This document shows, piece after piece, positions 1 through 64,000 of a DNA stretch of 64,000 nt. The stretch spans positions 1 to 64,000 of the forward strand of contig JAEUJZ010000067.1 in NCBI GenBank assembly GCA_016794505.1, written 5' to 3'. The first letter of the stretch is position 1. Each line of letters begins with the position of its first letter. The notes under the pieces are model-generated. The model ran no database searches. It was not told where the DNA came from and was given only the letters and a program-made list of their open reading frames with translations. Source of the stretch: Myxococcales bacterium. Its GTDB lineage: Bacteria; Myxococcota_A; Polyangia; Palsa-1104; JAEUJZ01. The position numbers and the translations under genes are program-made.

Positions 1-456
1 CCATCCGCGTGATTGGCGGTTTCAATCGGAGCGTCCGCCAACCGTTCCTGATCGCGGGAGCTAACCCCCAGAGGTAATGTCCGCCGCACCAAGCCTGCGA
101 CGTCGCACCAGAACAGCGCATGCTACCCTACGATTTTCCGCGACTCCTTGAGCCGCTCCACTGCCGGTGAATGAACCCTCTCTCGTCTGAACGAAAAAAG
201 TTCTGGACACGGACGGATCAAGGAAATTTTCTGCCCCGTCGAGAAGGCTTAATCGGCGGGGCGTAAGATCGGCCAGAAAGCCTGTGCGCGGCAGCACATC
301 TGTAGCCTCTGGGAAACCCTACCGCAGTTCAGGTGGGACCGCCTCGCTGGTGGTCTGTGTGGCCGATGAGCAGAGAACCTGAGACCCTCCCGACAGGGTC
401 ACGACATGCCGCCACATAGCCTCGCTACTACCGTTATGCCGATAATGTGCCCCTCT
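1..456. other. Left flank without a recognisable gene
   Basis: No convincing complete gene is visible. On the plus strand an open stretch from the window edge ends at a TAA at 75-77 and would encode about 24 residues, ending in ANPQR; it could be the tail of a gene lying to the left, but it is too short to judge. The rest has stops in all frames at short intervals and no clear hairpin or promoter. A 78-codon minus-strand open frame at 61-297 has no ribosome-binding site or recognisable motif and I do not call it. Confidence 0.4.
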
Positions 457-3138
457 CTATCCCTCAAACTCAGCCTCGTTCTGATTCTGTTCCTGCTTCA
501 ATTTCTGCGTGATGGTCTCAATACGCTCTTTCCCAATAGCCAGCAGGTACTTTTCGCTGGCCTCGTCGAGCAGGAAGCCGATGATGCGCCAGATGGGGGG
601 CGTTGGAAGGCGCGAATGCGGGCGGTCGATGAGGCGCCAGCGTGAGGCGAGGGCCGAGGCGTAGGCTTGTTCATCGACGGTCTGTTCAGGGTCGAGCTTG
701 CGGGCGCGGCGGCGCATGTTCCGGGCTTCCTGAATCGCGGCCCAGTCGTTTTCGACGCGCAGCTCGCGGCGCTTCAGCGCAATCAGCGGGTCGGTGACGG
801 CGTCGTAGTTGGCGGTCGTCGCGTGGGCGAGGTACTGGCCCGGCTCCATCAGGCGCAGCAGGCGTCGAGATAACAGGTCGCGCTCGTTGCTGACGCCGTC
901 GCGCTGCTGGCGCAGCGACTTCAGCTCACGCAACAGCGCCTGCTCTTGCTGCGCCGCCGTCCATGCTGGCGTACCGTCGCTGCCAAGTGCGGCCAATTCG
1001 ATCCGGCGCAGGGCCTCGCGCAGCTCCTCGTTCGCCGCCTCGACGCTCTGCCGCCGTTCGCGTTCAAGTTCCAGCGTCCGCTCGGCGGAGCCTACCATCG
1101 CCTTCGCTTCCTGGCTGACGCGCTCCTGCGTGCTGCTCAGCGCCTGAGCATGGTCGCGCTCGCGCATTTGTGCGAGCCGACGTGCATCCGCAACATGCCC
1201 CTTGTGCTCGTCGCGGCTGCGCTCCAGCTCCGCCTTCTCCGCGGCCCACTGTTTCCGCTCCTCCGCGATCGCGGCAAGTTCCTTTTTATACCCATCGACA
1301 GTCTGTCCATGCGCAACAAGCTGTGTCTGTAGTGCCGAGATCTCCGCCTGCTGTGTCTCTACCTTTGCTCGCAGCTCTGCGACGACACGCCCAAGCTCTG
1401 CCCGCTCGTTCTCCAGTTCCTGAATTCGCTGCTGAGCCTCCCTTTGTAGCTTCTCGATGGCATTCAGGAACCCCTTGGCGAGTTCCTCACTCTTCCTCCG
1501 TAGTTCTTGTTGTTTGGCCTCTCGTTCCTTTTTCTCTGCCGCCCATTCCTGTCGTTCCGTCGCAACCCCCGCAAGCTGTTTGCGCTGCTCATCGACCGTC
1601 TTCGCCTCCGCCGCGAGCTGCGTCTTCAGCGTCGAGATCTCCGCCTTCAAGGTCGCAATCTGCGTTTCCAGATCCCCGACGCTGCGCTGAAGCTCTGCCC
1701 GCTCTTTCTCTTGCGCTGCAATGCGCTGCTCGACCGCCTGCTGTTTCTTGTCGAAGGATGCCAGGATCTCCTTGGCCAGCTCTTCGCTCACCTTCCGCAG
1801 CTCTTGGTGCTTGGCCTCTCGTTCCTTTTTCTCAGTCACCAGCGCCGCGACCTGCTCCTTTTCCTCGGTCAGTGACTGCCGCAAGCGAACGATGGAGGCT
1901 TGTTCATCTTCCAGCTTGTTCTGCGCTTCACGCTCGGCGTTCGCCGCAAGTTTCGCCTTGGACTGCCACTGCACGGCCTCCTTTGCTAGCGCGGTGTGCT
2001 TCTCGGAAAGCGACTTGTGATCTTCACGCAGCGTCGATAACTGGCGATTCAGCCCATCGCGTTCTCGCTCGCGATCTGCGGCCACGTTGTTCGCGCGCTC
2101 ATTCTGTTTCCTAAGCTCCGCACACTCTGAATCCAGCTCTGAAACCCGGGCATTCAGAGTCTGGCGATCCTTGGCGTGGCTATCCATCAGCGACGAAAGC
2201 TTGCTGTTCAAATCTTGCCGTGCAGCGTCTTTATTCTGAAGTTCCTGATTCAGCGTCCGCAGTGCCGTCTTCTTGCCTTCGAGCTCGTCCTGTAGTTCGC
2301 GCCGTTCCTCCCCGCGCAGTCGTCGTGCTCGCTCCAGGTCATTGCTCAGCGAGGTGACCTGCTGTCGAAGATCCCTGATCACAGCGTCGCTAGCCGCGGC
2401 AGTAGCGTCCGATCGAGCCGATGCCCGCTCCGTCTGCGGCGCGCTGGATTCGTCATCACGCCACCGTCGCCTATTGCCCAGAACGGAACCGAGCAGCAAG
2501 CGTGGCCCATAGGATTCGCGCCGGACTTCATCACGCCGAGATGTCCAGCGTCGGTCGTGATCCTCCGCGCGCGGGGCGCGTGGTGGACCATCGTCCTGAC
2601 GAGGATCGCGATCGGCGTGCGGGGTCTCGCGGGGCGAAGCAGAGGACTCGTGCGGTTTCTTGGGCTCTGCCTTGGCCTCTTTTTCTGCCTCGGCAAGCTG
2701 CTTCTCTAGCTCGGTGACTTTCTGTTCGGCGGCCTGCGCTCGCTCCTGCGCTGCGGTCACGACATCGCCGCCCTGCGCTGCGCGCTCGCGCTCGCGGATT
2801 AGCTCGGCGCGAAGCTCAGCCTGCGCGTTCTGTTGGTGCGTCAGCTCCAGCGCCAGGGCTTCGGCAGCGGCTTCCAGCTTGGCGGCGTAGGCGCGCGTCT
2901 CGGCCAAGAGGCGCAGCGCCTCCGCCAAGGTCTTGGGCTTGCGCAGGCTGACCTTCCGCGGCAGCGGGACCGTGCCGCGCAGCCGATGGACGCGCTTGTG
3001 CCCGGGATGGCGCTGCGACCACTTGCGGCAGACGTCGGAACAGGTCCGCCGGTCGGTGCGGAGGATGATTGGAATGCGGACATCGCACACGCGGCAGTAA
3101 TAAACTCGCCGACGCGCGTCACGTTTTAGCCGGGACAT
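457..3138 (-). CDS. Large coiled-coil protein with N-terminal zinc-ribbon-like motif
   Basis: The 893-residue product starts with a basic segment containing two cysteine pairs (CRVC near residue 15 and CSDVC near residue 33), the layout of a small treble-clef or zinc ribbon like those in DNA- or RNA-binding leaders. From about residue 65 to 790 it is almost continuous heptad-like, charged coiled coil rich in Glu, Lys, Gln, Arg and Ala. Residues roughly 435-640 contain a repeated block of about 95-100 residues, marked by variants of KEREAK-x-QELR and EELAK. The last 100 residues are less charged and may fold separately. No ATPase motif (Walker A or B) is visible, so it is not an SMC or Rad50 protein. 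It could be a structural or filament-forming protein. It lies alone, with 250 bp to the next gene upstream. Function is unknown. Confidence 0.75.
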   Translation of the reverse strand: MSRLKRDARRRVYYCRVCDVRIPIILRTDRRTCSDVCRKWSQRHPGHKRVHRLRGTVPLPRKVSLRKPKTLAEALRLLAETRAYAAKLEAAAEALALELTHQQNAQAELRAELIRERERAAQGGDVVTAAQERAQAAEQKVTELEKQLAEAEKEAKAEPKKPHESSASPRETPHADRDPRQDDGPPRAPRAEDHDRRWTSRRDEVRRESYGPRLLLGSVLGNRRRWRDDESSAPQTERASARSDATAAASDAVIRDLRQQVTSLSNDLERARRLRGEERRELQDELEGKKTALRTLNQELQNKDAARQDLNSKLSSLMDSHAKDRQTLNARVSELDSECAELRKQNERANNVAADRERERDGLNRQLSTLREDHKSLSEKHTALAKEAVQWQSKAKLAANAEREAQNKLEDEQASIVRLRQSLTEEKEQVAALVTEKKEREAKHQELRKVSEELAKEILASFDKKQQAVEQRIAAQEKERAELQRSVGDLETQIATLKAEISTLKTQLAAEAKTVDEQRKQLAGVATERQEWAAEKKEREAKQQELRRKSEELAKGFLNAIEKLQREAQQRIQELENERAELGRVVAELRAKVETQQAEISALQTQLVAHGQTVDGYKKELAAIAEERKQWAAEKAELERSRDEHKGHVADARRLAQMRERDHAQALSSTQERVSQEAKAMVGSAERTLELERERRQSVEAANEELREALRRIELAALGSDGTPAWTAAQQEQALLRELKSLRQQRDGVSNERDLLSRRLLRLMEPGQYLAHATTANYDAVTDPLIALKRRELRVENDWAAIQEARNMRRRARKLDPEQTVDEQAYASALASRWRLIDRPHSRLPTPPIWRIIGFLLDEASEKYLLAIGKERIETITQKLKQEQNQNEAEFEG
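1210..1840 (-). repeat. Internal duplication in coiled-coil gene
   Basis: Two related blocks of close to 300 bp lie head to tail, and a partial third follows. Matching landmarks on the plus strand are the segment TTGGCCTCTCGTTCC at about 1811-1825 and again at about 1514-1528. The encoded blocks share KEREAK-x-QELR, EELAK and ERAEL motifs. This looks like unequal duplication within the coiled coil; boundaries are approximate. Confidence 0.6.
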
Positions 3139-3390
3139 GCGAACCCCCCGATCTCAAGATACAGCAAGGACTGGGAATAGCTGGGACACAGCGTGGACCC
3201 CGAGATAGCCCCCTGAATCCATTGGGATTTTTCCGCCCAGGGGTGAAATGGGGTCGGTTCCAGGTGGGACGGGGGGCGGCGCAGGTGGGGGCGGAGAGGC
3301 GGGGTGCGTGGGGGCGGGCGGCTGGCGGTTGGCGTTCGATCCGGCTTCAGCGCCCTGATACCCAGGATGCTGTGGACAGCGCCGCAGCGG

Positions 3391-3900
3391 TCAGCGGGCT
3401 TGGCCCGCGCGCTTCTTCCGCTCTTCCAGGGTCGCGATCAAGATGGGCACGGTCACGCGATCCTTGGGGCGGCCAGCCGCGGCCTTGACCGCGATCAGCG
3501 TTGGCAAGTCGAGCACACGCAAGCGCAGACCGCCGTGTGGGAACTCTTCGGTGTGCGGCAATAGCTCGTCGTAGCCGCGCGCTTCCGAGACCTCGCAGAG
3601 CACGTCGAGGCGCCCCATGCTGGTCTGCATGTTCAGGTGCCCGTGGCCGGAAAGGTCGCTCTCGCGCGGGGGCAGGCGACGCTGCGCGAAGTCGGGATGA
3701 AAGTACGCACCAAGCTGGCGCAGCACATCCAGCAGCTTGGCGATGTTCTCGGGTGTGCGGCGGTGGACGATGTCGAGATCCAGCGTCGTCACCGGAGCCC
3801 CATGCAGCACACCTGCCGCGCCGCCGATGACGATGAACTCGACACCAGACTGACTCAGGACTTCGAGCAGCTTGGTAATCTGCTCCGCTGGCACCGCCAT
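3391..3900 (-). CDS. Nucleotidyltransferase-fold protein (AbiEii-like), possible toxin half of a pair
   Basis: The 169-residue product has the signature of small nucleotidyltransferase-fold proteins: a GGAAGVLHG loop near residues 22-30 followed by a strand with DLDIV (residues 39-43), the expected metal-binding acidic pair. A conserved C-terminal lysine-containing helix (TLIAVKAAAGRPKD, about residues 134-147) is typical of AbiEii/DUF-type families of this fold. Its ATG directly follows the TAA of the upstream 68-residue gene with no spacer, so the two are translationally coupled. Such two-gene arrangements are common in toxin-antitoxin and abortive-infection loci. The fold assignment is fairly safe; the toxin role is inference from context. 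Confidence 0.65.
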   Translation of the reverse strand: MAVPAEQITKLLEVLSQSGVEFIVIGGAAGVLHGAPVTTLDLDIVHRRTPENIAKLLDVLRQLGAYFHPDFAQRRLPPRESDLSGHGHLNMQTSMGRLDVLCEVSEARGYDELLPHTEEFPHGGLRLRVLDLPTLIAVKAAAGRPKDRVTVPILIATLEERKKRAGQAR

Positions 3901-4107
3901 TTACGCCACGCTGCGCGCCGCCCGCAGGCTGGCCGCCATCGCGTCTAGCTCGTACGCTGTCTGCACCGCGCGATGCAGACGCTCCATCGGCGACAGTTCG
4001 AGCATGTTTCCGATCAAGCCGCGATCGACGTCAGCCACCGCGGCCAAGACGTCGGGATCGTGCTCGGCCAAGAAAGCCCGAACCTGCGCTATCGGATCGT
4101 CGCCCAT
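3901..4107 (-). CDS. Small acidic helical protein paired with the nucleotidyltransferase
   Basis: The 68-residue product is Ala/Asp-rich and predicted helical, with no recognised motif beyond a segment (LSPMERLHRAVQTAYELD) resembling helical partner proteins of nucleotidyltransferases. Its stop codon TAA is immediately followed by the ATG of the nucleotidyltransferase-fold gene. The arrangement suggests a small regulatory or antitoxin-like subunit made first. I see no helix-turn-helix. No strong Shine-Dalgarno sequence precedes the ATG at 4107, so the start is tentative. Confidence 0.5.
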   Translation of the reverse strand: MGDDPIAQVRAFLAEHDPDVLAAVADVDRGLIGNMLELSPMERLHRAVQTAYELDAMAASLRAARSVA

Positions 4108-4282
4108 GGGGCCAACCTGCCATGAATGGCCGACGGCGGCAACCGGGAAGGCTGGACACTGCGGGGCCAGTCTGCCGCCCCTGCCATTGTGCCGGGAACA
4201 GTCGGGTCAGCATGGCGACGACGGCAACCCACCCTTTTCAAGTCAGGGTGACAGCCCGCAATGCCTTCCGTAGAATCCGCAT

Positions 4283-5953
4283 ATGAAGGGCTCGTCTACG
4301 TCTGCCCAACCCAACCGCGCTAACCTGAGAAAGCTCCTCGTCGCAGTCCTGCCGATCGACTCCGACCTGGAGGCGTTCTGTCTGGACTACTTTCCAGACA
4401 CAAAGCAGAAGTTCTCCGGTGGCATGGATCGCACTCAGAAGCTGAATCTGTTGCTCGAGTCAGAGGACGCACAAGAGATCATCCAAGCACTGCAGAGACA
4501 AGAGCCCGAGCGATACAAGCGCAACGTGCAGCTGATCGCAGAATGGGAAGTGAAGCTAGGCGACCCAGCGAAACCTATTCCCGCTCGGGTTCAGCAAGAC
4601 GCCCCTCCCGTCGCAGCCACAACGCCTCGACAAGCGCAGAAGCCAGCGCCATCACCGACGCAGCCCTCCGCCGATGTTGTCATCATCACTGCGCTGAAAG
4701 AGGAATACGACGCTGCTCGGCTCGTGAACGAAGGCGCGCTGAATGACTGGACGGTGGACCTCAGTGTGATGGGCCGTGAGCTGGCGTCTCGCGACTACGC
4801 GATCACGAATGGAGCGGCGCTGCGCATCGCGATGACCTGGGTGACACGCATGCGCGGCGTCTCAGTGGCGGCGGTGGCTCCGACGCTGATCGACAAGCTG
4901 GGCGCGCGTTGCCTGGCCATGTGTGGGGTCTGCGCTGGGCGACGCGGCAAGGTGCAGCTAGGCGACGTGATCTTCGCCGAGTTGGTCTACAGCATCAACA
5001 TGGGGGCACTACAGATCGAGCGCGATGCGCAAGGAGTCGATCACCGTCGGTTCCAGGCTGATTCCCAGCCCTTCCCAATCGACGATGCACTCCTGCACCG
5101 CGCACAGGCGTTTCGGGTCGATGGGGCTGAATGGATCAGCGAACGACCGCTGACGCTAGAGGCGCAAGGCAACTGGGTCTTGGCGCAGCTTCTTGCTGGC
5201 AACGATCCGATGACGCATCTGGACTCTGCACAGCTCTGTCCGGACTGGAGTGATACGATCGAGCGACTGGAACAGCGAAAGCTGGCCAGCGTCGAGGGAG
5301 CACTGCTTCGAATCACCGAGCAAGGCAAGGCGCACATCAGCCGGCTGCTGTTCAAGAACCGCAACCAACTGCCTTGGACACGGGACTTTGCACTGCACAT
5401 CGCTCCCATGGCCACTGGCCCCGATGTCATGCGTGATCCAGGGCTTTTTGGAAAGCTCGCGGAGTCGATGCGAAAGGCACTTGGCGTCGATATGGAAGCA
5501 GCAGCCATTGGCCAGATTGGCCATATGCGCGGCCTGCCTTGGGTGGTGATGAAGGGCGTGATGGATCACGCGGATGACGACAAGGATGACCGCTTCAAGC
5601 CATTCGCGGCGCGGGCATCGGCGGAGTGTCTAATTCGGTTCTTGCGAGAAACCGCTCCCATCTGGCGTCCGGTATCGACGTCTGATTCTGGAAGATCTCC
5701 ACATGCCAGCTCGGGGCCGACGATGGCATCTGCTGCTACAAAACCCTCTCCCCCGGAAGAAGCGGTAGCAACGTCTTCTGTTCAGGCGATAGAACGCTCT
5801 GTATCAGCCTCTCAGACCAGCCCGATTCTGGCTGCGCCCTCTGGTGCAGCTTCAGACCATCGGCACGCATGTTTCGGATCTTGCGCAACACTTCCTGTTC
5901 ATCGGCCAGCGGCACCAACAACCGCCGTCCGCTCCCGTCGGTATCATGGCTGA
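4283..5953 (+). CDS. Predicted conflict protein: death-like effector-associated domain fused to a nucleoside-phosphorylase domain
   Basis: The 556-residue product has three parts. Residues about 10-95 form a small helical module with the motif FCLDYFPDTKQKF followed by GMDRTQKLNLLLE; this resembles the effector-associated (death-like) adaptor domains found at the ends of bacterial conflict proteins. A Pro/Ala/Gln linker follows. Residues about 129-460 form a PNP/MTA-SAH-nucleosidase-type domain: ADVVIITALKEEYDA at its start, CGVCAGRRGKVQLGDV in the middle, and the ribose-binding segment DMEAAAIGQ followed by WVVMKGVMDHADDDKDDRF near its end. In related multidomain proteins this domain is thought to sense or cleave a nucleotide signal. 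The last 70-75 residues are low-complexity Ser/Ala/Pro and run antisense to the recombinase gene, so the natural C-terminus may have been replaced. The acceptor partner carrying a matching adaptor domain is not in this window. Confidence 0.7.
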   Translation: MKGSSTSAQPNRANLRKLLVAVLPIDSDLEAFCLDYFPDTKQKFSGGMDRTQKLNLLLESEDAQEIIQALQRQEPERYKRNVQLIAEWEVKLGDPAKPIPARVQQDAPPVAATTPRQAQKPAPSPTQPSADVVIITALKEEYDAARLVNEGALNDWTVDLSVMGRELASRDYAITNGAALRIAMTWVTRMRGVSVAAVAPTLIDKLGARCLAMCGVCAGRRGKVQLGDVIFAELVYSINMGALQIERDAQGVDHRRFQADSQPFPIDDALLHRAQAFRVDGAEWISERPLTLEAQGNWVLAQLLAGNDPMTHLDSAQLCPDWSDTIERLEQRKLASVEGALLRITEQGKAHISRLLFKNRNQLPWTRDFALHIAPMATGPDVMRDPGLFGKLAESMRKALGVDMEAAAIGQIGHMRGLPWVVMKGVMDHADDDKDDRFKPFAARASAECLIRFLRETAPIWRPVSTSDSGRSPHASSGPTMASAATKPSPPEEAVATSSVQAIERSVSASQTSPILAAPSGAASDHRHACFGSCATLPVHRPAAPTTAVRSRRYHG

Positions 5954-6467
5954 ACTCGTAGCCATACGGCGCGGGGCCAAGCCGCACTCCCTGCTTCATC
6001 ATGTGCTGCAGCGCATCGCGCGTGCGCTCGGAGATCACTTCCCGCTCGAACTGGTTGTAGTTGGCGAGGTTCATCAGCACCATGCGTCCCGCTGCCGAGT
6101 GCGTGTTCACCATGCCGCACAGCGACAGCAGGTGATATCGCTCGTCGTTGAAGAAATCCTCGACGAGCGCGCAGACGTCACGCAGAGACCGAGAGAGCCT
6201 GTCGAGCTTGGCGACGAGGAGTGTGTTGGCGCGACCGCGCTTGATCAGCTGTAGCGCGGCCTGCAAACCTGGGCGCTCCAGCGTGCTGCCGGACATCCCC
6301 TCATCGGCTTTTATGTCGATGAGTTTAATCGCATGCAGCTTGCAATAGGTCCGCAGCCTATCGCGTTGTGCGTCCAGACTCACCCCCTCGGTGGCCTGCT
6401 CCTGTGTGCTTACTCGGACGTATCCGATGGCCGTTTTGGTGGTGTTTGTAGGGGCATGTGTTTTCAT
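5736..6467 (-). CDS. Serine recombinase (resolvase/invertase), C-terminally atypical
   Basis: The 243-residue product has a clear resolvase catalytic domain: YVRVST with the nucleophile Ser20, SLDAQRDRL, the KLDRLSRS motif and the NQFEREVISERTRDAL helix that leads to the DNA-binding region. GPAPYGYEF begins a 'Recombinase'-type linker. After about residue 190 the sequence loses the expected helix-turn-helix ending and instead runs into a short Leu/Pro-rich tail, overlapping the 3' end of the convergent phosphorylase-domain gene by 218 bp. The enzyme may therefore be truncated or newly ended. It sits at the right edge of the accessory island, directly next to a broken VCBS gene, and is the best candidate for having moved the island or part of it. 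Confidence 0.8.
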   Translation of the reverse strand: MKTHAPTNTTKTAIGYVRVSTQEQATEGVSLDAQRDRLRTYCKLHAIKLIDIKADEGMSGSTLERPGLQAALQLIKRGRANTLLVAKLDRLSRSLRDVCALVEDFFNDERYHLLSLCGMVNTHSAAGRMVLMNLANYNQFEREVISERTRDALQHMMKQGVRLGPAPYGYEFSHDTDGSGRRLLVPLADEQEVLRKIRNMRADGLKLHQRAQPESGWSERLIQSVLSPEQKTLLPLLPGERVL

Positions 6468-6481
6468 GCCGGGGTTAATAA

Positions 6482-6661
6482 GGTTATTTCAGGGACCTAA
6501 ACGGCGACGGCACCGTTGAGATCGTTGTGTCGTTGAAGGATGCGGTGGATCGCATGGAGAGTGTCAGCGTGTATACAGTGCCAGGCTCGGGCACCAACTG
6601 CTTGCCGTGGCCGACGGGTCGCGGCGACTGGTTGCGGACGGGCTGGGCGCGCAAGGGCTAG
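6482..6661 (+). pseudogene. 3' remnant of a VCBS/FG-GAP repeat surface protein
   Basis: Directly after a TAA at 6479-6481 an open frame of 59 codons ends at TAG 6659-6661 with no start codon in a sensible place. It encodes the calcium-loop motif DLNGDGTVEIVVSLKD, then VSVYTVPGSGTNCLPWP and TGRGDWLRTGW. This combination is characteristic of the C-terminal FG-GAP/VCBS repeat of large secreted proteins in myxobacteria-like genomes. The missing 5' part is not elsewhere in the window. The break lies 14 bp from the start codon of the recombinase gene, which suggests that insertion or recombination there destroyed the gene and marks the island boundary. Confidence 0.7.
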
Positions 6662-7038
6662 GGCAGCGCGTTGGGCTGGAACGCAGCGAAAGAAAAAAGG
6701 AACCAGCGAGCCGTCTCTGCGGACCACGGCTTGCACCGGGCCGTGTGTGTCCATTGCACCCGCGCAAGGCCGATCTGCTGCGCCGCAGACTGGGCAGCAT
6801 CGCGGCACACGCAGGCTGCGCTCGGCTCCCTTTTTAGGCAACACATAAACGGCCCGGCAAAGAACGCGAACCAGGGCAACGATACGACCGGCAGGAATGA
6901 TCTCTGTGACGATCGTCTGCAGCCTTCCGGGTCCCGACGGTACGCCCCTTCCTCTCGGCGCAGGCGCGACCGTGCGCATCATCTATGGATCAGACTCGCG
7001 ACCTCAGGCTGCACCAGCGATCGCAGTTCGGGGCGCAG
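6662..7038. other. Gap with one weak small open frame
   Basis: This stretch between the VCBS remnant and the S15 hydrolase gene holds no firm gene. An ATG at 6897 preceded by AGGA opens a 54-codon plus-strand frame ending at 7061, which reads GTPLPLGAGATVRIIYGS in the middle and has coding-like composition. It overlaps the 3' end of the opposite hydrolase gene and could be another gene fragment. A 161-codon minus-strand frame at 6497-6982 covers the remnant antisense and has no motif. Confidence 0.3.
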
Positions 7039-9414
7039 CTAAGGCAGGGCGCGCGTGTTGATGAAGGGACTGTACGCGCGGCAGGGCTGGCCACGCAGCG
7101 ATGGGCAGGCGGGCCGTGGCGTCGGCGCAGTCAGGCCCGTTAGCGTCGGCAGAACGACGCTAGAGGCATGCGCACGATCGTGCGCGACACGGTGCGCGGT
7201 GCCGCTCGGCAGCGGCAGCAGCTTGAACTTCCAGGCGGCTCGCGTCCCGCCGGGCGTATCGACGATCAAACGCAGCCGCGAGCCCTTGCGAAACGCGTGA
7301 GCAAAGGCGGGCACACCGACGCGGACGAGCGACCAGTCAGTGCTGCCGACGCGCGCAAGCGGCTGCACATCCTCGTGCAGGTGCGTGTGCTGCGGCCATA
7401 GCACGGTGGCGTCCGCCGCTAGCTTGCGCTGCGCCGCGCGCAGCCAGCCGCTCTGCACGAACATCTCTTGCCCGTCGGGACGAACCTCGGACAGGGTGAC
7501 TTGCAGATCGGCATCCTCGGCGGTTGACTGCATGTACAGATCGACGCTGGCCGTACCCACCATCACCTGATCCGCCACAAGCTCGGCCGTTTCAAACGAC
7601 AGCGCCTTTTCGCCCTGCGGGGGCTGCCAGCGATACCGCGGCAGGCGCGCCCAGACATCGCCCCCCGGAGCCAACACGCTGCGCTGGCCGGCATCCGGGT
7701 CGTGGCGAAGCTGACTGGCCGACGTGGCTTCGCTCGGCTGCATCAGCGAAAGCGCGCCCGATTCGTGCAGATACAGGCGCTGAGGCTGCGTCTCGGGCAG
7801 CGGCCAGCGGGCAAACTTCTTTTCAAATGCCCAGTCCGGCGCCCCCGCAATCCCCGAGGGTCCAGCGCCTTGTTCAAACAGGATGCGGACCATCGGCTCG
7901 GACTCATAGGCAGCCAGGGCCGACTCATACGTTGCGTGATGGGCCAAGCGATCGGGTGGCAGCTCGATTTCGGCATCGAAGACGCGCGACATCAGAAGCG
8001 GCGCAAGCTGACGCAGCTTGGGATCGATGCGAGGCACGCGGCGCGCGACGTATAGATCCATGAAGATCTGCCACTCGACGAGCAAACCAGGCGCAAAGGC
8101 ATCGATGTGGACGCCGTTGTATGCCGTCACGCGCACGGTCTTGGATCCGGTGAAGCGGTTGAACAGCGACGCAAAGAACGGCCCGGTCTGCTCGTCTTGC
8201 CAGGCGCTAGCCAAGTACACCGGCACGTTGATCTTGGGCACAAACGTCGTCGGAGTCAGCGGATCGCCGATGTCATGGCGGTAGTACGGGTTCTCGTTGA
8301 TCTGCGCCACCAGATCGACCTTCTGCCCGTGCAAAAGCTGGTTTTCGCCGCAGGTCGTGTCGCCGGCCTGCACTTGATCATCTTCCCAGCCCTGGCCATA
8401 GGGAGCGGCCTTGTCCTGCACACCGCTGATCCAACCCACGGCAAAGCCGGTATTCAAGAGCCCCCCCGGCATCAGCGTCTGGTACGTGTCGCCCATCACC
8501 GAAAACGGCATGATGGCGGCCAGGCTCGGCGGCTGCTGCTCGGCGATGAAGAACTGGCTATAGCCAGGGTACGAAAGCCCGGTGGTGCCGACCTTGCCGT
8601 GCAGCACCCATGGCTGCGCCGCAACGGTCTCGATCACGTCATAGGCATCCAGCCGCTGCAGCGTATCGAAGAAGTCGAAGGCCCCGCCCGAGCAGCCAGT
8701 TCCCCGCATGTTGACACCGACGGTGGCATAGCCCATGACCGCCGCGATGAGCGCGCTGGGATCGGCCGGCGGATCGCATAGGACGGGGAAGGTGCCGCAC
8801 AGGAATGCAAACTCGTCCCGCTGCGTTCCCGGCCGCGAGGGATCATAGCCCGAGTAGTTCACCACCGTCGGATACGGCCCTTTTTCAATCGGGCCGGGCA
8901 GCGTTACATAGATCGAAAGTAGCGTGCCGTCGCGCGTGCGCAGATAGCCATGCCCTGGAGCCAAGCGCTGGTTGGCATAAAAGTCGGGCTCGGGCTTGCT
9001 TTCGGCGATCGAGCGGACGCGCAGGCCGCTGACCTCGCTCTCGGGCAGGCCGCGCACCGATGCCGTGCGAATCGTGTAGCCCGCTTGCGGCGCCAGCTTG
9101 CGAAAAACGAAGCTGCCCATGCCATCGACCTGGCCGCTTTGCAGCCGCGTACCGCGCGCATCGAACAGCGCTATAGCCGCACCGGGTGGAGCATGCGTCA
9201 CCTGCAGCTGCTCGACGCTCTCGCGCACCTGAAACGGTCGGCTCGCCGAGGAGTTGCGCAGGTCATCGGCAAGCTGCGGATCGCAGCCCGCAAGCGATAG
9301 GCCGAGCACACAGGCCACGGGCAGGCACCAGGCCGCCACATGCAAGCGCTGCCGCGACGAGGAACCAGCGTGCCTATTCAAGAAACATAGCGATGGGACA
9401 GGGAGGGTTCGCAT
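7039..9414 (-). CDS. S15/CocE-NonD-type serine hydrolase, predicted lipoprotein
   Basis: From the ATG at 9414 the product is 791 residues. It begins with a long signal peptide ending in the lipobox LSLAGC (lipid-carrying Cys44), so it should be anchored in a membrane facing outward. A small beta-sandwich (about 60-135) precedes the alpha/beta-hydrolase domain of the X-Pro dipeptidyl-peptidase/CocE family. The catalytic triad is visible: Ser281 in GLSYPG, Asp407 in SAWQDEQ and His436 in NGVHIDAF. A C-terminal jelly-roll-like domain typical of this family follows from about residue 540. The open frame extends further upstream to 9591, but those residues lack signal-peptide character and overlap the promoter region of the divergent gene at 9590. 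Substrate (peptide or ester) cannot be told from sequence. Confidence 0.8.
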   Translation of the reverse strand: MRTLPVPSLCFLNRHAGSSSRQRLHVAAWCLPVACVLGLSLAGCDPQLADDLRNSSASRPFQVRESVEQLQVTHAPPGAAIALFDARGTRLQSGQVDGMGSFVFRKLAPQAGYTIRTASVRGLPESEVSGLRVRSIAESKPEPDFYANQRLAPGHGYLRTRDGTLLSIYVTLPGPIEKGPYPTVVNYSGYDPSRPGTQRDEFAFLCGTFPVLCDPPADPSALIAAVMGYATVGVNMRGTGCSGGAFDFFDTLQRLDAYDVIETVAAQPWVLHGKVGTTGLSYPGYSQFFIAEQQPPSLAAIMPFSVMGDTYQTLMPGGLLNTGFAVGWISGVQDKAAPYGQGWEDDQVQAGDTTCGENQLLHGQKVDLVAQINENPYYRHDIGDPLTPTTFVPKINVPVYLASAWQDEQTGPFFASLFNRFTGSKTVRVTAYNGVHIDAFAPGLLVEWQIFMDLYVARRVPRIDPKLRQLAPLLMSRVFDAEIELPPDRLAHHATYESALAAYESEPMVRILFEQGAGPSGIAGAPDWAFEKKFARWPLPETQPQRLYLHESGALSLMQPSEATSASQLRHDPDAGQRSVLAPGGDVWARLPRYRWQPPQGEKALSFETAELVADQVMVGTASVDLYMQSTAEDADLQVTLSEVRPDGQEMFVQSGWLRAAQRKLAADATVLWPQHTHLHEDVQPLARVGSTDWSLVRVGVPAFAHAFRKGSRLRLIVDTPGGTRAAWKFKLLPLPSGTAHRVAHDRAHASSVVLPTLTGLTAPTPRPACPSLRGQPCRAYSPFINTRALP

Positions 9415-9589
9415 GCCCGGATTCGTAGCGCCGTTTTCGCACCAGGGTCTAGCGTTTTTCCGGCCCATGCCAACCGAGGTTCGCGCCCCCTGCGAATTTG
9501 CCGTCACGGGCATGGGAAGCATCTCGCTCGGTGAAAGAGGAGCATGCAGCGCCGTTGTGAGGGAATCGAACACGCGATAGCATGACAAC

Positions 9590-10516
9590 ATGAGCTTTTT
9601 GCATGCTGACTATCGCAAGTGCCTCGATGCATCCGAGCAAGTATCCTGGGCGCTCTCGTCTGTGGTGCCGCCGGACTCAAGGCTGGACTTCAGCAAACCA
9701 TTCATGCCGGAGGCCATGTTCCTGGCTCATGGGCTCGACTCGCTGACCAGCGACGAGAAGCTAAAGCTTAACCAGATCTTCGGCCGAGCGTACGGCTACC
9801 TCTTCTACTTCGTCGAAGCCTATATCGTCGCAGCGACGATGGAGCATGCGCGTGCGGAGCTTTATGGCGATGAACATGCGCTGCGGGCGCTGCTTCGCTT
9901 TACCGAGGAAGAGGTCAAGCATCAGCAGCTTTTCCTCAAGTTCGGTGACCTCTTCGAGCGCGACTTTGGCAGCGCGGTGGGTCTCACCGACTCACCGCAA
10001 GAAGTCGCGTCCTATATCTTGAGCAAGAGCCCGATGGCGGTGCTCTTGGTTACGCTACACCTTGAGATCATCACCCAGGCCCACTACGTCGACGCAATCA
10101 AGGGCCATACGGGCCTTGACCCGTTGTTCGTAAGCCTGTTCAAGCATCACTGGCTTGAAGAAGCGCAGCACGCCAAGCTCGACGTCCTAGAGCTAGAGAA
10201 GCTGCGAATGGGTGCCGCCACCGAGCAAATCGAGACGGCCATAAAGGAGTATGTCGAGATCCTGGATGCCTTCGGCGGGTTGCTCGCTCGCCAAGCGGCT
10301 CTGGATGTCACGAGCCTGGAAGCGGCGATGGGCAAGGCGTTCCCGGAAGAAACGCGCACGCAGATCGAGCATGCACAAACACGCAGCTACTACCGCGCGT
10401 TTCTTTGGTATGGGCTGACCAATAGCCTATTCCAAGAATATCTCGCCGAGCGCTTTCCCTCGCTGCTGGCCCAGTGTGGTGAGCTCGCCGCGCGATTCGG
10501 ACAGGGGAGGCTGTGA
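9590..10516 (+). CDS. Ferritin-like diiron protein, possible oxygenase
   Basis: The 308-residue product is almost fully helical and carries two diiron half-sites of a ferritin-like four-helix bundle: Glu76 with E108-x-x-H111 (EEVKH), and Glu159 with E191-x-x-H194 (EEAQH). This pattern is shared by AurF-type N-oxygenases and related ferritin-like hydroxylases, so a small-molecule oxygenase or hydroxylase is plausible. The stop codon overlaps the ATG of the next gene (TGATG), so the two are probably translationally coupled. The gene is divergent from the lipoprotein hydrolase, with 175 bp between their starts. The metal site is clear from the motifs; the substrate is unknown. Confidence 0.7.
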   Translation: MSFLHADYRKCLDASEQVSWALSSVVPPDSRLDFSKPFMPEAMFLAHGLDSLTSDEKLKLNQIFGRAYGYLFYFVEAYIVAATMEHARAELYGDEHALRALLRFTEEEVKHQQLFLKFGDLFERDFGSAVGLTDSPQEVASYILSKSPMAVLLVTLHLEIITQAHYVDAIKGHTGLDPLFVSLFKHHWLEEAQHAKLDVLELEKLRMGAATEQIETAIKEYVEILDAFGGLLARQAALDVTSLEAAMGKAFPEETRTQIEHAQTRSYYRAFLWYGLTNSLFQEYLAERFPSLLAQCGELAARFGQGRL

Positions 10517-10821
10517 TGCTGGCGCGTCCCCTTGCCGTTGAGTCCGTTGCCCCGACCAACCCGCTGAATGAGACGATGATGAGTCGACTCGCGCGTGCCC
10601 TGGGACCGCAAAAAGGGAATAGCCTGGCATCGGCGATCTTGGCGACGATGGGCATACCGTGCCTGGAGACACCGCAGGATCTCTGCGACTTCTCAAATCA
10701 TCTGATTGGCTATGGTGGCCTCGCGGAAGCCGTCGGTCGTTCCCTAAAGGTCATGGCGCTCCTGCGAAGCGCCATCGATCGTCCGATCGCAGCCCGAAAA
10801 GACGGAACCAGGACGGCATAG
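10516..10821 (+). CDS. Small protein coupled to the diiron gene
   Basis: The ATG overlaps the stop of the diiron-protein gene by one base, and a strong purine-rich ribosome-binding site (AGGGGAGG) lies five bases before it, which supports this as a real gene. The 101-residue product has a disordered N-terminus, a helical middle (MSRLARALGPQKG, LASAILATMGIP) and a Gly-rich segment LIGYGGLAEAVG. I do not recognise a family. The tight coupling suggests a partner or accessory subunit of the diiron protein. Confidence 0.6.
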   Translation: MLARPLAVESVAPTNPLNETMMSRLARALGPQKGNSLASAILATMGIPCLETPQDLCDFSNHLIGYGGLAEAVGRSLKVMALLRSAIDRPIAARKDGTRTA

Positions 10822-10929
10822 GTCGCAGGAGCGCTGCGTCGATCCGCGAGCCCGCGACGCGTCCCTCGTGCAAGGATCGACCGCAGCACCACAGGGTCCG
10901 TCTCGGCCCGCACGGCCGAGCGTGCTATC

Positions 10930-11706
10930 TTGCGCCGCGTGTTTCGGCTGCGCGGCGTTCGCAAGCGCCACTACAACCCGCTTTCGCCCTGGGTTCTCGA
11001 CGGCATTGACCTAGACATCGCTGCCGGCGAGACCGTGGGTCTGTGTGGCCCTGGGGCCAGCGGCAAGAGCCTACTGCTCAAGATTCTGTGTGGTCTGGTG
11101 CAGCCAGAAGAGGGCGCGGTGCAGGTCGATGGCGTGCTGCTTTCCGCTGCCGATGTCGATCCACAGGCGCGGCGACGCGTGCAGGCCAGCATCGGCATGC
11201 TGTTCCAGAACAACGCTCTCTTTGATTCGCTGTCCAACGTCGACAACGTCGCCTTTCCACTGCGCCAGCGCGATCTGCAAGCTGGGCAGCAGCCCGACGA
11301 AGCCCGCATTGCCGAGCGGGTCAGCGAAGCCCTTCGCGGCGTCGGTCTGTACGATCACCGCGACAAGATGCCGAGCCAGCTTTCTGGAGGCCAGCGCAAG
11401 CGCGTGGCTTTGGCCAGGGCTGTCGTCGCCCGGCCGCCGATCATCCTGTACGACGAGCCCACCGCAGGCTTGGATCCCGTGACCACCGCCAAGATCTATG
11501 ACCTGTTGCGCCGCGAGCGCGCGGCGACGGGCGCGACGGTGATCTTGGTATCAAGCGACATTCCGGCCCTGCGCGAATTCGCGCCGCGCTTGCTGATGCT
11601 CTATCGTGGTCGGCTCCGTTATGACGGCCCGGCGCACACAGTCGAAGAATCGCCAGATCCCGCGGTTCGCCAGTTCATTCGCGGCGACCTTACGGGTCCG
11701 CTGTAG
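10930..11706 (+). CDS. ABC transporter ATPase, MlaF-like
   Basis: The 258-residue product has all ABC ATPase motifs: Walker A GPGASGKS (residues 40-47), Q-loop [20 protein letters not shown], signature LSGGQRKR (about 151-158), Walker B IILYDEP and the H-loop replaced by SSDIPA. The segment [20 protein letters not shown] and the [10 protein letters not shown] and SSDI elements are typical of the MlaF/Ttg2A branch that drives phospholipid or sterol transport to the outer membrane. The H-loop histidine is not obvious, as in some MlaF relatives. TTG at 10930 or GTG at 10939 could be the start. No MlaE, MlaD or MlaC partner is adjacent, so it may serve a permease encoded elsewhere. Confidence 0.8.
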
Positions 11707-11998
11707 CGATCGACCTGCGCGCAGCGTCGCAGCCGGCATAGACCCGATGCCGGGCATGGGCGTTGTCAGACCCCCGTGCTACAAAGGTTCTCGCGTGGTT
11801 GGCGGAATGCATCCACGCAGTCCTGATGCGGTCGCCGCTGCCCTCGTCGGCAAGCGGCCCGTCGAACGGTCCCTGTCCTGACGCATCCGCGCGATCGGCG
11901 CGGCGCTCGTTTGGCACATCGAGTGTCCCTGCGTCATGACTCAAGGCAGCATGCCCTGCCTGGAAAGCACTGTGTTTGTGGTGGAGAGGAGGAAGGAA

Positions 11999-12211
11999 AT
12001 GAGTCGAAAAATGCTGGATGGATCCCAGGCCAATGGTCTGCGCGCTGCGATCCTGCGCCTCTTGGCGGCGACCAAGAGCCAGGAGACCCAGCGCGTCGTC
12101 ACTGTGCAGGATCTGGCCCCGGCCAAAAGTCCTGGCAGCCAGGCCCAAGCCGGCGAAGGAACCAGCGACTCGGCGGCCAGCGTCGAGTGGTCGCTGCGCA
12201 TCATGTCATAA
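11999..12211 (+). CDS. Small hypothetical protein with a strong ribosome-binding site
   Basis: The ATG at 11999 follows a near-perfect Shine-Dalgarno region (GAGAGGAGGAAGGAA), which argues for real translation. The 70-residue product has a basic N-terminus, a short helical stretch (GLRAAILRLLAAT) and a Ser/Gly/Ala-rich flexible tail. No transmembrane segment or cysteine pair is seen. It stands alone between the ABC ATPase gene and the PEGA-type gene. It could be a small regulatory, structural or peptide-precursor protein; I cannot assign a family. Confidence 0.5.
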   Translation: MSRKMLDGSQANGLRAAILRLLAATKSQETQRVVTVQDLAPAKSPGSQAQAGEGTSDSAASVEWSLRIMS

Positions 12212-12308
12212 GACGGCCGGACCGCCCCGCAGCCCCGTCGTCAGGCTTGCCAATGCCCAAGACGCGGGGTGCGGGGTACCCCCTCGCCGCCGAACATGCT
12301 CAACCTGA

Positions 12309-12355
12309 TGCAATTTTGGTATGGTTCACGATATATTTTTCATGTGATAAACCCT
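12309..12355 (+). promoter_or_regulatory. AT-rich promoter-like segment
   Basis: A markedly AT-rich 47-bp island in otherwise GC-rich sequence lies just before the PEGA-type gene. It contains TATATT at 12332-12337 as a possible -10 box, with only a weak -35 match (TTTTGG) upstream. If used, transcripts would start very near the GTG at 12344 and be almost leaderless. Confidence 0.35.
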
Positions 12356-13504
12356 GATTCTTCGCCGCCTACTCGGGCCAACTCGTCGAAACTGCGATTG
12401 CTTCTTTCGGCACTGGGTCTTGTGACCTGTCTGCAGGGCCCGACGCCGGCCCAGGCGGACGAAGCGCTCGACGCCGCGCGCAAGCGCTATGAAGTCGGAG
12501 AGCGCCACTACGTCGAGGGCCGCTATTGGCAAGCGGGCAAGGCGTTCGAGGAGGCCTATGGCCTGTCGAAGCGCGGCGATCTGTTGTTCAACGCGGGCCG
12601 CGCCTATGACCGCGGCGAGTACGCGGTTCGCGCCATCGAGGCCTATCGCGGCTATCTGAGCTCGGTGGGCGATGCCCCCGATCGCGGCCAGATCGAAAAG
12701 CGCATCCAAGAGCTGCAGGCCTCGCTGGCCAAGCTGATGATCGTCACCGACGAGAAGGCCTATGTCCTTGTCGACGGTCACGAGATCGGCCGAACGCCCA
12801 TGCAGGTCGCTATTGACATGGACAGCGGCTATCACCGCCTGACCGTGCGCAAAGACAACCTGTCGTGGAGCAAAGAGCAGCAGTTCAACTCCGGCGATAC
12901 GTACCGCTTTGAAGTCACCCTGACCGATCGCCGGAACGACCCCGGCGGCCTTGAGAGCGGCACCGAGGATGAGATGGCGCGGCTGCGCACTCCGCCTCGC
13001 CGCTGGGCCGCTGTGCTTGGGGCCGGTGGCGCCATCGACGTAGCCGGCAGCGGCTTTCCCCCACACCAGGTGGCGATGACCTTGGGCATCGACTATCGGG
13101 CTCGCCTGCGTTCGAACTACGCCGTCGACGTCATGATGCGCATTCCGTTTGAGCTTGCCGGCGGGTGGCGCAATGCCGGCTTCCTGCTGGGGATACGCGG
13201 GGCGCTGATGCCCGCACCACGGCTGCCGCTTGAGATCTTCTTTGAGCTCGGGGCAGGTCTGGGCGTGCTGGAGTCGACGGTCAAAAAGCTTCCCGACGGC
13301 AAAGGCGCCTGCTCGACCGCCGGTTCGCTGAATCCCTGTTCACTATACGGCGTACGACTTCAGCCCGTGGTGGGTGTCGCGTATCGCATCGTGCCGGCAT
13401 TTGAGCTGCGCGCCGAGATCCTGGGGCTCGATGTCAACCTGACCAGCCCGGTGGTCGATCCGCGGCTGCGCTTCATGGCCGTCGCCGCCTATCGTTTCAT
13501 GTAG
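12344..13504 (+). CDS. Exported TPR/PEGA protein with outer-membrane-type C-terminus
   Basis: From the GTG at 12344 the product is 386 residues with a signal peptide (KLRLLLSALGLVTCL ending AQA). The next 110 residues look like TPR-type helices (YVEGRYWQAGKAFEEAYGL, LLFNAGRAYDRGEYAVRAIEAY). A PEGA-like strand pair follows (AYVLVDGHEIGRTPMQVAIDMDSGYHRLTVRK). The last 150 residues alternate hydrophobic and polar residues and end in a beta-signal-like YRFM, suggesting a small barrel or barrel-associated domain. Two cysteines (in GACSTAG and NPCSLYG) may form a disulfide. This architecture is frequent in myxobacterial envelope proteins of unknown role. The open frame extends back to 12269, but that part has no signal-like features. 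Confidence 0.65.
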   Translation: MINPDSSPPTRANSSKLRLLLSALGLVTCLQGPTPAQADEALDAARKRYEVGERHYVEGRYWQAGKAFEEAYGLSKRGDLLFNAGRAYDRGEYAVRAIEAYRGYLSSVGDAPDRGQIEKRIQELQASLAKLMIVTDEKAYVLVDGHEIGRTPMQVAIDMDSGYHRLTVRKDNLSWSKEQQFNSGDTYRFEVTLTDRRNDPGGLESGTEDEMARLRTPPRRWAAVLGAGGAIDVAGSGFPPHQVAMTLGIDYRARLRSNYAVDVMMRIPFELAGGWRNAGFLLGIRGALMPAPRLPLEIFFELGAGLGVLESTVKKLPDGKGACSTAGSLNPCSLYGVRLQPVVGVAYRIVPAFELRAEILGLDVNLTSPVVDPRLRFMAVAAYRFM

Positions 13505-13538
13505 CGAGCAAGCAACGCCGACTGGCCAGCTCGCCATC

Positions 13539-15587
13539 CTAACGTTCGCGCCGCAGGAAGGTCTCGCCCACGTGATTGGGCTCTGCAGCGTCGGTGGCTC
13601 GACGACGGCGTGGGCCGCGCTCACCGGCTAGGGCGGCAGCGGGCAGCACGCGTTCGCCAGCTGGATGTGCCGTGGCGAAGAAGCTCGGCCCGACGAAGGC
13701 CCGAGGGCGATGCAGACACGCGACTTTGCACGACCCGCAGACCTGATCGACAAAGGCCACCAGCGCCGATAGCACCGAGCGCGCCAAGACCTCGGCCGGG
13801 GCCTTGTGTGGACGGCACATCGTCGCCAAGACGGTGGTCATGCGATCGCTTAGCACCGCTGCATCGCGCGGCTCTTTGTGCAGGATGTAGTCGCGGAATA
13901 GCCCGGCCAGGGCATGAGCGGCCTGCTGCACTTCCTCTTCGCGGGGCCGCATGTCACCGGGCAGCATGCCGACGGCGCGCTCCAGCGACAACAGAGCCGC
14001 CTCGGTGAAATCCAAAAGCGCCAGATCGCGGCCGTGAGGCGCCTCAACCTCGACGAAGAAACGCGACTTGATGTACTGCCGGCGAAGTGGATCGCCAAGC
14101 AGCACGCCGGGCCCCGGATCCGCGCTTTCGCCCTCTGCGGTCAGAGCCGATCGCGCCATGATCACCGAGCGCTCTAACAGCACACGCAGAAGCGAGCTGT
14201 CCGCTGGCGCGTCCCGCGTTGACTCCGCCGCGGCCATACACAACCCAGCCGCCGCCGCTTCACCGCGCAGCTGATGCCAGATCGCCATGTGTGAAGCCAT
14301 CGCGACCAAGCGATCGCACAGCCCGCTGCGCTGCGCCAAGGCAGCCGCAGCCTGCGTGTACCACGCAACGCTTGGCTGCCGTCGCAAGGGAGGCGGATGG
14401 GGCAAGCTGGCCATGTCGGCACCGTCGACAAACCAGGTCTTGTCGTACGGTCGACGCTGCATCTGCGTGCGCAGCTGGGCCAGCGTAGCCCGCGTCGCTT
14501 TGGCGATCAGCGGCAGCGGGGCCGCATCGCTGCGGCCAAAGAAGCGCAGCACAGGCTTTACTTCCTCGGGGATGTCGGGGTGCTCGCGCAGCGTACGCTG
14601 CACCAGCGCATTGGCCTGATCGATGCGGACGCGCACGAACTCGACCCCGGCTTCGGCCATGAAGCGGCTCAGCAGATACTCGGCCTGAGCGTTGGTCTGT
14701 CGCGTCGCGATGTGGCCATCCCGCACGCCGTGCTGCGCCGAGATGCACAGCAGCGCAAGCGTGTGCGTGCCGTCTAGATTGCTGCGATCGGCCAGGATGA
14801 AAAACGTGCTCTGCCCGTCACAGCTGCTGATATGCGCCGAGGTCAGACCGGGCAGCCGCGTGCGACCTTCCATCGTCCGCGTATGCAGCCGCATCAACAT
14901 GCCCTGCAGCTGACGGTGCTGCGCGGCATCGCTGGCCTCAGCCCGCAGCGCCTCCATCAGCTGAAGCGCATCGCGTCCGCCCTCTTCCGAGAGCGCGTTC
15001 AAAATCTCAGGGTGCAGCGCGGACAAGTCGGGGCGACGCAGCACGCGCTCATACGCCACCGCAGCCGGCACGCCGCCCGATCGACGCCGATGTTCTAGCT
15101 GCTGAAACAGCGGCTGCAGCATCTCAGCCGGCACCGATTCCAGCGCAGACACCAGGGCATCGCCATCGTCTGGGTTTGCCTCGGCGTGAAAGATGAACTG
15201 CGCCAGCGGCTCGGCCACCAGCGACAGCAGATCATCGGCAGGCACTACCTTGCGCAGCCGCTCGCTATACGTCGGGTCGGCCGCGAGCAGCACAGCCAGT
15301 GCGCAGGCGCGGACATGGCGCTCGCGTCGCGCGTCGGCCACCGCGTCGATCAACACGTCGCAGTCACGTCCGACGCCCACGATATGAAACAGGCTGACCA
15401 TCAGATCGCTGTCCGACTCGCGCAGGCGCCCGCGCACGATGCGATCGATCAGAAGCCGCCGCAGCTCCACCGGGCTGCTGCGATCGAGTCGCTGTTCCAG
15501 CTCGGCCCGACTGACCGGAGGATGGGCGAACAGCTCATCGAGAATCATGCGCGCGTCAGGCGATGGATTGGCGGGTCGGCGAGGCAT
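13539..15587 (-). CDS. Large helical-repeat protein of unknown function
   Basis: From the ATG at 15587 (MPRRPAN) the product is 682 residues. The first 270 residues look like HEAT/ARM-type alpha-helical repeats with many Leu/Ala pairs. A middle domain (about 250-380) contains beta-like stretches (STFFILADRSNLDGTHTLALLC) and could be an insert with its own fold. The C-terminal part returns to helices and carries a C-x2-C-x3-C motif (CGSCKVACLH) near residue 620 followed by a flexible Arg-rich tail. I do not recognise a family. It is convergent with the PEGA-type gene (34 bp gap) and divergent from the Rieske oxygenase gene. The frame upstream to 15692 is open but lacks any ribosome-binding site. 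Confidence 0.65.
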   Translation of the reverse strand: MPRRPANPSPDARMILDELFAHPPVSRAELEQRLDRSSPVELRRLLIDRIVRGRLRESDSDLMVSLFHIVGVGRDCDVLIDAVADARRERHVRACALAVLLAADPTYSERLRKVVPADDLLSLVAEPLAQFIFHAEANPDDGDALVSALESVPAEMLQPLFQQLEHRRRSGGVPAAVAYERVLRRPDLSALHPEILNALSEEGGRDALQLMEALRAEASDAAQHRQLQGMLMRLHTRTMEGRTRLPGLTSAHISSCDGQSTFFILADRSNLDGTHTLALLCISAQHGVRDGHIATRQTNAQAEYLLSRFMAEAGVEFVRVRIDQANALVQRTLREHPDIPEEVKPVLRFFGRSDAAPLPLIAKATRATLAQLRTQMQRRPYDKTWFVDGADMASLPHPPPLRRQPSVAWYTQAAAALAQRSGLCDRLVAMASHMAIWHQLRGEAAAAGLCMAAAESTRDAPADSSLLRVLLERSVIMARSALTAEGESADPGPGVLLGDPLRRQYIKSRFFVEVEAPHGRDLALLDFTEAALLSLERAVGMLPGDMRPREEEVQQAAHALAGLFRDYILHKEPRDAAVLSDRMTTVLATMCRPHKAPAEVLARSVLSALVAFVDQVCGSCKVACLHRPRAFVGPSFFATAHPAGERVLPAAALAGERGPRRRRATDAAEPNHVGETFLRRER

Positions 15588-15730
15588 CTTGCGGGCACTT
15601 ATAACAGAGCCCCTGCAGCGGTACAGTGCTTTTGCTGGGATGCAGCCGCAGCTGCACTGCGGATCGTGACGCTGCAGCCCGCCCACCAGCATCTGAACGC
15701 CGTCTGCGAGCGACGAAAGACAGGATCCCG

Positions 15731-16924
15731 ATGCTCAAGAACTTCTGGTACGCCGTCGAGATATCTTCTGCAATAGGCTCTGCGCCCACCAAGGTGCGGG
15801 TGCTCGGGCAGGATCTGGTTCTGTATCGCACGCGCAGCGGACGTGTCGCCGCGCTGTCGAACCTGTGCATCCACCGCGGTGGCTCGCTTTCCGATGGCAG
15901 CGTCGAGCCGCTCGGCCGACCAAGCCAAGCCCAGGGCGATGGCGATGCGCGCGGCGAACACGACTGCATCCGCTGCCCATATCACGGCTGGAAGTTCCGC
16001 CCCGATGGCACTTGCGTCGAGATTCCCGCGTCTGCGCCCGATCTGCCCGTGCCCAAGCGAGCCCGCGTCGATGCCTATCCCGTCGAAGAACGCTATGGCT
16101 TCGTCTGGGTTTTCTTAGGCGATCTACCCGCCGCTGAGCGCCCGCCTATTCCCGAGCTTCCTGAGTTCGCAAGCCCAGAATTTCGTCCGCTGTACGGCGA
16201 GTTTTACTGGAACGCTCACTACTCGCGCGTCGTGGAAAACGGCCTGGATATCTCGCACACGCCGTTTGTGCATCAGAACTCGTTCGGCAATCGCGAACAG
16301 CCCCAGATCCCCGAGTACGAAGTGCGCCGCGCAGACTGGTCGGCGGCAGCCACGGTCGTGCTGACCGCGCCGCGCCCCAAGGGCCTTTGGGGCTTGGTTC
16401 AAAGGAACCGCGGCAACCAGGTGAAAGCCAGCGTCGCCGTCTACATGCCGCACATCACGCGCTTGGATCTAGAGCTAGGGAACGGCTGGCGCACCATCGT
16501 CTTTGACGCCAATGTCCCCGTCGATGAGGGCACCACGCGCACGCTGTGGCTGCAGCTGCGCAACTTCTTTCGCGCCGGCTGGGCCGATGGTGATGCCACG
16601 CGCCGCATGCTGCAGATCTTTGAAGAAGACGCGCCGATCGTGGAAGCCCAGCGCCCCGCGCGCCTGCCGATCGATCTGAGCGCTGAGCTGCACGTAAAAA
16701 GCGATCAGTTGGCCGTCGCCTATCGCACGCTGCGCAAGCGAGCCTTCGAATCCGGCTGGGGCATCGATACCGCTGCGCTGCGCCGTGACTTCACGGGGCA
16801 AAGGGAAGCTCTCATCCCTTGCCCCACCCGTCGCGATCCCAGCTTGGCCAAGGCCTGGGTGTTCCCCGAAGTACCGACGCTGACCATGACGCCCACGTCC
16901 CCATCGCAGAACGACGTCGAATAG
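15731..16924 (+). CDS. Rieske non-heme iron oxygenase, alpha-subunit type
   Basis: From the ATG at 15731 the product is 397 residues. The Rieske [2Fe-2S] ligands are C46-I-H48 (NLCIHRGG) and C82-P-Y-H85 (CPYHGWKF). The catalytic mononuclear iron site follows in ENGLDISHTPFVH, with D173, H176 and H181 as the expected helix ligands and a later acidic ligand in the C-terminal domain. The layout matches phenylpropionate/vanillate-type and pheophorbide-a-oxygenase-like enzymes that hydroxylate or demethylate aromatic or ring compounds. A separate reductase is not adjacent. The gene is followed after 40 bp by an SDR gene on the same strand, which might act in the same pathway. Substrate unknown. 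Confidence 0.85.
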   Translation: MLKNFWYAVEISSAIGSAPTKVRVLGQDLVLYRTRSGRVAALSNLCIHRGGSLSDGSVEPLGRPSQAQGDGDARGEHDCIRCPYHGWKFRPDGTCVEIPASAPDLPVPKRARVDAYPVEERYGFVWVFLGDLPAAERPPIPELPEFASPEFRPLYGEFYWNAHYSRVVENGLDISHTPFVHQNSFGNREQPQIPEYEVRRADWSAAATVVLTAPRPKGLWGLVQRNRGNQVKASVAVYMPHITRLDLELGNGWRTIVFDANVPVDEGTTRTLWLQLRNFFRAGWADGDATRRMLQIFEEDAPIVEAQRPARLPIDLSAELHVKSDQLAVAYRTLRKRAFESGWGIDTAALRRDFTGQREALIPCPTRRDPSLAKAWVFPEVPTLTMTPTSPSQNDVE

Positions 16925-16964
16925 TCCCGGCCGGATTGCCGCAGCCCGCGCGATTGTTGGTACG

Positions 16965-17909
16965 ATGCGGCGCATGACGAAAGCGAACTCTGGCGACGGA
17001 TCCAACAAGAAAAGCTCCACGACGCGGCCGACGATTACCCCGCGCAAAACACGGGGCTTTGCCCCCGACCTTTTGAAGGGTCGCGTGATCTTGGTGACGG
17101 GCGGCGGCACCGGGCTCGGTTTCAGTATGGCTCAGGGCTTGGGCCTGGCTGGTGCGCATCTGCTGATCAGTGCGCGCAACGTCGACCGCCTCGGCCAAGC
17201 CGCCGACACGCTGCGCAGCCAGGGCATCACCGTCGATACCATCGGCTGCGATGTGCGCGACGCCGAGCAGGTCGCAGCCATGGTCCGCCGCGGTGTCGAG
17301 CTCTGCGGCCACATCGACGGCTTGATCAATAACGCCGCTGGCAACTTCCTGTGCCCCTCGGAAGATCTGACACCGGGCGGCTTCGACGCGGTGGTCAAGA
17401 TCGTGCTCTACGGCACCGTCCACTGCACCCTCGCCGTCGGTCGGCACCTCATTGAGCGCGGTGCCCCCGGCAGCATCGTCAGCATCCTGACGCCGTATGC
17501 CTGGACCGGCTCGCCCTTCGTGTTGCCGTCCGCTTGCGCCAAGTCCGGCGTCATGACCATGACCCGCTCGCTGGCCATCGAGTGGGGCGTGTATGGCATC
17601 CGTCTAAACGCCATCGCGCCCGGTCCGTTTCCCACCGAGGGTGCATGGAAAGCCTTGGTCCCCGATGCGGGTCTGCTCGACGGCATGATTGAAAAACGCA
17701 TCCCCATGGCCCGCGTCGGCGAGCACAGCGAGCTTGCCAACATGGCCGTCTTCCTGATGAGCGATCTATGCCCCTATCAGAACGGCGACACCGTAACTCT
17801 CGACGGAGGCGGCTGGCTGGCCGGCGCCAGCGAGTTCGGCGAGTACGGTGCGTATCCGCGCGAGCCCATGAAGCAGCTTCTGCGCGCCATGCGACCGCCT
17901 AAGAAGTAA
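16965..17909 (+). CDS. Short-chain dehydrogenase, 2,4-dienoyl-CoA-reductase-like
   Basis: The 314-residue product has a basic N-terminal extension of about 35 residues, then a Rossmann fold with TGGGTGLG (residues about 46-53), NNAAGNF (the Asn-rich strand characteristic of the FadH/DECR branch), and SACAKSGVMTMTRSLAIEWG. The classic YxxxK tyrosine is replaced by Ser in SACAK; this is normal for dienoyl-CoA reductases, which retain the Lys. GGGWLAG closes the fold. The likely role is NADPH-dependent reduction of an unsaturated acyl-CoA. It follows the Rieske gene closely and may be cotranscribed. Confidence 0.8.
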   Translation: MRRMTKANSGDGSNKKSSTTRPTITPRKTRGFAPDLLKGRVILVTGGGTGLGFSMAQGLGLAGAHLLISARNVDRLGQAADTLRSQGITVDTIGCDVRDAEQVAAMVRRGVELCGHIDGLINNAAGNFLCPSEDLTPGGFDAVVKIVLYGTVHCTLAVGRHLIERGAPGSIVSILTPYAWTGSPFVLPSACAKSGVMTMTRSLAIEWGVYGIRLNAIAPGPFPTEGAWKALVPDAGLLDGMIEKRIPMARVGEHSELANMAVFLMSDLCPYQNGDTVTLDGGGWLAGASEFGEYGAYPREPMKQLLRAMRPPKK

Positions 17910-18212
17910 GCCACCCACGCGGCGCGCGAACAGCCGCCTTCCAGGCAGCCCCACTGAAAGGATGTCGCCGCACAGCGCTGCAGCGACGACGCGCCGCCAA
18001 AGAACTCCTCCTGATATCGAGAAACGAAGCCGCTTGTCCACGCGATCCGCAGAAGCGCGGGCGACTTCTTCATGCGCTCACCGCGTGTTCACACGCCGGG
18101 CTGCGATCCACGTGCAAGCGCGGCTGGGAATCGGCCCGCTCGTCGAGACAAAGCGCTCCGCACGTCACGCACATCGCTCGCGCTGCGACGTCTATAATCG
18201 AAGCGAACTGTC
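17910..18212. other. Gap before first FHA regulator
   Basis: About 300 bp without a gene. Apart from a consensus -10 box near its right end (listed separately) I see no hairpin followed by a T run, no copy of the TGCGCGCA palindrome found near the second regulator, and no open frame with a ribosome-binding site. Confidence 0.5.
18193..18198 (+). promoter_or_regulatory. Consensus -10 box upstream of FHA regulator 1
   Basis: A perfect TATAAT lies 15 bp before the ATG at 18213 in strongly GC-rich surroundings. The -35 region 17 bp upstream is poor (CACATC). Transcription would start 6-8 bp later, giving a very short leader. If real, the regulator is read by the housekeeping sigma factor. Confidence 0.4.
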
Positions 18213-19799
18213 ATGCGCTTCTTCCGGCAGTCCCCTCAGGGAACCATCCCTGCTACGCAGCAGGCGCAGATCGACACCGCCCCTCCTCCCGACTTGCATA
18301 GCGCAGCATCTGCTCCTCTTCCTGCCACCCGTCTGGTTGTCCTTTGGTCCGCCCGTGAACCAGAACGTGCCGGAGAAAGCGCGCTCTGCTGCCCGGCCCG
18401 CATCCAGATCTTTGGCCGCGCTCCGCAGCTTCAGCCTGGCGAACACGCGCTCTGCTTCGCCCCGCGCCGACCGAGCCTGCGCGATGCGACCCACGATCGC
18501 GGATCGCCCGCAGCAAGCGATCTGCAAGGCGAAGCGCTTTCGCGTCGACAGCTAGAGTTCAGCTGGCAAAGCACCGAGCTCTACGTGCGCAACATCGGGC
18601 GCTGTCCACTGTGGATCAACGGCTTTCTGCAAGGGCGTGCGCGCTTGCAGGCCGGCGATACCCTCCACCTGCAGAATCAGCTCGTGCTGTTGGTTGCGCC
18701 GCACGAACCTCCTGACTCACTCTGGTCCCACTCCGGCATCGCGCCCGAGATGCCTTTTGGCATCCCCGATCACGACGGCTTGGTCGGAGAGTCGCCCGCG
18801 CTGTGGCGCCTGCGCAGCCAGATTGCGCAGCACGGCCCCAGCGACGATCACATCTTGGTGATTGGTCCCAGCGGCGCCGGCAAAGAGCTGGTTGCACAAG
18901 CGCTTGTTCGGCATTCCGCTCGCGCCAGTCGTCCGCTGGTCAGCGAAAACGTCTCGACCCTTCCCGGCTCGCTGGCCGCCACGATGCTCTTCGGCAATCG
19001 TCGCAACTTTCCCAACCCCGGAATGGAAGAGCGGCCCGGCCTGATCGGTCTTTCCGAAAACGGAACGCTGTTCCTCGACGAAATCGGCGACATGAGCAGC
19101 GAGGTGCAGCCGCTTCTACTACGCGTGATGGAACGCGGCGGCGAGTATGTACGCATCGGAGATGAGACCAAGCCGCGCCGCGCCAACATCCGATTTATCG
19201 CCGCGACCAATCATCCCGAGCGGCTGCGTCCCGAGCTACGCCGCCGCTTCCTGCGCGAGATTCACCTGCCCGGACTCGAAGCGCGGCCCGAAGACATTCC
19301 GCTTCTGGCTCGCCACCTGTTTCTGCGACAGCTTCCGCAGCGCAGCGAGCTAGCGCGATACTTCACGCAAGCCCAGCTGCGCATCGACCCCCGACTGATT
19401 GAGCAGCTTGTGCGCCATCGCTACTCAACCCACGTGGCCGAGCTCGCGTTTCTTCTAGAGCAGTCCGTTGGCTGCAGCCCCGGCGATATTCTGCTTCCGT
19501 TGACCAAAGAAGCGCTGTCGCTTCGCGCCAGCCCATCCCCCACAAACCCGGCAAACCTGGCAGACCTGCCGCCCACTCGCGATCTTCGGTCTAGCGATGA
19601 CAAGCTGGTGCCAGTGACAAAAAGCGGAACGCTCCCAGGTGCCCACGAAGCCCAGCAAGCTCTTGATGCGGCCTCGGGCTCCGTCGTGCAAGCCGCCAGA
19701 CAGCTCGGGCTCAATCGCCACCAGTTGAACCGGCTGATCCGCCGTCACGCGCTGGTCCTGAATCGCAGTACAAAAAAGGACTCCGTTACAGACTCCTAA
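18213..19799 (+). CDS. FHA-AAA+-Fis regulator lacking the GAFTGA loop (paralogue 1)
   Basis: The 528-residue product has an N-terminal FHA-like domain (about 44-162; LSRRQLEF, VRNIGRCPLWING, AGDTLHLQNQ), an AAA+ domain with Walker A GPSGAGKE (218-225), Walker B FLDEIG (287-292), sensor AATNHPERL and arginine-finger region RRRFLREI, and a C-terminal Fis-type helix-turn-helix (VVQAARQLGLNRHQLNRLIRRH). Where sigma54 activators carry GAFTGA after the LFG motif, this protein has NFPNPG (265-270), so it should not remodel sigma54 holoenzyme in the usual way. A paralogue with the same substitution lies at 47340-49034, at the other end of the T6SS island. FHA input from the neighbouring Ser/Thr kinases is plausible. 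The gene is convergent with the kinase gene, with a 6-bp gap. Confidence 0.8.
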   Translation: MRFFRQSPQGTIPATQQAQIDTAPPPDLHSAASAPLPATRLVVLWSAREPERAGESALCCPARIQIFGRAPQLQPGEHALCFAPRRPSLRDATHDRGSPAASDLQGEALSRRQLEFSWQSTELYVRNIGRCPLWINGFLQGRARLQAGDTLHLQNQLVLLVAPHEPPDSLWSHSGIAPEMPFGIPDHDGLVGESPALWRLRSQIAQHGPSDDHILVIGPSGAGKELVAQALVRHSARASRPLVSENVSTLPGSLAATMLFGNRRNFPNPGMEERPGLIGLSENGTLFLDEIGDMSSEVQPLLLRVMERGGEYVRIGDETKPRRANIRFIAATNHPERLRPELRRRFLREIHLPGLEARPEDIPLLARHLFLRQLPQRSELARYFTQAQLRIDPRLIEQLVRHRYSTHVAELAFLLEQSVGCSPGDILLPLTKEALSLRASPSPTNPANLADLPPTRDLRSSDDKLVPVTKSGTLPGAHEAQQALDAASGSVVQAARQLGLNRHQLNRLIRRHALVLNRSTKKDSVTDS

Positions 19800-19805
19800 T
19801 TCGTT

Positions 19806-21410
19806 CTATGAGCCCTTTCGCAGATCTTCGGATCGTTCCTGCAGGCTCTCACATACCACCGCGACTTTGTTCTGACTCGCCATCCGCCACACCCAAAGCA
19901 CCAGCCCGCACATGATGGGGTACGTCAGCAGCAGCAGTCGCCGCGGTGGCGATTCCATCAGCGCACACACGACGATCGAAGAAATCGGAAAGACCAGCGC
20001 CCAGCGTAGCGACCGCACCAACTGAGTGGCCATGATCGCAAGCGTCCCGCCCCAGATCGTCATCTCTAGGATGTGCACCACGCGAAAGGGCATGACGATC
20101 AAAAACGTACCGACCAAGCGCAGGCACAGAAGCTCCGCAAAGTTGATCAGCATCAAGCTCCACATCCAGCGATGAAATGGATTGATGCGCAGCGAGAAGC
20201 GATATCGAAAGCCCAAGAGCAGCGTCGCCAACAGCATCAAGCTTGAGATGCCCACACCGTACTGAATGATGCGCGCCTTCTTCGATGCGATGTACTGCAT
20301 GATCAGCCACAGAAGCAATGTGACGATCGACATCACAAGGACCATCGCCCTGGTAGCATGGCGCGCCGCTCCTGGGCCCTGATCGTACTCAGCCCGCAGT
20401 GCCGCCAATAGCTGTCCCATTCCGTCATATCGTCGGCTGGCTTCGCTCGCCAGGCCGCGCGCCAAGATGGCGAACAGCCCTGGCGGAACGCCGCTTTGTG
20501 CGGCTGCGGCATCGCCCTCCAGTCCTGTCAAGCGAGTCATACTCTCTGTCCCTGCTCGACACGCTGGAACCACATCAGGCAAGTGGCCACACAGCGCTTC
20601 ATACAAGGCCGCGCAGAAGCTCCATTGATCGCTGGCGGCGCTCGATGCCCCGCCGCTGCGCTGCTCAGGGGACATGTACCCCAACGTTCCGGCGCGCAGG
20701 CTGCCTTCCGCATTCCGGGAACTCTCGCCAGCACCGCCATCCGTCCACCCTGGACCCTGCACCACACGCGTGCCCAGAGCCACGGGTGCAGCCGCTGCCG
20801 CTGCTCTCGACTCTTCTTCTTGGACATCCGTTCCCAGCGTGGTGTGCAAGCAGGCAATTCCGAAGTCAGCCACTTTGGGCAAGCCATTCCGACCCACCAA
20901 GACATTGTCTGGTTTGAAGTCGCGATGGATCACGCCCGCTTGATGCGCCGCCAGCAGTCCTTCCCCCGCCAGCAGGTACATGCGCAGCACATCGCGCCAC
21001 GAGCGCGCCATCGACGACTGCCAGCGTCGCAGCGTGACTCCGTCGACGAACTCCATGGCCAGATACACTTGTTCTTCCGCTTCCCCGACCTCGTGTACAG
21101 CGACCACATGGGGATGTGCCACGCGAGCCAGCGCGCGGGCTTCCCGCAACGTCCACTCGCGCTGCCGCCGATTGGCTCCTGGTTGGCGATGCAAGATCTT
21201 CAGCGCCACCTTGCGATCCAGATGTGGATCGTACGCGGCAAACACGGATCCCATTCCTCCGACACCTAGCTGCTGCAGGATCGTGAAGCGTCCAAGCTGC
21301 GCCGCTCGCCACGGCTCACTCACCGTCGAAGGATCCGGCGGGTATGGAGGCGGCAGGGTCTCGGCCGAGGACTCCGTTTGGCTCCGCTCTAAGACATCGG
21401 AATGATCCAT
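19806..21410 (-). CDS. Hanks-type Ser/Thr protein kinase with multi-span membrane C-terminus
   Basis: From the ATG at 21410 the product is 534 residues. The kinase domain (about 40-330) has GVGGMGSV, the ATP-binding Lys71 (VALKIL), HRDFKPDN with catalytic Asp164, and DFG with Asp182, so it should be active. An Ala/Gly-rich insert of about 40 residues sits in the activation segment before GTLGYMSPEQ. After the kinase domain come about six hydrophobic segments (for example LVMSIVTLLLWLIMQYIA and LLLLTYPIMCGLVLWVW), an unusual multi-span membrane module in place of the common single span with sensor repeats. It is divergent from a second kinase gene (21804) and adjacent to an FHA regulator, so phosphorylation of that regulator or of T6SS parts is a reasonable guess. 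Confidence 0.85.
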   Translation of the reverse strand: MDHSDVLERSQTESSAETLPPPYPPDPSTVSEPWRAAQLGRFTILQQLGVGGMGSVFAAYDPHLDRKVALKILHRQPGANRRQREWTLREARALARVAHPHVVAVHEVGEAEEQVYLAMEFVDGVTLRRWQSSMARSWRDVLRMYLLAGEGLLAAHQAGVIHRDFKPDNVLVGRNGLPKVADFGIACLHTTLGTDVQEEESRAAAAAAPVALGTRVVQGPGWTDGGAGESSRNAEGSLRAGTLGYMSPEQRSGGASSAASDQWSFCAALYEALCGHLPDVVPACRAGTESMTRLTGLEGDAAAAQSGVPPGLFAILARGLASEASRRYDGMGQLLAALRAEYDQGPGAARHATRAMVLVMSIVTLLLWLIMQYIASKKARIIQYGVGISSLMLLATLLLGFRYRFSLRINPFHRWMWSLMLINFAELLCLRLVGTFLIVMPFRVVHILEMTIWGGTLAIMATQLVRSLRWALVFPISSIVVCALMESPPRRLLLLTYPIMCGLVLWVWRMASQNKVAVVCESLQERSEDLRKGS

Positions 21411-21803
21411 GAAACGGGAAGCTGGGGACACGATTGCAGAGTATCTCTCTGTCGACACTTGGCCACCTACAAAATGGCGCTGCGGACTCAGACTGCGGAT
21501 CCCATGCAGTCCCCCGTCCGGTTGCTACCTAGTACAGAGCTAGGGGCGCACGGACTCAGGCTACCTATGGCAGGGAAGCGCGGCGTGTCCGCTCCGCTGT
21601 TCGCTGCGCTGCGCACGCTGAGCGAACAGTGTGCGCACAGCTGTCCCGCAGGGCACCCCCCACGCAGGCCCAAACAGGACGCCGCTGCTCTCGGCCGGCC
21701 GTCGGTCCGATCTGGGAAGCCCCACGCGGTGGAAGCCTGGTCAGAGTCTTGCAGGAATGATCGCCCACTGGCTCGCCGCACAGGCAGCCCGCAAGTGGAG
21801 TGG
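21411..21803. other. Shared upstream region of two divergent kinase genes
   Basis: This region separates the starts of the two kinase genes. The plus-strand frame of the second kinase stays open through it, but the encoded residues have no domain character and the best start is the ATG at 21804, behind a GGAG. A perfect 10-bp palindrome, TGTGCGCACA, lies at 21631-21640, with a TGCGCA core also at 21611-21616. The palindrome is related to, but not identical with, the TGCGCGCA elements before tssB. Confidence 0.45.
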
Positions 21804-23219
21804 ATGCGCGTGCAAGCCCCAGCCATCGAACAGTCCATCGACAACTATGTCCTTCTGCGGCGTCTGGGCGACGGCAGCATGGGCGCCGTATACGAAGCGC
21901 GACACACCCAGATCGAGCGCAGAGTCGCCATCAAGATTCTGCACAAGGAGCTTTCAGACGATCCAGAGATTATTCAGCGCTTCACCAACGAAGCGCGCAT
22001 CGTCAACATCATCGGCCATGCCGGCCTGGTCAGCATTACCGAGTCCGGGCAGACGCGCGACGGCAGCCGTTACATCGTCATGGAGTATGTCGACGGCATC
22101 AACCTGCGCGACTATGTGGCTGGGCACGGTGGCCGTCTACCCGTCGAGCACGTGCTGCGTATCACGCGGCAAGTGGCGTCGACCTTGGCCGCAGCACACG
22201 CCAAACAGATCGTCCATCGCGATCTGAAGCCCGCCAACATCATGCTCGTGCGCGAAACCAGCGATCGCGAAGTCGCAGGCGGTGATCCAGCGGCTTCCTC
22301 GGCTCAGCTTCCTGATGCGCTTCCTGAAAAGCTTAAGATCCTCGACTTCGGAATCGCCAAGATCATCAACAACGGACTCGGCCAGACGCGAACCGGCGTC
22401 GCCATGGGGACTCCGATTTATATGTCGCCTGAGCAGTGTCGCAGCGGCCGCAATGCCGTCGACCGCAGCGATGTCTATGCGCTGGGCGTCATCGCCTATG
22501 AGCTACTGGCTGGAGCCCCGCCCTTTCAGGGGGGAGCGGCCGTGCTCATGGCAGCGCACTTGATGCAGGATCCGCCTCCTCTTTTGGATCAGGCGCCGCA
22601 GACTCCGCCCGCACTGGCCCGCCTGATACACGCGATGCTGGGCAAGAGTCCCAACGATCGCCCAAGCGCAGCCGAAGTAGCCCGCCTGCTTGCCGAGCTA
22701 GGCGGGGCACGCACCACCGCGTCACAGGCCTATGCCATTCTGCCAGGAGAGCGACAGAACACAGCGCACTCGATGGACTCGCTCGGCGAAGAGGCGCAGT
22801 CACAAGCCGATGCGCAGTCCGCGCTGCATTCCGTCCCCCTGCGCCTGCGCGGCAAGCTTCTGGCAGCGAGCGCCGCGTTTCTGCTTCTGCTCGGATCGCT
22901 TCTGGTCTTGCTGCTGTGGACGCTCACGCGGCAGCCCGTGAGCCCTCCGACCCCTCACGCCCAGCGTCCGCGCAGCTTGCCTCTTGGGCCGATTGGCCAG
23001 GCCAGCTCAGACCCAGCCAATCCCCAAGCCAGCGACGGCGGAACGGCCGCAGATGCGGGCGCGACCGGCCAGGGCGCCGTCGGATCCACAAGTCACAACA
23101 CGCGCACCACAGGCTCCTCGCTTGGTACGTCGACGGCTCCAACAGGCAGCCGCAGCAAAGCCAACCCCAGCAAGACTAAGAAGAAGAAGCCGAAGGGATC
23201 TCGCCGTTCCACAAAATAA
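21804..23219 (+). CDS. Hanks-type Ser/Thr protein kinase, single-span membrane type
   Basis: The ATG at 21804 follows GGAG at a good distance and gives 471 residues. The kinase domain (about 13-300) has GDGSMGAV, ATP-binding Lys44 (VAIKIL), HRDLKPAN with catalytic Asp140, DFG with Asp181 and MGTPIYMSPEQ. One transmembrane helix spans about 352-374. The part expected outside the inner membrane is Ser/Thr/Gly/Pro-rich and ends in a very basic Lys/Arg tail (KTKKKKPKGSRR). The gene's 3' end overlaps that of the tssG-like gene on the other strand by 44 bp. In T6SS loci such kinases (PpkA type) regulate assembly through FHA proteins; here that role is inferred from position only. Confidence 0.85.
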   Translation: MRVQAPAIEQSIDNYVLLRRLGDGSMGAVYEARHTQIERRVAIKILHKELSDDPEIIQRFTNEARIVNIIGHAGLVSITESGQTRDGSRYIVMEYVDGINLRDYVAGHGGRLPVEHVLRITRQVASTLAAAHAKQIVHRDLKPANIMLVRETSDREVAGGDPAASSAQLPDALPEKLKILDFGIAKIINNGLGQTRTGVAMGTPIYMSPEQCRSGRNAVDRSDVYALGVIAYELLAGAPPFQGGAAVLMAAHLMQDPPPLLDQAPQTPPALARLIHAMLGKSPNDRPSAAEVARLLAELGGARTTASQAYAILPGERQNTAHSMDSLGEEAQSQADAQSALHSVPLRLRGKLLAASAAFLLLLGSLLVLLLWTLTRQPVSPPTPHAQRPRSLPLGPIGQASSDPANPQASDGGTAADAGATGQGAVGSTSHNTRTTGSSLGTSTAPTGSRSKANPSKTKKKKPKGSRRSTK

Positions 23220-24144
23220 TCGTGCGCACGCTGCGCGTCGGTGCCTTCGCCGTCGCACCGGAATGAAGCGGTACATACCCCAGAAATTCCCGCGGGCGCA
23301 GAACCAGAAAGTTCCGCTGGTCGCGCAGGACCAGCGCCACCTGCAGGTGAATCCCGTGTCCGGCCAAAAGCGGAATGATCTGTTCCTTCATTCGACGCTC
23401 TGCTTCCTTGGGCCAGGGCTCGCCCGCACCGCTTATGGCTTCGTCAGCAAACAGCTTGATGGCGATGCCAGAAACCGGAATCTGCGCCTGTCCGCCCAGC
23501 GCCGCACCATCGCCTAGCTGCCACGGTCCCAAGCGCACGCTGCGTGTGCTCACCGTCCGCATCATGTTGATCCGCTGCACAGAGACCCCAAGCTCAGGAA
23601 AGATCTGATCGAAGATCCAGTGCAGTGCATACGTCGTGCGCAGTCCCAGCATGCTGCGGACATCCGACAGCGTCTCGGACCAGCTCGACAGCAAGGCGGC
23701 ATGGCGCTCGGGAAACTGCCCCAGCACAAGCTGAGACAACAGATGATGGGCAAAAAAATTTAGGAATCCCGTCAGCGCCCCTTCGTGCTGCCGTTCGATC
23801 ACCTGCTGGAAATAGGAAGGCAGCGGACTCTGCGCGGCCAGTAGTCCGATGTTCAAGATCACATGGACGCGGCGCTGCGGTGGACGGGCAAAGTGTACCG
23901 CCTCGATCACACTCGTCTGATGGGCGCTCGTGGCATGGCTGGCGAACTGGATCTCGGCTTCGCGGTAGCCTAGCGCCCCCAGAGCATCCAGCAGTGCCGA
24001 CAGACCAAAGCGTCGAGCCCGCTCACTGATGGCGCGCTGCATGCGCTCGGACTCCGATTCTGCGCTGGCCTGTATGCTTCCTGCGGTGGCCCGAGATGGC
24101 TTCGCATGGCCGTCGCTGCGAACCTCTCTTCGCTCGCTGGCCAT
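23176..24144 (-). CDS. tssG: T6SS baseplate protein TssG-like
   Basis: The 322-residue product is divergent, but the central segment (NIGLLAAQSPLPSYFQQVIERQ, then GALTGFLNFFAHHLLSQL) matches the family hallmark of TssG/VasB: a G-x-x-GPLP-like turn followed by a helix that ends in FLDIFHHR. The C-terminal half has the expected beta-rich region (RLGPWQLGDGAALGGQAQIPVSGIAIKLF). TssG, together with TssE, TssF and TssK, forms the cytoplasmic baseplate wedges. The N-terminal 35 residues look disordered. The ATG lies 2 bp after the stop of the tssA-like gene, and this is the last gene of the minus-strand T6SS run. The assignment rests on motif pattern and context. Confidence 0.6.
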   Translation of the reverse strand: MASERREVRSDGHAKPSRATAGSIQASAESESERMQRAISERARRFGLSALLDALGALGYREAEIQFASHATSAHQTSVIEAVHFARPPQRRVHVILNIGLLAAQSPLPSYFQQVIERQHEGALTGFLNFFAHHLLSQLVLGQFPERHAALLSSWSETLSDVRSMLGLRTTYALHWIFDQIFPELGVSVQRINMMRTVSTRSVRLGPWQLGDGAALGGQAQIPVSGIAIKLFADEAISGAGEPWPKEAERRMKEQIIPLLAGHGIHLQVALVLRDQRNFLVLRPREFLGYVPLHSGATAKAPTRSVRTIILWNGEIPSASSS

Positions 24145-24146
24145 GA

Positions 24147-25615
<1,469 letters not shown>

Positions 25616-25619
<4 letters not shown>

Positions 25620-26044
25620 CTGCTTCCTCCCATGCTCGGACCCGGCACCCCTGGCAGCGGCTTTTTGAGCATGTTGTCACGCATGCTCACGGTCTGCTGC
25701 ACCGTGTCTAGGATGCGGACCGTGCCGCCATACTCACAGGCCAGCGTGGCGCTCTGTTCCAACAGCGGAACGCCGTGCAGCGTCACAAAGTCGACTTCGT
25801 CAGACCAAGGCTGAGGAAAGCGCGGCGTGCAGGGCTTCTGCCCGCTGGGGTTCTGCGCCTGCGGGTTTGCCACCGCCGTACAGCCATAAAAAGGAGGAAT
25901 GTTGAGAAGCGGCAGGCAGTCATCGACGGTCGCCAGCGAGTTCTGGCGGCTGCTTCCCGCTCCTTTTTCTGAGACGAACAGGCTTACTTCACCGAGACCA
26001 CACGAGCAGTGCAGCTTCGCTCCACCACAGACTGGGGCAGGCAT
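25616..26044 (-). CDS. DUF4280-family PAAR-like spike-tip protein
   Basis: The 142-residue product matches the DUF4280 layout: an N-terminal GAKLHCSCG, a DDCLPLLNIPPFYGCT segment, NPQAQ...PCTPRFPQPW, and a C-terminal LACEYGGTVRILD. These proteins are PAAR-like caps that sit on VgrG or related spikes, and they replace classical PAAR proteins in several contractile systems. Here it is the only PAAR-type gene in the T6SS operon. The gene sits 1 bp after the AMP-ligase-like gene and overlaps the tssA-like gene by 4 nt (ATGA), so all three should be translated together. Confidence 0.8.
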
Positions 26045-26045
26045 G

Positions 26046-27872
26046 TCAGACTCCTACTTTCCCGGCCAACTGCCGCAGCAGCAGCAAGCGACCGGCGGGC
26101 GTCGCGACTCGGTGACACGCAAAGTTCAGCTCATCCACCAAGGAAAGCACCGGATCGGCCGCCCGCCGTGCCAACTGGCCGCTGCGCAGCTGCTGTTCGC
26201 ACCACCCAAGCTGTATTCCTTTTTCATTCCGTCGTGGCAGGCAGGCCAGCACCTGCACGTGCGTCGGTACATAGTCCACGCCCAGTCGGCTGCGGATCCG
26301 CTCGCGAATCGCGTGCTCGATCTGCAGAAAGAACGTCTGCGACTGGTGGCGCAGGTGCGGGCCAACAAAGACCAACAGCGTCGACGTACCTCGGTCGCTG
26401 GGATCGGCGACGACCGCCGCCCCCGCGACATACGGAACCGCCGCCGTGACCTCTTCCACTTCATCGCGGGCATGCGATGCGCCGCCGCGCGATGGAAAGC
26501 GTGTCCCGCCATAGATATAGCCCCCGGCATGCTCATACAGCAGCAGCCCACAAGCCCCCGGCAGCGGCCGCAGGATCCCATGGGGTCCTTGTGCCGACGC
26601 ATCGTCGTTGCGCGGATCGCCCAGCAGAAAGGGCCGTCCCGGTGCTGGGTACACGATCTGCGGCAGCTCTCCACGCTTGCGCAGCGAAAATACCAGCGCC
26701 CCCGCGCAGGCTGCGTCATAGTGCCAGGACAAAAAAGGAATCCCCCGCAGCCGCGCTTGGTCGATGAAGTCCTGCCACACGATATCCCCCAGGCTCTCGC
26801 AGACCTGGCTCACGCACAGCCGGACCTCATGCAAGGGCCGCGCAGACTGCTCCACCCAGTGATCGCGCAGCCGCTGGTTCACCAGCAAGACGTCGATCGT
26901 CGGTACCGCTCGCACGCGCGTGGGCAGCTCGACCAGCGTCGCTGCCGACACATGCAAGAACGTCGCGCCGTGCAGCAGCACGGTCAATAGCAGCATCGGC
27001 TGGTACTGCAAAAAGGAATGTTCTGGGGCGGCCAGTATCCCGCTGCCCTGGTGCAGGCCTAGGATCAGACCGTCATCCAAGGCTCCCAAATACACGGCCT
27101 GCGCCGCCACGGCCTGCGCCGCCCACGCCGGATCGCGCAGCGGCGAAAAACACAGAAGCGCTGCCGAGCGCGGCGGGTACGAATGGGAAGCCCCCGCCTC
27201 CTGCCGCACTCCGTTTCGCAGCTCAGCAGCGGCCGAAAGCGCCGCAGAAAGCTGCGGCCCCGGACTGGCTGGCTCGGGCAGGACGGCCTCTTCCAAGGGC
27301 ACCTCTCCTGCATGTACCCACTCGCGCAGAAGCGGCAGATAGCGACGCGCAGTCACCACGTGTTGCGGCCGCAGCGCCCGCAGGCGCTTGCCCAAAAAGT
27401 CCGCGCCCAGCGGGGGCAAGACGCAGGCGACCAGGCCCAGCTTCAGCGCGGCGCACAGCGCCACCAAAAGCTCGGGCCCCAGGGGATACAGAATGCAGAT
27501 GCGCTCGCCCACTTCTGCCCCCCTTTTTTGCCAGGCATCGGCAAGGACACTCGCCGCCGCATGCAGCTGCGAATAGGTCAGCGCCTGCAGTCCACGCCCT
27601 GGTTCCGAAAATCCGTCCGCCGCGTACAGCAAGCAGGGCCGATCGGCCGCGGGTCCCAGCGCATGCCGCAGTACGGCATCATGGAACAGGTCATACCCCA
27701 CGCTAAGCTGCGTCTTGGGCGGACTCTCGGCTTGCTCGGCAGCATCGCGAAACAGGGCGCGAGCAAAGCCCAGCGGGTCCGCCAAGCTGGCCTGCAGCCA
27801 CGCGCGCTGGCGCAGGATTCCGTCCCCGGTAGGTCGCAGGACCTGACGTACCTCTTCGATCGTAAACGGCAT
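26046..27872 (-). CDS. Degenerate AMP-ligase (ANL/FAAL-like) protein inside the T6SS operon
   Basis: The 608-residue product follows the overall plan of adenylate-forming ligases: LTYSQLHAAASVLADAWQKRGAEVGERI and the ALKLGLVACVLPPLG segment (about 110-170) match the N-terminal domain of acyl-AMP ligases, and the C-terminal subdomain keeps AAVVADPSD, LLVFVGP and a LPRRNEKGIQLG stretch like the A10 lysine motif. The nucleotide-binding P-loop (T-S-G-x-T-G-x-P-K) is absent; AALLCFSPLRDP stands in its place. The A5 Y-G-x-T/A-E and A7 T-G-D motifs are also missing or changed. It is therefore probably not a working ligase but a binding or scaffold protein. It lies between tssJ and the DUF4280 gene and is tightly packed, so it belongs to the T6SS operon. 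Confidence 0.65.
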   Translation of the reverse strand: MPFTIEEVRQVLRPTGDGILRQRAWLQASLADPLGFARALFRDAAEQAESPPKTQLSVGYDLFHDAVLRHALGPAADRPCLLYAADGFSEPGRGLQALTYSQLHAAASVLADAWQKRGAEVGERICILYPLGPELLVALCAALKLGLVACVLPPLGADFLGKRLRALRPQHVVTARRYLPLLREWVHAGEVPLEEAVLPEPASPGPQLSAALSAAAELRNGVRQEAGASHSYPPRSAALLCFSPLRDPAWAAQAVAAQAVYLGALDDGLILGLHQGSGILAAPEHSFLQYQPMLLLTVLLHGATFLHVSAATLVELPTRVRAVPTIDVLLVNQRLRDHWVEQSARPLHEVRLCVSQVCESLGDIVWQDFIDQARLRGIPFLSWHYDAACAGALVFSLRKRGELPQIVYPAPGRPFLLGDPRNDDASAQGPHGILRPLPGACGLLLYEHAGGYIYGGTRFPSRGGASHARDEVEEVTAAVPYVAGAAVVADPSDRGTSTLLVFVGPHLRHQSQTFFLQIEHAIRERIRSRLGVDYVPTHVQVLACLPRRNEKGIQLGWCEQQLRSGQLARRAADPVLSLVDELNFACHRVATPAGRLLLLRQLAGKVGV

Positions 27873-27921
27873 CTGCGCGGCCTCGCTTCTGTGCCCATTC
27901 CTCTGTTCAAAGACTCAGGAA

Positions 27922-28356
27922 TCAGTTGCGGAATATCCGACACTCCCGTACCCGCTCGGCATCGACGCCCAGTCGTCCCAATGGAACGGTGATTCGCCAG
28001 GGCAGATCCGGCTGCAGCCAGACCTTCCAGCTTGCGGTCGGCGCCGTATAGAAAAAGTACAGAGCCAGCGGACTGCTCTTTTTGCTCTTGATCCAAAAAG
28101 CGCGCGAACCGCGCTTGCTCGGTTCGATGATCAGCGAACGCAGAACGCTGGCGTCCGGCTTGATCACCAGCGCCGAGACACTGGCGTACGACTCGCCGCG
28201 AAACTGTTGTTCGTCGACGCTGCGCACCAAGACGCGCAGCGGTCTGCCCTGATTGCTGTCGTCATCGGCTCGCAGCGAAATGCGGATATAGCCCGGCAAG
28301 CACCCTGCCGACAAAAGTGCGCACAGAAAAAGGAATGTCGACGGTACGCCGACCAC
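27922..28356 (-). CDS. tssJ: T6SS outer-membrane lipoprotein TssJ
   Basis: The GTG at 28356 gives 144 residues: a short lipoprotein signal (STFLFLCALLSAGC, lipid-carrying Cys at about residue 17) followed by a small beta-sandwich (IRISLRADDDSNQGRPLRVLVRSVDEQQF, then PSKRGSRAFWIKSKKSSPLALYFFY and DLPWRITVPLG). The order strand, Pro-Leu-x-Val-x-V-x-x-L, Phe/Tyr-rich strand is that of TssJ/SciN, which binds the TssM periplasmic domain. Position directly after tssM supports this. The stretch before the GTG is open but overlaps the end of tssM. No good Shine-Dalgarno is present, so coupling to tssM translation is likely. Confidence 0.7.
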   Translation of the reverse strand: MVGVPSTFLFLCALLSAGCLPGYIRISLRADDDSNQGRPLRVLVRSVDEQQFRGESYASVSALVIKPDASVLRSLIIEPSKRGSRAFWIKSKKSSPLALYFFYTAPTASWKVWLQPDLPWRITVPLGRLGVDAERVRECRIFRN

Positions 28357-28381
28357 CCTCCGTCCACCATCGACTCGGCGC

Positions 28382-31300
28382 TTAGGGTACTCGGACACGG
28401 AACAGCTCCCATGGATCGGGGTGTACGACAAAGCGGATGGCCTGGGTGTCCTGTCCGGCTTCGCCATGGATGTACCAGGTGCTGATTCCCGATGCATCCA
28501 GCGTCGAGCGCTGCAGCAGTCGAAACAGGCTCCACGCCGAGTCCGCCACTTCCAAGGTCTGCGTATGCTTGCGGCCCGTGCGCGCCACCACGCTTTCGAT
28601 TCCCAAGACCGCGGCCCCTTGCTGCCACCAGTCAATCGAAAGCGGCGTCTGGCTCGCTTGTTGATTGAAGCCATAGGCGGCGGCTTTTCCCACCTGCAGA
28701 TAGGCCAAGGCCGCTTGCGCATTCTTGCCATCCGCGATCTGTGGACCGGGAACGCCGCGCAGCCCAAGCTGCAGAGGCTGGCGATTGCCTTCGCTGGAAA
28801 ACAGCGCTCGCGACAGTCGCGCCAGGCGGTTCACCGTCGGCAGAAAGTCTTTCGGCAGGCGCAGCGTGCCCAGGGCCCCGGCTCGCGCGCCGTACGTCCC
28901 GCCTTGCTCCAAGACCGCTGCGGCATAAAGCGTCCGAACGTCGTTGAACAGCGGCCCTTTGCGTTCGCTGATCAGATCTAGCTCGGATGGCGCCACCTCG
29001 CGCTCGGCCCCCGGATTGAACGGAAAGCGCGCCAGCATGGGTTCGATCTGACCGTTCATGGTGTCGCGCCAGCGGCTCGCCATGACCCGCTCGATCTCGT
29101 CAGCTCCCGCGTGGTACGCCGCCAAAAAAGGAGCGAGAAAGGGGCGCCGCAGGGACCCGGCAATTCCCGCCTGATCCAAGAACTGCTCGGCTTTGCGCAG
29201 CGCCGAGTCCTCTTTTCCTTCATGCATGGCGAGCGCACTCTGCCCAATCGGCGAAAGCACCGCGCGCAGAGCGGCTCCACTTTCGGCAGCCGCCGCAGCG
29301 CCCCCAGCGCCCCCAGCGGTGCGATCTAGCTCTTCGATCAGCTTGCTTACTGCGGCCTTGTATCCAGCAAGTCCTTCCGGCGATCCAGAAGCTGCCCCCG
29401 ACGATGACGCGGCACTGGGCGTAGCTGCGCTGCCCGTGCCGCTTGCCGCTGCTGCTGTTGCTGCTGCCGCTGTTGCCGGCGCCGTCGCTTGCGCCTTGCC
29501 ATCGCCCGCAGGCTTCTTGTCCGCCCCTTGTACGTCGCGCGTCGGCGGTCCGCTCTTGCTGGCAACCAACTCAACCAGCGGCTTGAACTCAGCGATGCAC
29601 TGGGCCAGCGGCTGCAGGTAGGGCTCGTCCAGTCCCGGCAGCGTCGCGTTTTCGGCCACCACGTGCAGTCGCGCCACGAACGGCGAGCCCGGCTTGATCA
29701 GATCCAAAAGCTCACTGTGCAAAGCTGACGCAGAGTGTCGGTTGATTTGATAGCCCAGGTGATAGTTCAACAGCGCAAGGCAGTACCGTCGCGAATACCC
29801 CGACAGCTCACTCTGCACCAAGCGCGACAGCTCGATCTTTTCTTCCGCGGTCAGGTTGCGATGGCTGCTCAACGCCTTCTTCAGCTCTTGCACCAGCGGC
29901 AGCACTTCGCGCTGATACACGACGCGGTTGTAGATATCGGAAAGGCCGGCCGCAGGCAGCTCATTTCCCGTCAGAAGAGCTGCCAGCTTGGGCGTAAATT
30001 CCTCTTTGCTCCACAGCGGCAGCGATGCGCCGCGCGCTCCACCGCGCACGGTGTGGTCCGTCTGTTCCTTTTCATTCCTTTTTTTGCGAGATTCCTTTTT
30101 TTCGGCACGGCCAAGGCTTAGCCGTTCCTGTCGACTGCATGGCCGGCGATTGGGGTATCGGCGCGACGGCGTACCGCAGCGCTCGCGTACCGTCTGCGTC
30201 CGGCGGGATGTTGGCTCGTCCGCGCTGTCCCATTCACCGCGCAGACCCCAGGGTGAAAAGGTGCGCTTGCGGCTGCGCGAGAGCAGGTCTAGCCAGTCCC
30301 GCGCTTTGATATCCAGCGCGGCGCCGTCCCCCGGAAAGATGAAGTGCCAGGCCGAGCCATCGCTGGCACTCGGCGAACCCGCGGTCGCTGGGCTGCCTTC
30401 GTTCAGCCAGCGCAGAAGCTGATACAGGCTCTTGGTGCTCGCCTGTTCGACCTGCAGGCTGGACACGCGCACCATCTTTAACACCGGATCCAGCGAGTCC
30501 TGCGAGTCGGTAATCCAAGGATGCGGCGCGAATACGCTGTGATCGCGGCCAAACAGCTTCAGCATGTCGAGCGGTGATTCCTCAGCTAGGTTGCGATACA
30601 TCTGGCGCAGCAGGGCGGAACGCCGGACGTGCAGAAGGGCCTCTTGCAGACGCGCGCTCTCGTTTTGCAGCGACTGCAGCTCGCCATGCGTGATGAAGGG
30701 ACGCTGGATGTCTTGCTGCACGCGCGACAAGTACCGCTGCCACGGACCCAGATCCGAGACCATGTCGCGCAGCTCGGACTGCGGAAGCGGCGGCAGCGCC
30801 ACCACCGCGACTTCGGACCACGGGCTTGCGCTGTACTTGATGTAGTCCAGCAAGGTGTCACGTGGCACCGCAAGATCATTCGCCCAGTCTGTCGGCTGCG
30901 CTGCGACCAGGGCACCCAGCGTGTTTTCGCGCGTGGCATACAGCGCAACCAGCGCTTCCAAGATCTTGTCGCGAGCCCGCTGCCGAATCGTCCGCTCTAG
31001 GCTCGGCAAAAGGTACGCTCGACGGATGCCTTCGACGAAGCGCCGCTCGCTCTCGCGCTTGTCGGGGCGATACAGAAGTCGCAGCGGACGAAAGCGTGAC
31101 TCCGCCGCTTGCATGGTCAAAAGAGACTGCCGCATCCGCTGCTCGGCCCGCCGCACCACATCGGACTCACCACTGCTCTGCAGAGTCAGTGCGCGATCGA
31201 CGCTCTGCTCAAAGACATCGGCGGCGCTGCTGACCTCATCGACATAAGCGCGATGACGACGCGTGATCGTGGACAGCACACCCAACCCCAAAATCAGAAT

Positions 31301-32389
31301 AAGCCCTCCCAAAAGGACATGCAGTGGGCGCAGTCCCAGGGGCCGCAGCCAGCGCGTTAGGAAGGACCCCAGAACGACACCGCGCTGGCGGGGCGGCGGC
31401 TCAAAAGGACTTCCCACTTGGGCGTCGTTCTGCAGCGTCGAAAAATAGACGCCTTGCACCTCGGGTCGCTGCGATACCACCGAGCCTTCGACCAGCGCCG
31501 ACACAAAGTCTGCCGTCGGACCAAGCAGCTGATCCGCGGTGCGCAGAAACTCCAGCATTCCCTCAAACGACGTCAGGGGCTGCGTCGTCAGCGCGCGGGG
31601 CAGATGTCTCTCGTACGCGGCAAGTCCGGTGGCCAGATCGCTTCGCGGATCGGTTCCGACCTCAAGCAAAAGCGGGATCTGTTCCTTGTGTAGGAATCGG
31701 GCCAAGTCACTGTAGCCGCGTACGCGATCCATGAAGGTCAAACAGATGCGCACGCGCGGCGATGCATCGCACGCATCCGCCAAGATGTTGATCTTGCCGC
31801 GCAGTAGTTGAGCCTGACTGCGCAGCTGATCCGGCGATGCAGCGCTGAGGCTGGCGGCCTGCAGCACAACCACCACCGTAGGAATCTGATCGACATCCAT
31901 GTTTCGCCACAGTCGCTTGAGCGCCTCGTTGATCCCGCGCGATGTGGCGTCCTGCACGATGGCGGAAAACTCTTGCACGACGGTGCGACTGCCCAGATAG
32001 ACCTGCATCAGCGGGTCGGCGGTATAGCTGGGAACGAACTGGCTGGTCTGTCCCTGCCAGTCCACTTTGCGACCGATAAGCGCGCTCTTGCCCGAGGCAT
32101 TGTTGCCAAACACAACGAAGTGCGGATAGGTCGGGACCGCGACGCGGACTGCGCTGGGCAAGCGCGAAAGGAAGCTTGCCCAGATGGTGCGCAAGCGCAG
32201 CGGCGCGATGGCGCGCGGATTGCTGGGGCCGCTGCCAGCCTCGCTGCGCTGCCGCAGACGCCACCACCAGATTCCCAGCGCGATACCGGCGGTAAGAACG
32301 ATCACTCCCAAGATGGCGATGGCGTAGAGCACTCGGGACGACGCAGCAGCCGCCAAGATTACAACACTGGGATGAAGCGCAGCGGGCAC
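28382..32389 (-). CDS. tssM: T6SS inner-membrane complex protein TssM (IcmF)
   Basis: The 1335-residue product begins at a GTG preceded by AGGAGG. It has an N-terminal membrane segment (RVLYAIAILGVIVLTAGIALGIWWW, about 19-43), a cytoplasmic GTPase-like domain with P-loop GNNASGKS (95-102), a second membrane segment around 335-355 (HVLLGGLILILGLGVLST) and a long periplasmic part ending with the TssM C-terminal beta-domain (LGIESVVARTGR, PWELFRVRVP). TssM bridges TssL and TssJ across the envelope. An odd very basic stretch (about residues 706-786) interrupts the periplasmic region, and an Ala/Gly/Ser-rich linker lies around residues 960-1025. The stop is 25 bp before the tssJ start. Confidence 0.9.
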   Translation of the reverse strand: MPAALHPSVVILAAAASSRVLYAIAILGVIVLTAGIALGIWWWRLRQRSEAGSGPSNPRAIAPLRLRTIWASFLSRLPSAVRVAVPTYPHFVVFGNNASGKSALIGRKVDWQGQTSQFVPSYTADPLMQVYLGSRTVVQEFSAIVQDATSRGINEALKRLWRNMDVDQIPTVVVVLQAASLSAASPDQLRSQAQLLRGKINILADACDASPRVRICLTFMDRVRGYSDLARFLHKEQIPLLLEVGTDPRSDLATGLAAYERHLPRALTTQPLTSFEGMLEFLRTADQLLGPTADFVSALVEGSVVSQRPEVQGVYFSTLQNDAQVGSPFEPPPRQRGVVLGSFLTRWLRPLGLRPLHVLLGGLILILGLGVLSTITRRHRAYVDEVSSAADVFEQSVDRALTLQSSGESDVVRRAEQRMRQSLLTMQAAESRFRPLRLLYRPDKRESERRFVEGIRRAYLLPSLERTIRQRARDKILEALVALYATRENTLGALVAAQPTDWANDLAVPRDTLLDYIKYSASPWSEVAVVALPPLPQSELRDMVSDLGPWQRYLSRVQQDIQRPFITHGELQSLQNESARLQEALLHVRRSALLRQMYRNLAEESPLDMLKLFGRDHSVFAPHPWITDSQDSLDPVLKMVRVSSLQVEQASTKSLYQLLRWLNEGSPATAGSPSASDGSAWHFIFPGDGAALDIKARDWLDLLSRSRKRTFSPWGLRGEWDSADEPTSRRTQTVRERCGTPSRRYPNRRPCSRQERLSLGRAEKKESRKKRNEKEQTDHTVRGGARGASLPLWSKEEFTPKLAALLTGNELPAAGLSDIYNRVVYQREVLPLVQELKKALSSHRNLTAEEKIELSRLVQSELSGYSRRYCLALLNYHLGYQINRHSASALHSELLDLIKPGSPFVARLHVVAENATLPGLDEPYLQPLAQCIAEFKPLVELVASKSGPPTRDVQGADKKPAGDGKAQATAPATAAAATAAAASGTGSAATPSAASSSGAASGSPEGLAGYKAAVSKLIEELDRTAGGAGGAAAAAESGAALRAVLSPIGQSALAMHEGKEDSALRKAEQFLDQAGIAGSLRRPFLAPFLAAYHAGADEIERVMASRWRDTMNGQIEPMLARFPFNPGAEREVAPSELDLISERKGPLFNDVRTLYAAAVLEQGGTYGARAGALGTLRLPKDFLPTVNRLARLSRALFSSEGNRQPLQLGLRGVPGPQIADGKNAQAALAYLQVGKAAAYGFNQQASQTPLSIDWWQQGAAVLGIESVVARTGRKHTQTLEVADSAWSLFRLLQRSTLDASGISTWYIHGEAGQDTQAIRFVVHPDPWELFRVRVP

Positions 32390-32398
32390 CGTGTCCTC

Positions 32399-33037
32399 CT
32401 AGCGACCGGCGGCGACGCGCCGCAGCCCAGACAGAGTGTCCTCCATGCGACCGAGAAGTTCCCAAATCGAGCCCCCCGCAGCGTGACGCAGAGGGTGATA
32501 CAGGGCTTCATCGGCCGTCGGATCCAGCGCATGCACGCGCACGCGCAGGGCCTCGATGAAATTTCGCACCATGCAGGCTCGGTTTCCTAAGTCGCTCTGC
32601 ACCGCCCGATCGAGCTCAGCGAAGATCTCATGGGGGGGACGAATCGGAACATCGGCCAGATCCATGGGGGGAACAAAGGAATCTGCCGCGCTCCCCGATC
32701 TGGCTGCAGTCTGGCCGCGGGCATCCCCTGGGGACTCCGTGGCCGCAGACCGCTCGCCCTGGGCAGCATCTGGCAGCGGTTCTTCTCCGGGGACACGCGC
32801 AGCAGTCGAGCCGTCCCCCGACGCGCCAACGGACACAGCCCGCGCGGGATCCGCGCCATCGTTTCCTGCCCGGCCCGCCGGGATGGTGCTGCTCGCAGTC
32901 CCCTGCGGACCGCCGGTCGCTGGATCGTTCCTCAAGATCCGCTGCAGCTCATCCATGGCTGACTCCTGGGTGAAGCTGCGTCCCCACAGCGGTCGCACAC
33001 GCTCGCTAGCCAGGAGCTCACTGAAGTTGATTTTCAT
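32399..33037 (-). CDS. Unknown T6SS-operon protein between tssL and tssM
   Basis: The ATG at 33037 (MKINFSELL) gives 212 residues. Residues 1-35 and 130-212 look folded and helical; the part between is Ala/Gly/Pro/Ser-rich and probably disordered. The C-terminal helical region (MVRNFIEALRVRVHALDPTADEALYHPL, then IWELLGRMEDTLSGLRR) has amphipathic repeats. No signal peptide or membrane helix is visible, so it should act in the cytoplasm. The gene is 25 bp downstream of tssL and 9 bp upstream of tssM, so it is certainly part of the operon. I recognise no family. Confidence 0.6.
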   Translation of the reverse strand: MKINFSELLASERVRPLWGRSFTQESAMDELQRILRNDPATGGPQGTASSTIPAGRAGNDGADPARAVSVGASGDGSTAARVPGEEPLPDAAQGERSAATESPGDARGQTAARSGSAADSFVPPMDLADVPIRPPHEIFAELDRAVQSDLGNRACMVRNFIEALRVRVHALDPTADEALYHPLRHAAGGSIWELLGRMEDTLSGLRRVAAGR

Positions 33038-33062
33038 CGCCGTTCCCCCCGGATGGCGTGTT

Positions 33063-33872
33063 CTACACGTTGGTAAAAAGGAGTACGAAGCCGACCGCCA
33101 CGCCCAGTGCCGCCAGTGCGACGCCGTACGGCGCCATGCTGCGCCAGTCGATGCGGCGCGGCGGTTCTTCGAGCAGCGATCCCGGCGGTGCGGGAGCCGC
33201 ACTAGCCCCTGCTTGGCTTTGCGTGCTGCCCGTCAGCGTCCGCTGTGGACCCGTTCGCGGCAGGCTCAAGGATCGGCTGCGCCGGCTGCTGCGCTCGGTC
33301 TGACCTTCACGCATTCCGCGTGCCGCCCGCCGCCGCTTGCGCCGTTCTGTCGCTGACATCGAGGTCGCGGCGATCTGTTCGGATAGCAGCGTGCGATAGC
33401 GCTGCACCTTGCCGCTGCTCTCACCGAACTTGCCAACAAAGCCCGCCGCCAAGCAGAAGTACAAGACCTCAAACACCATCGGCGGAGTGTCCTGTTTCTC
33501 AAGACGCTCATCGACAAAGTCGTAAAAGACATCGCCGCCATAGTTGATCTGGAACAGCTCGGACTGCAGAAGCGACCAGCGCGTCTGCTGTTCCTTGGCC
33601 AGACGGCTCATCACCATCTCGTCACACAAAAGGACCAAGGGGAACATGACCAGGTAGGTCTCGTTTTCCGTCAGCTCGCGGTTCAGATGTTCGCGCAGCG
33701 CCTCCAGCTTGCTGCGCAGCTCGCTCTGCAAGCGCTGCAGCGTGCCGGGATCGACGGGCGCGGCGACCGTTCGCTCGCCGAAGCGAGTTGTGTCGACGGC
33801 CAGCGTGCGATCGAGCAGCCGCACGATGTCGCTACGCATGGCGATGATCAGGTTCCAGTGGCTGAGCTTCAT
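33063..33872 (-). CDS. tssL: T6SS inner-membrane protein TssL (DotU/IcmH)
   Basis: The 269-residue product has the helical cytoplasmic hook domain of TssL (LVMFPLVLLCDEMVMSR, FQINYGGDVFYDFVDERLE, VLYFCLAAGFVGKFGE) followed by an Arg/Ser-rich linker and one C-terminal transmembrane helix (YGVALAALGVAVGFVLLF, residues 249-266) with only a few residues outside. No peptidoglycan-binding (OmpA-like) domain follows. Its ATG overlaps the tssF stop by 4 nt. The FGESSGKVQRYRTLL segment is the expected family motif F-x-G-k-y-r. Confidence 0.88.
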   Translation of the reverse strand: MKLSHWNLIIAMRSDIVRLLDRTLAVDTTRFGERTVAAPVDPGTLQRLQSELRSKLEALREHLNRELTENETYLVMFPLVLLCDEMVMSRLAKEQQTRWSLLQSELFQINYGGDVFYDFVDERLEKQDTPPMVFEVLYFCLAAGFVGKFGESSGKVQRYRTLLSEQIAATSMSATERRKRRRAARGMREGQTERSSRRSRSLSLPRTGPQRTLTGSTQSQAGASAAPAPPGSLLEEPPRRIDWRSMAPYGVALAALGVAVGFVLLFTNV

Positions 33873-35516
33873 CGTCTCTGCCGCCTTCCTTCTTTCAGCT
33901 CAGCCGGGTCGCTATGGCGAACCACTTCCGAGCGCCCTTCGTAGTTCCATGCGTCCAAGAGCTGTTGCAGTTGCGAGCAGAACGCATCCCAAAGTGGCGC
34001 TTCCTCTAGCGACGGCGCCGAGAGCAGCAGGTGATAGATGTGGCGCATCCCCGCACCGCGCAGACTCTCATCGGGAACCGCCTCAACACGCAGGTCCAAG
34101 AGCCGCGCCGGAAAGCCGCGGAAGGGTCCAGACTCTGTCGTTTCAAGCAGCGAAAAAAGGGCCCGCAGTTCATCCAGACTTAGGACCGCTTTCATCTTGA
34201 GCGCCAGCAGCCGCCGCAGCGCAGCAGCGTCGCGACCTAGCTGCGGCTGATGGCCCACTCGAACCGCACCAAGCACTGACAGCTCGATTCCCGCGACGCT
34301 GCGATCGGGCAGTGTAAAACGCAGCGGACCGTGCAAGTGCATGGCCAAGCTTGGCTGGTGCCACTGGCCTTCGACCAAGATCTGCACCGGATCCAGAAGG
34401 GCGCTGGGAATGCGCAGGATCAGCGCCGCTAGCTCGTCGTCCGCGTGCGAGGGATTGGCAGAAATAGGAATGTGTTCCAGCTCATAGCTGGGGGCAGCCT
34501 GCTGCAGCGTTGCCACCGGAATCGGAATCAGGCCGTCGGCCGTAATGCGATAGACCCCATCGATGGTATGCAGGCGATAGCTGGCATCGGCGTGTACGAA
34601 GTGAATGGGATACGTATCCTGCGTGCCATCACACAGGATGGGCTGCGCCGACGAGCGTCGCAGGTTCATCATCGGAACGACGAAGGGCTGGAACAGCTCG
34701 CGGAACGGCGCCGGTCGCCGCGGCCACTCTGGCGCCATGTCCAAGCAGATCGTGAAGCGGCTCCACGGCCGGGGCGAGGGCGGCACCGCGATCTGCAGGC
34801 AAAGCTCCTGCTGGGGAAAGTGAAAGAAGCTGCGCACTGCGGACAGCGGGTTGCGCTCATCGGCTGCGTACGGCTCGTCGAAGCTGGGCCCGAACTCGAC
34901 CGCGCACGCAGGACCCTCGCTGGCTTCGCTGACCGGAGCGTCGTACACCACAAAGGCCCGCCGCAGATGTGCCCGCAGCTGCACAAATACTGTGAGCGCC
35001 GCCAGATAGTCGTCCAAGTAGTGCAGGCCCAGGCGCAGCGTACCGACGGCATCGGGGCGCGGCAGGCGAGACTGAAACGTCAGCGCCAAGCGCAGGCCCT
35101 GCGGGGCACGCACGATCTCGCAGCGCTCAAGGGACATCGGAACCACGCGCAGCTCAGCCAGCGTCTGAAACGAGGCGACAAAGCCATCGACTGTGGTGGC
35201 CTGCACGGCAGAGCCAGCCGGCAGCACGACGGTGTCGCTCAGGCGTGCCGTGACGTGCGCCTGCAAGAGCGCCATCGCCGGCAGTGGCCGCAGCAGCGGC
35301 TGAAAGTAACTCCCCAAGAGCCGCCGCCAGGTTGCGCGCACGTTGTTGTGCAGCGCCTGCCGCGTTCGCACCGCCGAGAATGCCAGGACCTCGATCAGCC
35401 GCTGCACGTCGGGATCCTGCGCATCGACGCGAGCCAGAGGCTGCTCGCTGGCATAGCGCCGCCGGAATGTGTCGATGGCACGAAGCTCGGCTAGCAAGCT
35501 CTGCTCGAAGGACTCT

Positions 35517-35527
<11 letters not shown>
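33869..35527 (-). CDS. tssF: T6SS baseplate protein TssF
   Basis: The ATG at 35527, five bases after AGGAGG, gives 552 residues. The N-terminus (FEQSLLAELRAIDTFRRRYASEQPLARVDAQDPDVQRLIEVLAFSAVRTRQAL) is the classic TssF opening in which a long helix is followed by a D-P-x-V-x-R-L-x-E motif. Later segments (LPAGSAV, FQPFVVPMMNLRRSSAQPI and YRLHTIDGVY) also fit TssF/VasA. TssF forms the wedge of the baseplate with TssG. The start lies 11 nt inside the end of the upstream giant gene, and the stop overlaps the tssL start, so translation is coupled throughout. Confidence 0.8.
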
Positions 35528-40276
<4,749 letters not shown>

Positions 40277-40280
<4 letters not shown>

Positions 40281-42265
40281 GGCCGCAGGCCTCCCTGCGG
40301 TCCACTCGGAGAGCCCGGTGTCGTTGGTGTCGTTGGTGTCGTCGGTGTCGTCGGTGTCGTCGGTGTCGTCGGTGTCGTCGGTGTCGTCGGTGAGCCCGGT
40401 GTCGTCGGTGTCGTCGGTGAGCCCGGTGTCGTCGGCGTCAGGCTGCCGGGCATGGCTGGTGAGCCCCGCGGCGGCACCGCCGGCATGCCCACGGGCAGGA
40501 CCAGCTTACGGCCCAGCAGCGTCCCGGCGCTGAGCCCCGCGGGCGGCGTACCGACCTGCAGCAGCATATTGCCTTCAGCAATTTTTAAGACTTGATTATC
40601 AAACTGATTCAGACGTTCAATCTCGAACACAGGATTCATATTTTCATACCAATGAACCATGCTCGTACGATTGATAGGTGTCTTGCCAAGCAGCAAATGA
40701 TCGCCCTGTGCGTCCTGCGGCAACTGCGCCGTGGCGCGCCACTCGCGCATTTCGCAGATCATGGCGCGATTAAAAAACATATTCACCAACACTCGTTCAT
40801 ACTTGTATAAAGGAAAATAAAACTGTCCCGGAAGTGTATTTGGATTGTAGGGTGTCGTGATCACCTGATTGGCAAAGACCGGGATCATGACTTTATATCG
40901 CGGAATTTGGCTCAATAACTCAGGATAGTATTGATATGTCTCTTCGATCAGCGTTCCCGCTTCACTGACAACCCGGCCTTCGATGGCCACCGGATAGCGC
41001 GGCAGGATATAGGGTGGCAGACGCAGCTCGGTATCGCTGGCGAGCTCCATCCACACGCTGGTGCGCAGATCAAAGGTGGCCGGAACCAGCCCGTCATAGA
41101 CAGCGGCCACATCGCGTTCCTCTCGCGCTGCCGACAGACGGATGCGATAGACGCGACAGGCTTCCAAAGCGGCCTCGGTGGGAATGGCGATGTCTTCGGC
41201 TTCGAGGTCTTCTTTGTCGATCCGAAAGTCGATGCCCACACCGGGGTAATAGGGCTTGCTCGGAAATGCCCGATAGTGCATGACAAACTCGGGCTTTGGC
41301 ATACGAAACGCTGTGGTGCGATCTTGAACTTCCTTATCAAAGTCACGAATGATCATGGTATTGAATACATGATCCTGGCGCAGCGTGGTGACTTTCTTTA
41401 GGTTATCAATCACGCGATTGCGAACATCCTCGACAAAATCATTCAGGACATTTTTCTGATATCGGGGATATTCGGGGTAATACGTCGCCAGTCCTGACAG
41501 ATCACGCGGAATTAGATCAAAAACAATTGGGCGTGGTTTACTACCGTGAATTTGGTAAACTCTGCGATTGTAATCATAGATAAAAATCTTATCCATCTCA
41601 TCAAAGCGCCACATCAAAAGATCGTAAAAACTGGCGCGTTCGCTGGGGCGATGTTCGCTGTCACAGCCAAGAAAGATCATCGGCTGGACCTGCCCAACTT
41701 CCAGATCGGGATATTCAATGACGATATGCGTCGTGCGATAGCTGTCGATGACTTGGCGCAGAGACTTCTGGGTGAATAGCTCGCAGGGGAAGTGCTGGCG
41801 CCACAGCACCTGGGCGGCGTCGGCAAAACGGACGATATAGCGGCGATAAGAAAGCGGCGCATCGCCGAGCTTGGCCACGTGTTCCGACAGAGCGCGCTCG
41901 CTGACCAGGGCGTGAAGCTCAAGCGGCACGGGCAGGCTGTTGATGTCTTGATCGAGGCGCGCGGCTTGGATCGTCAGGCGCAGCTTGAGCAGATCCGCGG
42001 CCCGAAACAGCGTCAGCAGGGCGTCGCGCTGCTCACTAGCCAGTGCGATGTCGTCGGACACAAGCACGCTGAGCTCACCCGAAAAACCGCTGTGCCGCAG
42101 ATCCAGCGTCAGGTTCTGCACATTGTGACCGGCGAGCACGATGGGCGTCGGCGCGGTGACCGAGCTGAATTCCACACGCAGCACCAGGCCGTCGCGATAC
42201 AGCGGGGCTTCATCGGCCAGTGCCGCGGCAAGCGGCCGCTCGCCGCGGACGGTGTTACGGGGCAC
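40277..42265 (-). CDS. VgrG gp27-like spike base protein with TPT-repeat tail
   Basis: The GTG at 42265, six bases after AGGAGG, gives 662 residues; it overlaps tssE by 11 nt. The N-terminal half follows VgrG's gp27-like base: paired strands (VLRVEFSSVT, IVLAGHNVQNLTLDLRHSGF), LSYRRYIVRFADAAQVLW, CELFTQKSLRQVIDSY and FYDLLMWRFDEMDKIFIYDY, the last matching the VgrG motif in which F-x-R-L-x-E-x-x-G-I-x-Y-x-F closes the domain. Middle parts (YHYRAFPSKPYYPGVGIDF-like strands) fit the OB-fold region. There is no gp5 needle; the chain ends in a Thr-Pro repeat, and the next gene starts in an ATGA overlap with a needle-like beta region. Much of 40570-41700 is less GC-rich than its surroundings. Confidence 0.6.
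40318..40440 (-). repeat. 9-bp repeat encoding TPT tract
   Basis: Units of GGTGTCGTC (plus strand) with interruptions encode Thr-Pro-Thr and Pro-Gly-Ser at the C-terminus of the gp27-like protein. In frame; about 12 units. Confidence 0.85.
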
Positions 42266-42659
42266 GATGCACCTCCTGCAGGCTGCCCAGATCCACCTGT
42301 GCGGCGCCGCTGACCAGGTTGAAGCGCACACCGACGACACAGGGAACCTCACCGCGCGCTGTGCGCAGAAGGCCGCGCAGCACGATATGCAGCGTCAGAT
42401 CGGCATCGCGTCCCAGCGCTTTGATCTCGCGCAGACGAAAGCGCGGCTCGTATTCCGCGATGACGTGCTGCATCTCGCGCAGGATCGAAAGCTGCGCGCC
42501 TTTGCGGCTCTGCTGTCCCAAGTAATCGCCGATGCCGAAGGCGCGCAGCGGCGATGCATACTCGGGCCGGGCATTGAACAGCGCGCTCAAGTTGCGCACG
42601 ACACTGGCGGCGGTGTCATCGACCGGCGGGTTTTCTAGGAAGCGATTTAGGAACGACAT
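42255..42659 (-). CDS. tssE: T6SS baseplate protein TssE (gp25-like)
   Basis: The 134-residue product is the size of TssE and shows its core: FLNRFLE at the start, VRNLSALFNARPEYASPLRAFGIGDYLG, and the YEPRF motif (residues about 70-74; YEPRL in most members) that binds the sheath initiator region. ADLTLHIVLRGLL and FNLVSGAAQVDL are the following strands. It initiates sheath assembly at the baseplate. It lies 9 bp after tssK, and its 3' end overlaps the start of the gp27-like gene. Confidence 0.88.
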   Translation of the reverse strand: MSFLNRFLENPPVDDTAASVVRNLSALFNARPEYASPLRAFGIGDYLGQQSRKGAQLSILREMQHVIAEYEPRFRLREIKALGRDADLTLHIVLRGLLRTARGEVPCVVGVRFNLVSGAAQVDLGSLQEVHRAP

Positions 42660-42668
42660 CGCTCACTC

Positions 42669-43913
42669 CTAACGCCAGTACAGAAAGACGTTGGCGCGCT
42701 CTAAAGCGGGATGGACATAGAGCGCCAGCGAGCTTTCGCGCAGCACGTGATCCCACTCGTCGCCGCTCTGCAGTTGATAGAAGTCCACTTCCGGCCCAAA
42801 GGTGTGCTGAAACGGCGGGCGCTCGACGTGCTTAAACGGCACGCCGCGCAGCACCAAGCGATGCACCAACGCCAAGCGCGAAGTACACGAGACCTTGACG
42901 TCATCCAGCGCGATGCGCCCGTGCAGCGTCGGTCGTTGCACCAGCAAGTAGACCTCTTGCGCGTCTTTCAGCTCGGACGGCAAGCCGCTTAGTGTGAACA
43001 GGCCGTTGCTGCGCTGGAAGCGCAGGTGCGTCGAGCGCGCGTACACCGGACGCAGCGCTTGCTGCAGCAGACGCAGCACCGTTCCGAAACAGCCGGCCAG
43101 GTTGTCGTGCAGATACGGCAGAACCGGCTGATCGGGAATCACTTCGTGGAAGCAGCAGGCTTCCAGATACAGCTCGCGCAGCGCCGCATGAACGTCATAG
43201 GGATGCATGGGAATGCGATTCCGCAGATCGGCCAGCAGGCACTGGCTGCGGTACAGCGCGGCCAGACAGCGGCGGATGGTCGACAGGCGATCCGGGCGCA
43301 GAAACGTATCCTGAAGCTGGGCCGCTAGCTGTGGCTCAAGTGCGTTGATCTGCGCTTCCAGCGCGGCCAAGGCTGGCTGCAGATGCGGCGTGCTGCCGAC
43401 GTGCAGAAGCGGCGGGATATAGCTTGTGGACAAGGCCCAGCTCCCGGCGACTCCTTTTTCAAAGTCGCCCAGCCGCAGCACCGCCCGCGAGCCATCAACG
43501 CTGTCGCTGATCGAAAGCACGGCGCGCTGCACGATGCGTTCAACGACGCGCGGATCGCTGTCATAGGTGCGGTTGCCTTGACCGGACACGGCATCGGACA
43601 AGACATGCAGATACACGCTGACGCGCGTGGCCGACGTCGCAACCAGGGACAGCGAGCCCAGGCTGCAGTTGCCCGGTACGCTGATCGGCGTGCCATCGGG
43701 AAGCACCGCGGAGAGCTCGCCCAGCGAGAGCACGCCGTCGCGCAGCAGCGACTCGTTGTAGCTAAGTTGGGCCAGCCCATGCATCGGCAGCCCAGACATG
43801 CGGGCTCGGAATTCAATCGCCGCGTCGGTTAGCTGCTGCAGTGCAACAAAGTGCTCGGGCAATACGGTCTGCCCCAAGAACCAGCGCACAGGTGCGATCT
43901 TCAGCGTGCTCAT
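42669..43913 (-). CDS. tssK: T6SS baseplate protein TssK
   Basis: The 414-residue product begins with the family signature VRWFLGQTVLPEHF (W-x-x-G-x-x-L-x-P-x-H-F), and has SGLPMHGLAQLSYN, the ADLRNRIPMHPYDVHAALREL helix (typical TssK P-x-x-Y-x-x-L region) and a C-terminal beta-rich receptor domain (GRIALDDVKVSCTSRLALVHRLVLRGVPF, then FQHTFGPEVDFYQL). TssK connects the baseplate to the TssLM membrane complex. A weak ribosome-binding site precedes the ATG. A 283-bp gap with two inverted repeats separates it from hcp upstream, so transcription may be partly independent. Confidence 0.88.
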   Translation of the reverse strand: MSTLKIAPVRWFLGQTVLPEHFVALQQLTDAAIEFRARMSGLPMHGLAQLSYNESLLRDGVLSLGELSAVLPDGTPISVPGNCSLGSLSLVATSATRVSVYLHVLSDAVSGQGNRTYDSDPRVVERIVQRAVLSISDSVDGSRAVLRLGDFEKGVAGSWALSTSYIPPLLHVGSTPHLQPALAALEAQINALEPQLAAQLQDTFLRPDRLSTIRRCLAALYRSQCLLADLRNRIPMHPYDVHAALRELYLEACCFHEVIPDQPVLPYLHDNLAGCFGTVLRLLQQALRPVYARSTHLRFQRSNGLFTLSGLPSELKDAQEVYLLVQRPTLHGRIALDDVKVSCTSRLALVHRLVLRGVPFKHVERPPFQHTFGPEVDFYQLQSGDEWDHVLRESSLALYVHPALERANVFLYWR

Positions 43914-44096
43914 TCCGATTTCGATCCCCGCTTCATTCCCAGCTCACGCGCATACGCGATACACGGGTAGCGATATGCGGCACCCCGCTGCGCTGCCGTA
44001 GACCACGGCCCGCAAGCGCAGCGGGGGCCTCCTCTGCGTGCTGTCTGCATCTGCGTGAGCACACGATGCAAAAGCGACGTCACAGCGCCATAACAC

Positions 44097-44116
44097 GTGG
44101 CACCACGTCGTGCCAC
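44097..44116. promoter_or_regulatory. 7-bp inverted repeat between hcp and tssK
   Basis: GTGGCAC at 44097-44103 and GTGCCAC at 44110-44116 form a perfect inverted repeat around CACGTC. It lies in the only large gap of the T6SS operon. It could be an mRNA hairpin that lowers read-through from hcp to tssK, or an operator for a tssK promoter. No T run follows. Confidence 0.45.
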
Positions 44117-44159
44117 CGATCCAGGCATGCCCCAGACCGGTCCGAAAGGCCGCCTGTAC

Positions 44160-44176
44160 GACCGCTAAGTGCGGTC
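44160..44176. terminator. Hairpin just downstream of hcp
   Basis: GACCGC (44160-44165), TAAGT loop and GCGGTC (44171-44176) form a 6-bp perfect stem starting 21 bp past the hcp stop codon. There is no T tract on the minus strand, so it is at best a weak or processing-type terminator that would leave the very abundant hcp message with a protected 3' end. Confidence 0.35.
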
Positions 44177-44196
44177 ATGCGGCGGGTCGAGTCCGC

Positions 44197-44835
44197 TTAG
44201 GTCGTCGGACCCGTGCGGCCCCAGTTCTTGGTCACCTTGCGCGTCGAAGACGTGGCGAACAAGAGCGGCTGCACGATCGGCTTGGGCACGACCTCCAGAT
44301 CGAACTCATAGTTGATCGGCGACTGCACGGCTTCATCCGCTTCGGGATTGATGGTCATCTTCAGATCGGTACCGTCCTTCTTGATCTGTCCTTTGACCCC
44401 GGTGGCCGTGGCATCGGTATTGGCCTGGGCTGAGTTCGAAAACGCCGCGTAGTACTTTTTCGCCAGCGGATCGTATTCATAGATGACAAAGCCGATCTCG
44501 ACATCGATGTCGATCATCGATGCGTACAGCAAGGCGGAAAACGCTTGCTTGCCGGCGATCGAAAGCAGCCCCTTGAACACCAAGGGATCAGTGTCCCCCA
44601 TGGTCCAGGCGATGTTCTTCAGTACGGCCACCACATTCAGCGCACCTGCCGTCGCTGTGGCCTGCGTGGTGATGCCGCTGGCCGCCGTGACCGCCATCGG
44701 GCTGTTCACCGTGAAGTCGGCCGCGAAGCTCTCGGTTCCGATCTTCAGCATCGTCAGAAAACCGATGGTCTTCTGAAAGTCCTTTTTGAAGTTGAATCCC
44801 TGCGCTGGATCAAGCTCACGCGTAAACTCTGGCAT
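44197..44835 (-). CDS. hcp: T6SS tube protein Hcp-like (TssD)
   Basis: The 212-residue product is longer than the usual 160-170 of Hcp. Position directly after tssB and tssC and before tssK, and alternating beta-strands (VVAVLKNIAWTMGD, DIDVEIGFVIYEYDP, YYAAFSNSAQANT, INYEFDLEVVPKPI), support an Hcp-type ring protein of a divergent branch. The sequence lacks an obvious classical Hcp N-terminus (M-x-x-D-x-F-L-K-I), so I place it by context and fold pattern, not by clear motif. AGGAG lies well placed before the ATG. Confidence 0.6.
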   Translation of the reverse strand: MPEFTRELDPAQGFNFKKDFQKTIGFLTMLKIGTESFAADFTVNSPMAVTAASGITTQATATAGALNVVAVLKNIAWTMGDTDPLVFKGLLSIAGKQAFSALLYASMIDIDVEIGFVIYEYDPLAKKYYAAFSNSAQANTDATATGVKGQIKKDGTDLKMTINPEADEAVQSPINYEFDLEVVPKPIVQPLLFATSSTRKVTKNWGRTGPTT

Positions 44836-44856
44836 CGAAGACTCCTGTGATGGGGA

Positions 44857-46350
44857 CTAGCCCAAGCGAGACTCAAGGCGCAGCTCGACATCCATCCCTT
44901 CAAACTGCACGTGTGGCAGGATGGATATCTTGCAGTCGTAGTACCCCAAGCGTCCGGGCTGGGGGTTGACCACGACCTGCGCAGCACGAAATGGGAAGGT
45001 GCGCATCGTCGTATCGTCCGGGCGCACTTCCGTGGTCACGTACTGTTCGAGCCACGTCGAAAGCACGCTCTGCACGTACCCAGCGGTCGAGATGTCACCG
45101 ATGTTGTCGCGCATGATGCTCTTTACGTAGTGAGCGATGCGCGCCACGGAAAACGTATACGAGAGGTTGCACACGAGCTGTGCATTCTCGGAATCTTTGG
45201 GGTCCTTGAACTTCTTTGGCCGCTTGATCGACTGCGCGCTGAAGAACGTCGCTTCACCCGCCCCCTTGCGATAGACCAAAGGCATGATGCCGTTCCGCGA
45301 ATATTCCAGCTCGCGATAATCGGGAATGCAGATCTCGACGGGAATCCGCATCTCGTCTTGACCGCGGACGTTGTACATGTCAACGGGCAGACCGGTCACC
45401 AGGCCGCCGCCTTTGGGACCGCGAATGTACTGGCACCAGCCACTGGTTTCGAACGAGCGGATCACGTTGCGCGCAAAGAGCAGCGCGGCGTTGCCCCACA
45501 GATAGTTTTCTGATTTGCCATCCGCGGTCTCATGAAAGGGCAGACCCGAGCTGGGATTGGTCTCGGGATTCCAGGGCAGACGCACCACATACCGCGGGAA
45601 GGTCAGTCCCAGGTACGCAGCTTCTTCCGCCTCGCGCAGCGCCTGCCACTGAGCATAGCGCGGCTGGCTGAGCAGACCGTCGAGATCCTTGATGGCCTCG
45701 ACCTGTTCCAGGTTGTTGCAACCCAGGAACTGTGGCGCGATGGCTGCGACAAAGGGCGAGTGGCTGGCCGCTGCGATCTTCGACATGCTACGCAGCCAGA
45801 ACAGATCGCGAGCCGACGTCGTGAACTCATACAGTCCCAGCAGGCAGCCATAGGGCCGACCGCCATACTGGTCATATTCCGCGATGTAGACCTTTTCAAA
45901 AAAGGACGATCCAAAGATGTCGCTGGAGTTGTTCTCAAAGTCCTCGAACAGCTCATCTTTGCTGACATCCATCAGCTCAATCGTGACGTTGGACTGAAAG
46001 TTGGCGTGCTCAACGAGCTGATCAATGCCACGCCACGTCGCTTCGATCTGCTGAAAGGCGGGATGGTGAAAGACCGCGTTCAGCTGCTCATTCACAACTG
46101 CATCGATCGTGCGCACCGCGTCCATGACGCGGCCCTTTTCATAGCGCCCACCGTCGTGATCCGTGTTGTGCAGGATCGCGGCCAGTCCCGACAGCAAGCG
46201 ATCTTCCAGGCTGACCTGTTCATTGATCTCGGTGAAGTCGGACCGGATCATTGGGGTCAGAGTGACCTTGCTCGGGTCCATCTCCATGCTGTGTACCAAG
46301 CGCGTAAGCAGGCTGCTGCCGGGCTCGGCTGTGTTCTTGCTTTGTGCCAT
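44857..46350 (-). CDS. tssC: T6SS contractile sheath large subunit TssC
   Basis: The 497-residue product has the unmistakable TssC sequence: VNEQLNAVFHHPAFQQIEATWRGIDQLVEH, NVTIELMDVSKDELFEDFE, LGLYEFTTSARDLFWLRSMSKIAAASHSPFVAAI, VRLPWNPETNPSSGLPFHE, YLWGNAALLFARNVIRSFETSGWCQYIRGPKGGG, and the C-terminal beta-strands used for sheath interlinking (FRAAQVVVNPQPGRLGYYDCKISILPHVQFEGMDVELRLE). AAGGAG precedes the ATG. With TssB it forms the sheath whose contraction drives the tube. Confidence 0.96.
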   Translation of the reverse strand: MAQSKNTAEPGSSLLTRLVHSMEMDPSKVTLTPMIRSDFTEINEQVSLEDRLLSGLAAILHNTDHDGGRYEKGRVMDAVRTIDAVVNEQLNAVFHHPAFQQIEATWRGIDQLVEHANFQSNVTIELMDVSKDELFEDFENNSSDIFGSSFFEKVYIAEYDQYGGRPYGCLLGLYEFTTSARDLFWLRSMSKIAAASHSPFVAAIAPQFLGCNNLEQVEAIKDLDGLLSQPRYAQWQALREAEEAAYLGLTFPRYVVRLPWNPETNPSSGLPFHETADGKSENYLWGNAALLFARNVIRSFETSGWCQYIRGPKGGGLVTGLPVDMYNVRGQDEMRIPVEICIPDYRELEYSRNGIMPLVYRKGAGEATFFSAQSIKRPKKFKDPKDSENAQLVCNLSYTFSVARIAHYVKSIMRDNIGDISTAGYVQSVLSTWLEQYVTTEVRPDDTTMRTFPFRAAQVVVNPQPGRLGYYDCKISILPHVQFEGMDVELRLESRLG

Positions 46351-46386
46351 CGATCACTCCTTGCGAGTTGCGGAATTCACACCGAA

Positions 46387-46932
46387 CTAGGAATTGGGTT
46401 TTGCGGCCGGCAACGCCTTCTGCCTGCTGGGAAGCTGGTAGCTTGAAAGCCCCTCCAGTTCCTGCTGCAGCTTCTTGAGCTGCTCGGGATTGCTCCAGAT
46501 TTCTTGCACCAGGCGACGCAGATCTTTGCGGTTGTCGATGTTCGCCTGTACTTCCAGAAGCAGCTTGCGCAGAAGCAAGAGAGCCCGGACTTTGGGAATG
46601 TTGTTCGCCACAGCTTCCGGGCTGAGCGACTTGCGATTGGTGATCGGTAGCTGAACATCGAGCTGCTCTTCGCTGCTGGGCTCGATGAAGTTCTGCACCT
46701 TGAAGTTCACCGACATGCGCATATTTTCCATGACGCTGTCGATGTTCTTGCCGTCCAGCGATCGCAGGCGACGGCTGTCCAGATCCACTTCTCGATCGAC
46801 CGAGGAACCCCCAGAAAGGTCGGCCAGGATCATTAAACGGAATGGCAGTTCCAACATCTGCGCCGAGCCGTTGATCTCGGTCCGGTATCGCAGGTTGATG
46901 CGTGAGCGCGGAATTTCATCTTGGATCGACAC
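46387..46932 (-). CDS. tssB: T6SS contractile sheath small subunit TssB
   Basis: The best start is the GTG at 46932, seven bases after AGGAG, giving 181 residues that begin like other TssB proteins (SIQDEIPRSRINLRYRTE). LELPFRLMILADLSGG, MRMSVNFKVQNFI, LDVQLPITNRKSLSPEAVANNIPKVRALLLLRKLLLEVQANIDNRKDLRRLVQEI follow the family pattern. An upstream in-frame GTG at 46968 is possible but leaves an unneeded extension. It is the first gene of the minus-strand T6SS run, and its promoter should lie in the 407-bp region shared with the second FHA regulator. Confidence 0.95.
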   Translation of the reverse strand: MSIQDEIPRSRINLRYRTEINGSAQMLELPFRLMILADLSGGSSVDREVDLDSRRLRSLDGKNIDSVMENMRMSVNFKVQNFIEPSSEEQLDVQLPITNRKSLSPEAVANNIPKVRALLLLRKLLLEVQANIDNRKDLRRLVQEIWSNPEQLKKLQQELEGLSSYQLPSRQKALPAAKPNS

Positions 46933-47339
46933 GCGAACACTCCTAGCAAGAGGGAACGCCGCATTCACACCGGATCACCCGGTCCGGTGACTGGCGGCTG
47001 CAGGCTGCGGCTTCCCGCCTGTGCAAGCAACACGCCAGCGCACGGACGCGATCCGTCCTGACACGTGCAGCCGCATTCCGCTGAGCGTGTCCCTTTGTAC
47101 GCTCAGTCTCTCGCGAATGTGCGCGATCTAGCTCGCGGCTGTGCGCGCACGCGTGCGCTCTGCGCGCGAGCAGAGTGCGCGCAGCTCTGAGCCCTGTGCG
47201 CGCATGCTCGCCAGATTCTATCGGTCACGTGCGCGCAGCACAGGCACGACCGCACAGCCCAGGCTTCCGCAGCGAAGGCTGGCACGTTGGCTGCTGAAAG
47301 CGGACAGAAAGAAAGGATTCCTAACGCCATGGTGCTGAC
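46933..47339. promoter_or_regulatory. Divergent control region between tssB and FHA regulator 2
   Basis: This gap separates two divergent genes and should hold promoters for both. It is dominated between 47110 and 47240 by alternating purine-pyrimidine CG/TG runs, with four copies of GTGCGCGCA (listed separately). No convincing sigma70 or sigma54 (-24/-12, GG-N10-GC) box stands out, so promoter positions remain open. Confidence 0.6.
47141..47237. promoter_or_regulatory. Four copies of GTGCGCGCA palindrome: candidate operator array
   Basis: GTGCGCGCA occurs at 47141-47149, 47175-47183, 47196-47204 and 47229-47237. The core TGCGCGCA is self-complementary. Start-to-start spacings are 34, 21 and 33 bp, near whole numbers of helical turns, so bound dimers would lie on nearly the same DNA face. 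The position between tssB and the FHA-AAA+-Fis regulator gene fits binding by that regulator. Two further cores with the same 34-bp spacing lie upstream of the 49048-50484 gene. Confidence 0.5.
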
Positions 47340-49034
47340 GTGAGCTCTCCGCGCGAATCCCTTGCCCCTTCTGCTCGTACGGTGCCGAATCGCTTGGCCG
47401 AAGCCTTTGATCGTTCACCCGCTGAGTGCATGGCCTTGGTGATCCTGTGGTCGGCACGAGAACCGCACCGCACGGGCGAGGTCGCCTTTCTTTCCGAAGA
47501 CAGTCCGGTTTGGTTGTTCGGCCGCGATCCACGAACCGCACTGCAGGAACGCGAGCGTTCCTTTTCTTTTCCTATCGGGCCCCATGAGCTGCGACCTGAG
47601 CGCGTCCAGTCGGTCCTGCATAGCGAAGGTGGGGGCGATGAAGCGAGCGAGCCAGCGGGGCCGCTGCCCAGTCAGTCCAGCATCCCTCGCCTGCTAGAGC
47701 CCATCCGCGGGGGCGCCGAGGTCTGTTTCCGCAGACAGCGTCCCGAGGGACTCGACCCCGAGCCGGTGCCCCCTTGGCCCATCCTGGGCGAGAGCATCTC
47801 GCGTCTGCAGCTGACTCTTTCGCACCGCGATGATGGCCTGTTCGTACAGAACATCGGCCGCTGTCCCCTGATGGTGAACGGCCGCACGATGCAGGCGGCG
47901 CAGATCCAAGTGGGCGACACGCTGTATCTGCGCAATCAGCTTCTTCTGCTGTGTACGCGACGCCCGCTCTGTCTGCCGCGGCTGCGGGCGTATCCCATCG
48001 ACCGCGTGCATGCCTTCGGCGCACCCGATGCCGATGGGATGATCGGCGAGAGTCCGGCCCTGTGGTACCTGCGTGAGCGCATGGCAGCCTGCGCGCGGAG
48101 TGATCAGAACGTCCTCATTATCGGTGAGAGCGGCAGCGGCAAAGAGCTAGCGGCGCAGGCCATACACCGCCTGTCGAGCCGGCGTGAGCGCCCGCTGGTC
48201 GCCGATAATATCTCGGCGATTCCGCCCAGCTTGGCGGCCGCGCTTTTGTTTGGCAACAAGCGCAACTTTCCCAATCCCGGAATGGAGGAGCGCGTGGGTC
48301 TGATCGGCGCCGCCGATGGATCGATGCTCTTTCTCGACGAGATTGGCGACATGCCAGAAGAAGTCCAGCCGATGTTCCTGCGCGTGGCGGACCGGCGCGG
48401 CGAATACTTTCGCCTGGGCGAGGAAGGCCGCTTGCGGCGATCGGACTTTCGTCTGGTCGGCGCCACCAATCGCCCGGAACGGATTCGCTATGAGCTGAAG
48501 CGCCGCTTCCAGCGCGAGATCCGCGTTCCCAGCCTAAACGATCGCAAAGAGGACATTCCGATGTTGATCGGACACCTGCTGCGAAACCAAGTGCGCCAGG
48601 GGGATCTAAATGCCCTGGCCTTCTGGGATGAACGAGCGCTGGCGGCACGGGTACACCCCCTTTTGATCGAGCAGCTTGTGCGGCACACCTATGTCACCAA
48701 CGTGTCCGAGGTCGAGTTTCTGCTGGGACATGCGATGTCCGAGAGCGGGGGCGAGGTGATTGCGCCGATCCGCGGGCCGCTGCCAGGACACGGCGCGACA
48801 CGGCAGACTCCGACGGGATCGCTGGCTTCTCCCGTGACACCGCGGCGGCGGTCTTTGTATGTCCTTCCGGCCCCCGAAGAAGCGCAGCGGGCCCTGGATC
48901 AGGCCAAGGGCAATATCGCTCGCGCGGCAACCCAGCTTGGCATGAGCCGCCACCAGCTAAATCGCATGATCCGCCGACATTCCTTGAACACCAAGAGTGG
49001 CAAGCGACATTCCTTGGGGCAGAAATCGGAATGA
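47340..49034 (+). CDS. FHA-AAA+-Fis regulator lacking the GAFTGA loop (paralogue 2)
   Basis: The GTG at 47340 gives 564 residues; an ATG at 47430 is an alternative start. The FHA-like domain (about 32-205) carries ISRLQLTL, VQNIGRCPLMVNG and GDTLYLRNQ, with an inserted Pro/Glu-rich loop of about 55 residues. The AAA+ domain has Walker A GESGSGKE (262-269), Walker B FLDEIGD (331-337), sensor GATNRPERI and KRRFQREI. NFPNPG (309-314) replaces GAFTGA exactly as in the paralogue at 18213. A Fis-type helix-turn-helix ends the chain (NIARAATQLGMSRHQLNRMIRRH). It is divergent from the T6SS operon and is its most likely local regulator. Convergent with the next gene, 13 bp apart. Confidence 0.82.
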   Translation: MSSPRESLAPSARTVPNRLAEAFDRSPAECMALVILWSAREPHRTGEVAFLSEDSPVWLFGRDPRTALQERERSFSFPIGPHELRPERVQSVLHSEGGGDEASEPAGPLPSQSSIPRLLEPIRGGAEVCFRRQRPEGLDPEPVPPWPILGESISRLQLTLSHRDDGLFVQNIGRCPLMVNGRTMQAAQIQVGDTLYLRNQLLLLCTRRPLCLPRLRAYPIDRVHAFGAPDADGMIGESPALWYLRERMAACARSDQNVLIIGESGSGKELAAQAIHRLSSRRERPLVADNISAIPPSLAAALLFGNKRNFPNPGMEERVGLIGAADGSMLFLDEIGDMPEEVQPMFLRVADRRGEYFRLGEEGRLRRSDFRLVGATNRPERIRYELKRRFQREIRVPSLNDRKEDIPMLIGHLLRNQVRQGDLNALAFWDERALAARVHPLLIEQLVRHTYVTNVSEVEFLLGHAMSESGGEVIAPIRGPLPGHGATRQTPTGSLASPVTPRRRSLYVLPAPEEAQRALDQAKGNIARAATQLGMSRHQLNRMIRRHSLNTKSGKRHSLGQKSE

Positions 49035-49047
49035 CCTGTGATTCCTG

Positions 49048-50484
49048 TTACCAACCGGACTTCGGCCATGTGATCTTGCGGGATACCTTGCGCGGAAGCT
49101 CGATGGTGAAGCTGGGAACATCGCCCGAGGATGCCAGCACGGCGAGCGCGTTCGCTCCGACATGCAGCCGAGAGCCGCGCGTCAGGGCCTGCTCAACATC
49201 CAACGGATAGGGCCCCTTGGCAGCAGGCTCGCGGCGCAGGACGCGATATGAACCCTGCTCGACCACTTCAACGGTCTGACCGAGCCATGCAGAAGCGGCC
49301 AGCCCCAGGTAACGCAGGCGCCGTTTGTCATTTTTGTCAGCAACATCCACCCGGATTACAGAGAGGACGGACACCGCGATGTTCCCCGAATCAAGCGGGG
49401 CTGCCAGGATGGACTCACAAGCAGGATCGGCCTGATCCAGCTCAAGGACGACGGGTGCCCCATCCGCAAGAACCATCTGGATTCCTTTCCACAGGCTGCG
49501 GGCATCCGGGGAATATCGCTCGCCGCCTTTGACGTTGAGCCCGCCGTTAAGCTCTAGAAAAAGGAGGATGGCGTCCCGCAGATCGGCAGGCAAGGTCTTT
49601 TGCCCGCGCAGCCAGACCCGCAGCAGAGGTTCGGGTATCGGTTTCCCGGCCGTGAGAAACTTGGCCATGGCGGCTGACTTGTTGGGGGTCTGCTTCTTGA
49701 GTGCGCTCCTCCACAGCTTGGCATACTGCGCAGCCAGAGAGCGCTGCGCGCCGCCATGCGCGGCGAAGACCTGCTCAATCAGAAGCTTATCATCGAGGTC
49801 TGAGATTCCTTTTTTGCCACCGGCAAGGACTTTGGCATAGAGCGCTTCGAGTGAGCTCCCATCACTCGGCGCACTTGCGTCTTTCCCGGTCTCGGATTTG
49901 GCCTCAGATTCCGATTTGGCATCGGGCTCAGGCAGCGCTCTGGCTGAGTCCTTGCCATAGAACACCAGCCACGCCGCATTGTCTGGCCCCCCAAGATCAG
50001 TGCGGCTGTAAAATTTCTTGCGGTCGCCGATCCAGGAATAATAGACGGCGGCATACAGAGCCAGCCAGGGTGCGGTGTTCGCGGGTACCCAGCCTTTTTG
50101 CACGGCAAGCTGCGCGTGACTGCGCGCTACCCGCAAGTAAACCGGAGTCAGGCTGCCGAAGGGCTTTGGACGGGCCAGAGGATGCAGCCGAACCACAACC
50201 TCTTGCTCGTTGAGCGCACGAAAGGCCCCCATGACGACGCTCGGCCCGGAAGACAGCCCGCTCAGCAGAGACGAAAAGCAGGCATGCAGAGAGTCATCCA
50301 CGGCGCGCACACGCAGCAGAGCATCCAAATCGGAATGATCAGGGGGGTGCGGAAACAAGGGGCTCACCGCCGGGCTGGCTGCGGCCGTCTTGTAGGCGGC
50401 CAGCGCCTTGGGCAGCGGGGCAAATTCCCGCTCGCGCAGCGTCGAGACATCCAGCAAGCCATTGGGATCAAAGGTCGGTGCCAT
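49048..50484 (-). CDS. Unknown protein linked to the T6SS island
   Basis: The 478-residue product has no signal peptide, membrane helix or recognised catalytic motif. Residues 1-170 look mixed alpha/beta, with an aromatic-rich stretch (PWLALYAAVYYSWIGDRKKFYS). A charged Ser/Asp/Lys/Glu linker spans about 185-215. Residues 220-330 are helical, and the C-terminal 150 residues are beta-rich (YRVLRREPAAKGPYPLDVEQAL, FTIELPRKVSRKI). It stands just beyond the second FHA regulator, convergent with it, and its upstream region carries two TGCGCGCA palindromes with the 34-bp spacing also seen before tssB. Shared control with the T6SS is therefore plausible; it could be an effector, adaptor or accessory protein. 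Confidence 0.65.
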   Translation of the reverse strand: MAPTFDPNGLLDVSTLREREFAPLPKALAAYKTAAASPAVSPLFPHPPDHSDLDALLRVRAVDDSLHACFSSLLSGLSSGPSVVMGAFRALNEQEVVVRLHPLARPKPFGSLTPVYLRVARSHAQLAVQKGWVPANTAPWLALYAAVYYSWIGDRKKFYSRTDLGGPDNAAWLVFYGKDSARALPEPDAKSESEAKSETGKDASAPSDGSSLEALYAKVLAGGKKGISDLDDKLLIEQVFAAHGGAQRSLAAQYAKLWRSALKKQTPNKSAAMAKFLTAGKPIPEPLLRVWLRGQKTLPADLRDAILLFLELNGGLNVKGGERYSPDARSLWKGIQMVLADGAPVVLELDQADPACESILAAPLDSGNIAVSVLSVIRVDVADKNDKRRLRYLGLAASAWLGQTVEVVEQGSYRVLRREPAAKGPYPLDVEQALTRGSRLHVGANALAVLASSGDVPSFTIELPRKVSRKITWPKSGW

Positions 50485-50675
50485 CGTCTGTACTCACAGG
50501 GCTCACTGCTAGCGGTACCAGGGTGGAACGAGGCAGCGCTGGGCCGTCCTGAAGAGCCCGCCCGAGGGACTGCCGGACTAGGAAGCAGCACACATGCCAA
50601 GCCCGGCAGCGCGGCGTGTCGTGCATTTCTCGTCGGAATAAGCCCGCGCGCCCAGGTCAAGCCTGGCGGAACCGC

Positions 50676-50717
50676 TGCGCGCACATGCGCGCGAGCCAAC
50701 GAGCGCGGCTGCGCGCA
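50676..50717. promoter_or_regulatory. Two TGCGCGCA palindromes upstream of the unknown T6SS-linked gene
   Basis: TGCGCGCA occurs at 50676-50683 and 50710-50717. The start-to-start spacing of 34 bp equals that of the first two copies before tssB. The sites lie about 190-230 bp upstream of the minus-strand start at 50484, within a 282-bp gap otherwise lacking genes. Confidence 0.45.
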
Positions 50718-50766
50718 GGGCGTCAACGCGCGTGCGGTCGAGCAAAGGCGCCTTCGCCTGATGGGT

Positions 50767-52506
50767 CTACGAGGGCGACGTCGTTTCTCGTCGAAGAATG
50801 CCGCTGCTCGATGGGCTGGGACTTAGACGCGAGTCGGTCAGCACCTGCGCCACGATGGCCTCATACGGCCGCAGCAAGTAATGGCGCCCATGCACGGGAC
50901 CGGGCTCGGCACAGGTCGAAAACAGCACGCTCGGCCGCTCGCCGGGGACGTTGATCGGCTGCTCTTCGGCTGAGAAGTTGCACAGCACATCAAACCAGCG
51001 ATCTCCGTCGGCGCGGCGATACCCCAAGACCGCCTTGGGCAGCTTGCGTTCGCTGTGCAGCGTCAACGATCCGCTGCTGAGCGCTGGCTCGCTGGCCCGT
51101 AGGTGCAGGATGCGGCGATAGCAGTGCAGAAGCGAATCGGGATCGGAAAGAGCTGCCTGCACGTTCACCTGCTTGTACTGCGGGTGCAGCGGCAGCCAAG
51201 GGGTCGCCTGCGGCGCTGTGAAGCCAGCGTTTTCTCCGTCGGTCCACTGCATCGGCGTGCGCGCTTCATCGCGATTCAGCAAGATGCCGCGCTTGCGCAG
51301 ATAGCGCGACAGGCGAGTCGGCACGAAGCGATACAGATGCGCCAAGGGATCGATGGCCTTGCGCGGATCCAGATCGAGGTTGGCCATGCCGATCTCTTCG
51401 CCATAGTAGATAAACGGCAGCCCGCGCGTCGTACACTGCAGCGTCGTCAGCAGCTTTTCGCGACCGAGGTGATAGTCCAGACGCTCGCCGCGCCGCGGTC
51501 GATCGTGATTGCCAAAGACATAGGTTGGCACCAAGGGCGGCGGAAACTCGTGTTCGAATTCGCGGATCAGCGCGCGAAAGGCCGAGACGGAAAACTCGGT
51601 GCGCAGCGACTTGAACAGGAAGACGGTGTGCAAGCCGTCGCCTTCTTCGCAATAGCGGCGCAAAAGCTCTGGCGAGCCGAAGACCTCGCCGACCAAAAAG
51701 CGCGGCGGATTATCGAACTCGTCGACGACTTTTCGCAGCTTGCGCGCGAACACCAGCGTCTCAGGATGGTGCAGCGTGTGCGCGAACGACTGCAGGAAGC
51801 CGTCGGGATTGTCCTCGCTGGGCAGCAAGCGCGGCGAGAGCGGATTGTCGCGGAAGTCCGCGTCTTTGAAGAGAGCGTGGAAGACATCCAAGCGCAGGCC
51901 ATCGAAGCCCTGGGCCAGCCAGTGCCGCACCATATCGAGCATGGCCTGAACGACCGCCGGGTTGCGATAGTTCAGGTCGGGCTGAAACGGCAAGAAGCTA
52001 GCGAAGTACCACTCGTCGGTGCGGGGATCGTAGTGCCAGCCGCGCTGCCCAACCAACGAGCGCCAGTTATTCGGCGGAGCACCGCCGCCCGGCTTGCGCC
52101 CTTTGCGCCAGATATAGAAATCGCGGCGTGGGTTGTCGCGGCGCTCGCGCGACTGCACAAACCACGGGTGCTGATCGGACGTGTGGTTCAGCACCATGTC
52201 TAAAATGACGCGCATGCCCCGTCGGTGCGCTTCGTCGAGCAAGCGGCGGGCATCGTCGCGCGTACCGTACGCTGGATCGACGTCGTAATAGTCCGAGATG
52301 TCGTAGCCGACGTCGCGCTGCGGGCTCTTGTAAAACGGGCACAGCCACAGCGTCTCGACCCCGAGGTCGCGCAGATAATCGAGCTTGTCGACGATGCCCG
52401 GCAGGTCGCCGATGCCATCGCCGTTGCTGTCGTAAAACGAGCGCGGATAGATCTGATAGACCGTCGTGCGCTGCCACCATGGCGGTGCGTTGGGCCAGGG
52501 CTTCAT
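50767..52506 (-). CDS. GH13 alpha-glucosidase / oligo-1,6-glucosidase family
   Basis: The 579-residue product is a full-length GH13 enzyme. It starts with WWQRTTVYQIYPRSFYDSNGDGIGDLPGI, the subfamily signature of alpha-glucosidases and related trehalose- or sucrose-acting enzymes. The catalytic residues are visible: nucleophile Asp207 (GLRLDVFH), acid/base Glu274 (LVGEVFG) and transition-state Asp335 (FGNHDRPR). MVLNHTSDQHPWF and TPMQWTDGENAGF are further family motifs. It lacks a signal peptide, so it should act in the cytoplasm on short alpha-glucosides. It is monocistronic, and the last 15 residues are a Ser/Pro-rich tail. Confidence 0.92.
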   Translation of the reverse strand: MKPWPNAPPWWQRTTVYQIYPRSFYDSNGDGIGDLPGIVDKLDYLRDLGVETLWLCPFYKSPQRDVGYDISDYYDVDPAYGTRDDARRLLDEAHRRGMRVILDMVLNHTSDQHPWFVQSRERRDNPRRDFYIWRKGRKPGGGAPPNNWRSLVGQRGWHYDPRTDEWYFASFLPFQPDLNYRNPAVVQAMLDMVRHWLAQGFDGLRLDVFHALFKDADFRDNPLSPRLLPSEDNPDGFLQSFAHTLHHPETLVFARKLRKVVDEFDNPPRFLVGEVFGSPELLRRYCEEGDGLHTVFLFKSLRTEFSVSAFRALIREFEHEFPPPLVPTYVFGNHDRPRRGERLDYHLGREKLLTTLQCTTRGLPFIYYGEEIGMANLDLDPRKAIDPLAHLYRFVPTRLSRYLRKRGILLNRDEARTPMQWTDGENAGFTAPQATPWLPLHPQYKQVNVQAALSDPDSLLHCYRRILHLRASEPALSSGSLTLHSERKLPKAVLGYRRADGDRWFDVLCNFSAEEQPINVPGERPSVLFSTCAEPGPVHGRHYLLRPYEAIVAQVLTDSRLSPSPSSSGILRRETTSPS

Positions 52507-52593
52507 CGGTGCTTCACCATACTCCCGCGACTAGGTGGCGGTCTACCGTCCCTATTTCGCGACGAGAACCTCGCCACAGAGACCCATGCGCGC

Positions 52594-52623
52594 TTGACGC
52601 TGGGCGTGCTTAATTGATATATA
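52594..52623 (+). promoter_or_regulatory. Sigma70-type promoter of quinone oxidoreductase gene
   Basis: TTGACG at 52594-52599 and TATATA at 52618-52623 are separated by 18 bp, close to the housekeeping consensus, in an AT-rich patch unusual for this window. The ATG follows at 52639, so the leader is only about ten bases and has no Shine-Dalgarno sequence; translation may be leaderless or nearly so. Confidence 0.6.
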
Positions 52624-52638
52624 TGCACATTACAAATC

Positions 52639-53595
52639 ATGAAAGCAATCGTTTATCGTAGTTATGGTGGGCCAGAGAAGTTAGAGTTGACCGATATCGC
52701 GCAACCTAGCCCTGGACCAGGGCAGTTGTTAATCAAGGTACACAGCAGCAGCGTCAATCCTATTGACTGGAAGCTCCAAAGCGGCGCGTATCGCTGGGTA
52801 CGTCCGGTGCGCTTTCCTGCCACGCCGGGCTTTGATGTGGCCGGCGAAGTGGCCGCGGTGGGCGCGGGCGTCGACGACTTTGCCGTCGGCCTTCGCGTGC
52901 ATGCCCGCATCGCCGAAGGCGAAGGCCGTGGACTGGCCGAGTACGCCGTGGCTGGCACCGACGTCAGCGCGCCGATACCGACGGGCATGGACTTCGGCCA
53001 GGCGGCCGGCCTGCCGCTTGCGGGCATGACGGCGCTGCAGGGCCTGCGCAACGAGTGCCGCATGCCGCTCGACGGAGCCAAGGGGCGGCTGCTGATCGTC
53101 GGAGCCTCAGGCGGTGTCGGCCATCTGGCGCTGCAGATCGGCAAAGCTGCTGGCGCGCACACCGTCGGTGTCTGCAGTACGCGCAATGTGGACTTCGTAC
53201 GCGGCCTGGGCGCCGATGCCGTCATTCAATATGATCGGCCCAACCCATATAGCGATATCGAACCATTCGACATAATTTATAATTGCGTATCTGGCGATCC
53301 GGGACCTTGGCTGCCTTTGTTGAAGAAGGGCGGCAGCTATGCTTCATGCATGCCCAGCGCGATGACCTTTGTGCGCAGCATGGCTAACCCGCTTTCCTCG
53401 AAGCGCGTGCGGGCGGTGATGCTCAAGCCCAGCGGCGCTGACCTGCGCATCTTGAACCGCTTGTTCGAGGCTGGGAAGCTGCGCGTGGCCATCGACAGCC
53501 GCTTCCCGCTTGCCGAGACGCGCAAAGCCTGGGAGCGCTCGCAAGCCGGCCGCGCCGTCGGCAAGATCCTGGTCGATGTCGTTTCGGCGAGCTAG
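52639..53595 (+). CDS. Zinc-less medium-chain dehydrogenase, quinone-oxidoreductase-like
   Basis: The 318-residue product has the MDR plan: MKAIVYRSYGGPEKLEL, PSPGPGQLLIKVHSSSVNPIDWKLQSG, PGFDVAGEVAAVG, and a Rossmann motif GASGGVGHLALQIGKAAG (about residues 155-172). It lacks the catalytic zinc ligands, as expected for NADPH:quinone reductase or enoyl-reductase-type members. The gene converges on the Rrf2 regulator gene, and the two share the four bases CTAG as stop codons on opposite strands. A redox or electrophile stress role is plausible. Confidence 0.88.
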   Translation: MKAIVYRSYGGPEKLELTDIAQPSPGPGQLLIKVHSSSVNPIDWKLQSGAYRWVRPVRFPATPGFDVAGEVAAVGAGVDDFAVGLRVHARIAEGEGRGLAEYAVAGTDVSAPIPTGMDFGQAAGLPLAGMTALQGLRNECRMPLDGAKGRLLIVGASGGVGHLALQIGKAAGAHTVGVCSTRNVDFVRGLGADAVIQYDRPNPYSDIEPFDIIYNCVSGDPGPWLPLLKKGGSYASCMPSAMTFVRSMANPLSSKRVRAVMLKPSGADLRILNRLFEAGKLRVAIDSRFPLAETRKAWERSQAGRAVGKILVDVVSAS

Positions 53596-54068
53596 CTGCG
53601 AGAGGACGGCGGGGCCTTGGGGCGCCTGAGAGCCCACAGCGGAATCAGCCGCTCGGAGTTGCCCAGCGCGTCGGCCAGCGTGTAGCGATCCAAGCTAGCC
53701 AGGAACGCTTGGCGGGCTTCGACAAGCGGTCGAATGAGACCACAGGCCGGCACAATCGGGCAGGTGTTGCTCTCGCTATCGAAGCACTCGACGATGTGGA
53801 AGTGAGGCTCGGTCTCGCGTACGAGGGTTCCGATGTTGATCTCGTCGGGGCGGCGCCCTAAGCGCAGGCCCCCCATGCGACCGCGCTGCGTCTGCACATA
53901 GCCAAGCTGCGTCAGCTTGTGCGCCACTTTGCTGAGGTGATGAAACGAAATGCCATAGGCGCGACTGATGTCGATCAGCGACGGCATCTTGGCCTGGGGC
54001 AGCGCTTGCTGCGCCCCCAGGTACAGCAGGATGCGCAGCGCGTAATCACTGAACATTGTGAGCTGCAT
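53592..54068 (-). CDS. Rrf2-family iron-sulfur transcription regulator, NsrR-like
   Basis: The 158-residue product opens with MQLTMFSDYALRILLYLG, the Rrf2 signature, then a winged helix (SFHHLSKVAHKLTQLGYVQTQRGRMGGLRLG). Three cysteines, C95, C103 and C109, spaced x7 and x5, can bind an Fe-S cluster; NsrR, the nitric-oxide sensor, has a similar trio with x4 and x5. The start codon is 29 bp from that of the divergent MBOAT gene, and a palindrome fills the gap, so the regulator probably controls itself and the acyltransferase. The C-terminal 45 residues are longer than in NsrR and of unclear role. Confidence 0.88.
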   Translation of the reverse strand: MQLTMFSDYALRILLYLGAQQALPQAKMPSLIDISRAYGISFHHLSKVAHKLTQLGYVQTQRGRMGGLRLGRRPDEINIGTLVRETEPHFHIVECFDSESNTCPIVPACGLIRPLVEARQAFLASLDRYTLADALGNSERLIPLWALRRPKAPPSSRS

Positions 54069-54069
54069 C

Positions 54070-54090
54070 TCTCAGTAGTTTATGCTGAGA
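54070..54090. promoter_or_regulatory. Rrf2 operator palindrome
   Basis: TCTCAG (54070-54075) and CTGAGA (54085-54090) are perfect inverted half-sites around an AT-rich 9-bp centre (TAGTTTATG). The element sits between the divergent starts of the Rrf2 regulator (54068) and the MBOAT gene (54098). Length and AT-rich centre are like known Rrf2-family operators; binding would repress both genes. Confidence 0.55.
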
Positions 54091-54097
54091 TTCCCGC

Positions 54098-55357
54098 GTG
54101 CAGATCTTGGCTGTTTCGTATGCGCTGTTGCTTGCGACAACCGCTTTGCTCTGCCGACTGCTGCCAGCGCCGTTCCGCCCGGCCTTGCTGGCCGTCGCCA
54201 GCCTGACCTTTTACGCGCTGGGCTCCTGGCGGCACGCGCTGGGTATCGTCGGGCTGATGAGCGCGGTGTGGCTGGTCGCAGCCTTCCTGCGCGAGACCTC
54301 GGCCGCCGCGCAAACGACGCGACGCCTGGTGACCGCGCTTGCGATCAGCGCCTGCGTCGTAGTGCTCGGCTACTTCAAGTACCGTGGCTTCGTGGAAGAC
54401 TCGCTGGCATCGCTCTTGCGCGTGCTGCGGCTCGATACCTTTCTGCGCGAGCGGCCCGCCGCGGCGCTGGCCACCTCGCCGGCCATCCCACTTGGCATCT
54501 CGTTCTTTACGTTCGAGTTCATTCACTATCTGGTCGATGCCCATCGCCGCGCGCTGCCGCACTCGGCCGACGATGCATCCCCCACATCGCTGCGTGCGCG
54601 CCTTTCCGACTTCGTGCAGTTTGCGGCCTTTGCCCTGTTCTTTCCGACGCTGCTCGCCGGACCGATCAAGCGCTATCAGCAGTTTCAGGCGGCGCCGCGC
54701 GTTTTTGCCAGCGATGTCGCGTTCGGCCTGAGCCGCATCCTGCTGGGCCTGTTTAAGAAGCTGGCCTTGGCCGACAGCGTCGCGGGCATCGCGCTGCGGC
54801 TGTCGATCCCCGATCAAGTGACGCCGCTTGGGCTGTGGCTTGCCATGTACGCGTACGCAGCGCAGATCTATTTCGACTTTTCGGGGTATTCCGACCTCGC
54901 GATCGGCGCGGGGCGCCTGCTTGGATATCGCGTGCCGGAAAACTTCGACTGGCCGTACTTGGCCGCGGATCTGCCGAGCTTTTGGCGACGCTGGCACAGC
55001 TCGCTGTCGGGCTGGATTCGCGACTATCTATACATTCCGTTGGGCGGCAACCGCGGATCGGCGTGGCGCGTGGCGGCCAACCTGATCGTCGTCATGGCTC
55101 TGTGTGGGCTGTGGCACGGTCCCGCTTGGCACTTTGTGATCTGGGGGGTGTGGCACGGGCTGGGCTTGGCTGCGACGCACCTGTGGCGACGCTCGACCGA
55201 CGGCGACGCCAACGAGCAGGCGCAGACGGGATGGCGCCGCATCCTGCGCATCGCGGTGACCTTTCACTTTGTCTGCTTTGGCTGGCTGTGGTTCGCGGCC
55301 CCCAGCGCAACTGCGGCGCTGACCGGCTTGGCGCGGATGTTCTTGCTCGCACGCTGA
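54098..55357 (+). CDS. MBOAT O-acyltransferase (AlgI/DltB-like)
   Basis: The 419-residue product is a polytopic membrane protein with about ten hydrophobic segments. The family motifs are visible: FSGYSDLAIGAGRLLGYRVPENF, then SFWRRWHSSLSGWIRDYLYIPLGGNRG, and the catalytic His in CGLWHGPAWHFVIWGVWHG. Such enzymes move an acyl group (often acetyl) from the cytoplasm to polysaccharides or other envelope acceptors. No AlgJ/AlgX- or DltD-type partner is next to it. A GTG at 54098 is the likely start; there is no clear Shine-Dalgarno. An Rrf2 operator lies directly upstream. Confidence 0.9.
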   Translation: MQILAVSYALLLATTALLCRLLPAPFRPALLAVASLTFYALGSWRHALGIVGLMSAVWLVAAFLRETSAAAQTTRRLVTALAISACVVVLGYFKYRGFVEDSLASLLRVLRLDTFLRERPAAALATSPAIPLGISFFTFEFIHYLVDAHRRALPHSADDASPTSLRARLSDFVQFAAFALFFPTLLAGPIKRYQQFQAAPRVFASDVAFGLSRILLGLFKKLALADSVAGIALRLSIPDQVTPLGLWLAMYAYAAQIYFDFSGYSDLAIGAGRLLGYRVPENFDWPYLAADLPSFWRRWHSSLSGWIRDYLYIPLGGNRGSAWRVAANLIVVMALCGLWHGPAWHFVIWGVWHGLGLAATHLWRRSTDGDANEQAQTGWRRILRIAVTFHFVCFGWLWFAAPSATAALTGLARMFLLAR

Positions 55358-55398
55358 CCGGCTGTACACGCACGACCCCGCGGCAGCCCTGCCCAGCA

Positions 55399-56289
55399 TC
55401 ATCCCGAGGAGCGCAGAAATTCGACGCTGCGTGCGCGGAACCGATCGAGGCTGGCTAGATCAAACAGGTGGCCGCAGCCGACGAGCACTTCAAGCGTGGC
55501 GTGGGGCATGGCCCGCGCTCGCTTCAGCGTCGCGCGCCAGTCGAACAGCGGATCGTGCTCGCCGGGGCAGACCAGCATCGGCGTCGGAATCACTGAGAGC
55601 TCGGCGGCGCTCAGTACGGGCAGGCGCTGATCGTCCGGGAACAGGTGCTCGATCAGCCGCGTCACCCACTCAAGGACATAGGGCTCGGGTGGGCTGCCTT
55701 TGCCACACATGCGCAGCGCCATCTTTTCGCGATGCCGCGCATCCTTGGTGATGCGATACCGAATGAAGTCAGCGAGCATCGGCAGCGCGGAGAGGATCTG
55801 CGGTCGGGACAGGCCTCCCGGCACCGCGATCACAGCGCTGCGAATACGGGCAGGATCCCGCTGCGCAAGCCGCAGCACGCAAAGCCCACCGAGCGAATAG
55901 CCGATGCAGTGTGCCTGCGTGATTCCCAGCCCATTGAGGACGCCTTCCAACCAGCGGCCGAGTGTGTCGTCTTGCAAGGAAAGTGCGCGCGGCTCACTGC
56001 GGCCGGCATGACCGGGAATGTCTGGCGCGTGGACGCGGAACCCAGCCGCGGCGTACCACGCGATCTCGTTGCGCAGCACCGCGGCACTGGCGCTGGCGCC
56101 ATGCACCAAGAGCAGCGGCGGTCCAGATTCTGGACCCAGGCTGACGACGCGCGTGCGAATGCCGGCCGCTTGTACGTCACATTCCCGTCGCTGCGGCCCA
56201 AGTGGGATCAGGCCCTCATCGTACAGGCGCAGGCAAAGGTCACGACTCTCGCTGGACTGAAATGGAACGCTCGGCGCTTCGGGCTGCAT
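55399..56289 (-). CDS. Alpha/beta hydrolase
   Basis: The ATG at 56289, behind AAGGTGAC, gives 296 residues. Motifs of the alpha/beta-hydrolase fold are present: oxyanion strand PPLLLVHGASASAAVL, HAPDIPGHAGRSEP, nucleophile elbow GYSLGG (Ser near residue 138), Asp in CPGEHDPLFDW and His in GCGHLFDL. No signal peptide is seen. Substrate specificity (ester, lactone or haloalkane) cannot be read from sequence. The frame is open upstream to 56469 but has no coding character and overlaps the next gene. Confidence 0.85.
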   Translation of the reverse strand: MQPEAPSVPFQSSESRDLCLRLYDEGLIPLGPQRRECDVQAAGIRTRVVSLGPESGPPLLLVHGASASAAVLRNEIAWYAAAGFRVHAPDIPGHAGRSEPRALSLQDDTLGRWLEGVLNGLGITQAHCIGYSLGGLCVLRLAQRDPARIRSAVIAVPGGLSRPQILSALPMLADFIRYRITKDARHREKMALRMCGKGSPPEPYVLEWVTRLIEHLFPDDQRLPVLSAAELSVIPTPMLVCPGEHDPLFDWRATLKRARAMPHATLEVLVGCGHLFDLASLDRFRARSVEFLRSSG

Positions 56290-56324
56290 GTCACCTTGGA
56301 CAACCGGATGGCCGCTGCGTTTCC

Positions 56325-56666
56325 TCACTGTCCGAGCCGCGTGACGGATGCATGCAACACGTAGTAGGCAGGCAGCGGCAGCAGCGCGGCACCGAGCAAG
56401 ACGGCGACCCCAACCCGATCGCGCCACACCGGCCGAGCGAAGCAGACCAGGGCGGCAAGCAACGTACACAGCGATGTCCCAATGAGCGTGAAGTAGATCA
56501 ACAGCTCGATGATGTCGCCCAAGCCATAGGGCTCACCGGGTGCGACGGGCAGGCGGTGATACAGCGTGCCGCGAAACAACAGCCCGCCGCCGACCAAGCC
56601 AAGCTGCAGGCAGGTTAAGGCGCTGGCCACGACTCGCACCCAGCGATTTTTCGTCGACGATTCCAT
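56325..56666 (-). CDS. Small inner-membrane protein, three to four spans
   Basis: The ATG at 56666 gives 113 residues with hydrophobic segments VVASALTCLQLGLVGGGLLF, IIELLIYFTLIGTSLCTLLAALVCF and VGVAVLLGAALLPLPAYYVL. There are no conserved charged residues inside the spans. It precedes the alpha/beta hydrolase gene on the same strand with 35 bp between, so the two may form an operon. Function unknown. Confidence 0.6.
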   Translation of the reverse strand: MESSTKNRWVRVVASALTCLQLGLVGGGLLFRGTLYHRLPVAPGEPYGLGDIIELLIYFTLIGTSLCTLLAALVCFARPVWRDRVGVAVLLGAALLPLPAYYVLHASVTRLGQ

Positions 56667-56922
56667 GGCGTTGTGACAACGCGGGCGACCTCGGACCGGA
56701 CGCATCGGCTGCCGATGTCGGGGTCTGCTGCGCTGCAGCAATCATTGTCACCGGAATCGCGGCATCTGGGCCACGACAATGATTCCGTGATTCTGTGCAT
56801 CATGGCACCGCGTGAAGTGCGTCCGTCCTTGCTTCACTTCACCACTTCGTCCGGCAGCAACGTGAGCCGTCGGCAGTGCGCGACACGCGCGATCGGACAG
56901 GCTGCTGGCCTATGATGAACCG

Positions 56923-58359
56923 ATGAAGCGTCCCCCTGGCCCGTCGAGTCCGGCGCTGTGGCAGACCGCGCAGTGGATGCGCCATCCCATCGAGTTCCTC
57001 ACCGACTGCGCGGCCCGGTACGGTGACCTCTTCCGTTTTCAAATGGCTGGCTTCGGCACGGTCGTGGTCATCGCCAACCCGGATCTGATCCGCGAGGTGT
57101 TCCTGGGCAGCCCGGATGTCTTTTTGGGCGGACAGTCCAACAACATGCTGCGGCCCTTTGTCGGCGATCATTCCCTGCTTGTTCTCGACGGAGATCCGCA
57201 CGCACGACAGCGCAAGCTGCTGGCCCCGGCTTTCCATGGTGAGCGCATGCTGGCGTATGGCCAGGCGATGCTGGATCTGGCCCAGGCGGCCATCGATCGC
57301 TTCGCGCTGTCGCGGCCGTTCGCGCTGCATCCCGAGATGCAAGCCATCACGCTGCGCGTCATCTTGCGCACGATCTTTGGCATCGGCGACGGGACGGCGA
57401 CCTCCGGGCAGACAGTAGCGGAAGAGCAGGCCCAGTCCGAGCACCTATTTCGGCTGCTGCAGACTGGGGTCGAGCTGGCGTCGAATCCGCTGCTCATTTT
57501 TCCCATCTTGCAGCATGAGCTGTTTGGACTTTCGCCGTGGGGTCGCTTCAAGCGCCTCGCGCGCGAGCTTGACGATCTGCTGCGGGCCGAGATCGACCGA
57601 CGCCGTCAGCGCAATGAATACCAGGGGCGCAGCGATATCCTGTCGATGATGATGCAGGCCACGGACGAGCAAGGTCACGCCATGAGCTTTGCCGAGCTGC
57701 GCGACGAGCTAGTGACCATGCTGGTCGCCGGTCATGAGACCACGGCCAACGCGCTCGGCTGGACCGTGGCCTTGCTGCTGCAACACCCCGCGCTGTACGA
57801 CGAGCTAGCACAGGACATCGAGTCGGCTCGCGATGCGCAGGGAGCGCTCGATCCCGAAAAGCTCGCCAAGCTGCCGCTTCTGGATGCGACGATTCGCGAG
57901 TCGTTGCGCCTGCGGCCGATTGCCCCGCTTGTGGCGCGGCTCTTGGCCAAGCCGCTTCAGCTTGCCGGCTATGACATTCCGGCGGGCTGGGTGGTGGCGC
58001 CGGCCATCAGCTTGGTGCATCAGCGCGCAGCGACCTATCGCGATCCGCTGCGCTTCGATCCGCACCGCTTCCTGCGCGAAAAGCTGCCAAACAACGAGTG
58101 GCTGCCCTTCGGCGGCGGCAACCGTCGCTGCATCGGTGCAGCCTTTGCAACCTATGAGATGAAGATGGTGCTTTCGGCCCTGCTGTCGCGCACCCGCATG
58201 CGCCTTGCACCGGGTTACACCCCGCGCACGATTCGCCGCGGCGTGGTGCTGACCGCATCCGAAGGGGTCCCCGTGATCGTCGAAGAGCGACGCGCTGCGG
58301 TGCGCTTGGACCACAGCGAAGGCATACGCAAACGCGTGATCGCAACGGGCCCTTGTTAA
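56923..58359 (+). CDS. Cytochrome P450
   Basis: The 478-residue product has all P450 hallmarks: the I-helix oxygen-binding AGHETT (269-274), K-helix E326-S-L-R329, the PxRF-type FDPHRFL, and the heme loop PFGGGNRRCIG with Cys403 as axial ligand. The sequence has no N-terminal membrane anchor, as usual in bacteria. It resembles CYP102/CYP110-like (fatty-acid or terpenoid hydroxylating) branches through FGGGNRRCIGAAFA. Redox partners are not adjacent. The gene is monocistronic, and a hairpin lies just beyond its stop. Confidence 0.95.
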   Translation: MKRPPGPSSPALWQTAQWMRHPIEFLTDCAARYGDLFRFQMAGFGTVVVIANPDLIREVFLGSPDVFLGGQSNNMLRPFVGDHSLLVLDGDPHARQRKLLAPAFHGERMLAYGQAMLDLAQAAIDRFALSRPFALHPEMQAITLRVILRTIFGIGDGTATSGQTVAEEQAQSEHLFRLLQTGVELASNPLLIFPILQHELFGLSPWGRFKRLARELDDLLRAEIDRRRQRNEYQGRSDILSMMMQATDEQGHAMSFAELRDELVTMLVAGHETTANALGWTVALLLQHPALYDELAQDIESARDAQGALDPEKLAKLPLLDATIRESLRLRPIAPLVARLLAKPLQLAGYDIPAGWVVAPAISLVHQRAATYRDPLRFDPHRFLREKLPNNEWLPFGGGNRRCIGAAFATYEMKMVLSALLSRTRMRLAPGYTPRTIRRGVVLTASEGVPVIVEERRAAVRLDHSEGIRKRVIATGPC

Positions 58360-58363
58360 AAAA

Positions 58364-58382
58364 GGAACGAGGCTAACGTTCC
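58364..58382. terminator. Hairpin after the P450 gene
   Basis: GGAACG (58364-58369) and CGTTCC (58377-58382) form a 6-bp stem with a 7-base loop, starting 5 bp past the P450 stop. The run of As lies on its left side, so on the minus strand the stem is followed by six Ts, the classical terminator layout. For the plus strand it is at best a weak terminator. It also contains one copy of the over-represented AAAAAGGA. Confidence 0.4.
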
Positions 58383-58397
58383 CTGTGGAGTGACATC

Positions 58398-58994
58398 ATG
58401 ATTCCGGTTTCGTACTCCTTGCGCGATATCAACCCAGATCTCATCGAGGCTTGGCGTACCTGCTTCGGTCGCGAAGAGAATATCGATGTATCCTGCGGCG
58501 ACATCTTCGAGCACCGCGCCGATGCCATCGTGAGTCCGGCCAATAGCTTCGGGTTCATGGATGGCGGCATCGACTTGGTCTATAGCCGGCGCTTCGGCTG
58601 GGATCTGCAAGCGCGGCTGCAGCGACTCTTGCAGACAGAGCACGACGGTGAGCTTCCGGTCGGCCAAGCCGTGATCCTCGAAACGCTGGACAGCGAGATT
58701 CCTTTTTTGATCAGCGCACCCACGATGCGCGTCCCGATGAATGTGGCGGACACCGTAAACGCCTATCTGGCGTTCCGCGCCGTCCTGCGAACCGTGAAGC
58801 AGCACAACCGTACCGCTGCCCAGCCGATCCGCAGCGTGCTCTGTCCAGGGCTTGGCACCGCCGTCGGCCGCATGCCGCCTAAGCGCTGCGCGCGACAGAT
58901 GGCAGCAGCTTACTTCTGCGCCGAAAAAGGCCAGACTCCGGTATTGCCAGCGCTGGGTATGGCCGTGGATCTGCACTTCCGCTTGCTGGCATAG
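58398..58994 (+). CDS. Macro-domain (ADP-ribose-binding) protein
   Basis: The 198-residue product is a stand-alone macro domain. ENIDVSCGDIFEHRADAIVSPANSFGFMDGGIDLVYSRRFGW holds the ligand-binding loop (SPANSFGFMDGGID), and SVLCPGLGTAVGRMPPKRCARQMAAAY the second loop. These domains bind or hydrolyse ADP-ribose derivatives; the AN-x-x-G-x-x-x-GG-x-D pattern is close to hydrolytically active families. A GGAG lies before the ATG. It is monocistronic on the plus strand, and no ADP-ribosyltransferase or DarT-like toxin gene is adjacent. Confidence 0.9.
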   Translation: MIPVSYSLRDINPDLIEAWRTCFGREENIDVSCGDIFEHRADAIVSPANSFGFMDGGIDLVYSRRFGWDLQARLQRLLQTEHDGELPVGQAVILETLDSEIPFLISAPTMRVPMNVADTVNAYLAFRAVLRTVKQHNRTAAQPIRSVLCPGLGTAVGRMPPKRCARQMAAAYFCAEKGQTPVLPALGMAVDLHFRLLA

Positions 58995-59221
58995 GCAGCC
59001 AGTTCCAACGCCGATACGCAGCGAACCTAGATATCTACATTCGTTCCGCTGCCTGATTGTTCACTGCGATCGACAGCAGGTTTCGCTCGGGTGCTCGGCG
59101 ATTGCTGCGCCCGCCACGGGCCCGCGCGATACGATGCAGCGGTCCGATCACACGCGGCAGATCTTCGTCGGAAATCCAGATTTCCAAGCCGGCTGGCCGC
59201 ACGCATCGGAAGGAGGGGTGG

Positions 59222-59527
59222 ATGCGCACGCTTCACATCGGCCTTGTTGGAACGATCGCACTCGGCGCGGCCTGGGTGGGCTGTCAGCCACGGAACGTGA
59301 TCCCGAGTCTATCGAGCACCAGCAGCACCGTGGTTTCGACCTGTGACAAGCTGCCCAACTGCGGCCAGTGCGTGTCCGATGCGCGCTGTGGCTGGTGTAG
59401 CGGCGAAAGCCGGTGTGTATCCAGCGACCGCGGGCCGACCTGCCAAAGCGGCTGGATCGCCAAAGATCCCGAGCAGCTTTTGTGTCCCGCGGATCGTCCC
59501 AGCAAGTCATCGCAAGGGGCCAAGTAA
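59222..59527 (+). CDS. Small lipoprotein with PSI-like cysteine module
   Basis: The ATG at 59222 follows AAGGAGGGG and gives 101 residues. A lipoprotein signal ends with AAWVGC (Cys21). The mature part has eight cysteines in the order of a plexin-semaphorin-integrin (PSI) module, with the hallmark CGWC after C-x5-C-x2-C: CDKLPNCGQC, ARCGWC, SRCVSS, PTCQS. PSI-like modules in myxobacterial lipoproteins are usually surface or periplasmic adhesion-type units. The next gene starts 21 bp later with its own ribosome-binding site. Confidence 0.75.
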   Translation: MRTLHIGLVGTIALGAAWVGCQPRNVIPSLSSTSSTVVSTCDKLPNCGQCVSDARCGWCSGESRCVSSDRGPTCQSGWIAKDPEQLLCPADRPSKSSQGAK

Positions 59528-59548
59528 GGCGGAAAGGAAGCGCGTGAC

Positions 59549-60607
59549 ATGTCGTCCCAATCTTCTCAAACGAACGTCCGTACCATCGTCGGTGCCGCGA
59601 CGTACGAGCGAATTCGCGGATACCTGCAGCACACGATTCCAGGGGGCGAACGCGACAGTCCGAAGTTTGGCACCGTGGACGATGCACTCGTCGATGACTT
59701 TGTGGTCTTGCTGTGGCGCGAACATGCGCAGACCGCGCGCAGCGTGGGTCTTGCCGATCCGCCGGCCGGCTTCCTAGAACACCAGGCTGCCGCCGTTCCG
59801 CGCGGCGCACAGCGCCCGATCGAGCAGAGCTTTGCCAGTCCGGCGGATGAGGAAGAAGGCTCGGTCCTACCGCGCTATTACATCGTGCATGCGCGCCATC
59901 ATCGGCATGGTTTTTCGGACTTTGTCGGCACGCTGCCCATGGTCCGCATCAGCCTGCCTCTCGACGGAGAGAACTATCGCTTGAGCACACCGATCGGCGA
60001 TGTGCTGGCCAGCGATCACCTGCTGCGCAACCTGCGCGATGTGGTGGCCAAAGCCTATCCCTGCGAGCGCGCCGAGCTCATCACGCCGGTACGGCGCGAG
60101 GGCGTGCGCTTCGCTGCTATCTCGGTGCTGCTGGCCTACAAGCACTTCGCGGACCCGCAGCCTGCGTACTACGTCCTGGAAGCTGGCTTGGCTCAGGGGG
60201 GACCGCGCATGAGCTATATCGCGCCGAGCATGGCGCCGATCGTGCGGCGCTCGGACTATCAGCCAACGCAGTTCGCCAGCACCACGAACTTCTATCGCGG
60301 CGATCTCGGCATGGACGGAAATGAACCGACGGTGCTGACCATCGAGTCGTTCACTGCCGATCCACGCAAGGAAGCGAGTGCGCAGCCCTATATCACCATC
60401 AGCGCGAACTTCGTGCGCGTCAGTCGCTTTGACAAGCGGCTGGATACCACCCCGCTGCAGCGATACCGCGAAGCGGTCGTGCGCATCGCTGCGCTCGCCG
60501 AAGCTATGAACCAGCGCGTCGCGGACCTGTCCTTCTTGCAGGGGCTGTTCGCACACGACGGCAGAAGCCTGGACTGGCTGACGTCGCCGCCGCAAAAAGC
60601 GAAATAG
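59549..60607 (+). CDS. Unknown 352-residue protein downstream of the PSI lipoprotein
   Basis: The product has no signal peptide or membrane span. The middle part (about 100-270) is beta-rich with many aromatic residues (YRLSTPIGDVLAS, ISVLLAYKHFAD, PAYYVLEAGLAQGG, TNFYRGDLGM), and the ends are helical. I recognise no family. AAGGAAG lies upstream of the ATG. It follows the lipoprotein gene closely and is probably cotranscribed with it. Confidence 0.6.
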   Translation: MSSQSSQTNVRTIVGAATYERIRGYLQHTIPGGERDSPKFGTVDDALVDDFVVLLWREHAQTARSVGLADPPAGFLEHQAAAVPRGAQRPIEQSFASPADEEEGSVLPRYYIVHARHHRHGFSDFVGTLPMVRISLPLDGENYRLSTPIGDVLASDHLLRNLRDVVAKAYPCERAELITPVRREGVRFAAISVLLAYKHFADPQPAYYVLEAGLAQGGPRMSYIAPSMAPIVRRSDYQPTQFASTTNFYRGDLGMDGNEPTVLTIESFTADPRKEASAQPYITISANFVRVSRFDKRLDTTPLQRYREAVVRIAALAEAMNQRVADLSFLQGLFAHDGRSLDWLTSPPQKAK

Positions 60608-60727
60608 GCGACTGCCTGGCTGTCCTACGATCACGGCCTAGCTGCCGCACGCTCTGCTCTCGCCCGAGCACCACGAGCCCTCACACACGAGCGATCCGCA
60701 CGCGAGCACCTTGAGTAGCATGAGATC

Positions 60728-61780
60728 ATGCACAGCCCTCTTTCATCGGATCCAGCGCCGCATACCACGGTGCCCATCGTGGATGTCGCAGCCCTTGTCG
60801 ATCCAGCCAGCAGCCCAGCGCTGCAAGCACAGGTGGCCGCCGCGATCCATCGTGCGTGTTGCGAGCACGGCTTCTTTTACATCACCGGCCATGGCATCGA
60901 TCGCGGCTTGCAGCAGGCGCTTTACGATCAGTGCCGCGCCTTTTTCGATCAGCCTCTTCAGCGCAAGCTCGCGATCCATATGCGACACGGTGGCACGGCG
61001 TGGCGCGGCTATTTTTCCGTCGGGGAAGAGCTGACATCCGGGCATCCCGATCAAAAAGAAGGCCTGTACTTTGGCCACGAGCTAGCACCCGACGATCCGC
61101 GCGTGCAGACCGGGATACCACTTCACGGTGCCAACCTGTTTCCCGCAGAGCCTAAGGCGCTGCGCCCCCTGGTCTTGCAGTACATGGCTGCGCTCACCGC
61201 GCTGTCACACAGCCTGATGTCTGGCATCTCGCAGAGCTTGGGCCTGCCTGCTTCCTATTTCCACACGCACTACACGCGGGATCCAACCGTCTTGTTTCGC
61301 GTCTTTCATTATCCCGCGCAGCCTGTCGCCGATCAGACATCGTGGGGCGTGGGCGAGCACACGGACTATGGCGTCCTGACCATCCTGAAACAGGATCAGA
61401 TCGGCGGCTTGCAGATCAAGCGCGATGACCGGTGGATGGATGCGCCACCGATTGATGACACGTTTGTCTGCAACATCGGCGACATGCTGGAGCGAATGAC
61501 GCGTGGCCTGTACCGCAGTACGCCGCACCGCGTCCGCAATACATCCGGCCAAAGCCGTCTGTCTTTTCCGTTCTTTTTCGATCCGGGCTGGGACTGTCCT
61601 GTCACGCCGCTGCCTGTCACGCAGGTCCTGGATGCCGCGCAGCCAAGCTCTGCGCACGAGCGCTGGGATGGGCAGGACGTCCACGCTTTCGCCGGCACCT
61701 ATGGCGAATACTTGCTGGCGAAAGTGAGCAAGGTGTTTCCCAATCTGCGAAGTGCAGACGCGAACGCTGCCGCGCGCTAG
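60728..61780 (+). CDS. 2-oxoglutarate/Fe(II) or IPNS-type oxygenase
   Basis: The 350-residue product has the isopenicillin-N-synthase-like plan: VPIVDVAALVD and HGFFYITGHGID at the N-terminus, the iron ligands H211-x-D213 (GEHTDYG) and H267 (STPHRV), and the co-substrate-binding R277-x-S279 (SRLSFPFFFDP). Enzymes of this type include plant-like dioxygenases, ethylene-forming enzymes and antibiotic oxidases. Presence of R-x-S suggests 2-oxoglutarate use. The gene is monocistronic, and the substrate is unknown. Confidence 0.92.
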   Translation: MHSPLSSDPAPHTTVPIVDVAALVDPASSPALQAQVAAAIHRACCEHGFFYITGHGIDRGLQQALYDQCRAFFDQPLQRKLAIHMRHGGTAWRGYFSVGEELTSGHPDQKEGLYFGHELAPDDPRVQTGIPLHGANLFPAEPKALRPLVLQYMAALTALSHSLMSGISQSLGLPASYFHTHYTRDPTVLFRVFHYPAQPVADQTSWGVGEHTDYGVLTILKQDQIGGLQIKRDDRWMDAPPIDDTFVCNIGDMLERMTRGLYRSTPHRVRNTSGQSRLSFPFFFDPGWDCPVTPLPVTQVLDAAQPSSAHERWDGQDVHAFAGTYGEYLLAKVSKVFPNLRSADANAAAR

Positions 61781-61888
61781 CTCGACGAGAACCGCGACAC
61801 AAAACTGTCACACGCCTGTCACGCAAATGGCACGGCGAGGGCAAGGCCGCTCACTAGAGTAGGGACCAGACTGCTTCTAGGAGTTTGC

Positions 61889-64000
61889 GTGTCCCGTCTT
61901 CCCTTGTATCTGCCACGCGGCGCGCGGAACGTGAGCACGGCACGCGCTGTGCGCTGGCTTTCTCTTGGGCTTGCTTCCGCCTTGCCGTGTATGGCCCTGG
62001 CCCAGAGCCCGGCTGCGACCCCGCCTGCTGAAGCGCCGCCACAGGACGCATCGCCGACGCGGGATGCGCCGCCATCTTCTACAGCTGCACAGCCCGCCGC
62101 TGCACCAGGCCCCGTTTCTGCCCCTTCATCACCCAGCCCGAGCGAATCAAGCAGCGCGGCTGCACAGCCGGATGCGAGCCGTTTCGGACGCATTACGGGA
62201 ACCGTGCTGGATGCGCTCAGCAAGAAGCCCCTGCGCGAGGTCTATGTCGGCATCGACGGCCTGGAATATCAGACCGCCACCGACGCAAGCGGAGCCTTCG
62301 TTCTGCCGGTGCCCGCTGGCACATACAAGCTGCAGATCGCGTTCGATCTGTACGAAGTGCTGGCCTTTGAAGTGCGCGTGCAGGAAGCGGCGACGTTTCG
62401 CTTCGATGCCCCCATTCTTCTGCGCAAAGACAAGCAGCAGCAGGTGGAAAAGACCGTCATCCGCGAGCCTGGCCGTAGCAGCACAGAAGCCGCCAATCGT
62501 CAGCGCCAAGACTCGGCCGCGGTGTCCGATATCGTCAGCGGTGAAGAGATCAAGAAAGCTGCGGATTCCAGCGCCTCGCAAGCGGCCTCGCGCGTGACCG
62601 GCGCGACCGTGGTCGGGGATCGCTTTGTGTATGTGCGCGGGCTGGGCGAGCGCTATTCCAACGCGCTGTTCAACGGTGCGCCGCTGCCAAGTCCCGAGCC
62701 GGATCAGCAGGCCGTTCCGTTCGATGTGTTCCCCGCCAGCTTGCTCGCCAACCTGCGCATCGCCAAGAGCGCGACGGCGGACATCCCCGGCGACTTTGCT
62801 GGCGGCTCGGTGCAGATCAATACGCAGGAATTTCCCAGCCGCTTTCAGCTGAACCTGGGACTCAGCGGCGGCGCCAATCTGCAGACCGCATTTCAGCCGG
62901 CGCTCGGCTACAGCGGCGGACGCAGCGACTTTCTTGGCATCGACGACGGCACGCGACGCATGCCGGTGCGACAGCCGGGGCAGTCGGATCTCGACTACTA
63001 CAGGAGCTTCCCGAACATCTGGAGCACGCGCAGCACAACCGGCGCGCCGAACTATGGCTTGTCGATGTCGCTGGGTGGCCAGCGCGAGATCGCCGGGCGT
63101 CGCTTGGGGTACTTGGCTGCGCTCACGTATGGCGCCGACACGCAGACACGACAGGAAGAAGTGCGCACGTTCTATCTGGATGCGGATGCGCAAGGCCGAC
63201 CGGTTCTGCGCAGCAACATCGAATACGACAACGGCGCATTCAGCGACGGTACACCACGACAGACATGGCGCACCACACGCAGCGTGCAGTGGGGAGCGCT
63301 GGCCAGCATGAGCCTGCAGCTGGCACCGCTGCATCGCGTGTCATTGACCGGCCTGTTCACCCAGAACAGCGATGATGAGGCGCGCGTCTTCCAAGGCTTC
63401 AATACGGGCAGCGATCGCGAGGTATCGTACAGTCGCCTGCGCTTTGTCAGCCGCAGCCTGCTGTTCGCGCAGCTTGCCGGAAACTCTATCGTGCAGAACC
63501 GCCTGGGCTCGGGCACCGTCGACTGGAACGGAACCTATGCCTGGGCTGCGCGCGGAGAGCCAGACAACCGCGAAGTCGCGTATCAACGGGGCGTCGAAGG
63601 CGGAGCCTTCCGCCTCGCCAACTCGGGCACCAGCGGCCAGCGGTTCTATTCGCAAAATGGCGAGCACCAGATCTTCGGCGCGGTCGACTACAGCCAAGCG
63701 TTTTCGGCGTGGAAGCAGCGACCCGCACGCTTCCGCGTGGGAGGCGCCGCGCGTGGCCGCTTCCGCGAGTTTTCGGCCACACGTCATCGCTTTGGCTATA
63801 CCGGCGTCGGCGCGCTGGATGCCAGCTTGCCGCCGGAAGACCTGCTCGGTGGAGACGCGCTGGGCAGTCCTACGGAAGCGCGCGACCAGACCAATCCCTT
63901 CGATCGATACCGCGGGCAAATGGGAATCTATGCGCTGTATGCCCTGGTCGATCTGCCGCTTCTTCCCCGCATGCGCGTAAACATCGGCCTGCGCACCGAA
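61889..64000 (+). CDS. TonB-dependent receptor (5' part; runs off the window)
   Basis: A GTG at 61889 follows AGGAG at a good distance, and the frame stays open for 704 codons to the right edge. The signal peptide ends near ALAQSPA, followed by a Pro/Ala/Ser-rich linker. A carboxypeptidase-regulatory-like beta-sandwich comes next (ITGTVLDALSKKPLREVYVGIDGL, FVLPVPAGTYKLQIAF), then the plug domain (DIVSGEEIKKAADSSASQAASRVTGATVVGDRFVYVRGLGERYSNALFNGAPLPSPEP, IAKSATADIPGDFAGGSVQINT) and the first barrel strands. A classical TonB box is not obvious. It should take up a large nutrient or complex across the outer membrane. Confidence 0.9.
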   Translation, partial: MSRLPLYLPRGARNVSTARAVRWLSLGLASALPCMALAQSPAATPPAEAPPQDASPTRDAPPSSTAAQPAAAPGPVSAPSSPSPSESSSAAAQPDASRFGRITGTVLDALSKKPLREVYVGIDGLEYQTATDASGAFVLPVPAGTYKLQIAFDLYEVLAFEVRVQEAATFRFDAPILLRKDKQQQVEKTVIREPGRSSTEAANRQRQDSAAVSDIVSGEEIKKAADSSASQAASRVTGATVVGDRFVYVRGLGERYSNALFNGAPLPSPEPDQQAVPFDVFPASLLANLRIAKSATADIPGDFAGGSVQINTQEFPSRFQLNLGLSGGANLQTAFQPALGYSGGRSDFLGIDDGTRRMPVRQPGQSDLDYYRSFPNIWSTRSTTGAPNYGLSMSLGGQREIAGRRLGYLAALTYGADTQTRQEEVRTFYLDADAQGRPVLRSNIEYDNGAFSDGTPRQTWRTTRSVQWGALASMSLQLAPLHRVSLTGLFTQNSDDEARVFQGFNTGSDREVSYSRLRFVSRSLLFAQLAGNSIVQNRLGSGTVDWNGTYAWAARGEPDNREVAYQRGVEGGAFRLANSGTSGQRFYSQNGEHQIFGAVDYSQAFSAWKQRPARFRVGGAARGRFREFSATRHRFGYTGVGALDASLPPEDLLGGDALGSPTEARDQTNPFDRYRGQMGIYALYALVDLPLLPRMRVNIGLRTE

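What the first reader, a model, noticed from the sequence alone, without database searches (positions are those of the whole stretch)
26046..27872. AMP-ligase pseudoenzyme embedded in a T6SS operon
The product follows the plan of acyl-AMP ligases but lacks the P-loop, the A5 and the A7 motifs, while a possible A10 lysine region is kept. It sits between tssJ and the PAAR-like gene with 1-bp spacing. A catalytically dead ligase fold as a T6SS adaptor, chaperone or lipid sensor would be new to me.
Basis: partly seen in the sequence, partly recalled or inferred. Interest (0 to 1): 0.7.

Follow-up and report, generated by a model that had tools for sequence, protein, structure and literature searches.

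The report
Dead ligase conserved in secretion machine
A protein shaped like an acyl-activating enzyme, but stripped of its catalytic residues, is encoded in essentially every copy we found of one type of bacterial injection machine (a type VI secretion system like that of Francisella), which suggests that an old metabolic fold was recruited as a standard part of the machine.

Summary
The gene is real (window 26046-27872, minus strand, 608 aa). It has the ANL fold (acyl-CoA synthetase, NRPS adenylation domain, luciferase): Pfam AMP-binding in 25/25 relatives, and the AlphaFold2 model matches acetyl-CoA synthetase at E 8e-23. It is catalytically dead as a family: P-loop (A3), A5 Glu, A7 Asp, A8 hinge Arg and A10 Lys are absent in 25/25 relatives and present in active ANLs of the same genome. 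It is not a recent insertion: 28 of 29 relative loci (Myxococcota, Planctomycetota) lie among T6SS genes, 27 with DUF4280 (PAAR-like) or IglI next downstream. Every genome with an IglI-type T6SS carries it (14/14 and 3/3); 45 other sheath-bearing Myxococcota genomes do not. Its divergence tracks baseplate and membrane T6SS genes at the same rate. The machine is Francisella-like, and the ligase stands where Francisella has iglF, whose product binds the PAAR-like IglG and is needed for sheath assembly. Best explanation: an IglF-like pseudoenzyme acting in spike-tip and baseplate assembly. Shown: fold, catalytic loss, conservation, linkage. Inferred: partners and function. Homology to IglF itself was not tested.

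The parts
26046..27872 (-). ANL-fold pseudoenzyme (608 aa), the finding; proposed IglF-like T6SS assembly factor
   Evidence: Pfam AMP-binding and AMP-binding_C; AF2 model and Foldseek; motif loss 25/25
25616..26044 (-). DUF4280 PAAR-like spike-tip protein (IglG-like), 1 nt downstream
   Evidence: PF14107 2.9e-20; IglG model 0.0064; no N-terminal extension
24147..25619 (-). IglI-family protein (TssA-like) with Ser/Asp-rich insert
   Evidence: NF041244 3.8e-51; same model hits ImpA_N of canonical TssA
23176..24144 (-). TssG baseplate subunit
   Evidence: PF06996 1.1e-7
27922..28398 (-). TssJ/IglE lipoprotein (likely GTG start at 28398, lipobox LSAGC)
   Evidence: PF22361 IglE_N 4.3e-17, NF041245 1.5e-8; sequence
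28382..32389 (-). TssM/IcmF (divergent)
   Evidence: PF14331 7.1e-7, TIGR03348 1.6e-6
33063..33872 (-). TssL/DotU
   Evidence: PF09850 3.2e-18
33869..35542 (-). TssF baseplate subunit
   Evidence: TIGR03359 1.5e-27, IglH model 2.6e-7
40277..42352 (-). PdpA/VgrG-like central spike protein
   Evidence: Profile vs PDB: Francisella PdpA 6u9e 1.9e-4; Foldseek 6u9e 2.9e-24
42669..43913 (-). TssK
   Evidence: TIGR03353 3.5e-92
44197..44835 (-). Probable tube protein (Hcp/IglC position), unassigned by sequence
   Evidence: Position and conservation in related loci; no family or PDB match
44857..46350 (-). TssC sheath
   Evidence: TIGR03355 1.1e-145
46387..46968 (-). TssB sheath
   Evidence: TIGR03358 1e-41

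Best explanation
The gene encodes a pseudoenzyme: an acyl-AMP-ligase (ANL) fold that lost its ATP-binding and catalytic residues, most simply once before the family spread, and became a standard part of a Francisella-like (IglI-type) T6SS of Myxococcota and some Planctomycetota. It most likely works like Francisella IglF, helping the PAAR-like DUF4280 tip be loaded on the PdpA/VgrG-like spike and coupled to the baseplate through the TssA-like IglI and TssG, so that sheath assembly can start. Shown here: fold, loss of catalytic residues, family-wide conservation, co-occurrence with this T6SS type, operon and module linkage, co-divergence with T6SS genes. Inferred: physical binding to DUF4280 and/or IglI, role in assembly, functional equivalence to IglF.
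For: ANL fold: Pfam AMP-binding in 25/25 relatives; AF2 pLDDT 77.5, pTM 0.81; Foldseek best 8rpl acetyl-CoA synthetase E 7.7e-23, TM 0.65, 14% identity. Catalytic loss in 25/25. Family is one clade apart from active ANLs, support 100/100. Context: 28 of 29 loci among T6SS genes; next gene DUF4280 in 15, IglI in 12, TssG in 1, one orphan. Co-occurrence: all 14 Myxococcota genomes with IglI over cut-off have it, all 3 Planctomycetota ones too; 60/361 Myxococcota genomes have TssC, so 45 other sheath-bearing ones lack it. Co-divergence: r 0.66-0.94 with TssG, TssK, TssM, TssF, TssL, slope about 1. In the own genome's second system ANL-DUF4280-IglI form a detached module. Spike is PdpA-like. Francisella: iglF directly upstream of iglG, IglF binds IglG (PMC5014421); iglF, iglG, iglI, iglJ needed for sheath assembly (PMC5481754); IglF expression restores assembly in the iglF mutant (PMC6128221).
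Against: No interaction or phenotype data exist for this family. Sequence homology to IglF was not tested (referred). The DUF4280 proteins here lack the N-terminal extension through which IglG binds IglF (PMC5014421). In 12 loci the ANL gene is followed by IglI, not DUF4280. Co-divergence also follows from shared descent of one gene cluster. One relative (G113, L081) lies away from any T6SS gene.
Confidence: 0.6

Rival explanations
1. It is a delivered effector or cargo that rides on the PAAR-like tip and acts in the target cell.
For: Encoded next to a PAAR-like gene in 15 loci; Francisella IglF has been called a putative effector and was reported secreted (PMC5014421, PMC5924787).
Against: Found in every system of this type and diverging at the rate of TssG, TssK and TssM, unlike usual effector turnover; catalytic residues lost; the next recognised gene is a machine gene in 28 of 29 loci, which argues against a paired immunity gene.
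Confidence: 0.15
2. It is a ligand sensor: the ANL fold still binds an acyl chain, CoA or nucleotide and gates T6SS firing.
For: The fold and many core positions are conserved; the conserved DAA-GG segment lies where A5 of active enzymes is.
Against: ATP-binding motifs are gone and no pocket residue was shown to be retained; no regulatory evidence.
Confidence: 0.13
3. It is an active enzyme with a non-canonical mechanism that modifies a T6SS protein, for example by acylation or AMP transfer.
For: A family-specific motif D..W[CVL]..Q..SG.L replaces the A10 region; some pseudoenzymes, such as certain pseudokinases, turned out to have new activities (general knowledge).
Against: All five classic motifs are lost in 25/25, the hinge for domain alternation is deleted, and the motif's Cys is not invariant.
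Confidence: 0.07
4. It is an ordinary acyl-CoA/AMP ligase that happens to sit in the operon.
For: Pfam AMP-binding score above cut-off.
Against: Motif loss in all relatives, clade apart from active ANLs, strict linkage to one T6SS type.
Confidence: 0.02

Closest known systems
ANL superfamily (acetyl-CoA synthetase, acyl-CoA/AMP ligases, NRPS adenylation domains)
   Same: Fold over nearly the full length (Foldseek E 7.7e-23); Pfam AMP-binding and AMP-binding_C
   Different: About 14% identity; A3, A5, A7, A8 and A10 catalytic residues lost in all 25 members; encoded in T6SS operons
Francisella IglF (FPI T6SS)
   Same: Gene directly upstream of the DUF4280 PAAR-like gene in a PdpA/IglE/IglI-type T6SS; similar size (67.9 kDa per PMC5924787)
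   Different: Homology not tested here; iglF lies between vgrG and iglG, and IglF binds an IglG N-terminal extension that the DUF4280 proteins here lack
DUF2169/TvpA chaperones of DUF4150 (PIPY) PAAR-like proteins (PMC11883445, PMC13373197)
   Same: Accessory proteins linked to a PAAR-like gene and needed to make a working spike
   Different: DUF2169 has its own novel fold, not ANL; partners are DUF4150, not DUF4280
mL69 of the kinetoplastid mitoribosome
   Same: A chain of a large machine whose sequence weakly resembles the ANL N-terminal part of P0001 (E 0.032-0.56): an ANL-like protein apparently used as a structural part
   Different: Different machine; weak match, only a parallel

Membership tests
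ANL superfamily by fold | AMP-binding domain plus AMP-binding_C domain | tested here: met
   (AMP-binding 25/25, AMP-binding_C 6/25 by Pfam)
ANL enzymes (catalytic) | A3 P-loop [ST]SG[ST]TGxPK | tested here: not met
   0/25 against 7/7 active ANLs of the same genome
ANL enzymes (catalytic) | A5 Glu (YGxTE) | tested here: not met
   0/25 at the aligned position
ANL enzymes (catalytic) | A7 Asp ([ST]GD) and A8 hinge Arg | tested here: not met
   Asp 0/25; hinge deleted 25/25
ANL enzymes (catalytic) | A10 catalytic Lys | tested here: not met
   0/25
ANL enzymes (catalytic) | ATP-dependent adenylation activity | not testable with these tools
   Needs purified protein
Francisella-like (IglI-type) T6SS, for the operon | IglI, IglE, DUF4280 and PdpA-like spike together with TssB/C/K/F/G/L/M | tested here: met
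IglF family | Sequence or structural homology to IglF | not tested
   Comparison with IglF was referred; no IglF model turned up among family hits
IglF family | Gene directly upstream of the DUF4280 PAAR-like gene | tested here: met
   Window and 14 other loci
IglF family | PAAR-like partner with the N-terminal extension that IglF needs for binding | tested here: not met
   DUF4280 proteins here lack such an extension; binding itself not testable with these tools

The most novel reading that the evidence does not exclude
An ANL-fold pseudoenzyme is a core, obligate component of the spike-tip/baseplate assembly step of all IglI-type T6SSs, and Francisella IglF, whose function is unknown, is a diverged member of the same family.
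Probability: 0.35. Interest if true: 0.85.

Novelty: new variant of a known kind. Interest (0 to 1): 0.68.

Why it matters
If true, a metabolic enzyme fold was recruited as a fixed part of a contractile injection machine, in a lineage that includes predatory soil bacteria. [quoted passage not shown] It also suggests that genes annotated as 'AMP-dependent synthetase' in such loci should be re-annotated.

Tried and rejected
Single-sequence scan of genome contigs found nothing; repeating with an alignment found 12 loci. A guess at an IglF family model (NF041247) was another family. Plasmid records hold no relative. PADLOC has no match. No paper found in the library links an ANL protein to a T6SS, but most subscription papers and preprints are not held. 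TssC copies in G139, G089 and G042 were checked as possible counterexamples (this T6SS type without the ANL gene): they are a different T6SS type, 28-32% identical to the window's TssC. G492, which seemed to have IglI without ANL, has an ANL fragment beside IglI on its 3.4-kb contig. The tube-like protein (44197-44835) could not be assigned by sequence. An ordinary ligase and a recent insertion were rejected on motif loss and distribution.

Full report
Observation. The ORF at 26046-27872 lies on the minus strand, encodes 608 aa and has strong codon-usage support. The product matches Pfam AMP-binding (1.8e-11, residues 77-202) and AMP-binding_C (2e-8, 471-547). Its stop codon ends at 26046 and the ATG of the DUF4280 PAAR-like gene begins at 26044, so the 1-nt spacing is real; the gap to the upstream tssJ/IglE gene is 49 nt.

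The operon. Read on the minus strand: tssB, tssC, a tube-like gene, tssK, a PdpA/VgrG-like spike gene, a 1587-aa protein, tssF, tssL, a 267-aa protein, tssM, tssJ/IglE, ANL, DUF4280, IglI, tssG. The 691-aa protein had no Pfam match, but a profile of its relatives finds Francisella PdpA in the PDB (6u9e, E 1.9e-4) and its AF2 model (lower confidence, pLDDT 66) matches the PdpA-VgrG complex at E 2.9e-24. With IglE (4.3e-17), IglI (3.8e-51) and the DUF4280 protein, this is a Francisella-like T6SS. IglI itself is TssA-like: the IglI family model also picks up ImpA_N of canonical TssA.

Fold. AlphaFold2 on ten relatives gave pLDDT 77.5 and pTM 0.81. Foldseek against the PDB returns ANL enzymes throughout the top of the list, best acetyl-CoA synthetase 8rpl, E 7.7e-23, TM 0.65, 14% identity.

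Catalytic residues. Twenty-five family members were aligned with seven active ANLs of the same genome ('active' means that they keep the canonical motifs). The P-loop TSGTTGxPKG is replaced by a segment such as FSPLRxPxxxP; the A5 Glu is absent (DAAxGG instead); the A7 Asp is absent; about 13 residues of the A8 hinge are deleted; the A10 Lys is absent. Each is 0/25 in the family and 7/7 in the active set, except that two members have a Lys at the P-loop Lys column without the rest of the loop. A regex check independent of the alignment finds the strict P-loop in 0/25; short patterns such as [ST]GD occur by chance elsewhere in some members. The family is one side of a 100/100 supported branch against the active ANLs.

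Distribution. In the same family of genomes, orthologues at 51-53% identity sit in the same gene order, and second copies at about 33% sit in paralogous T6SS loci. Named hosts of relatives include Pyxidicoccus caerfyrddinensis, Corallococcus carmarthensis, Polyangium fumosum and a Planctomycetota MAG. Of 379 Myxococcota genomes, 17 have a relative at E <= 1e-30. In a 361-genome draw, the 14 genomes with IglI over the curated cut-off all have it; one more (G191) has IglI split over contig ends. Sixty of 361 have a TssC match, so 45 sheath-bearing genomes lack the ANL family. If the 15 genomes were independent, full coincidence by chance would be about 8e-27 among all, or 2e-14 among sheath-bearing genomes; related genomes make these figures too small. 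In Planctomycetota, relatives occur in 3 of 294 genomes; IglI is over cut-off in 3, and the one without a full-length hit (G492) has an ANL fragment beside IglI at a contig end. G515 has ANL in a T6SS locus without a recognised IglI.

Neighbourhood. Over 29 loci the next recognised gene after ANL is DUF4280 in 15, IglI in 12, TssG in 1, and none in the orphan locus L081. The own genome holds a second system of this type 14 kb past the window end, without ANL, DUF4280 and IglI; these three form a detached module on another contig (that the two belong together is inferred). This points to ANL, DUF4280 and IglI as a functional unit.

Co-divergence. ANL distances correlate with TssL (0.94), TssF (0.89), TssM (0.83), spike (0.75), TssK (0.67), TssG (0.66) and IglI (0.64), with slopes near 1; the correlation is weaker for TssC (0.39), DUF4280 (0.35) and TssB (0.23, not significant). 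Shared cluster descent contributes, but this is not the pattern of a fast-changing effector.

Mechanism. [quoted passage not shown] The ANL gene stands in the iglF position. I therefore propose that it works like IglF, in preparing the PAAR-like tip and coupling it to the spike and baseplate. The steps after co-occurrence and linkage are inference. Against a strict equivalence, the DUF4280 proteins here lack the N-terminal extension that IglF needs in Francisella, and in 12 loci IglI, not DUF4280, is the neighbour. Whether IglF itself has an ANL fold was not tested.

Known systems. The closest functional parallels are DUF2169/TvpA chaperones of DUF4150 PAAR-like proteins (PMC11883445, PMC13373197). 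No paper found in the library describes an ANL protein in a T6SS; the library is incomplete.

Verdict. The pseudoenzyme claim and its membership in a T6SS are well supported; the function is a reasoned proposal at about 0.6.

Noticed in passing
G000:C5:78.1-93.6 kb (L156, L157) and G000:C174:216.6-220.4 kb (L033): A second T6SS of the same type just beyond the window lacks ANL, DUF4280 and IglI; these three form a detached three-gene module on another contig.
   Followed up: partly
window 24147-25619: The IglI protein carries a Ser/Asp-rich low-complexity insert (about residues 205-346) and is 490 aa against a 290-position family model.
   Followed up: no
window 35517-40280: A 1587-aa protein between the spike gene and tssF has no significant family match and is only partly conserved in relatives.
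   Followed up: no
window 32399-33202: A 267-aa ORF between tssL and tssM has no family match; a gene of similar position exists in the orthologous loci.
   Followed up: no
window 18213-19799, 47340-49034, 19806-21458, 21402-23219: Two sigma-54 activators and two Ser/Thr kinases flank the operon, a likely regulatory setting.
   Followed up: no
L081 (G113) 9058-10803: An orphan family member away from any T6SS gene, in a genome whose T6SS is on other contigs.
   Followed up: partly
L070, L074 (Corallococcus): Cluster is rearranged: ANL-DUF4280 point one way and TssF, spike, TssG, IglI, TssC, TssB the other.
   Followed up: no
window 40277-42352: A gene without Pfam match is a PdpA/VgrG-like spike, showing how diverged this T6SS is from canonical ones.
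   Followed up: yes
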